From: a virus
IMG/VR virus record: IMGVR_UViG_3300010885_014835
Location: 1 to 34,737 of that record
Reading direction: 5' to 3' (one strand)
DNA length: 34,737 bases
This document shows, piece after piece, positions 1 through 34,737 of the stretch (positions are counted from its first letter, which is position 1; each line of letters begins with the position of its first letter). The notes under the pieces are model-generated. The model saw only the letters and a program-made list of their open reading frames with translations, searched no databases and had not been told where the DNA came from. Made by a program: the position numbers and the translations under genes.

Positions 1-1117
1 CTTTAATGTGCGGACCTCTAGGATCTGCTAATAAACTACGATTGCCTAAGGCACGAGGACCAAATTCTGCGCGGCCACTAGCCACCCCAACAATACCATC
101 GCTAAGCAAACTATCAAGTAATCTATTCGTCGGGTACGCTCCGCTAATTTCATGCCCAAGATAAGCATTATGCCAGTTAAGACGACGACCAAAGGCGAGG
201 GCTGCGGCGCCAAGACTACTACCAGCATCGCCGGGATTAGGCATAATCCAAATATTATCAAAGTATGCACCAAGACTCCTATTAGCTAAACAATTCAATG
301 CAACACCGCCCATATACACAAGATTTTTACTCCAATTGAGTTTTCTTGCACGATACATGACATTATATATTAAATTTTCTGTTAATTTTTGTGTAGATGC
401 AGCCAAATCATATTCATCTATATCACTAAATTGTGTTTTGTCTATTCCTAAATGAAGATTTTCTTTAAATAGAAGCGTGTATTCGTTCTCTATTATACGT
501 GACTTCATTTCGTTTTCATATGTAGGTTGACCATATGCAGCCATACCCATCATTATATATTCTTCATCTAGTGGTTGCAATCCAATTCGTTTAGTCATAG
601 CACTATAGAATAATCCAATGCTATGAGGATACTGCTGTTTCCACAATAATTTATAGCTAGCAGTTCCCATATGATTATACTCAGCACCCCAAATACTAAT
701 AGTGTCAAACTCACCTATCGCATCAATAACAACTACTGTTGCCCTAGTGAATGAACTTGTTTGAAATCCTGCTGCTGCATGACTGAGATGATGATTGTAA
801 GATTTTATTCGTTTGGGTTTATTAGGCAACCACGGAGCACATTCATCTTTTATAATTTTATTAACAGTGAGTTTCTTCCATTCAATTCCTTGTCCACTGC
901 GTAGTTGTCTTAATTGTTTAATAAGCGGTCGTTCATAGTAAGCAACAGTATCAATGTAATGACCCTTTATTTCATTAAGCAGGCCCATTGAAATATGAGC
1001 ATCGTGTTTGTTTTTACTATAGCGTTCACTGTGTCCGGCAAATACTATATCACCTTTGGGATTTACAAGGGTTATAGCAGCATCATGAAAGCCGCAGCTT
1101 ATTCCTAAAATACTCAT
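1..1117 (-). CDS. Carbamoyltransferase, NodU/TobZ family (3' end outside window)
   Basis: Enzymes of this family transfer a carbamoyl group from carbamoyl phosphate to a hydroxyl, usually on a sugar, through a carbamoyl-adenylate intermediate. The window shows 372 codons from the ATG with no stop. Visible marks are an ASKHA-type start (LGISCGFHDAA, residues 4-14), the metal/nucleotide-site histidines NHHLSHAAAG (108-117), MGGVALNCLANR (269-280), MPNPGDAGSSLGAA (292-305), and the family signature EFGPRALGNRSLLADPR (351-367), which lies at the start of the C-terminal domain. Family members are usually near 550-600 residues, so about 200 residues should lie left of the window. The ATG overlaps the TGA of the 34-residue gene before it (ATGA), and there is no clear ribosome binding site, so translation is probably coupled. 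It is the last visible member of an overlapping modification cassette. The family assignment is firm; the acceptor substrate is unknown. Confidence 0.93.
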   Translation of the reverse strand, partial: MSILGISCGFHDAAITLVNPKGDIVFAGHSERYSKNKHDAHISMGLLNEIKGHYIDTVAYYERPLIKQLRQLRSGQGIEWKKLTVNKIIKDECAPWLPNKPKRIKSYNHHLSHAAAGFQTSSFTRATVVVIDAIGEFDTISIWGAEYNHMGTASYKLLWKQQYPHSIGLFYSAMTKRIGLQPLDEEYIMMGMAAYGQPTYENEMKSRIIENEYTLLFKENLHLGIDKTQFSDIDEYDLAASTQKLTENLIYNVMYRARKLNWSKNLVYMGGVALNCLANRSLGAYFDNIWIMPNPGDAGSSLGAAALAFGRRLNWHNAYLGHEISGAYPTNRLLDSLLSDGIVGVASGRAEFGPRALGNRSLLADPRGPHIK

Positions 1118-1218
1118 TTGTATATGAATGGATCTTGTTTCTTTAGTTGTCTTAGCTTTTTACGGTAAGCGATCTCACGTATAATACTATTATATATTTG
1201 TTTAAAAAAATTAATCAT
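1114..1218 (-). CDS. 34-residue basic microprotein, unknown function
   Basis: A 34-codon frame runs from an ATG inside the last codons of the SGNH-like gene to a TGA that overlaps the carbamoyltransferase ATG. It fills the whole space between these two genes. The product is rich in Lys, Arg, Ile and Tyr and ends in DPFIYK; the middle (about residues 14-29, EIAYRKKLRQLKKQD) looks like an amphipathic basic helix. There is no signal peptide and no clear membrane span. I recognise no family with certainty; the DPFIYK ending resembles short basic proteins I associate with marine T4-like phages, which is memory and not a search. The double start/stop overlap is the main evidence that it is a real gene, possibly a small partner of its neighbours or a translational bridge. 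Confidence 0.68.
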   Translation of the reverse strand: MINFFKQIYNSIIREIAYRKKLRQLKKQDPFIYK

Positions 1219-2062
1219 TTAGTAAGTGTCCAAATTTAGTAAAAAAATTATCTGACATTGCGTGTTGACAGTAAGTACCAGGATGAGCACTTATTTCAGT
1301 TTTAGACATCTTAATAATATCTCTTCCCCAATTCAAATGTAATACTTTGGGATCCTGCTCAAGTATATAATATACAGGATGAAATTTATCCGGAACAGTT
1401 ATTCCTGTATATTTAGAACTAAAATCTTCTGATTGATATAACGTAGATTCATAATATGGAATTTTATTAGATTCACATATTATTTTAATAGCCGATCTTA
1501 TATATTTAAATCTATTATGTATATGGCTTTCTTCCATAATAAAGTCTTTGTATGCTTTGTTCCAATAGGTTGTTGCTCTTTCTTCGTTGTTTGGAATTAA
1601 GAATATAGGATCATTTTTATACCAATAAAATGTTCTAACAATCGCTGGCCAAACAAAGATAAAGCATTTTGGCTTCTTAGGAACTTTTTCAAAAAAGTGT
1701 AGGAAATTAGTATATACAAAATCGGGGCTAGCCCCACATATTGCACCATTAACATAGTCACACTTTGCACGTTTTGCTGTTATATAGGCAAATGAATCTT
1801 CTAATGGCATACCAATACCATAGGCATAGCTACATCCAAAAAATGCAATATAGTTATCATAGTCTACTTCGTGCATTTCTTTTTCCATACGATACCCTAA
1901 ATCATTCAATGTATATGTTACAGGTTCGTTATAGTAACGCCACTCAGGACCTAACTTTTCTCTATTCTTTTCAAAAAGTTCCTTAGTATCAGTATGTAGA
2001 AAATTAAAAGTTCCAAACTTTTCAGTCCAGGGACTTTCTATTAAAAAATCATTCCTTATCAT
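1211..2062 (-). CDS. SGNH/GDSL hydrolase-like protein
   Basis: A 283-residue soluble protein. SGNH-family members hydrolyse or transfer ester-linked acyl groups, often O-acetyl groups on glycans. Visible marks are a block-I-like nucleophile motif FFGCSYAYG (residues 74-82, Ser78), a block-II-like NGAICGAS, a beta-strand CFIFVWP in the place of the third block, and a late SAHPGTYCQH (258-267) that would carry the catalytic His260. The usual Asp three residues before this His is not seen (Ile is there, Glu one further away), so activity is uncertain. I chose the ATG at 2062 because it forms an ATGA overlap with the radical SAM stop and has GGAAAA upstream. An in-frame ATG at 2074 is the alternative. 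Its 3' end overlaps the 34-residue gene. A structural, non-catalytic SGNH fold is another possibility. Confidence 0.68.
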   Translation of the reverse strand: MIRNDFLIESPWTEKFGTFNFLHTDTKELFEKNREKLGPEWRYYNEPVTYTLNDLGYRMEKEMHEVDYDNYIAFFGCSYAYGIGMPLEDSFAYITAKRAKCDYVNGAICGASPDFVYTNFLHFFEKVPKKPKCFIFVWPAIVRTFYWYKNDPIFLIPNNEERATTYWNKAYKDFIMEESHIHNRFKYIRSAIKIICESNKIPYYESTLYQSEDFSSKYTGITVPDKFHPVYYILEQDPKVLHLNWGRDIIKMSKTEISAHPGTYCQHAMSDNFFTKFGHLLND

Positions 2063-3447
2063 AACGTTTTCCATTCTTCATACACTGATTTAAGCTCTGG
2101 AAATGTTTGTGTGAAATTTAAATTCTTTCTCTTATCATACTCAGTGATGAAGGATGCAAAATCCTTCCTATCTCTTTGTAGATCACTTTCGGGTATTGTA
2201 TGAGTTCTAAGTAAGTTGGCTATCATAGATAACTTATCTACGTCATCATGGAATAACATTCCAAAATGTTCTTTCTTCTCATCTTTGTGTTTTGCTATTA
2301 GTTGGTCTATTTTAGTTGCTGTTTTTTCTTTTAACTCAGTTGGAGCCAAGCACATATGCAAATAGGGCGGCCAACGTAGATAGTTAATACTTAATATAAC
2401 ATTATTATTAGTAAAACTCTTATAATACTTTTTCCTAAAACTTAATATATCTTCAACAAATATATCAAACGTACTTAGTGACATAACATTGATAGTAGTC
2501 ATTATGCCAATGAATGCATTTTTTGGCAAGCGTTGTATAAAGGTATCTAAGTTATCATACCATTGCACATAATTCATGCCATAACGAATGTATTCGGCTT
2601 GCCGACCAGTTGCCTCACAACTTGTGTAGATTTGTATTTCTTTTAGCTTTGGTGCTACACGTTCAACGTATTGAATGAATTTTTCTACTAAATTATCCGG
2701 AACATTCAAGTTAGTATTGATTGCTAGGATCAAGTTAGGGTTAGGATTTTCTTCAATCTTTGATAAGATATTCCATACATCTTTGCTAAGTAATGGTTCG
2801 CCGCCGGTCAATCGTAACGTGTTAAGGCTACTATAAAGTTCTGGCCACCATTTCCAAAATGCTTCAACATATGGATTATGTTCTTTGTTTGTGTACGGGT
2901 ACCTTTCTGTTTGCTTTAAGTATATTAAATCACCTGTATTCCAGCTAGTAGGATACGGCCCATGTTGTTGAATTTCTTCTAGCCACTTGCTGCTAACATC
3001 GGGTGTACAGTAAGCACATTTAAAATTACATACATTACTAAAACTAATCTCTAAGTATGTGGGATTTATATCAGCAGTTTTCTTTTCTATTATTCGGGGC
3101 ATGTTATCCCAAGCCCAATGCATACTAGACTTATAATATCTGTCACTAACATTATCGCCGCCCAAATCTTCAACTCGCCAGCAATAATCACACTCAGGTG
3201 GACGTTCACCGTCTAGCATCATTTGCATTTGTTGTTTTTTAAATTTAGTATTGTGCAGTGCTTTGTGATTTGCTTCTACTTCTTCTAATGGTATCTTATG
3301 TGGTGCTGGGTGATGACAGCTATGATTCCATCCGGTCTGTAAATATAATGTAGTTTGGAACCATTTGGCTGAACAAAAACTATCACTGACAGTATCAATA
3401 ATTTCCCAACGTTTCTTTAGTACTTCTCTTGGGTGTTGATATCCCAT
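2059..3447 (-). CDS. Radical SAM protein with additional N-terminal cysteines (twitch-type)
   Basis: A 462-residue enzyme with the canonical CxxxCxxC cluster motif CNFKCAYC (Cys140, 144, 147), which in this superfamily binds a [4Fe-4S] cluster and S-adenosylmethionine to make a 5'-deoxyadenosyl radical. It is followed by the SAM-contacting GGEP motif (LRLTGGEPLL, GGEP at 215-218). Before the core, Cys25, Cys44, Cys86 and Cys89 (PPECDYCWRVEDLG) form a pattern seen in phage and bacterial twitch-domain radical SAM proteins; whether they bind a second cluster is inference. The start overlaps the previous stop as TAATG, with GAGGG just upstream; the end overlaps the SGNH-like gene by ATGA. The substrate is unknown. 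Given its neighbours (glycosyltransferases, carbamoyltransferase), it may modify a sugar or a residue of a structural protein. The family call is firm. Confidence 0.9.
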   Translation of the reverse strand: MGYQHPREVLKKRWEIIDTVSDSFCSAKWFQTTLYLQTGWNHSCHHPAPHKIPLEEVEANHKALHNTKFKKQQMQMMLDGERPPECDYCWRVEDLGGDNVSDRYYKSSMHWAWDNMPRIIEKKTADINPTYLEISFSNVCNFKCAYCTPDVSSKWLEEIQQHGPYPTSWNTGDLIYLKQTERYPYTNKEHNPYVEAFWKWWPELYSSLNTLRLTGGEPLLSKDVWNILSKIEENPNPNLILAINTNLNVPDNLVEKFIQYVERVAPKLKEIQIYTSCEATGRQAEYIRYGMNYVQWYDNLDTFIQRLPKNAFIGIMTTINVMSLSTFDIFVEDILSFRKKYYKSFTNNNVILSINYLRWPPYLHMCLAPTELKEKTATKIDQLIAKHKDEKKEHFGMLFHDDVDKLSMIANLLRTHTIPESDLQRDRKDFASFITEYDKRKNLNFTQTFPELKSVYEEWKTL

Positions 3448-4391
3448 TACCAGCCCTCAATTCTTCGTATAACATCCATTTCACGCACTAAAGGACCTAA
3501 GTTGTGTTTATCTACATTGCAATGACGCTTAAAGAATTTACTTTGATCAGAAGTCATAGTACAAATAGGTAAATCTAAATTATCACTCAAAAATGTTCCA
3601 TAATACTCTGCAGTCAACAATGGATTGTTGTGTTTATGTTCTTCCCATAATTTAGAAAAATTATCAAACCATTGAACTTCTTTGTTATCCCAATCAGTTA
3701 GCATTGTCATGTATGTACCTAATCTTGCACCATAGATTGCCCAATCACCATTTTCTACATCAAGACCAATGTTATGCCAAATAGTAAGATTGTTTAAGTT
3801 TCTATTAGATACTGATTCCCTAAACTTCGCTACAGTTGGAACACGCCCGCCAACTAAACACATCTTTACACCTTCTCTAAAGCCAGCCCGCCATGCTTGA
3901 AATGAAGTAAAATTGGGATATGTTGTGCTATAGCAATCATGCATTGCCCAATAGATGTTATCACTGCTATCTAAGCAAAAGTCAACAGTGGTTGTTTCGT
4001 TACCATCACTTGCTTCGTGAGTTTTCATATTCATTACATATGTTTTAGTCCATGAACTCATTCCACCATTACCATATCTCAAACCGTTAATATTGTTAAT
4101 AGCTTTCCAACGATACTGAGCACGTTGATATACAGGTTCTTTATCAGTGAAATCTAATTGCATATTGAAGAAATCCTCATCAGGCATGTTATCACCGTCG
4201 ATCAATATGAATCTTTCTGTATCGCTTGCTTCTGCTGCTGCTTTATGTGCTGCATCACTTCCTTTAACTCCGTCAACACGTTTAGCCCAAGGAACCATGT
4301 TCTGAATCTTTAACCAAAATTCTTCTTTTTGAGGCTCATCGTAACTCAAATAGATACAATCTAAATCTGCTACATCAATTATGTTCGACAT
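3447..4391 (-). CDS. Glycosyltransferase, GT-A fold (phage family with DGDN motif)
   Basis: A 314-residue soluble protein. The N-terminal part has a GT-A Rossmann-like layout: LDCIYLSYDEP (10-20), a variable loop with HKAAAEASDTERF, and the metal/nucleotide-sugar motif ILIDGDNMPDEDF with a DxD at residues 65-67. The start resembles phage proteins annotated as family-2-like glycosyltransferases. The C-terminal half is Trp- and Tyr-rich and has conserved-looking blocks (GLRYGNGGMSSWTK, SFQAWRAGFREGVKMCLVGG), perhaps the acceptor-binding part. There are no membrane segments, so a cytosolic acceptor (a virion protein, a nucleotide-linked sugar or a precursor) is more likely than direct action in the envelope. 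It overlaps the 98-residue gene upstream by 17 bases and the radical SAM gene downstream by one base. Donor and acceptor are unknown. Confidence 0.78.
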   Translation of the reverse strand: MSNIIDVADLDCIYLSYDEPQKEEFWLKIQNMVPWAKRVDGVKGSDAAHKAAAEASDTERFILIDGDNMPDEDFFNMQLDFTDKEPVYQRAQYRWKAINNINGLRYGNGGMSSWTKTYVMNMKTHEASDGNETTTVDFCLDSSDNIYWAMHDCYSTTYPNFTSFQAWRAGFREGVKMCLVGGRVPTVAKFRESVSNRNLNNLTIWHNIGLDVENGDWAIYGARLGTYMTMLTDWDNKEVQWFDNFSKLWEEHKHNNPLLTAEYYGTFLSDNLDLPICTMTSDQSKFFKRHCNVDKHNLGPLVREMDVIRRIEGW

Positions 4392-4671
4392 GTTTATATA
4401 ACCAATAATTTGTTTTGTTTTTATATTCCGAATCTACTATAATGTTTATATCAAAATCACTGCACTGTGTTCCCTCATCGGATTTATAGTATTTGGAAAT
4501 AGTTAGTTTATGCTCTTTTTTTACAATCTCACCATTTTTTATCATTACGTTTGGGTCGCCCAATGCATATTTAAATGCACTAATTACCAAATAAGTTCCC
4601 TCAGGTTTCTCACATGTATAGAATAGTGCATTACCCGTTTCATCATAATATAATCTGTACTCAATTTCCAT
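4375..4671 (-). CDS. 98-residue hypothetical protein in the modification cassette
   Basis: I do not recognise this protein. It is 98 residues, mixed charged and aromatic, with probable beta-strands (EIEYRLYYDETGNALFYTCE, then TYLVISAFKYALG) and a basic middle (KNGEIVKKEHKLTISKYYK). It lacks a signal peptide or membrane span. The start is placed at the ATG at 4671 because AGGTGA sits five bases upstream; a GTG three codons earlier (4680) is in frame but less well placed. It overlaps the end of the glycosyltransferase before it by 11 bases and the start of the next by 17, so it is held inside the coupled gene chain. A small partner or accessory subunit of a flanking glycosyltransferase is plausible but unproven. 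Confidence 0.72.
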   Translation of the reverse strand: MEIEYRLYYDETGNALFYTCEKPEGTYLVISAFKYALGDPNVMIKNGEIVKKEHKLTISKYYKSDEGTQCSDFDINIIVDSEYKNKTNYWLYKHVEHN

Positions 4672-5458
4672 AGGCTTCACCTATTATAGTCGAAAAATTT
4701 TTAACATGATAATGAAACGGGTACCTTTGTGGGAATGTGTTTATCTTTAGATAGTCTTTTGATAGTTCAACTGTTAATTCAAGAGTCCAATCTTCTGATA
4801 ATAAACTGTTTATGTGCTGCTTCATATGAACCATACTCATGTCTGAAAAGGGTATTGTTGTGTTTTCAACTCCATGTATATGACATGCAATAGCATACAC
4901 CCAATCAGTTGTTGCTTCTTCATTTGGACTACATTTCAATATTTCTTTAAACTGATCCCAATCTTCAAATACTCTCCTAACGGTGTTAAAGAACTTTTCA
5001 CTAAATCTTGATTTCTTAAAGTATGTTATAGCATTGTAAGTATCGGGTAGTTTATTATCTAAAATAAATTTTCTATAGAATTTAGAACCAGACACTTCTC
5101 CTTTATAGCTCCTAATAGTTGTGCAAACCGCTATATCTTTATACTTTAATACATCCCACCAGTAATCGATGCTGCTAGGTATATACATGTCTGCTTCAAG
5201 TTTAATAGTTTGTTTAAACGGACTAGCTTCATATACTTGCCAGTCATTAATAAGCTTCCAATTACTTGTTGGTGCTTGATCACCGTAGGGTAACGGGATT
5301 ACATAATCAAATACATTACCATTGTATTCATTATCAGTTATTAATGCTACTTTGGCTCGCTTCATACAATTCTTAATACTGTATGCTAATCCTTCTGCAC
5401 ATTTAACATAATCAGTGTTAGTTGTGTTCTGTGCTAAAATAACGAATCCCTTAGACAT
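4661..5458 (-). CDS. Glycosyltransferase-like protein, paralogue A (EAD motif)
   Basis: A 265-residue soluble protein with a GT-A-like outline: GFVILAQNT at the start, a central strand KVALITDNEYNG (36-47), NVFDYVIPLP, and LEADMYIPSS where the metal-binding DxD would fall (EAD at 88-90). It aligns by eye over most of its length with the next gene upstream (5451-6251): both have an NT-x-Y-x-K start, an ITD strand, FDYVI/FDNII, a Trp followed by QxxE, an (E/D)xD-Y-I motif, and an AIAC segment in the second half. The two are therefore likely tandem duplicates. The first acidic residue of DxD is Glu here and Asp in the sister. GGAGATTATGT precedes the ATG, a good ribosome binding site inside the end of the preceding gene. 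Donor and acceptor are unknown. Confidence 0.72.
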   Translation of the reverse strand: MSKGFVILAQNTTNTDYVKCAEGLAYSIKNCMKRAKVALITDNEYNGNVFDYVIPLPYGDQAPTSNWKLINDWQVYEASPFKQTIKLEADMYIPSSIDYWWDVLKYKDIAVCTTIRSYKGEVSGSKFYRKFILDNKLPDTYNAITYFKKSRFSEKFFNTVRRVFEDWDQFKEILKCSPNEEATTDWVYAIACHIHGVENTTIPFSDMSMVHMKQHINSLLSEDWTLELTVELSKDYLKINTFPQRYPFHYHVKNFSTIIGEAYGN

Positions 5459-6251
5459 ACATAATCTCCATAAAATTATCTTTGTTAATCATATGAAAAT
5501 CTATGTCTTTAATATACATGTATTCTTTCTTTGGCTTTAATTCATTTTGATTAAAAATTTTGATTTTGTATTCTGTACCGAATAGTTCGTCAGACACATT
5601 TTCTACTATAACATCACGTCCTGCGTGAACTAGATTCCATGGGATAAAATCTGTAGATTCATTAAACTCTCCATTAACAATTTTACATGCGATAGCCAAT
5701 GCATAATCATTTCTAAAAGACATAGAATAAAACCCATGCAGTTGTGCGTAGAATTCATAATTGTCTTGAATCATTTTTATACAGTTAAAAATATGATTTA
5801 CTCTTTTTGTTTTTCTAAAGAAAATAGTAGTTGCCCAAAGAGCATTATAACTATGTACTCCCATGTGTTCTTGTGATGCATCAGGCACCATTAAATAGCT
5901 TGTTCTATTATGGCAGCAAAAATCATTATAAAAATCGAACACTTCGAGTAATTTAGTTGAGTTTACTATATAATCTGTGTCCAACAATAAAGTTTCATCA
6001 TACGGAGTTAACTCAAATGCTTGATAACGTCCTTTGTTATACCAAGGGTTTTTTTCTTTCATATTATCTTTATTGCTTTCCGTATAGATAATATTATCAA
6101 ACTCATACCCATTATAATTGTTAATATCGTCTGTGATCACACTTACAGGAAGATTTAGGAAGTGGTTGATGCGCTTTGCGGTTGCAATAGCCATCTTAAA
6201 ATAATTTACTTTTTCAGTGTTAAAAGCAAATAATAGGACCCCTCTGGTCAT
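5451..6251 (-). CDS. Glycosyltransferase-like protein, paralogue B (DTD motif)
   Basis: A 266-residue soluble protein resembling GT-A glycosyltransferases: GVLLFAFNTEKVNYFKMA at the start, the strand PVSVITDDINN (35-45), YEFDNIIYT, and LLLDTDYIVNS with a proper DxD (91-93). The second half has ALWATTIFFRKTKR and DYALAIACKIVNG, typical of the acceptor side in this type. I placed the start at the ATG at 6251, which forms an ATGA overlap with the stop of the 102-residue gene. An ATG eight codons earlier (6275) is in frame and would enlarge the overlap. It is the sister of the adjacent 265-residue protein. The nucleotide sugar and target are unknown. Immediate proximity to the fibre genes makes glycosylation of a tail protein a reasonable hypothesis. 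Confidence 0.75.
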   Translation of the reverse strand: MTRGVLLFAFNTEKVNYFKMAIATAKRINHFLNLPVSVITDDINNYNGYEFDNIIYTESNKDNMKEKNPWYNKGRYQAFELTPYDETLLLDTDYIVNSTKLLEVFDFYNDFCCHNRTSYLMVPDASQEHMGVHSYNALWATTIFFRKTKRVNHIFNCIKMIQDNYEFYAQLHGFYSMSFRNDYALAIACKIVNGEFNESTDFIPWNLVHAGRDVIVENVSDELFGTEYKIKIFNQNELKPKKEYMYIKDIDFHMINKDNFMEIMYV

Positions 6252-6556
6252 CGATTTTTCTTTAGTTTTTCCCATTCGACTAGGTAATCATTCATTACAC
6301 TTTGATACGTATTAATAGCTTTTTGTAAGAATTTGGATCTATTGATTTTTACTGGGTTCTCGTAAAGATCAAGTAACACTATTTCATCTGGTATGTAAAC
6401 AGACGATAATAATGTAATTAGTTCAGGTGAGATTTTCCAAAGCCCGCCCTGTTCAGCAATTATCAATTTACTTTGATACTTGTCTTTTAGGTAGGCTTTG
6501 GTTGAATTATAACTGAATTTAGCTTTTGCTTCGGTAATTAGATCCTTGGTATCCAT
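6248..6556 (-). CDS. Small tail-associated protein, possible fibre assembly chaperone
   Basis: A 102-residue protein, helical and charged, with no signal peptide or membrane span. It starts MDTKDLITEAKAKFSYNS, continues with AYLKDKYQSKLIIAEQGGLWK, and ends with a helix rich in Lys, Glu and Trp (DYLVEWEKLKKNR). This style resembles short proteins found beside tail-fibre genes in T4-like phages of aquatic bacteria (my recollection, not a search). Size, charge and position just after two fibre-like genes suggest a fibre folding or assembly helper, but no catalytic motif supports a function. Its AGGAG ribosome binding site seven bases before the ATG lies inside a perfect hairpin (6557-6580). Its stop overlaps the next gene by ATGA. 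It begins the nine-gene overlapping chain. Confidence 0.75.
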   Translation of the reverse strand: MDTKDLITEAKAKFSYNSTKAYLKDKYQSKLIIAEQGGLWKISPELITLLSSVYIPDEIVLLDLYENPVKINRSKFLQKAINTYQSVMNDYLVEWEKLKKNR

Positions 6557-6580
6557 ATAAATACTCCTGCGAGTATTTAT
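6557..6580 (-). promoter_or_regulatory. Perfect 10-bp hairpin covering the ribosome binding site of the 102-residue gene
   Basis: The two arms ATAAATACTC (6557-6566) and GAGTATTTAT (6571-6580, plus-strand reading) are perfect complements around a four-base loop. On the transcribed strand the AGGAG ribosome binding site spans the loop and the 3' arm, and the ATG follows directly. Long transcripts reading in from the fibre genes could fold and hide the site. A transcript starting at the late-promoter-like motif overlapping the 5' arm would lack that arm and stay open. In T4, gene e uses this kind of early-hairpin, late-promoter switch; its operation here is inference. Confidence 0.6.
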
Positions 6581-6581
6581 T
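6574..6581 (-). promoter_or_regulatory. Late-promoter-like motif AATAAATA before the 102-residue gene
   Basis: AATAAATA reads on the minus strand 17 bases before the ATG, in a 48-base gap. T4 late promoters carry TATAAATA, and T4-like cyanophages a relaxed version. It overlaps the 5' arm of the hairpin. A start six or seven bases downstream would leave a very short leader with the AGGAG near its 5' end. Confidence 0.4.
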
Positions 6582-6604
6582 GGATAATACCTGTAATCTA
6601 ATTT

Positions 6605-7606
6605 TTATCTTAAATAACCCGGGGTACTTGCGGTTCCAACCTGCCCTGATACGGCTGGTGTTCCCCATGTATTTCTTAGGTATGTTGTGCTAGGTGGTCT
6701 AACTGTAATAGTTACGTTTGTACCTGCACTAGCAACAAACCTTGAGCCGCCGTCAGGAACTTCATTGAATTTAGTAACGATATAAATGACATTACCCGTG
6801 TCACCATTTGAACCACGTGTTCCGTTTGTTTTTATATTCACATTAATATAGCTGTTTAGGTACATATAAGATCCATAAGCAGCAGTTTGTTTGAATACTT
6901 CTTTATAGTTTGCATTCAATGAATAGTAACCTGCATTTGGAACAATAACTCTAGGCCTAGACGTTTGTGTTTCGACTATTTGTGTAATTCCGCTGTATTC
7001 AACTCCTGCAATACTAACTGTATCAGCATACGGCGCACTTAAAACAATTGTACCGCAATCTTTTGATAATCTATCCCATAGACCGTTAATACCACTACCG
7101 TTAGGATGATCAAAATTAATTGCAATTTGTCCACCCGCATTGAAGAAATATCTAGCAGCATCGCCTGTTGTAAAAGTTACTGTGTGAACAAATACCATTT
7201 GATCGGACCAAGTTCTTTGTGAAACTGTTTTTACTTTATATGTTGAATCTTGTCCTGAGGCATTATTTCTATGATTATAAATGTTAGAAAGATTGTTTGC
7301 AAAGGCTGATGACGGGGTTCCTGAACTGGCTGCAACTTTACCACCAGATACAGTTGTAGTCATGCTAGTAATCAAAGTTCCTTGATGATTTGCGGTTTTC
7401 GCTATATTTGTTATTAATTCATTCCATTGGGCACTAGACACAGTTGACCCAACAGATGCTTGCGTAAGTGCAGGTTGTCCATATCCTGACCTGCCGTTAC
7501 CGGTTGCCCAAACCGTATTGAATGCATTTGCAGTAGTTCCAGGATCAGATCCAATAAAAGTATTGTAATCTGAAGCTTGTATTAACCCGTATTGCAGAAA
7601 TGGCAT
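6605..7606 (-). CDS. Tail fibre or tail-tip structural protein
   Basis: A 333-residue virion-type protein. The N-terminal 70 residues (FLQYGLIQASDYNTFIGS, then GTTANAFNTVWATGNGRSGYGQPAL) are of a type seen at the start of phage tail fibres from aquatic myoviruses. A Ser/Thr/Ala-rich middle follows (about 85-115). From about 125 the protein is rich in beta-strands (VHTVTFTTGDAARYFFNAGG, NPNGSG-like loops, GTIVLSAPY), like a receptor-facing knob. It ends TVRPPSTTYLRNTWGTP with a Gly/Thr/Ser tail. It has no enzymatic motif. A GRSGYGQ segment is shared with the adjacent 403-residue fibre. AAGGAAAA precedes the ATG, which lies 12 bases after the previous stop. Role in host binding is inferred from position and composition. 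Confidence 0.75.
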   Translation of the reverse strand: MPFLQYGLIQASDYNTFIGSDPGTTANAFNTVWATGNGRSGYGQPALTQASVGSTVSSAQWNELITNIAKTANHQGTLITSMTTTVSGGKVAASSGTPSSAFANNLSNIYNHRNNASGQDSTYKVKTVSQRTWSDQMVFVHTVTFTTGDAARYFFNAGGQIAINFDHPNGSGINGLWDRLSKDCGTIVLSAPYADTVSIAGVEYSGITQIVETQTSRPRVIVPNAGYYSLNANYKEVFKQTAAYGSYMYLNSYINVNIKTNGTRGSNGDTGNVIYIVTKFNEVPDGGSRFVASAGTNVTITVRPPSTTYLRNTWGTPAVSGQVGTASTPGYLR

Positions 7607-7618
7607 AGTTTTTTCCTT

Positions 7619-8830
7619 TTATCTTATAATTACTATGGCTTCAACCATGCCTAAACCATCAGTGGTTTTACTCGCTAAGCTTCTTCCTATTGTATTAAAG
7701 GCAGTTGCTTCATCTTCACGTGCAGCACGTGCATATCCTTTACCTGCACTAACTAGTCGGTCACCCTTTTTGACAATACCCTTTACTTTTACTTGCACTC
7801 GGCCGCTGATAGCTACTGGCGGGTGAGTATTATCATTTCCTGCAATAGAGTTCATTAAATATGCAGCAGTATTGCTGATAACTCCAAATATTTTGTCGCT
7901 TAAATCTTCTTTTACTGAGGTGATTTCTTTATCACCGCCCAACTCTACTACAGTGCCAGGATCATATATATCGTCAGCTTCAAATCTTTCCGCTAAGTCA
8001 GCAAATGTAGCTTGTAATCTTGCACCGGTTTCAAGAGTCCAAATACCTTCAATTTTTCCGCCACCTGCAAGTCTAGTAGTTGTTACTTTTGTAGGAGCTA
8101 TATTACCTGCGAACTGGGAAACGCCGTTAGCACCAGTCAAATAATCAGACACACTTTGATTTGTGTAGGTGCCTGTTGGGGTAAATCTTGCACCATTTGC
8201 ATACATGTAATTGTCGCATTTGATACCATTAACACTACTAGAAGCGAATGAAATATTTCCTGTTGATACTGATAACGCATTAGCAGATGATGAACCATAT
8301 AGTGTCCATTGTCCTGTTAATGATCCTGTTGTAGTTGTACTTCCTGTAGTAATAACCTGTGTTCTAATTGCTGACAGATTAGCTGTAGTGATGTCTGCAT
8401 TTAACGCAGTTAGTGTAGCACTCACATTGGCTAATCTTACATCTATGGTATCACTAGTAATTGCATTATTAGAAATTATATTGTTAGCAGTTAAGTTTCC
8501 AGTAACTAGTACGTTAGCTAGGGTTGCAGTTCCCGATGCAGTAGTTGTTGTTAATGTTAACCAATCTGAAGCACTGTTCGTGTTGTCAGCAGGGCATACA
8601 TTTAATGTCTGTTGTTGTGTATTAAACCATAGCTGACCTTTTAAAGGATTTGCGGGAGGAGTAGTACTAGCATAATTTTCTAGTTGTCGAACAAAGTTCG
8701 TGTTTAATGCTTGACCGTATCCCGAATAACTTCTGCCGGGAAGAGCCAATGATGTGCTGGTAGTGTTAATTGTACCATCTTGTATGGTAGTTAATGTACT
8801 TCCATCACTTCTAATAATCGTATAAGCCAT
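7619..8830 (-). CDS. Tail fibre protein with conserved phage C-terminal domain
   Basis: A 403-residue fibre-like protein. Residues 1-85 form an N-terminal module (SLALPGRSYSGYGQALNTNF, then PPANPLKGQLWFNTQQQTL) that I recognise as common in fibres of T4-like aquatic phages. The middle is repetitive and rich in Thr, Asn, Ala and Ser (about 90-275), as in a trimeric beta-structured shaft. The last 120 residues begin FADLAERFEADDIYDPGTVV and continue with SGRVQVKVKGIVKKGDRLVSAG, a domain frequent at phage fibre C-termini. It resembles the intramolecular chaperone/autoproteolytic type, but I cannot confirm a cleavage site. The ATG has GGAG seven bases upstream and a GATAAATA motif 20 bases further up, so it may have its own late promoter. 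Confidence 0.82.
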   Translation of the reverse strand: MAYTIIRSDGSTLTTIQDGTINTTSTSLALPGRSYSGYGQALNTNFVRQLENYASTTPPANPLKGQLWFNTQQQTLNVCPADNTNSASDWLTLTTTTASGTATLANVLVTGNLTANNIISNNAITSDTIDVRLANVSATLTALNADITTANLSAIRTQVITTGSTTTTGSLTGQWTLYGSSSANALSVSTGNISFASSSVNGIKCDNYMYANGARFTPTGTYTNQSVSDYLTGANGVSQFAGNIAPTKVTTTRLAGGGKIEGIWTLETGARLQATFADLAERFEADDIYDPGTVVELGGDKEITSVKEDLSDKIFGVISNTAAYLMNSIAGNDNTHPPVAISGRVQVKVKGIVKKGDRLVSAGKGYARAAREDEATAFNTIGRSLASKTTDGLGMVEAIVIIR

Positions 8831-8850
8831 ATTTTTACTCCACTTTCATA

Positions 8851-8858
8851 TATTTATC
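8851..8858 (-). promoter_or_regulatory. Late-promoter-like motif GATAAATA before the 403-residue fibre gene
   Basis: GATAAATA lies directly after the stop of the 206-residue gene, with 20 bases to the fibre ATG. The GGAG ribosome binding site (8838-8841) falls in those 20 bases, so a start a few bases after the motif would give a normal short leader. This is the best placed of the four motifs. Confidence 0.5.
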
Positions 8859-9479
8859 TTAGACTGTAACCACATTGGTCAGACTTTGAATCCTGACGGT
8901 ATAGTCTAGCTGTATTTGTCTGTTTAAACTTTTTTGTACCGGATGAAAAATAACATGGGTCAGTAGCTTTGTCTGCTCATTTCCCGCCGGATCTGTCCCA
9001 TATGTTGCTAATAATCCAATCTCATCAAATGTAAATGCTGAGTCGGTTTGAGTTCCGTTATCAAACGCTGTCTGCCCAGGAGGTTCACCGTAATCCAGTA
9101 AACATTGTACTAAAATATCTGTGTAAACTTTACCCGGAGTATGTAGTACAATCATCTTATTTCTAGTTGGATCGGAATTCAAAACACTGGTATCATCTAT
9201 TATCTTACTGTATGTTTGATTGTACAGTGCCGCGTTTTGTCCAACAGTATTTGGTGGCAAATATGTGATAATTCCTGTATCATCTACTGTGGAACCACCA
9301 TTTCCAAAAGCCATTTTATACATGCTTCCGTATCCTCTATTACTAAGAGTATCAGCAATAGCTTCTGAAATATTTTCATAATGGATAGCGTTCTTTTTAT
9401 CTACAAGAATCTCCCCTGTATTGGGGTCGTAGGCTTTAAGAAACCCTTCTATTTTTAGTGTGTGCTGTATTACTGACAT
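8859..9479 (-). CDS. Phage tail/baseplate structural protein
   Basis: A 206-residue virion protein. The start (MSVIQHTLKIEGFLKAYDPNTGEILVDKKNAIHYENIS) and the following MYKMAFGNGGSTVDDTGIITYLP are typical of structural proteins found beside fibre genes in T4-like phages of aquatic bacteria; the exact position in the particle is not known to me. A middle part with beta-strands (KMIVLHTPGKVYTDILVQCLLDYGE) is followed by FTFDEIGLLATYG and a C-terminal strand pair (LLTHVIFHPVQKSLNRQIQLDYTVRI). No enzymatic motif is visible. The ATG overlaps the stop of the 52-residue gene as TAATG, and the two share the DPNT-x-EILV motif near the end of the small protein and the start of this one. A baseplate or fibre-connector role is inferred. 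Confidence 0.78.
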   Translation of the reverse strand: MSVIQHTLKIEGFLKAYDPNTGEILVDKKNAIHYENISEAIADTLSNRGYGSMYKMAFGNGGSTVDDTGIITYLPPNTVGQNAALYNQTYSKIIDDTSVLNSDPTRNKMIVLHTPGKVYTDILVQCLLDYGEPPGQTAFDNGTQTDSAFTFDEIGLLATYGTDPAGNEQTKLLTHVIFHPVQKSLNRQIQLDYTVRIQSLTNVVTV

Positions 9480-9637
9480 TAATCGTCGCCTCTTTGATGG
9501 ACTAAAATCTCATTCGTGTTTGGATCAAAAATTTTAACCGAAGAACTAAATGCAAAACCGCCGTGTTCCTGCGGTTTTGAGTCCGTATTTTCTTTGGTTT
9601 TTTCGTCTAAATTCTTCTGATTTATACTATCGTTCAT
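9479..9637 (-). CDS. 52-residue protein related to the N-terminus of the next structural protein
   Basis: A 52-codon frame fills the space between the giant gene and the 206-residue gene; its TAA overlaps the next ATG (TAATG). The first 25 residues are hydrophilic and rich in Lys, Glu, Asp and Asn. The last part, SSSVKIFDPNTNEILVHQRGDD, matches FLKAYDPNTGEILVDKKNA at the start of the following protein, so the two share a small beta-hairpin-like module. It could be a small baseplate subunit, a duplicated and shortened relative, or a connector for the giant protein. There is no good Shine-Dalgarno sequence: AAAGATAAATAAAATAAT precedes the ATG. The shared motif and exact coupling make it likely to be real. 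Confidence 0.75.
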   Translation of the reverse strand: MNDSINQKNLDEKTKENTDSKPQEHGGFAFSSSVKIFDPNTNEILVHQRGDD

Positions 9638-9644
9638 ATTATTT

Positions 9645-9652
9645 TATTTATC
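9645..9652 (-). promoter_or_regulatory. Late-promoter-like motif GATAAATA after the giant gene
   Basis: GATAAATA lies two bases after the giant gene's stop and only seven bases before the ATG of the 52-residue gene. A transcript starting a few bases later would be nearly leaderless for that gene but could serve the 206-residue gene. It may also be chance in an AT-rich gap. Confidence 0.35.
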
Positions 9653-9654
9653 TT

Positions 9655-12600
9655 TTATTTTGTACCCACTCTAAGGAATCTTGCAGGATAGAAATCACTG
9701 ATTTGTAACAAATCTCCATTACCTCTAAAATTCTCACTATTCCAAGATTTATCATAATAATACGTAGGTAAAATGTTTCTAGGAGTAAGTCCAGAAACAG
9801 TTACATACGTGTCATGCACTCGTTTGGTTCCTGTTCCGTCTATTCCGCGAGTGATTCCCAAAATAGTATTATTTTGATAATTTACGGATTTGAATCGTAC
9901 CTTTTCGCTACCTACATAAATTGTATCCCCTAAACGAATCGATACAGTAACCTGATCACCTACATCAACTCCATTTTTAAACTTAACATAAATCCTAGAG
10001 TTTTTTGACAATAGTATGTGGTCAGAACTGCTCAGCGCAGAGAGAGAAGTTACATTGAACACGCTTACTTGTTTAATGGCTGCAATATCATAATCTAACC
10101 ATACACCCAATACGTCAGTGTCTATCTCAATAACCTCACTATTCAATGTAGCCATATCAATTAGGACTGAGACATCATCAACATAGATAGTATTATCTAG
10201 GAATTGCAATGGTTTAATTAACCATGTCCTATTAGCACCATTTGATCTATACACTGTGGGTTGTCCGTTCTTATCTATGTCGATATTAAATATCATGCCA
10301 TTGGGACTAGCATTTCCGATCATACTAGTAATTAAGATATCATCAGTATCAGACAATTCTTTCAGTATAGACAGTTTGTTTCCAGCACCCAATCTTAATA
10401 AATTTGGATGTATGCGCTGTCTATTAACACTCACATAAAGTCTTTGGTTGTTAGTTAAATCAAAATTGCCGGGCTGAGATATTTCTATAGTGTCAGAATC
10501 TTTCCAAATGTACCCGCCCCCTAGATATCCGGATAATACGCCCTGAGAACGTACAGGACTAGTTAATAACGTATCATTGTATAGAACCACAGAATAGTAT
10601 GTTATGCCATCTGTGGTGCTTACTGTAATAATATCACCATTTACTAGAGTTGCATTAATTGTTAGTGTTGCCTTTAATGGATCTGTTGGATTTGGTGTTA
10701 AATCCCAATCTGCTGTTGGTATAGTTGATGCATTTTTCTGAACGGTCGTTGTTCCAAAATCTTGTATCTGACTATATAACAAATCAAATACGTTAGTACC
10801 TGCATAAACTAATGTCTGTATTTCTGGTTTAGTGAACCCAGAGGATACACTAGCATAGTAAGCATTATCATTAAGCTGTGTAGTTCCTTTGATACCATCA
10901 ATTCTAACTAAATCGCCATCTACAAAACTTGGTTGCTTTCTTACAACAAGAACTGGTACAGCAAAACTAAAATCAATAGACTCTATGCCGTTTATTCTTA
11001 GATTTTTTACTTCGGTGACTAAAGATTGCTGTCGTGTATCATTAAAAGTAGTAACTGAGATGAGATCGTCGGCATTCATCCCGAACAATATAGTCAGTGT
11101 CCCGATTAAGCTAGTAGGATTTACGGTTAAAGTATAATCTACATTTTTTGTAAGTCTATAACCATTGTATTCTACTATTGCATTTACATTATTTGTGTAA
11201 CTTACTGGTCCATTTACAGTAAACACATTAGATGCGGTATATGCAAACATTTCTGTAATAGGTAAACTATAACCGTATTGTTCAGTTATGGAATATTCTA
11301 CATAGTTAACTCTAGTATTTCCTAACACCGCAAATGACAGGAAATCAATCTTAGGATCATAAACTGCCTTGAACAATATTTTAGCTTGTTTATCACTATG
11401 AGTTACTACATCATAATCTATCGAATATCGTAGTGGCGATCCGTTACGATAAACAATAGGGGTTGTGTAAAATTCAGCTTCATACTTATAGCCTAATAAT
11501 ATTTCACTATTTCCAGTAACTGAATCTATACGAATAGGTATATTTTGTGAGGTTGATCTAACTAAATGATTTCCACCGCCTATCTCATAAACTTCGATGT
11601 AAACTTTTTCAGTAATTTCTACGTTGGTATTAAACGTAACTGTCTTATTGATCCAATCTATGGTATATGTATAAGGATTAGTTACTGTTGGTGTAATATT
11701 TTCATATATTCTTATTCCTGTTTCCTTTACTCTATCAAACACGAATACTTTAAGTTGAACTGGATTTTCGGCGGCACTTGCAAAGCTTATAGGTTTGTTT
11801 GCCAACAATGACTCGATTACTGATATGTTAAATCCAGTAAATGGTATTAGGTCTTGCGGCCACGTTGCGCCGGGTTTAGTTATAACACTAATAGAAAGAT
11901 GATCGGCAACATTACCCGCTATTAACTCTTCGGGGCCATATCCTGCAGTAAATTTGTCACCGTGTATTTCAAAGAAGGCATGTGGTGTTTTAACAAAACT
12001 AACATCTTCCCAAATTATACCATCATAGCTTCTTAAAATAACAGCATTGTTACCTGTTATAATAAAATGATCCTCATTATAAGTAATTGAATTTAAGTTT
12101 TGAGTTGTGTTTGACTCAGTGTGACTCCATGATATACCATCATAACTAATTAGGATCGATCCACTTTCACCAACAAGCACATAGGTACTATTGGCAAAAA
12201 TTCCACCTAATATATTATTAGTATATGAATCATCAACTATATTTGCAGGCGACCAATTCAATCCGTTATCTGTGTAGAAAATAACACCTTTGTCACCTGC
12301 AATAATTATTCTATCATCCGATGCAAACACAATGTTAAATGAACTTTGGCACAAATAGGGCTTTTGCTCTTGCCAGTCGAAACCAGTCGAACTGGTAAAT
12401 ATTCTACCTACAAGGTGTTCTTGTGTTGGTATTTCTACTCCCGGTTCTGACTCACCAATAGTAGTAACAACGTACCCTCCACCTACCGCAATGTATCCTT
12501 GGAAAGAGCTAAGTGTAATATACTTGATTGATTTTAATAAATTTTCTAATTTAGTGTTAAAGTTATAAATTTCTTGCCAACTGTTTCCATTTGCACTTGA

Positions 12601-15600
12601 AACAATTCTATCCCCTACTGCAATATAAACATTGTTATGAAATACTACACTATACAACGATGAATCAGGAACAATTACCGAACTGTCATCAAAAGTATCA
12701 CCATCAAAACCTCTATTGCTATCAAAAGGCACAAATATGCCTGCTGTTAGCCAAGACAACCCGTCATGACTTATCACTAACGGACTCTTTTTGTTTGTAG
12801 TAGTGGCCACATAATATGTTTCGCTGTAATAAATGTCAGTAACTCCCAAATGCTTGTTACTTATATTTTTATAGCCCCATGTCACACCGTCATCACTTGA
12901 CATTAAAATTGTATGAGTTTTGGTATCTGCAACAGCAAGATATTCAGAACCACTATGTGTAATTCCCTTAATATTGATATCAGCTGGATAGAATGGTAAT
13001 GCTGCAACTTTAGTTTCTATTGGTGTTGTTTCATTGAATTTAGTACCGTAATAGGTATTATTAGAATATTCAATACCAGAAACTAACATAGGCAAGTTTC
13101 TTCCCGGCATATTTGCTGTGGGTTGATAATATCCTATAATTCTATCTAATGCATTTAATTCGTCATCATGGCTTAGAACTTCTTCCCACTTGTCAAAATC
13201 AAATGTAGAGTCATTATTACTAGTTAAACAACGGTATACTTTATTATTGTATCGTACCAATGAAGCAGGTGATCTTGTATATCCAGTTGTTATGATAACA
13301 GGTTCAGGTAAGTAAACCCAATCAGTATTTGTGTATATCATGTTAACGGATTTAACTGGACGTACCATTGGCGCATCATAGAATATGTTAAATTCTGTAT
13401 CGCTAATAGGATTCACGTAATACCTATCAAACATTTTAGGTGCGATACCTGTCAATTCATATATGCTTATACCTCCACCAGGATCCGACACATTTGCTTT
13501 AGGTGCATAAACAATTTTAAGTAATGCATCATTTGTTCCGTCAACACCACCCAACAATGAGCCTTTAACTCTTATTTGATCATCAGTGTGATATATGGTT
13601 CCCGGATCAATGATATTGATAAAATATTCATTAGTTAATCTATCAGAACCAAAGTTAGGTTTGTAGAATTCAATGGTCGCTGACCCTGTGCGTTTTGCGG
13701 TACCAGTTCCTTGCTTAGCAAGACCGTCACCTGTTCCTATACCTGTTGCAGTAAACGCAGTTCCAATAGTATTATTGGCTGCACCAATTAACTTGAAGTT
13801 TGTTTTTCCGATATAAGTGATTATATATCTTTTTCCGATAACAAAATTACCTGACTCTACTAATCCAGTACCAGTAGCAGTGAATGCTGTTCCTATACTA
13901 TTATTGCTTGCACCGAGCAATCTATAATCGGTGTTACCAACTGTTCTTATAGTATAATTTTTTCCTACCACAAAGCTTCCGGAAGTTATAATGTCTTCCC
14001 AAATATATGAAATTGGGTTCTTATAGAAATACACACGCAGTCCCTTCAATTGAGCGGACACCACATTTGTATCAGCAAAGGTAACTTCAACCTTTGTATT
14101 TTCTTGAGAATTGTCAACTGATGTAATATCAATTCTAGCGCCTTGCATACTTGCGCGGTTTTTAAATTCATTCGCAGGAGAGACATAAGGTGTTCCCGAG
14201 AACACACTGGCTGCAGTGATTCTTCCGGATCCGTCAGTAGCATCAACATTAATAACTAAATCATTAGCAGGTGTTGTACCATTTAATACTGTGCCTTGTA
14301 TAGTAATTTTATTGTTTACGCTATACCCTCTACCCGAAAATTGTAATTCTATCCCATATATGTTTTCATAGACATAACCATAAACAATAAATCTAGCCAA
14401 ATCCCCGTTATGAGCAGATGTAGTACCTGAAATGTCTGATGCAATTTTAGTTGCCTTACTTAAATTATCACCTAAACTAGATTCAAATCCACTAGGAGTA
14501 AATTGACTAAAATAAAACACACTAGCTTTCCAATCAGTAATGACACTACGGTAACTAGTTCTATCAAATTTAATTTTAGTAGTTAGTTCTCTTACAGGAC
14601 TGTTATTACCAAAAGCAATTATTCTTGCAGTAAGTTGTAATACATGGCTTGTACTATTTCCTACCGTAGTCAAGTCTATTCTATGATTATCATTCATAGC
14701 ATTAATTTTGCTCTCATAGAATGCTATTTGTGATGTTAGATTTAATACTTCTAATGGGTCATCTTGTTTAACTACACGAACATAATAATACTTTCCGTTA
14801 TCTAACCCTTTAATCTTTCCATTCGTACCGTTAACGAATTGAACGCTATCACCGGTAACGAAAATAATACTACCAAGATTAACAGTATTTTCAATTTGAT
14901 TAACATCAGTTGCATTAAATATTATCGTCTTTGATGGTTGAATAATAATTTCTGGTTGTGTTGTATACCCGGCGCCCGGATCTACTACTTGAACTCCAGT
15001 AACTCTACCATTAGTCATAATAGGTTCTAGGTTTGCTACTCTAGTTGGCTCAGGATAAATGGCAGTGTCTATGTATGCAGTAATAACTGGAGGATCGATG
15101 TAATCTCTTCCTGTTTCAAGTACGATTGCTCCCGGTAAATCTATGTAAATTTTACTATGTGGGAAATGTGCAACCACCGGTGTGCCATTTACACCTCTAG
15201 TTATATTATATAAAATATGATTATCTCTATCTATATCTTGATATCCTATAAACTCGTCATCTATTTTTATAATACCGTTATTGGGGAATCCATATGCGGT
15301 GTCAACATAAATCTTATTACCAATTGTTCCCATGTACCTAGAAAGATTGGTTATTACATAATTTGATTGACCTAATAATGATAGTCCGTAATTTGCAAAC
15401 CAGTCAGAGAACAGGGAGTTTGACCAAATTTTATTTGTAGGTAAATACCTTGCTGCATCAACTTGAGGATTTTGAAATACTAAATTAGGTATGACAAAAT
15501 TGTTTTCGGTACTATTATAAATTGCAGGCAAGTCAAAGTCACTAATTTTGCCGCTGTAGGTCTCTGAGGTTTCATACTTAATAGCAAAGTCTTTAATCAC

Positions 15601-18600
15601 TACGTGATATGGTTTAACCTCGTTAATGAAACCTTCTAAGAAAATCTGATTGTCAGGTTGATAAGTTCTGTCTTGAGCCAATGTTCTCAACGTATGCCCA
15701 ATATCAACAAAACTTGTTTTATTTAACCACGGCAGATATCCCATGTTGTTATTTGCTTCACTTGCAATGTATTCAAACAACAATATCAAACTCTTATTAC
15801 GATGCACACGTAATGCACCTGTGTAAATTTCTTCATTTAACGCTCGTAAGATATATCTAGTTTCAGTAGATGGGAATTTGTCATAGTTGTTAGTATCGAA
15901 AAATTGATTTCCAAAGCCAGTAGATCCTGCATTATAATCCCATAATGTGTTTTTAATCTGTAGTGTACCCTGCTCAAGACCAACACGAATCCATGCACTT
16001 CCGTCATACGTATATACTTCACGTTTACCGTCACTATTTTCTGTAACACCAACGACCATTCCTTTGGTTGCACTTTGTCTTGCTAAGTCATAGTATCTAG
16101 GTACCTCAACATCAATTTTTGTTTTATTACTATACCCAGTAGCCCACCAATAGATATACTCCCAGTATTGAGTTGTGTCAAAATCAATACCTGAAGCTAA
16201 AAATAAAGCAGGGGCACGTCCTGTTGACATACTATTTGTGTTCGTTGCTATGTTTAAAAAGCTAGGTATCTTGAATTCAGCAACAGGGTATTGCTTTAAT
16301 ATTGAGTTTGCGTAATTACAATAATTACCAAGTGCTTTTAATCTATCAATAAAGAAACTTTGCCTTGGTCTGATCCCCATACCTGTTTGCAACATTTTAG
16401 GTAAGTATGGGTCCGGAACTACTTGTCCTTGTATATCTAACCCAGCTAAGCTATCAAGTAATTTTTCATACAATTCTTTTGGATCGTTGTAGTTTGTATA
16501 CGCTGTAGGGAACCCACTTAAGAAGTCATCTTCATGTCCATCACGTAATAATGCAAATGAATTCTGTGATGGTTCTTCTATATCAGTATTGCTGAATCGT
16601 ATGGATAAGCTAGTACTAGTGTCGTTTATGTATTCTCTGCTATTATAAATACCAAATACATTTGGTTTCAATGCAGTCATATAAGAAATGCCTGATTGCT
16701 GTGGATTAGCAATGTATTCTTCTAATATTTTATCGCTTAATGTTTTTCCGTGGTCACTAAAAATAGTGTTAGTATTTCTTACCCAATAGTAGAATCTGTT
16801 AACTAATGCACCCGTACTATCTATTTTATAGTGGTTAGTGTATGATCCAACATCATATGGTGTTCCTGATCCTGTATAATCAATAGGAGCCTTATCACTC
16901 TCAATCCAAGAATAAACTGCAACTGTACTATTTGGAAAGACTTGACCCCAATGCTTGGCATTATACATTATATCATTTTGATGATAGTTAACAAATCGTG
17001 CATTAGTGACATCAAACCACAAAGAACCTAATTGATTTTCGCCCCAAACAAAATTCATGTTAGGACCAGTAGTATTGGAATATCCCGCGGGATCATGTGC
17101 TGCGATAAAATCAATATTTTGATTTACAACTCCAAGCATCTTTCCTTGTAGGGGATCAATGTAATCTAATGTTTCTAATCTCTCATTTGTATTATTGTTA
17201 TATAAATGTACAGAATGTATTCTGTTTACATCCACTATCTTTTCTGATTTTCTATAAATATTCCAGTTGTTTTGATTTGTCTTGCTTGTATAAACAACAA
17301 CTCTTCCGTTAACTGTACCTAATCCATAGTCGGGGCATCCAATCATTAATGTGTGTCCGTTAAATGCTAACACTTTTCCATAATGAGGATTTGACTTTAA
17401 TACTGTTGTTAAGTCGTTTACAGTTTGTCCAAACACAAACTTACCAATATCATTAATACTTTCATTAGGTATAGATAGATAGTCGTAAATATATGCGGTG
17501 CCTGCAGTCTCAAACTTATCTATAAACTTAGTAAAACCATTGTCAAACAATGTATCATTGTCATTGTTTTCATCGTCTGTTGTATCAAATGTAGTTGATA
17601 AGAACCTATCTGCAACCGGTGCACCTACTGCAAATGATCCGTATTCGTTAAACTTAACTGAATACCCAAATTGTGTTGAACCTTGATTGTTTATGTCATG
17701 AATTGTTTGAGTTTTTACATACTCGTCAATCTGTAGGTTAGTTAATGTGGCTTTATCAAACGTAGTAATCGTAAGTTTATTATTAATCTGCCCAAAAGTA
17801 GCATCAATCAGTTTTAATGTTAGTGTATTATCAACATTTTTGATTGCTTTTATATTGGGAATACCTGCAGAATTAATTTCACTAACTATATCATCCAATC
17901 CGGTTTCGGGCAATGTAACTCCGAATCCATTGATTAAAATAGGGACTGGCATAGATATTTCAGGAACTGCCTTGCTCTTTACAACACCAAACTTTTTAAG
18001 TTGATTTGTATATCTATACACTGTTCCTTCAACATTAGTTGAAGTTAAATCGAAAGGGGCACCTATTAATAATTCAGTTCCGGTTGTATTACAATCTAAA
18101 CTATGACCAAACAACACACCGGGTCTAATACTACTAAGTTCTTGGTATGACTGTAGTTTTTGTGTATGTACAAAGTTTGAAGAATTAATTTCAACTACTT
18201 CTCCCACAGACACATGCGTTAATATAGTAACTTTGGTAACAGTATTATTTCCAACTGTTATATTCGATAATTCATATTCTGCTGACTCTAACTGTTTGTT
18301 ATTGATCGAAACTGTTATTTTATCTGTGTTGCTTATATCATCAGCTTGCCATAACATTACAAATTCAGTTTGCAGTCCTTCTATTAGAAAGTCTTTTTGT
18401 ATAAATTTCTGAACAACTCTATCAAATACATAAGTATATCCCACGTTCACTAAATTGTTATCATAATTTTCCCACGGAGAACCCACAAATAACTTAGTAC
18501 CGTCATAGTTTGTTGCAATGCTTTGTCCAAAATTATCACTTACCTCTACCCAATCCGGGTCAATCCACGTATTTAATATGGTATCACGGGTTTTTGGTTT

Positions 18601-21600
18601 AGTACAAATATATTTTACTTTTTCAACAGTATTGTAGTATTGATCACCTATTTCAGGATTATCCGGTGCAGATGACAATCTACGTAGATCAGGAGCTGAT
18701 ATAGTATTAACTAACCGATAGGTATCATCAACTAATTTATAGGCTCGTATTTGATATGTTTCTAACCCAGTTACAAACAACCACTTGCCGTCACCTGAAA
18801 CTGCCAATGCTTCACCAAAACGTTTTCCTGTGATTGTAATTTCTTGTGTTTGAGTAATTGTTCTTTGACCATAATCGCCCACAATTAAATCATATACGTA
18901 CAACTTACTAGTTGTATTAGGCTGGCTGACAAATAATTTTGTCCCTGATTTTACCATTGCAGTTCCATAATTAGAACTACCTGTAATTGTTTGCCTTAAC
19001 CCATCACCAAACGATTTAAAGTATAATTTACCTACTCCGGCATCAGTAATGAAGTATCCAAAGTTATCCACACTAACAACCTGAGTACCAAAAGTGTTTG
19101 ATTGTGGTAGAGTACTAAGTGCCTTAAATTTATATGTTAAACTTTTTTGATATACTCCCCAGTCATCACTATCTGCGTTAGTTAGATTGTCTACCCATAC
19201 CTTACTTTTAGAAAAGCCATCATTGATTAGAGGCATGCTTTCAATATCTTTTGTTTCCATTACACGTTGTAATTGGAACTTGGCAGCAATACCTCTACCT
19301 GTAATACCACGCAAGCTTGGGTCTAATCTAAAGTTAACCGTAACTGTGTTTAGGTCATCTACTTGAGACACACCATAATAGCCATTGATTCTATTATCAA
19401 AGTTTATTATCATGAATCTATCGTCTTTTTGTAAATTGTGTTTACCATCAAAGACAAAAGAAACAGTATCATTAAAGTTATTGATACATGAAACTACGTG
19501 AATAGATTCATTGTTTGTACTGAGGCGCACTGGAGTATAAATTCCCCATGTTCCTAAATTATTAGCAATCCAAACATAATCACCTTGATACATTTTTTCT
19601 GCAGGGAACTTAGTAGTATCAATTTGATTGAACGTAATACCATATGCCTTTACATCCTCAAAGTTTACATATCCTGCGCTAGGTAATTTGTATATTTTAC
19701 CCGAATCTAACACAGATAAAATATTTGTATCTGCAACTGGTCTGTTATAGTTTGTCAATGCATATAAAGGCACATTTTGCATTGACCCAAGTTCAGCTTG
19801 GTCTCTTATAATTGCAACTGTGCTAGGATTACCAACTAGCTTTGCTTGATTTAATTTAAATTCTATGAAGTTTTGGTTAAGAACTCCACCGTGCTCACCT
19901 GTTTTTATCGCCCAGTTTTCATATACATTATACTTTATTTGACCGGTACTTAGTTCTATGTTTTGCATAGATTCTGAAATATATTTTGTACCCTTTTCAG
20001 CTATGATATTTTTAAATATGTTAACCTGTGAGATATCATCTAAATTACTTGCTGCTAGATATTCTCTTGGTCTATATCCAATTAAACTGAACGATAATAG
20101 ATCCGCATCGGATTTTAAATTAGCCCTAGTTGTGTCATAGTATAAAGTAGATTCGTAAGCACGTGTGCTTGCGTTTGGTAACAGACCCTTTTGAATCTTG
20201 TCATAATCTGATTTTAACCAATCACCTGTATTAAAAGTAGAAGCTGGCTGAATGATATTGCTTGCTGTCCAATAAACATTTTTATACTTTACAATAGAAC
20301 CTTTGGTATATTTTGTATTTGTTTTCCATTCTTGAATATTGTCTTGATTTAAAATGAACCCTTGAGCATCTAATGTACCATTCCATTCGGCAGTTTTAGT
20401 GCCCTTCATTAGTAGTCTATACTGACGTAATCCAGTTTTTACATTATAAATCGTATCATTAAATAATGTTTTGTTGTCAAAAACAATTGCATGTTCCATG
20501 CTACCAACATTTGCACTAAAGAATGCAATAGTGTCAGTGGTATTTAAGGGAATGATCTCAAATTCAGTATTATCTCTACGTATTTCAAGTTCTCTAGTAG
20601 TAATAGGGTTTAGATTTTGATTTAATACAAAATTGTGATCTGCAAAGGTTAAGGGTTGTATAACCAAATTATCTTTGTTAAACTTAAGACCAGTAGCAGC
20701 AGGATTAATGTTGATTGTACTTCCAACTTCCCATCCTGATTGTATCCAATACAACACTTCAACAATCATTTGATCCCAGTCAACCTGCATACCATTCTCA
20801 ATATTTTCAAATAGTAAGCCCAATCCTTCTAAATATCTACCGTAGTTTTTTATAAACTCTGCTAGTGATCGTACATTAAATTCTGTGCCATATGGGACAA
20901 TAACTTCTTGTTTTTTAAAGTCTCTATGAATTTCTACCGATATTTTTTCATAAATTAATGTATCTACATTTCTATTGATGATAGAACTATAGGTTTTAAA
21001 GTATGCCTTATTCTGACTATTGCCATATACTTTATAGCCCTTTTTAGTTTTCTGTATAATTATACTGCTATAGATAATAGTATCGACTGGTTGGTTATCG
21101 TATAATACGATTGAGTAACTATTGTCAGGTAGTATTAGTGATTTATTTTTTGTATTAGGGCTGCTCTTTTCCAAATAGAAGGTAAGCATTTCTTTATCGG
21201 TAAACCCTGCAACTCTATAGATTAATCGTATATCTAAGTTACTTACTAGTTCAGTAATCTTATCATATCCAGTATAACCGTTACGACGGATATAATCAAT
21301 TATCCAGTTAGTATATCCATGGTGTGCAGTTCCGTTTCCATAGTTAAGCCCTGCAGTTATCCCGATTCTTGATCTACTATTAACTAGGAACTGATTAAAG
21401 TCATAGTTGTATTCGTATGTGTCTATGTTTTGTGCTAAAGCAAAAAATTTAGCAGGCTTAGTCAAAGCAAATATCTTTAACAGATCAAATGGGTATGTGC
21501 TACTCTTTAAATAACTAAACTCAGCAGGTCCAATATCACCTGCTTTCCAATCACGATTAAATGATAGTTGATCAAAGCTACCAATCATAACATCGATAGG

Positions 21601-24600
21601 TGGTAATAATTTACCTGCGCTGTCAACAGGAATAATTTTACTTAATTCAGGTCTTGCCTTTGATTTGATTATAATTGGTTTACCGTTATTATAGTTACTA
21701 CCTGTTTCCAAATCATTCCACAATAATGTATTGTCTCTTGTATAAGGTGCTTCTCCGTATCTGCTTTCCCACCAAGTTGGTTTAGAAGAAAACCCTAACA
21801 TTTCCCATGGTGTAGTATGTGGGGTGCTTGTATCATAGAACCAACGATAAATCCCTCTCCAACCACCTTGCAGTATTTGTTTACCATCTACTCTGTTAGA
21901 ACATGAGCTATAATTCCATGTCCACTTATTAGTTGAGTTAAAATATTGTTTTTTATAATCCACACGATTCTGTCCAACCCAATTTAAAAAATTAGTTGAA
22001 TAAATCTTTTGAACTTGCTCATAGCTGTACTCAGTTTTCCTAAAGAATCCAGGCAATACATCGTCATCAATCAAGGGTATCTTATTGCTAGTTTTGATGT
22101 TGTTATAGATTCTTGTTTCAAACTCTAGGAACACTCTGTCTACTAGATCAGCCAATTCTCCATTATTGACGTTTCCTCTTACTTTTGTTAATGACCCATC
22201 ATGTCCTTTGATGAACCATGTTGGTGTAAGATACGATTCATCTAATATTAGTTCAGGAATACTTACTGGGTATAGGCCCATTTTACTAGGAGTATTTGGA
22301 ACAAAGCTACCGTAGGTTTGATTGTACTCGTTAATTATAATTGTTTGGCCAACTGTAATATCCCTAGTAATAGTTAATTTAGGTTGTGTCTTATGTATTG
22401 TGTAATCAATGCCACGTATTAATTGAGTTTTCTTTTCAACTCCCTTAATTATTTCTGACAGATATACAAGAACACCATAATAATTTGCATTGCTAAAATC
22501 ATATACTCTGGATAGTGGATATGTGCTAGTATCAATAAATGCATTAAACATATACGTCTTTGATATTAGTGGTCCACCTGAAGGTAACATGTCTGACCAA
22601 AAGAAAGGGCCATTCTTATCTTTAAACGTACCAATTTGTTGTAATACATCGTCTAAAATCGAGTCGGTTGATTGTTGCTGATCATATGGATTATTATCCA
22701 CTGTGTCTACTAACAATGCTTTAAATTTAATGTATTCATTTGCACTGTAACTTAATGAATCAAGTAAGTTGTAATTTTTTTTACGTAAAAAAGAACCCAA
22801 TAGTGTTAATGGAGCACTGCTTTGTATTATCTTATCACCGTATGATAGTAGATTTCCTAAGTCTCTGTAATTATTAGGCCCAATAATATTACCTTCTATT
22901 TTGTTATAGTTTGTACAAATAGACTGATAGTGACCTCGTATGTCACCCAAATCAACAGTTCCAACATCTTCATTAAATGTGTTGTTAGACAAGTTAGAAG
23001 GTATTGAGTAATATGCATTTTTGCTTAATGGACTAGTAGAATTAATTAATACTTGAATTAAGGTATCCGTTGCTGGCGGGGTATTTAATTTTATTAAAGT
23101 AGTATTTTTTTTATATGTTAACGTGTAATTACTTGCAGGTTGCAATTCATCAGCTATTAAAACTTTAATATTTGGCCATTTAGTAGACTCTGTGCTTTTA
23201 GGCAAAACATCACAAGTGAATTCTGCGGTTTGAGTAGTATAGTAATTAAAGGTAAATACTTGATACTGAAAGCTTTCTTCAATTGCTTTAACCCAGCCTA
23301 ATTTTTTAGTAAAGGCATCTCTTGAGGTTTCTAACACTGGGTACCCAATTTTTACATTTTTTGTTACGTTGACTTGATTTTCTAAGTATGTGAATGTGTC
23401 GGTATTCAACGATATATTAAAACTAATATCACCCAAATTAGATACAGAACTATATTTAATCGGGAAGTTAAGAACAGGGTCATTGGAACCTGTTCCAGTG
23501 GCATATTCAAATAATGTCGATCCCTTAAAGTTACTTCCTATATAATAACTTTGATCACTTAGACTTACCTTAGCGTTGTTAACTATATCAAACTTTGGTG
23601 GTTGATTTACTGTTTCTTTTTGCTGCGCCTGTTTCCAAAATGTACCGTCAAAATACCAGCTTGTTCCAGAACGGTTATTTCCGCGCAATACAAATACTTG
23701 ATCGCCCTCTTCAACATCTCCGTTTAAGTCTTTAGATAAAACAATAACTTTTTGACCATTGGTAGTAATGGTAGTATAGTCAACTACAAATATTTTGTTT
23801 CTTACGTTAAGGTCATTGTCATTAGTAAAGATAACTTTTGAGCCAGTAAACAGTGCAGAACTACCCCCGTCTGGTTCATAATAGTGGTGTCCATTTACCA
23901 TTGATAATGCGTTGGCTTCAGTTACATCTACAAAATCAATCATGCCCTTATTGATTGTGCCTGAATTAAATAGTTTTAAATTAGCATAAAATTCAATGAT
24001 AGGTCTTTTTGCACGACTGCTGCCGTTATTCAATGCTGCTAAAGAAACTTTTCCTGAGGTATATTTTATCGATGATTTCAACACATCGCTATGAAACCAT
24101 CGATTACTACGGCTCCATGCATTCTTGTTTAATGAGTTTCTATTAATTGTGATATAGTCTTTGACTTTTGGAACATTTATTGTTGCGCTATATCCGGTTG
24201 TGTCGAATGATTCATCATATACGTTATAAGCTGCCTCAGTGAATGGCTCAGGAACCTCTAATTCTTTTGCAGGAACAAGGGCAATGCTAGTACCAACTCC
24301 CTCAACATAGTATTCACCGGTTTTATATTTTACAGGAATAATATTACCAACAAAATTAACTTTTAATCCATTTGTAAACTTAATATTAGTAGGGCTTGTG
24401 TATGTTGCTTTGCCCAATATCATTTCTTCTACATTAATAGGATTACTATTCTTATCTTCAATGAGTTTTAAAGTTCCATACTTGTTTGGATTTTCTGCAT
24501 CTTGATAATACAATGTATCTAATGGAGCAGTGATCTGAGGTAATTGTGTGATATACCCTTCATCATTTCTACTAAAATTCTTACCTGCAAATTCATTTCC

Positions 24601-25692
24601 ATAAAATACATGAATCTTTTCATTAGTAGGAATAACAGCATGCTCTACAAGAGCGATAATAGGGTCGTCGGTTTTTCCAGAATATTCTATTTTGTAGAAG
24701 AAATCGGTAAACACAGTGTACTTTGCATGTGCATATCCATCATCATCTTCAAAACCAAATTCATCATACAATGGTTTAAGTTCAGCTTTTGACCCAGGCT
24801 CAAAGCCATAAAACATAACAATTTTGTTATTTAATAAGTTGACACCATCGATGCCTGTGTCAACTATTTCACTTAATCTTTTGCCGTGTATTTCTTCTGG
24901 GTGTACTGATGAAATTAAATCAATTTCATTGTTTCCAGGTAAATCAAATTCTTTTTGATCGTCTGCATATGGAACGGTAAATGTAATAACGCCACTATTT
25001 ACTCCATTATTATCAACACCCCAGACTTCACGTGAACTAACGTTCTGTCTATTTTCATCAATACCATTTGTTCCCGATGCAGTTTGTATCCAAAACTTAG
25101 ATCCTTGATTTACTCTAAAGGTATATGTTCCTCCGCGTATTAATGTTAATTTGGGATTTAGTTTGTTTAATGGAATACCATTAGCGTTAAACGTATAGTT
25201 GAATTCATTAGATTGTATAGTATAATCAGCTTGATTGTTTACACTTGAATTTGAAACAGGTACATTATCAGGGCCGTTTGGTAGCCAATAGTATTCATTA
25301 AAGTTAATAAGTTTATCTAAATCAATGAAACTATCCCAACTGTAAAATTCATTGCTAAACAATGCCGAATGATTTTCTACTGGGCCATTTTCAGAGCGTA
25401 GTGCATCAACGATTCCTGTATATGTAATAAAATCATATGCAGTACTAGTATCGGGATTTGTAAAAACTACTCCAGGTTCTAGTTGATAATTTGTTCTGTC
25501 GTTATCAATTTCCAAAACATATTTGTCATTTGGATTCAACCCTTTTTCGAATTTTCTTCCAATATAACCTTGAATTTTGGTTAGATTTGGTTGATTAACT
25601 ATTTGATCTAGAGTCGCCCCTAAAAACTGTTTGTTTGGGGTTGTTCTGAAAATCTCAGGGAGAAAATCAAGAGTTCTAACTTTCGTTACCAT
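9655..25692 (-). CDS. Giant multidomain baseplate/tail structural protein (5345 residues)
   Basis: One frame of 5345 codons with no interruption. It follows the gp6-like wedge gene by 12 bases (TTGGA before the ATG), the place of the larger wedge/short-fibre genes in T4. The start (VRTLDFLPEIFRTTPNKQFL, then GYIGRKFEKG) is of a type I associate with giant structural proteins of aquatic T4-like phages. The bulk is beta-rich. Seven FG-GAP-like repeats occur at about residues 2170-2810, a tandem 43-residue repeat at about 3904-3986, and seven Asp-box repeats (S-x-D-G-x-x-W) at about 4235-4568. Two similar ITRG-(V/I)-(N/D)-GT modules lie near 3500 and near the C-terminus, which ends YYYDKSWNSENF...DFYPARFLRVGTK. 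No catalytic site, signal peptide or membrane span was found. It probably forms a large baseplate or fibre appendage; a gp7-equivalent role is a positional inference. Confidence 0.88.
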   Translation of the reverse strand: MVTKVRTLDFLPEIFRTTPNKQFLGATLDQIVNQPNLTKIQGYIGRKFEKGLNPNDKYVLEIDNDRTNYQLEPGVVFTNPDTSTAYDFITYTGIVDALRSENGPVENHSALFSNEFYSWDSFIDLDKLINFNEYYWLPNGPDNVPVSNSSVNNQADYTIQSNEFNYTFNANGIPLNKLNPKLTLIRGGTYTFRVNQGSKFWIQTASGTNGIDENRQNVSSREVWGVDNNGVNSGVITFTVPYADDQKEFDLPGNNEIDLISSVHPEEIHGKRLSEIVDTGIDGVNLLNNKIVMFYGFEPGSKAELKPLYDEFGFEDDDGYAHAKYTVFTDFFYKIEYSGKTDDPIIALVEHAVIPTNEKIHVFYGNEFAGKNFSRNDEGYITQLPQITAPLDTLYYQDAENPNKYGTLKLIEDKNSNPINVEEMILGKATYTSPTNIKFTNGLKVNFVGNIIPVKYKTGEYYVEGVGTSIALVPAKELEVPEPFTEAAYNVYDESFDTTGYSATINVPKVKDYITINRNSLNKNAWSRSNRWFHSDVLKSSIKYTSGKVSLAALNNGSSRAKRPIIEFYANLKLFNSGTINKGMIDFVDVTEANALSMVNGHHYYEPDGGSSALFTGSKVIFTNDNDLNVRNKIFVVDYTTITTNGQKVIVLSKDLNGDVEEGDQVFVLRGNNRSGTSWYFDGTFWKQAQQKETVNQPPKFDIVNNAKVSLSDQSYYIGSNFKGSTLFEYATGTGSNDPVLNFPIKYSSVSNLGDISFNISLNTDTFTYLENQVNVTKNVKIGYPVLETSRDAFTKKLGWVKAIEESFQYQVFTFNYYTTQTAEFTCDVLPKSTESTKWPNIKVLIADELQPASNYTLTYKKNTTLIKLNTPPATDTLIQVLINSTSPLSKNAYYSIPSNLSNNTFNEDVGTVDLGDIRGHYQSICTNYNKIEGNIIGPNNYRDLGNLLSYGDKIIQSSAPLTLLGSFLRKKNYNLLDSLSYSANEYIKFKALLVDTVDNNPYDQQQSTDSILDDVLQQIGTFKDKNGPFFWSDMLPSGGPLISKTYMFNAFIDTSTYPLSRVYDFSNANYYGVLVYLSEIIKGVEKKTQLIRGIDYTIHKTQPKLTITRDITVGQTIIINEYNQTYGSFVPNTPSKMGLYPVSIPELILDESYLTPTWFIKGHDGSLTKVRGNVNNGELADLVDRVFLEFETRIYNNIKTSNKIPLIDDDVLPGFFRKTEYSYEQVQKIYSTNFLNWVGQNRVDYKKQYFNSTNKWTWNYSSCSNRVDGKQILQGGWRGIYRWFYDTSTPHTTPWEMLGFSSKPTWWESRYGEAPYTRDNTLLWNDLETGSNYNNGKPIIIKSKARPELSKIIPVDSAGKLLPPIDVMIGSFDQLSFNRDWKAGDIGPAEFSYLKSSTYPFDLLKIFALTKPAKFFALAQNIDTYEYNYDFNQFLVNSRSRIGITAGLNYGNGTAHHGYTNWIIDYIRRNGYTGYDKITELVSNLDIRLIYRVAGFTDKEMLTFYLEKSSPNTKNKSLILPDNSYSIVLYDNQPVDTIIYSSIIIQKTKKGYKVYGNSQNKAYFKTYSSIINRNVDTLIYEKISVEIHRDFKKQEVIVPYGTEFNVRSLAEFIKNYGRYLEGLGLLFENIENGMQVDWDQMIVEVLYWIQSGWEVGSTININPAATGLKFNKDNLVIQPLTFADHNFVLNQNLNPITTRELEIRRDNTEFEIIPLNTTDTIAFFSANVGSMEHAIVFDNKTLFNDTIYNVKTGLRQYRLLMKGTKTAEWNGTLDAQGFILNQDNIQEWKTNTKYTKGSIVKYKNVYWTASNIIQPASTFNTGDWLKSDYDKIQKGLLPNASTRAYESTLYYDTTRANLKSDADLLSFSLIGYRPREYLAASNLDDISQVNIFKNIIAEKGTKYISESMQNIELSTGQIKYNVYENWAIKTGEHGGVLNQNFIEFKLNQAKLVGNPSTVAIIRDQAELGSMQNVPLYALTNYNRPVADTNILSVLDSGKIYKLPSAGYVNFEDVKAYGITFNQIDTTKFPAEKMYQGDYVWIANNLGTWGIYTPVRLSTNNESIHVVSCINNFNDTVSFVFDGKHNLQKDDRFMIINFDNRINGYYGVSQVDDLNTVTVNFRLDPSLRGITGRGIAAKFQLQRVMETKDIESMPLINDGFSKSKVWVDNLTNADSDDWGVYQKSLTYKFKALSTLPQSNTFGTQVVSVDNFGYFITDAGVGKLYFKSFGDGLRQTITGSSNYGTAMVKSGTKLFVSQPNTTSKLYVYDLIVGDYGQRTITQTQEITITGKRFGEALAVSGDGKWLFVTGLETYQIRAYKLVDDTYRLVNTISAPDLRRLSSAPDNPEIGDQYYNTVEKVKYICTKPKTRDTILNTWIDPDWVEVSDNFGQSIATNYDGTKLFVGSPWENYDNNLVNVGYTYVFDRVVQKFIQKDFLIEGLQTEFVMLWQADDISNTDKITVSINNKQLESAEYELSNITVGNNTVTKVTILTHVSVGEVVEINSSNFVHTQKLQSYQELSSIRPGVLFGHSLDCNTTGTELLIGAPFDLTSTNVEGTVYRYTNQLKKFGVVKSKAVPEISMPVPILINGFGVTLPETGLDDIVSEINSAGIPNIKAIKNVDNTLTLKLIDATFGQINNKLTITTFDKATLTNLQIDEYVKTQTIHDINNQGSTQFGYSVKFNEYGSFAVGAPVADRFLSTTFDTTDDENNDNDTLFDNGFTKFIDKFETAGTAYIYDYLSIPNESINDIGKFVFGQTVNDLTTVLKSNPHYGKVLAFNGHTLMIGCPDYGLGTVNGRVVVYTSKTNQNNWNIYRKSEKIVDVNRIHSVHLYNNNTNERLETLDYIDPLQGKMLGVVNQNIDFIAAHDPAGYSNTTGPNMNFVWGENQLGSLWFDVTNARFVNYHQNDIMYNAKHWGQVFPNSTVAVYSWIESDKAPIDYTGSGTPYDVGSYTNHYKIDSTGALVNRFYYWVRNTNTIFSDHGKTLSDKILEEYIANPQQSGISYMTALKPNVFGIYNSREYINDTSTSLSIRFSNTDIEEPSQNSFALLRDGHEDDFLSGFPTAYTNYNDPKELYEKLLDSLAGLDIQGQVVPDPYLPKMLQTGMGIRPRQSFFIDRLKALGNYCNYANSILKQYPVAEFKIPSFLNIATNTNSMSTGRAPALFLASGIDFDTTQYWEYIYWWATGYSNKTKIDVEVPRYYDLARQSATKGMVVGVTENSDGKREVYTYDGSAWIRVGLEQGTLQIKNTLWDYNAGSTGFGNQFFDTNNYDKFPSTETRYILRALNEEIYTGALRVHRNKSLILLFEYIASEANNNMGYLPWLNKTSFVDIGHTLRTLAQDRTYQPDNQIFLEGFINEVKPYHVVIKDFAIKYETSETYSGKISDFDLPAIYNSTENNFVIPNLVFQNPQVDAARYLPTNKIWSNSLFSDWFANYGLSLLGQSNYVITNLSRYMGTIGNKIYVDTAYGFPNNGIIKIDDEFIGYQDIDRDNHILYNITRGVNGTPVVAHFPHSKIYIDLPGAIVLETGRDYIDPPVITAYIDTAIYPEPTRVANLEPIMTNGRVTGVQVVDPGAGYTTQPEIIIQPSKTIIFNATDVNQIENTVNLGSIIFVTGDSVQFVNGTNGKIKGLDNGKYYYVRVVKQDDPLEVLNLTSQIAFYESKINAMNDNHRIDLTTVGNSTSHVLQLTARIIAFGNNSPVRELTTKIKFDRTSYRSVITDWKASVFYFSQFTPSGFESSLGDNLSKATKIASDISGTTSAHNGDLARFIVYGYVYENIYGIELQFSGRGYSVNNKITIQGTVLNGTTPANDLVINVDATDGSGRITAASVFSGTPYVSPANEFKNRASMQGARIDITSVDNSQENTKVEVTFADTNVVSAQLKGLRVYFYKNPISYIWEDIITSGSFVVGKNYTIRTVGNTDYRLLGASNNSIGTAFTATGTGLVESGNFVIGKRYIITYIGKTNFKLIGAANNTIGTAFTATGIGTGDGLAKQGTGTAKRTGSATIEFYKPNFGSDRLTNEYFINIIDPGTIYHTDDQIRVKGSLLGGVDGTNDALLKIVYAPKANVSDPGGGISIYELTGIAPKMFDRYYVNPISDTEFNIFYDAPMVRPVKSVNMIYTNTDWVYLPEPVIITTGYTRSPASLVRYNNKVYRCLTSNNDSTFDFDKWEEVLSHDDELNALDRIIGYYQPTANMPGRNLPMLVSGIEYSNNTYYGTKFNETTPIETKVAALPFYPADINIKGITHSGSEYLAVADTKTHTILMSSDDGVTWGYKNISNKHLGVTDIYYSETYYVATTTNKKSPLVISHDGLSWLTAGIFVPFDSNRGFDGDTFDDSSVIVPDSSLYSVVFHNNVYIAVGDRIVSSANGNSWQEIYNFNTKLENLLKSIKYITLSSFQGYIAVGGGYVVTTIGESEPGVEIPTQEHLVGRIFTSSTGFDWQEQKPYLCQSSFNIVFASDDRIIIAGDKGVIFYTDNGLNWSPANIVDDSYTNNILGGIFANSTYVLVGESGSILISYDGISWSHTESNTTQNLNSITYNEDHFIITGNNAVILRSYDGIIWEDVSFVKTPHAFFEIHGDKFTAGYGPEELIAGNVADHLSISVITKPGATWPQDLIPFTGFNISVIESLLANKPISFASAAENPVQLKVFVFDRVKETGIRIYENITPTVTNPYTYTIDWINKTVTFNTNVEITEKVYIEVYEIGGGNHLVRSTSQNIPIRIDSVTGNSEILLGYKYEAEFYTTPIVYRNGSPLRYSIDYDVVTHSDKQAKILFKAVYDPKIDFLSFAVLGNTRVNYVEYSITEQYGYSLPITEMFAYTASNVFTVNGPVSYTNNVNAIVEYNGYRLTKNVDYTLTVNPTSLIGTLTILFGMNADDLISVTTFNDTRQQSLVTEVKNLRINGIESIDFSFAVPVLVVRKQPSFVDGDLVRIDGIKGTTQLNDNAYYASVSSGFTKPEIQTLVYAGTNVFDLLYSQIQDFGTTTVQKNASTIPTADWDLTPNPTDPLKATLTINATLVNGDIITVSTTDGITYYSVVLYNDTLLTSPVRSQGVLSGYLGGGYIWKDSDTIEISQPGNFDLTNNQRLYVSVNRQRIHPNLLRLGAGNKLSILKELSDTDDILITSMIGNASPNGMIFNIDIDKNGQPTVYRSNGANRTWLIKPLQFLDNTIYVDDVSVLIDMATLNSEVIEIDTDVLGVWLDYDIAAIKQVSVFNVTSLSALSSSDHILLSKNSRIYVKFKNGVDVGDQVTVSIRLGDTIYVGSEKVRFKSVNYQNNTILGITRGIDGTGTKRVHDTYVTVSGLTPRNILPTYYYDKSWNSENFRGNGDLLQISDFYPARFLRVGTK
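11990..12990 (-). repeat. Seven Asp-box (BNR-like) repeats: probable beta-propeller in the giant protein
   Basis: Seven segments of the form S/Y-x-D/N-x-G-x-x-W recur at roughly regular spacing: SSDDGVTW, SHDGLSW, SANGNSW, SSTGFDW, YTDNGLNW, SYDGISW and SYDGIIW. Each is preceded by a hydrophobic strand such as YLAVAD, YVATTT, YIAVGD, IIIAGD or YVLVGE. This is the layout of sialidase/BNR-type propellers. The catalytic arginine triad of sialidases is not apparent, so a binding or structural role is more likely than enzymatic activity. Boundaries are approximate. Confidence 0.72.
13735..13983 (-). repeat. Tandem 43-residue repeat inside the giant protein
   Basis: Two adjacent copies start SGSFVVGKNYTIRTVGNTDY and SGNFVIGKRYIITYIGKTNF and both end GTAFTATGxG. 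The first copy covers 13983-13855 and the second 13854-13735, an exact period of 129 bases. The copies differ at many positions, so the duplication is not recent. The GTAFTATGTG type is familiar from structural proteins of marine phages. Confidence 0.85.
17270..19190 (-). repeat. Seven FG-GAP-like repeats: probable second beta-propeller in the giant protein
   Basis: Seven segments start with F/Y-G and are followed 8-14 residues later by a strand with Gly and Pro: FGTQVVSV...GYFIT, YGTAMVKSGTKLFVSQP, FGEALAVSGDGKWLFVTG, FGQSIATNYDGTKLFVGSP, FGHSLDCNTTGTELLIGAP, FGYSVKFNEYGSFAVGAP and YGKVLAFNGHTLMIGCP. Most are followed by a V-x-V/Y-x-Y strand. This is the integrin-alpha/FG-GAP propeller pattern, with seven blades. 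A long insert with NNKLTITTFDKATL separates blades 5 and 6. Boundaries are approximate. Confidence 0.7.
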
Positions 25693-25704
25693 TTATTTTT
25701 CCAA

Positions 25705-28700
25705 TTATTTTACTGTGCTTAACTGATCCGACGTAACTGCGGATATTACCTGTATGTCTTTTGCCTGTGCTGCGTTTACAAATATTTCATATGGTGCACT
25801 ACGAATCTCGTATAAATCACCAAATTTTAATTTAGGGTCTTTGGGAACTAACAGAATTGATGATACATAATCCCCTAACCGATTGTGTACGTAAGAGGCT
25901 AGTTCACTAAAATAAAACGTGTCCCCAAAATCCCAATTGTTTATGTCAAAATAATCGGTCATGGCATTAATTACCGCAACACGTATTTCACTATCACTGG
26001 CTATTGTTTTGCTATTCTTAATAACTTTAATAGTTGCTTGCAATTGCGATGGTGCTTTATCACCAAACAATGGTTTAAACTTTACGCTGTTAAGTATCAC
26101 ACTATCACTTAACATCTTATATTCATCTATCTTAGAATATGCTTGGGCAAGATCACCAATTGAAGGCATCTCAGGTTCAGCTAACGAACCAGTTGCATCC
26201 TTTAACCAATTGGTATATGAAATATAATACGACTGTGGAACCAAATACATGTCAATAATGTTTGTGGTCGATGGATTGATTCTAGTTGTGTTACTGCTAT
26301 TATGCCTATATTTAAAATACAAGCCCTGTCTTCCCTGAAAATAACTATAATCTGTTAACGTGCTTATTAATAATATGTTTTTTGACGTATTATCTTGTAC
26401 TGTTTTATAGAATTTTTTATCCTGTTCTGCAAAAAATATTTGTCCAATAGGAAATTCATATTTGGATAACTCAACAGAGAGCTTGTTTGGATAAGCAATT
26501 TGTACATCTATTGAGGGGACAATTTCATATGTTGTTAGCAAGTTTGCATCTATTACTCGTCTAAAAAATACATATCTATTTTCAACAGTTCCATATTCAT
26601 ACCCTGTAATATATGAGAACAGACCCGGATCAATGGTTAACTTGTTATTTTCAACATTGATGCTAGTTACTTCAACTGCATAATCGTCAGGATAGCCATC
26701 TGATTCAATAGCCTGATCTACAACGGCAAGGTGTAATTCCTCATTATACATACGGTCAGCATAGTAAGAATGAGTTTGTGGAAGTATGTTAGTTGGTAAA
26801 ACTGTAATAGTATCACGTAATGTTTTACCTGATAATGGATCATAAATTACTTTATTTTTTTCAAAGTTAAAGCGTGTATCTTTTACACTTCCAAAATAAT
26901 ATTTTAAAGACTTGTTAGATACTACATAGTTACCATCTCCAAGACTTTTAAATTTTAAGAAATAATTAATATCTGTATCTGAGTATGCTTTTATAACCCA
27001 AACATTTTGAAAATTAATGATTGAATTATCATATTGAAGCATAAAACTTTGACCAGCATTTGTTCTGGTAATAATATTCTGCACTATGGTATTTGTAAGA
27101 GAATTGTTAAATGCCGGTAGTACATCGGTTACAATTGCTCCAGTTGGAATATTATTTGATAACGTAACAGGACCTAATCCATTATATAATGTGCCACGAC
27201 CACCGTTAAAGCCATCTTCAACTACATTTTCAATACGCACCCAAATTACTGTGGTTCTTCCTGGAGGGGGAACACCTAACATTAATTTTCCATCACTAAA
27301 ATAATAACCGTCAGGAGCAGCAAATCTTACTAATGCACCCGCTGAAACATATTTCATCAGTGTTGAAGAATAACTTCCCACTGGAATCGGCGTTTCAATT
27401 CCATCTATTTTTACATTAAAATACCCAGTGATATAATTAGAATCATTATAGCTTGTTTGCTTCCAATGTGCAGTTGTTGTATTATTTGGATTTCCAACTG
27501 TGTACTTTGTATAGAATTGATTGTAATATTGTATTGAACGATGACTAGATAAAATGAATGGCAACTTACTGGTTAAAAACTCAACCATGTTATTGTTTCC
27601 ATTCTCAGAAGAAACTTCAGTGAATTCTTCTTCTAGTTTTTGGTATAGTGCACCGTCGCTTGCAAAGCTAGTTGTGCTGCTATATTTTCCAGTTGGATCT
27701 AATAAATCAAAATTTTTACTTACGCCAACACTGCTACGATTTAATGCTTTACTTTTAATAATTGAACCGTATAATGAATGTGGGAAGCTATTATAATCTT
27801 CACCGTTAACCATACGATTTTGTGAATAATATTTGGTTGGGGCACGTAATTTAATCTCTGCTAAAGTTTCTCTAGCTTGTGCGTTATTAACTGGTACTGT
27901 TAATTGCAGTGTTAATGTTAGTACTTCTGTCCTGCCGTTTTTACTAATATAATTAAAGTTTACAGTCGTCCCTTGAATTTCAGCAGTATCAATTGTGTAA
28001 TTAAGTGCATTACCGGTTCTCGTCATTGCTCTGAAATTTCCTACAGGGACCTCACCAAACACGCCATCGCCAAATATATAACTTACCTGATCATTGGCTC
28101 TTGATTTTACGGAAAAAACTTTTTTGTCTGCACCAGTGTAGTCAGCATATTGATTAGCATAGATATTATCTACTTGAGTCCATTCAATATAATTTCCAGT
28201 TGTGGTATCAATGCTAAACAACCATGTATCATCATCATTGATATTACTGATATCAATATCAACTATTTGATTGCTTATCTTTTGTCCCAATGAAAAATCA
28301 TATGTTTTTAATGTGCCTTGTTTAAAATAAACAAAGAATCCAGTATTTGCGCTACCGTACCCTAAATTGTCATTTCTATAAAGTATATTAAACTTGCCTT
28401 GTGCTTTAGGAGAAGGCTCATACATATATTCTTTACCTAACCCAGTGACATTTACAAGTTCAAATGACATTGAAACTCCCTCAACTGTGGCAGTAAAAGC
28501 AACTGCGGGGATTGTAGTTTGTGGGGTTTTTATTCCATACTCATCTATCTTCACACCTAAGATTGTCTGTGAATTACCTGGGCGACCTATCTTTTGTGTA
28601 CTGATTAATGTAGCATTTATGATTGAATTGAATTGTTCTTGCCAATTTGGGTTCGCACTATCGTTCCATTGAACGGGGATCCCCGATAAATTTAATCCAT

Positions 28701-29097
28701 TAATATCATTTACATTTTCTGTAGTCTGAATAGATGTTATTTTTAAATAACCCTGACCAGCTACATTACGTTTTGGATTATATCCAACTAAATTGGCTAA
28801 TTTAATTACACTATCTCTGCGTTCTGCAGTGTCGATAAAGTTCTCACGTGCATTTAAATCATCACGAAATGCTAGAGCCTGACCCATAAAAGCAATAACA
28901 TCCATTAACGCAATGTATTCACTACTTTCTGTATAGTCGTTAAACGTTTCCGGATAATAGGTGCGTAAGTAGTCTACGAAACTCTTGCGTAATGTTTCGA
29001 AATCATAGCTTTGAAAGTCAGCCTGACTGAAAGTCTTGTAAATTGCTTTCCAGTCATTAACCCCAAAAATGGTTGCTTGTCTTGAACTTGTGGCCAT
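25705..29097 (-). CDS. Baseplate wedge protein, T4 gp6-like
   Basis: gp6 is a wedge component forming the inner ring of the T4 baseplate and holding the wedges together. The diagnostic part is the N-terminus: SYDFETLRKSFVDYLRTYYP, then FNDYTESSEYIALMDVIAFM (about 28-68), LNARENFIDTAERRDSVIKL, and LVGYNPKRNVAGQGYLKI (about 100-120), which match gp6 of T4-like phages closely. The rest is mixed alpha/beta with a conserved-looking KYYSQNRMVNGEDYNSFP region (about residue 430), as in GpJ/gp6-type baseplate proteins, and ends in a domain with DYFDINNWDFGDTFYFSELA. At 1130 residues it is much longer than T4 gp6 (about 660). It lies 49 bases after the gp25-like gene, behind a hairpin and a late-promoter-like motif, and just before the giant gene. 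Confidence 0.92.
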   Translation of the reverse strand: MATSSRQATIFGVNDWKAIYKTFSQADFQSYDFETLRKSFVDYLRTYYPETFNDYTESSEYIALMDVIAFMGQALAFRDDLNARENFIDTAERRDSVIKLANLVGYNPKRNVAGQGYLKITSIQTTENVNDINGLNLSGIPVQWNDSANPNWQEQFNSIINATLISTQKIGRPGNSQTILGVKIDEYGIKTPQTTIPAVAFTATVEGVSMSFELVNVTGLGKEYMYEPSPKAQGKFNILYRNDNLGYGSANTGFFVYFKQGTLKTYDFSLGQKISNQIVDIDISNINDDDTWLFSIDTTTGNYIEWTQVDNIYANQYADYTGADKKVFSVKSRANDQVSYIFGDGVFGEVPVGNFRAMTRTGNALNYTIDTAEIQGTTVNFNYISKNGRTEVLTLTLQLTVPVNNAQARETLAEIKLRAPTKYYSQNRMVNGEDYNSFPHSLYGSIIKSKALNRSSVGVSKNFDLLDPTGKYSSTTSFASDGALYQKLEEEFTEVSSENGNNNMVEFLTSKLPFILSSHRSIQYYNQFYTKYTVGNPNNTTTAHWKQTSYNDSNYITGYFNVKIDGIETPIPVGSYSSTLMKYVSAGALVRFAAPDGYYFSDGKLMLGVPPPGRTTVIWVRIENVVEDGFNGGRGTLYNGLGPVTLSNNIPTGAIVTDVLPAFNNSLTNTIVQNIITRTNAGQSFMLQYDNSIINFQNVWVIKAYSDTDINYFLKFKSLGDGNYVVSNKSLKYYFGSVKDTRFNFEKNKVIYDPLSGKTLRDTITVLPTNILPQTHSYYADRMYNEELHLAVVDQAIESDGYPDDYAVEVTSINVENNKLTIDPGLFSYITGYEYGTVENRYVFFRRVIDANLLTTYEIVPSIDVQIAYPNKLSVELSKYEFPIGQIFFAEQDKKFYKTVQDNTSKNILLISTLTDYSYFQGRQGLYFKYRHNSSNTTRINPSTTNIIDMYLVPQSYYISYTNWLKDATGSLAEPEMPSIGDLAQAYSKIDEYKMLSDSVILNSVKFKPLFGDKAPSQLQATIKVIKNSKTIASDSEIRVAVINAMTDYFDINNWDFGDTFYFSELASYVHNRLGDYVSSILLVPKDPKLKFGDLYEIRSAPYEIFVNAAQAKDIQVISAVTSDQLSTVK

Positions 29098-29118
29098 AGT
29101 ATTTTGTAATTATCTTTA

Positions 29119-29126
29119 TATTTATC
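29119..29126 (-). promoter_or_regulatory. Late-promoter-like motif GATAAATA before the gp6-like gene
   Basis: GATAAATA is 21 bases before the gp6-like ATG in the 49-base gap after the gp25-like gene, just downstream of a small hairpin with a T-run. The order hairpin, promoter-like motif and gene suggests a restart of transcription here. No clear Shine-Dalgarno sequence lies between motif and ATG. Confidence 0.45.
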
Positions 29127-29132
29127 GTAATG

Positions 29133-29148
29133 AAAAACCGACGGTTTT
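29133..29148 (-). terminator. Weak hairpin with T-run at the end of the gp25-like gene
   Basis: On the minus strand AAAACC, a three-base loop GTC, GGTTTT and one more T follow from within the TAA stop of the gp25-like gene. The stem is six pairs, four of them A-T, so it would be a weak or leaky intrinsic terminator at best. Confidence 0.35.
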
Positions 29149-29593
29149 ATTGGAGTGTTGCTCTATTGGATGCTCGGTCAAACATGATACGCATTAACTT
29201 TGTTTGATTTATGGGGTTTACGGCAAGTTCTAATTCTAACATTATACCGTATTCATTGGGGTAAACTGAAATAGTATTAAGAATTATTCTTGGATCTTGA
29301 TTTATTATTCTGCGAACTTCATCTTCAATATATGATTGGACTTCAGGGGTATTTGGTTCAAAAATAAAATCCCATAGTGTGGAACCATATTCTGGACGCC
29401 CCGGTTTTTGACCTTGGGGAATATTAAAAGCATTTAGCATGTCTTGTAATACCAACATATCATCAGTGACTTTAAATTTCTTTGCATTTGACGGTCCCAT
29501 AGAAAAGGATGTTAGGGTTGAGGTCGCTCCCCTTGTCAATTCTTCCCTAGGTTGATTAATATGTTGTGTTGAGAATCCTGTATAAGTAGCCAT
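29147..29593 (-). CDS. Baseplate wedge protein, T4 gp25-like (GPW/gp25 family)
   Basis: A 148-residue protein. gp25 is the conserved wedge subunit near the sheath-attachment site of contractile tails, with relatives in type VI secretion (TssE) and phage P2 (gpW). The family core is clear: KVTDDMLVLQDMLNAFNIPQ (about 42-61), RPEYGSTLWDFIFEPNTPEV (about 68-87) with the conserved R-x-x-(Y)-G-S/T and FEP block, and DEVRRIINQDPRIILNTI (about 92-109), followed by a strand pair with LELELAVNP. It starts four bases after the stop of the spike gene, with AAAGG upstream of the ATG. Length fits the family. Confidence 0.93.
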   Translation of the reverse strand: MATYTGFSTQHINQPREELTRGATSTLTSFSMGPSNAKKFKVTDDMLVLQDMLNAFNIPQGQKPGRPEYGSTLWDFIFEPNTPEVQSYIEDEVRRIINQDPRIILNTISVYPNEYGIMLELELAVNPINQTKLMRIMFDRASNRATLQ

Positions 29594-29596
29594 AAG

Positions 29597-32383
29597 TTAT
29601 GCCTTTAAAAATTTAAGCCCAGTTTCTGACATTTTTTCTCGTATACTGCGTAGCTTCTCTAAACATTCTTTATAAGACGCAGCAGCGGACTGGTATTCTG
29701 AACTGTCAGGACCATAATTCTTTCTAGCATCGTACATTTTCTTTTGTAGGTCCCACTTTAAATCATCTTGTGTATTTAATTCTTTTTTAAGTCCATCATA
29801 TTCGGCTTGTAAAGCAGGATCGTATGGTTTAAATTCAATGGGTTTCATTGCTGTAGGGGACGTTTGTACTCCCGGAGGTAACATGCCCTTTGTTGCAGAA
29901 TCTATTCCTGCTCGGTTAAATGTATTCTCTGCTATTGTAGGCATCTTAACTGTTCCACCGTTTGATGAAATTGCAGCAATGGCAGCAGTTAACGCTCCAG
30001 CAGAAGGATTACTACTAACCATACCACCTGCTTTGTTAACTAGGTTGTTAATATCACCAACACCATTGGGGAATGCATTCATTGTTGGGTTAGGTCCGTT
30101 ACCACTAAGTGCATTTTTGATAGCCCCGAATGTGCTACCTACTGCACCTTTGACACTATCAACTGCTGAGCCAACCCCACTCTTTATAGATGCTAATATT
30201 GATCCTGATGCACCTGAAGTTTTATCTGCTAAGTTAGCTGCGAAGTTACCAGAACTAATGGACCCACTGACTGAACTACCTATACCCGGTACAATTGCTG
30301 CTATACCTGAAATGGCTGTACCCGGTGGCAAATTATTTGATGAATTTTTGATAAAGTCAACTGTATTACTCACTCCGAACTTAGATGCACTATTGACAAT
30401 ACCAGCAACTTGGCCCGCACTTTCGTTACCAGTTATAATACCTTGACCTTGTAACTGAGTAAATGAATTTTGCATCAATGATACTTGAGCATTTGTTTGG
30501 CTAGCTTGGCTATTAACAAAAGAATTTACATTTACTACGCCACCTTGTCCTGTCCATACACTAGGTGGCATTGCTTGCTCAATTGTTTTACCCTGACTGA
30601 TTAATCCATTTGATAATTCTGCAGTACCGGGTTTTAAATGCCCTGCATCTTCTAATTGTTGAGGGGTCTGACCTAATTTACCTAATATTGCTTGTTTAGT
30701 GCCATTCAAATCAACAACACCTGCGCCATTTGCTACGGCGCTTGCTGTTGGTCCTGTTGCTGCGTCTACAGCAGCTTGACTTACCACTGCGCTAGTTGTG
30801 GCTTTATCCATAGATGCGCTAGTTGCCTGTACGGGCGGCGCAGTTGACACCAATGCAGGGGTCGTTTTTTCTTTGGGTGCTCCTGCAACGCTATTATTTG
30901 TTGATTGCACTGCAGATGAAGGTGCACTAGGCACTGCACTATCTGCTCCAGTATCTACTTTTACATCTACACCTTTGTTTGTGTTTGCCCACGGCGAATG
31001 CGCGGGGACTCTTCCTGCAATACTAGGCAATGTTCCTGGACTGGGTAGCCAACCGTTAGTATTATCAAATAATGTATCAGTATGTGCTTGCTGTGGAATA
31101 GGTTTTACAACCGAAGGTTGTAGTGATGATTTACCAGTATTTAAATTAATTACACTGCCGTTTACATATGTAGTTGATCCACTTAAAAAGCTTGCCGGTT
31201 TGTCACTGGCAAAGCTCATACTCTTTGCCACTTTAACAGTATGATCTCCCAATGTATGCTGCTTAAATTCTGTTCCTGTTCTAACTGTGGTTTCTTTTTC
31301 ACTGTCAGTATGAATATTTTCTGCAAATATGTTTAAATCTTTTTTAGCATGTATGTTGATGTTTCTGTCAGCATGAAAATTAATATCTCCCTGTGATCTT
31401 ACATTGAAACTATTGATCGTATAGATATCAACCGTTCCTTCTTTACCTAACTCCACATAGCTTTGTCCATTAGCATGAGTGATAAACAATGTTTGCCCAT
31501 CATCACTCATTGTTATCTGATGCCCTGCACTAGTTCTAAGTCGTATTAGTTGATTAAATCCATCAACGTCTCCGTCATCCATTACAAATGTATGGCCACC
31601 TCGTCTTGCCACAACCTTTAATGCATCATCTGTTGCATCAGGAACTTGTTTGGCTATGTCAGCTTCACTATTGCCTGTAATCTTACCCTTGTATATTGGT
31701 CTGCCTGGACTTGAAAATCCAAATACTCTGCTTGGTGATTCACGCATTGAAGAACTAGTGATTGACCCACGAACAGGGTCACGCAATAATCCTTGTTGCC
31801 AAAGCTGACCAGCAACTGAACTATGTACAGGTCTATTATTGGTATGAAACCCTGGATCTTCAAAAACAGATTTATCTTTGTTGTTTAATTCTACTACAGG
31901 TAAAGGCAAATCGTCAGTCCCTGAAAATTTTGACTTTTCACTGTCACTTGCTAGATGATGAGTTGTTCCTCCCATTGCAGGAACCATTTGTGTTAAACCC
32001 GGTTGGGGGATACAACCTATAAAGTAACCAAAGTCTTGCTTTCCATTTAAGAACAAACAAATAACTTCAGTGTTTAAGTCAGGAGGAACTGCCCAGAATC
32101 CATAGCTATGTGGATTGTCTGTGAATGTACCTGTGCCTGTAACAGGATTGCCAGGAGTGATTCCATAGAACGGACTCATATAACTCACTGTTACCCATCC
32201 AGTACTATCATCAGGATCAGGTGTTCCGAAGTCTGCGATGTAGACCTGTAATCTACCTGATCTGGTTGCATCGATATTGTTTTTAACTACACCTCGAACT
32301 GCGAACTGTGCATCAACAGTACCACCAACTTTATCTTTGTACGATCCAATCGTACCTGTAACTTTAATTACGTCATCACTCAT
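29597..32383 (-). CDS. gp5-like baseplate spike protein, OB-fold plus beta-helix, no lysozyme domain seen
   Basis: A 928-residue protein in the place of the T4 gp5 spike. Residues 1-130 form an OB-fold-like domain (SGRLQVYIADFG, GWVTVSYMSPFYG, FWAVPPDLNTEVICLFLNG, FGYFIGCI). A linker without lysozyme motifs follows (about 130-270), then GGHTFVMDDGDVDGFNQLIRL and a beta-helix start (GHQITMSDDGQTLFITHANG). Next come short alternating repeats typical of gp5/VgrG needles (GDINFHADRNINIHAKKDL, about 335-380). Beyond the helix is a long Ser/Ala/Gly/Thr/Pro-rich extension (about 400-840) and a C-terminal coiled coil with KKELNTQDDLKWDLQKKM. In T4, gp5 also carries a lysozyme domain; here cell-wall cutting must come from another protein if needed. 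It lies between the hub and gp25 genes. Confidence 0.85.
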   Translation of the reverse strand: MSDDVIKVTGTIGSYKDKVGGTVDAQFAVRGVVKNNIDATRSGRLQVYIADFGTPDPDDSTGWVTVSYMSPFYGITPGNPVTGTGTFTDNPHSYGFWAVPPDLNTEVICLFLNGKQDFGYFIGCIPQPGLTQMVPAMGGTTHHLASDSEKSKFSGTDDLPLPVVELNNKDKSVFEDPGFHTNNRPVHSSVAGQLWQQGLLRDPVRGSITSSSMRESPSRVFGFSSPGRPIYKGKITGNSEADIAKQVPDATDDALKVVARRGGHTFVMDDGDVDGFNQLIRLRTSAGHQITMSDDGQTLFITHANGQSYVELGKEGTVDIYTINSFNVRSQGDINFHADRNINIHAKKDLNIFAENIHTDSEKETTVRTGTEFKQHTLGDHTVKVAKSMSFASDKPASFLSGSTTYVNGSVINLNTGKSSLQPSVVKPIPQQAHTDTLFDNTNGWLPSPGTLPSIAGRVPAHSPWANTNKGVDVKVDTGADSAVPSAPSSAVQSTNNSVAGAPKEKTTPALVSTAPPVQATSASMDKATTSAVVSQAAVDAATGPTASAVANGAGVVDLNGTKQAILGKLGQTPQQLEDAGHLKPGTAELSNGLISQGKTIEQAMPPSVWTGQGGVVNVNSFVNSQASQTNAQVSLMQNSFTQLQGQGIITGNESAGQVAGIVNSASKFGVSNTVDFIKNSSNNLPPGTAISGIAAIVPGIGSSVSGSISSGNFAANLADKTSGASGSILASIKSGVGSAVDSVKGAVGSTFGAIKNALSGNGPNPTMNAFPNGVGDINNLVNKAGGMVSSNPSAGALTAAIAAISSNGGTVKMPTIAENTFNRAGIDSATKGMLPPGVQTSPTAMKPIEFKPYDPALQAEYDGLKKELNTQDDLKWDLQKKMYDARKNYGPDSSEYQSAAASYKECLEKLRSIREKMSETGLKFLKA

Positions 32384-32395
32384 ATATAAATTCCA

Positions 32396-34737
32396 TTAAG
32401 CATCATAACTGGGGTTTGGGTTGTTAGTCTGTACTGTGTCAGTAGGCACTTCTTTACCTTGTGCTCTAGCAAGCTCGGCTGCATTTGAGGGGCCCTTTTT
32501 TGCACCAGTGGTAACAGGAGGCTTATCAGCGGGCGGGCTCCATATAGTCAAGTCTAGTTCTTGTGTAAATCGTCCCCTACTAAACGTAGATACCACACTT
32601 TGAACCATATATGAAATGCCTTTAATTTTGCCTTTTATAAACTCCGGATATTCATAAATTGAAAAATGCTCATTCATATCCATATACCCAGTCTCATTGT
32701 TATAATCGATTGCTTCTTTGAAATCTATTTCAATGAACACTTGACCACCATGTGCGTCAATACTATAATCAGGCCCGTAATATTTTTTGTATATTGAATA
32801 ATCCATTCCTGATGTAGTGATAATATAATCAGGATCTCCCAATATAGATATTTTTGCTTTTGCTTGATCGCCCGGAGAATACAAACTATTTCTTATTGAT
32901 GCGGCACTCATACCTGCTTTATCTTGTTTAACTGAGTATGCATTTGGCTTTTGATTAACTTTTACTTTTGCAGGAGGATTAGTATTAGCCCCTGTTTCTT
33001 CAACAGATTGCATATAATACAAATTGTTATATGTTTGCTCGTAGTTTAAAATTTCATTGTTTTGACCCGTGTAGAGATATTGGTAACGTTTATGGGCCCC
33101 TGGATACCCTTCAATTTGTCCAACATAAGGTGATCTAACAAAAGTAATTTCATGCGCATCTATTTTATAAATTATTTTATAAGCATAATCTCTAGCCTTA
33201 GTGTCAAATCCCAAAGGGGTTACAATAGGTGTGATTACAAACCAATCCAACGATTTCTTTTTTGCTTCAGTTGGGTTTTGTATAGGAGTACCGGGTGCGT
33301 TAGGTCCGGGATCGGTTACTGTCCCTTGTTGTTCATTTTCTTTATGTAGGGTTTTGATAGCAGTTTCTACATAATTGCTCATTCCAATAACGCCATCAAT
33401 GATTTGTGCTACAGTTTGTCCACCTTTTATTCCAAATGTTCGTTTGCCCGGAGAGTAAACTGCCTTTGCAGCATTTTTATCATTTGCTTGTTTTGTGGTT
33501 GATACTTCAGAACCCATGGGGGCTTTTTCTTTACTTGCCTCTTGGTCATTTACTAATAATGAATTCTTAATAATGTCAGCATGTTTAGTAAATTCAAATT
33601 TATATTCATTTGATATCTCTAGTTTACCTTGTTCTTTGAGTACTCGTTCAGTATTATTCATCATTTCTTCAAGGCTCAACCCACTCTTTGATTTACCTAC
33701 AAGCATTTCTCCTACGGTTTCACCCTTTAGTTCTCCGCCGTTTCCTAACAGGCCCCTCGTTGCGCCAAACCCAACTTGCAATGATATAGGAACTGCTTTG
33801 ATTGTATATGTGGTTACTTTGCCGTCAAGCTTAAATTGCATGCCGGTTAGGTATATAGGGAAGTATCTGGGGAATAATGCATTAGGTTCGCTTTTGTCAC
33901 CTGTTCCCAACTCATTGAATTGTTCGTTAGTTACTGGATTTCCATCTTTGTCATATCCGTAAAACTTTATTCCCAATATATAGTATTGCTGCATATGATG
34001 TGCAGCTTCATCTTTATTAGTTAATTTACTTTTTGCTATATTTCTTAATGCTGCTTGTTTTAATCCACTAAGAAAACCAAAGCTGTAGGGTTCATATATT
34101 TTAAATTCAAACTGTATTGAATCCACCGTACCTGCACCTGTTCCCTTTGTATTGGTTAATGTTTTGAAGGTCAAGTCATCAATGTATACGTCCCTGTCAA
34201 ACGCTCTATTATTTACTGACGCATTGTTAATGCCGGCTGATTCAGCAACAATAATAAAATCTTGCGGGTTAGTCTCACCATTCATCACAAATAAACTATA
34301 TGCTTCTGGTGTAATCATATACAATGAAAGATGGTATGTATAGCTACTTAACCTGCTTAATGGATTATCGGGTCTGCGTCCTGGCATTGTTTCGCCAGTA
34401 GCAGTTTTGGTTGCTGTGGAATTTACTGTTGAGGTATTTCCGTTGACATTTCCGCTACCGTTTACCGTTGTATTAGTATTCTGTGCTAAACCAGAATCAT
34501 CATTAGTAGCTGCATTGGTGTTGCTAGCCGGGGCTGGACTTGCATTGACAGCATTTTTTTGTTCTTGCGCTTGTGCGCTTTGTTTTTCTTTTGCTGCGGC
34601 TGCATCGGTTTGTGCTTGCTCTAGCTGTGCTTGTAGTTCTGCCTTTCTAGCAAGAACTGCTTTTAGGTTTAATTGCCATTGATTAAGTTGATCAAGAGCC
34701 GAGTACCATTCCATTTTTTTATCGCTTAATGGATCAA
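32396..34737 (-). CDS. Probable baseplate hub protein (gp27-like position), 5' end open at window edge
   Basis: At least 772 residues from an ATG at 34714, but the frame continues open to the window edge (DPLSDKK precedes that Met) and no ribosome binding site is seen before the ATG, so the true start is probably outside. The N-terminus is a Gln/Ala-rich coiled coil (LNLKAVLARKAELQAQLEQA) and then an Asn/Thr/Ala-rich linker to about residue 105. Beta-rich domains follow: YTYHLSLYMITPEAYSLFV, KFYGYDKDG and RYFPIYLTGMQFKLDGKVTTY, and near the C-terminus KISILGDPDYIITTSGMDYS, GGQVFIEIDF, and a final IKGISYMVQSVVSTFSRGRF, reminiscent of late-control-protein/hub folds. Position directly before the gp5-like gene (12-base gap) supports a gp27-like hub. 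No single motif is decisive, and the gp27 equivalence is inference. Confidence 0.68.
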   Translation of the reverse strand, partial: DPLSDKKMEWYSALDQLNQWQLNLKAVLARKAELQAQLEQAQTDAAAAKEKQSAQAQEQKNAVNASPAPASNTNAATNDDSGLAQNTNTTVNGSGNVNGNTSTVNSTATKTATGETMPGRRPDNPLSRLSSYTYHLSLYMITPEAYSLFVMNGETNPQDFIIVAESAGINNASVNNRAFDRDVYIDDLTFKTLTNTKGTGAGTVDSIQFEFKIYEPYSFGFLSGLKQAALRNIAKSKLTNKDEAAHHMQQYYILGIKFYGYDKDGNPVTNEQFNELGTGDKSEPNALFPRYFPIYLTGMQFKLDGKVTTYTIKAVPISLQVGFGATRGLLGNGGELKGETVGEMLVGKSKSGLSLEEMMNNTERVLKEQGKLEISNEYKFEFTKHADIIKNSLLVNDQEASKEKAPMGSEVSTTKQANDKNAAKAVYSPGKRTFGIKGGQTVAQIIDGVIGMSNYVETAIKTLHKENEQQGTVTDPGPNAPGTPIQNPTEAKKKSLDWFVITPIVTPLGFDTKARDYAYKIIYKIDAHEITFVRSPYVGQIEGYPGAHKRYQYLYTGQNNEILNYEQTYNNLYYMQSVEETGANTNPPAKVKVNQKPNAYSVKQDKAGMSAASIRNSLYSPGDQAKAKISILGDPDYIITTSGMDYSIYKKYYGPDYSIDAHGGQVFIEIDFKEAIDYNNETGYMDMNEHFSIYEYPEFIKGKIKGISYMVQSVVSTFSRGRFTQELDLTIWSPPADKPPVTTGAKKGPSNAAELARAQGKEVPTDTVQTNNPNPSYDA

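Follow-up and report, generated by a model that had tools for sequence, protein, structure and literature searches.

The window analysed here is an entire linear IMG/VR contig of 34,737 nucleotides (IMGVR_UViG_3300010885_014835). Nine minus-strand ORFs run from position 6556 to the contig end, which cuts the ninth, and neighbouring ORFs overlap (Table 1); because the window is the whole linear contig, the operon extends past its end. From h102 to the carbamoyltransferase gene the successive overlaps are ATGA, 8, 11 and 17 bases, TAATG, 4 or 16 bases, 8 bases and ATGA, and both coordinates and junctions thus bear out the unbroken chain described in the original prediction. The sole real gap is the 48 bases 5' of h102, which hold a late-promoter-like motif within a hairpin that covers the start codon.

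Table 1. Features of the fibre-linked operon and the genes next to it (positions in the window).
Feature	Position	Strand	Basis or remark
NodU/CmcH-type O-carbamoyltransferase	1..1117, truncated by contig end	-	PF02543 129 bits; phrog_1601
34-aa basic microprotein, C-terminal DPFIYK	1114..1218	-	carbamoyltransferase-linked family
SGNH/GDSL-type hydrolase or acyltransferase	1211..2074 (or 2062)	-	invariant GxS and (R)D..HPG motifs
Radical SAM enzyme (rSAM), N-terminal twitch domain (NF033640)	2059..3447	-	319.5 bits, cut-off 170
GT3, GT-A-fold glycosyltransferase (predicted)	3447..4391	-	family without Pfam/NCBIfam model; invariant DxD D65/D67
V, between GT2 and GT3	4375..4671	-	fixed slot, variable length 92-446 aa
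GT2, GT8-like glycosyltransferase	4661..5458	-	glycogenin-1 profile match, E 1.8e-6
GT1, GT8-like glycosyltransferase	5451..6251 (upstream ATG 6275 also possible)	-	alignment; glycogenin-1 profile match
H102, small helix/hairpin protein	6248..6556	-	AlphaFold2 pLDDT 92; Foldseek
Hairpin over h102 Shine-Dalgarno and start codon	6548..6591	-	T4-type late-promoter-like AATAAATA in 5' arm
FIB333, Ser/Thr-rich low-charge fibre protein	6605..7606	-	PA5oct EST35_0123 homologue
FIB403, baseplate/tail-pin fibre	7619..8830	-	C-terminal Peptidase_G2 (intramolecular chaperone) domain, Pfam PF11962

Profile, fold and motif evidence upholds the earlier family calls of three glycosyltransferases, a radical SAM enzyme, an SGNH protein and a carbamoyltransferase. 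Judged by sequence, GT1 and GT2 are remote relatives of GT8 (glycogenin-type) enzymes; the GT1 profile match to glycogenin-1 is weak (E 0.012), and the alignments show an invariant DxD (D99/D101) in GT1 and an invariant D90 in GT2. GT3 is predicted to have a GT-A fold, as its structure model (pLDDT 85.6) finds mostly glycosyltransferases among the top PDB fold matches (E 2.8e-4), at low TM-scores of 0.26-0.37 to the query. The leading matches are a PBCV-1 glycosyltransferase, TarP and the protein S-glycosyltransferase SunS, and a glycosyltransferase of phage Che8 is among the viral ones. The PBCV-1 enzyme has been described as acting on the major capsid protein.

The two smaller core proteins are less readily classified. 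H102 is probably a fibre-associated helper on the basis of its modelled fold, which gives many matches to DUF4376 phage proteins but at E 0.02-0.1; it has no Pfam match and no convincing PHROG match, and our collection scan used the single sequence, the alignment being too variable for a profile. For V we found no informative PDB match and only weak, scattered Pfam matches; its longer members contain repeats and, in one case, a weak CBM_5_12 match.

In rSAM seven cysteines are invariant, C140/C144/C147 (CxxxCxxC) and C25/C44/C86/C89 of the N-terminal auxiliary cluster; its best PDB profile match is MoaA, and it matches isolate phages at 24% only. The SGNH protein has no Pfam match, and its profile aligns with PDB GDSL esterases (E 2.8e-6) with invariant S82, D252 and H264. 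The carbamoyltransferase also matches PF16861 (40 bits), its C-terminal domain being cut by the contig end. In 62/62 loci the microprotein precedes the carbamoyltransferase, and its family has an invariant DPFIY tail and a dN/dS of about 0.08, a value that led us to reject a spurious ORF; the comparisons thus indicate a real conserved family linked to the carbamoyltransferase. We also rejected an assignment to DUF5989 (PF19451), which was matched neither by four carrier contigs at E 10 nor by five microproteins.

To place the operon among its relatives we used 144 non-redundant loci (GT1 clustered at 95%) found via several anchors. GT2 comes next after GT1 in 141/141 relatives, GT3 is present after GT1-GT2 in 129/129, H102 stands directly before GT1 in 137/143, and FIB333 lies upstream of GT1 in 138/139, which confirms the position behind fibre and baseplate genes. 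In 100 non-redundant relatives having the exact gene order, overlaps are kept at H102-GT1 (95%), GT1-GT2 (100%), GT2-V (98%) and V-GT3 (87%), frequencies that argue against chance. A tightly packed glycosyltransferase operon of this kind lies behind the baseplate/tail-fibre genes of giant phages from fresh water and the sea, all uncultured, that number in the hundreds. The original prediction had expected its block to recur in relatives, and it does, though not as a single nine-gene pathway: the conserved multi-gene cassette stands, with only fibre-fibre-H102-GT1-GT2-V-GT3 as its core, and rSAM, SGNH, microprotein and carbamoyltransferase belong to a variable tailoring set outside this core. 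A twitch-type radical SAM gene is found downstream in 78/82 relatives; we rejected it as a core member because it is absent in L170, L176, L181, L184 and L187. Tailoring sets of relatives also include nucleotide-sugar enzymes (UDP-glucose dehydrogenase) and, as weaker matches, sugar isomerase, nucleotidyltransferase and aldolase types. Three contigs with P206 lack the cassette (L210, L214, L221); after P206 they show only a FIB403 match followed by many short ORFs, which may reflect frame damage or true absence.

The fibre genes themselves have counterparts in Pseudomonas phage PA5oct (MK797984), which shows the same order of giant protein, small ORF, P206, FIB403, FIB403 and FIB333. FIB333 corresponds to EST35_0123 (E 6e-51) and FIB403 to EST35_0124/0125, all annotated as virion proteins detected by ESI-MS/MS, EST35_0125 under the name 'baseplate wedge subunit and tail pin'. 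Unlike here, the PA5oct operon stops after FIB333 and lacks H102, the glycosyltransferases, V and rSAM, and because these homologous fibre genes end their operon without it, we regard the cassette as an add-on to the fibre operon. FIB333 is our best candidate for an acceptor. Its content of Ser and Thr is 22% (family mean 25.6%); we rejected this richness as proof, since the PA5oct homologue is rich as well without a cassette.

The region before h102 suggests when the operon is expressed. AATAAATA lies at 6574-6581 in the 5' arm of the hairpin, in which the h102 start has an unpaired value of 0.10 versus 0.81. Since the register of the hairpin shifts, it could not be folded as a column-based consensus, and we used a swap test instead, in which 0/5000 swaps matched the native pairing, indicating that the hairpin coevolves with the H102 codons. 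A scan for sigma-70-like promoters stayed at chance level, TATAAATA taken literally occurred at close to chance frequency both in spacers and across the window, and the enriched motif was the positioned TAAATA core only. In T4 genes e, soc and 49 the ribosome-binding site and/or the start codon is masked by RNA structure, which transcripts of gene e escape when they begin at late promoters in the 5' arm of the hairpin (PMC3014915). The h102 start region is likewise sequestered, and the features of a gene e-type switch (a putative late promoter in the 5' arm, a start-sequestering hairpin and covariation) are found together here, with the differences from T4 (PMC3014915) that the hairpin heads an overlapping-gene glycan operon in another phage group and that use of the promoter is presumed. 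Because of this element before h102, we propose that the operon is expressed late.

Several lines of evidence suggest that these genes form an operon for fibre glycosylation that large myophages express late, a reading to which we assign a probability of about 0.58. As in virion-glycosylation systems, phage-encoded glycosyltransferases are linked to structural genes. The glycosyltransferases had been predicted to be without membrane segments and are; none occurs in any protein of this block, and a membrane-like segment was found in 3/566 cassette proteins. PF13440 was absent in 8 contigs of 200-525 kb, and PF02397 and PF04932 in 13 contigs of that size, with control families detected. Because no flippase, initiating transferase or polymerase appears in large relatives, a soluble acceptor, probably a fibre, is favoured.

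We infer both chemistry and acceptor, and would order the steps as follows. Using nucleotide sugars of the host, GT1 would attach the first sugar to a fibre protein, FIB333 or FIB403 or both, and GT2 and GT3 would extend the glycan with H102 and V as acceptor helpers. The variable enzymes would then modify these sugars: rSAM would use radical chemistry, SGNH would transfer an acyl group, and the carbamoyltransferase, assisted by the microprotein, would carry out O-carbamoylation. The likely benefit would be altered receptor binding or shielding of the exposed fibre.

LPS outer core is also made by GT8 enzymes that lack membrane segments, and such enzymes could rely on export machinery of the host. 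In this reading the operon would act late in infection on the LPS or capsule of the host and so prevent superinfection or progeny re-adsorption, and the fibre linkage would exist because receptor binding and receptor masking are selected together. The GT8 membership of GT1 and GT2 fits this, as do GT3 relatives in Ruegeria, Tateyamaria and Halobacteriovorax chromosomes, which adjoin glycosyltransferase or polysaccharide-type genes, and the carbamoyltransferases of isolates P-SSM2 and HTVC008M, which sit among sugar genes. Similarly, a pelagimyophage host-recognition cluster is a variable island in which radical SAM cassettes and GT8 glycosyltransferases accompany tail fibres; the passages concerned describe it as modifying host LPS O-chains and mention neither a conserved operon nor a start hairpin or a microprotein (PMC7029224). 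We consider host-surface modification less likely, as neither cassettes nor large relatives showed Wzx/Wzy- or Gtr-type hallmarks (flippase, initiating transferase, polymerase, multi-pass glycosyltransferase), the fibre linkage is near-invariant, and a late-only translation element fits virion work better than early exclusion.

It is more doubtful still that radical SAM enzymes first modify fibre side chains in a RiPP-like manner and glycosyltransferases then act on the modified residues. The frequency of the twitch-type enzymes, at 1-21 copies per large phage contig, and a weak domain-level likeness to peptide maturases such as WgkB speak for it; against it, rSAM is missing from some cassettes, its best PDB match is no peptide maturase, and no precursor-peptide gene was seen. 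Phage glycosyltransferases often act on DNA, and glycosylation of DNA or a small molecule, with no relation to fibres and near late genes by history, is an option listed for four core glycosyltransferase orthogroups of moraphages in PMC12619734, but it is highly improbable here given the fibre linkage, late-type control, acyl/carbamoyl tailoring and the lack of any match to GT1 and GT3 in 50,697 isolate-phage records.

The fibre-glycosylation reading has partial precedents. In mycobacteriophages of the Che8/Corndog type (Freeman et al. 2023, as summarised in PMC12619734), phage glycosyltransferases are likewise thought to modify virion proteins, with glycans demonstrated at the C-termini of capsid and tail-tube proteins; the present system is linked to baseplate fibres and has a fixed glycosyltransferase order, a helper and radical SAM/SGNH/carbamoyl tailoring. 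The likeness to the Che8 enzyme is one of fold, seen among the GT3 matches. Moraphages are also large aquatic jumbo phages with four core glycosyltransferase orthogroups (OG0000011/25/26/28), and the passages on them mention neither an operon nor a link to fibres or a tailoring module (PMC12619734). A fuller version of our proposal, which we hold tentatively at somewhat below even odds, is a dedicated fibre-glycosylation operon in a large uncultured jumbo-phage clade, with a fixed acceptor-helper-glycosyltransferase core, rapidly exchanged tailoring, a hairpin-embedded late-promoter gate, fibre chemistry that is hypervariable in addition to fibre sequence, and a carbamoyltransferase for which the DPFIY microprotein is obligatory.

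Should this be so, rewritten fibre sugars would let many abundant aquatic phages alter their host recognition or exposure, and sequence-based host-range prediction would overlook it. It would also give N-twitch radical SAM enzymes a role and a phage carbamoyltransferase a testable partner protein, and the conserved unit is small enough for reconstitution in E. coli. The conserved operon with its variable tailoring enzymes points to a decoration that these phages make to their own design and continually alter, its most likely site being their fibres.

The glycosyltransferase cassette belongs to a conserved fibre-linked unit. Scans yielded 496 confirmed relatives of the radical SAM protein (rSAM), at least 593 of the glycosyltransferase GT1 and at least 581 of P206, whose gene precedes the fibre genes; locus maps cover the best 80 loci per scan, and conservation was counted after GT1 had been clustered at 95% identity, which left 144 clusters. 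In these clusters GT2 and GT3 lie downstream of GT1 in 141 of 141 and 129 of 129 cases, the fibre gene FIB333 lies upstream in 138 of 139, the small protein H102 directly precedes GT1 in 137 of 143, and N-twitch rSAM, in 0-6 copies, occurs in 78 of 82. Loci anchored on H102 hold GT1, GT2 and both fibres in 48/48. The contigs of relatives are up to 525 kb long. Between GT2 and GT3 is a single variable slot, V (u98 in the window), whose occupants range from 92 to 446 residues and weakly share an N-terminus. The overlaps originally noted for the nine ORFs are all real by their coordinates, and overlaps are also kept among relatives.

The window, a complete linear IMG/VR contig of 34.7 kb with all main genes on the minus strand, carries a T4-like baseplate module. 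The contig end truncates the ninth ORF, the carbamoyltransferase, so the operon extends beyond the visible part.

Features of the window discussed in the text
Feature	Position	Strand	Remark
gp5-like hub/lysozyme	29597-32383	-	
gp25	29147-29593	-	
gp6-like wedge	25705-29097	-	
5345-residue ORF	9655-25692	-	between gp6-like wedge and P206; position of large PA5oct protein EST35_0128 (ESI-MS/MS)
Small ORF	about 9480-9637	-	between 5345-residue protein and P206; position of PA5oct EST35_0127
P206	8859-9479	-	followed by FIB403, FIB333 and the nine-ORF block
Hairpin, start-sequestering, with late-promoter-like motif	6548-6591	-	head of cassette; covaries with first h102 codons
34-aa microprotein family ending RKRDPFIYK	1114-1218	-	upstream of phage carbamoyltransferase in 62/62 loci

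Gene order is the same in Pseudomonas phage PA5oct (giant-small-P206-FIB403-FIB403-FIB333), whose record annotates these proteins, except the small ORF, as detected by ESI-MS/MS, one being a T4 gp10-like tail pin. The C-terminus of the window's small ORF, SVKIFDPNTNEILVHQRG, resembles the P206 N-terminus. The PA5oct operon stops after FIB333, where the window has the cassette; H102, GT and rSAM profiles matched none of the PA5oct proteins tested, and GT1 and GT3 matched nothing in 50,697 phage records. The cassette is therefore an add-on to an already known operon of virion fibres, and so far it is seen mostly in metagenomes. GT3 also has chromosomal relatives, found in Ruegeria, Tateyamaria, Cribrihabitans, Bdellovibrionales and Halobacteriovorax-type genomes; several of them adjoin glycosyltransferase or radical SAM genes. 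Those on Bdellovibrionia/Halobacteriovoraceae predatory-bacterium chromosomes (L086, L089, L106, L107) accompany a twitch rSAM, 63-64% identical, and two more genes of the radical SAM type (f9, f34).

Pfam matches within the block are limited to the carbamoyltransferase and the radical SAM protein. The latter is NF033640 (319 bits, cut-off 170); its invariant cysteines are 140/144/147 and, in the N-terminal part, 25/44/86/89. GT1 and GT2 profiles match glycogenin (GT8) in the PDB (E 0.012 and 1.8e-6), and the SGNH profile matches GDSL esterases. GT3 found no match in a PDB sequence search; its model is GT-A-like (pLDDT 85.6), its best PDB fold matches being TarP, SunS and a PBCV-1 glycosyltransferase said to glycosylate the major capsid protein, and its viral matches including a Che8 glycosyltransferase, a likeness at fold level only because TM-scores are low. 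H102 gives a confidently modelled small fold (pLDDT 92). Among named viral proteins it comes closest to DUF4376 members, a result consistent with the proposed fibre helper but no proof of that role.

Content after GT3 differs among relatives and includes rSAM arrays, GT3 paralogues, SGNH types, UDP-glucose dehydrogenase, nucleotidyltransferase/kinase, cupin isomerase, aldolase-like and carbamoyltransferase genes. Locus L026 repeats the rSAM-SGNH-microprotein-carbamoyltransferase series of the window, and L128 is arranged similarly. N-twitch radical SAM (NF033640) genes number 1-21 per large phage contig in 13/13 contigs (G001, the 518-kb contig of L013, and 12 others). A second architecture (L016-L021, L052, L055, L061-L063, L066-L069, L076) combines N-twitch rSAM arrays with LamG-fused glycosyltransferase-like proteins (f10, f17), without the GT1-GT3 core; a sheath-like gene (f26) often comes next.

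The predicted 34-residue microprotein proved to be a real ORF, with dN/dS of about 0.08 and a conserved place before the carbamoyltransferase. The family was noted in loci L322-L401 and L402-L481. Across 62 non-identical carbamoyltransferase loci the microprotein directly precedes the gene in 37 and lies 0.3-1.4 kb upstream in 25, and DPFIY is invariant in 61 unique microproteins, partly owing to the search pattern. Of 73 micro-like ORFs with enough sequence downstream, an independent DNA-pattern scan placed a carbamoyltransferase within 3 kb downstream of 63 and detected none near the other 10. In some relatives the protein encoded just before carries the microprotein tail as a fusion. Assignment to DUF5989 was rejected for want of a match. 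The microprotein may be a partner or docking peptide of the carbamoyltransferase.

At the h102 start, AATAAATA (6574-6581), within the 48 bases before the gene, forms part of the hairpin 5' arm; the 3' arm covers the Shine-Dalgarno sequence, and through the outer stem also the start codon and the codons after it. Of 178 relatives, 89 have TAAATA in the 50 nt upstream, most often at -22/-21, against 11.5 expected from shuffled sequence. Among 53 non-redundant motif-bearing leaders, the upstream arm pairs better with its own coding start than with others' (8.07 versus 6.73), a value reached by 0 of 5000 permutations in a statistic that ignores kinship. For the start codon of these leaders, predicted unpairing is 0.10 in read-through RNA and reaches 0.81 when the RNA begins at the presumed late promoter (0.35 and 0.78 in the window itself). 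FIB403 genes of this clade carry the motif in 95% but lack the hairpin, and the other cassette genes have neither. The arrangement matches that of T4 gene e, and T4 soc and 49 have related structures (PMC3014915). The cassette is presumably translated late, alongside virion assembly.

Could the target instead be the host surface? Peripheral glycosyltransferases may act on host LPS using host export, and islands of pelagimyophages that combine fibres, GT8 and rSAM have been interpreted as LPS modification (PMC7029224). Membrane-like segments appear in 3 of 566 cassette proteins (a set including near-identical contigs) and in none of the window block, and PF13440 (8 large contigs searched) and PF02397 and PF04932 (13 searched) were not found, while control genomes gave matches. 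These results speak against a lipid-linked surface-glycan pathway that is self-contained.

Our literature search found no paper combining phage, radical SAM, glycosyltransferase, tail fiber and carbamoyltransferase, nor a published description of this operon in the literature searched. Moraphages have four core GT orthogroups to which no role is assigned (PMC12619734). Most likely, GT1-GT3, made late, would build a short glycan of as yet putative sugars on a fibre protein together with H102 and V, and tailoring enzymes, presumably including radical SAM chemistry, would then diversify it.
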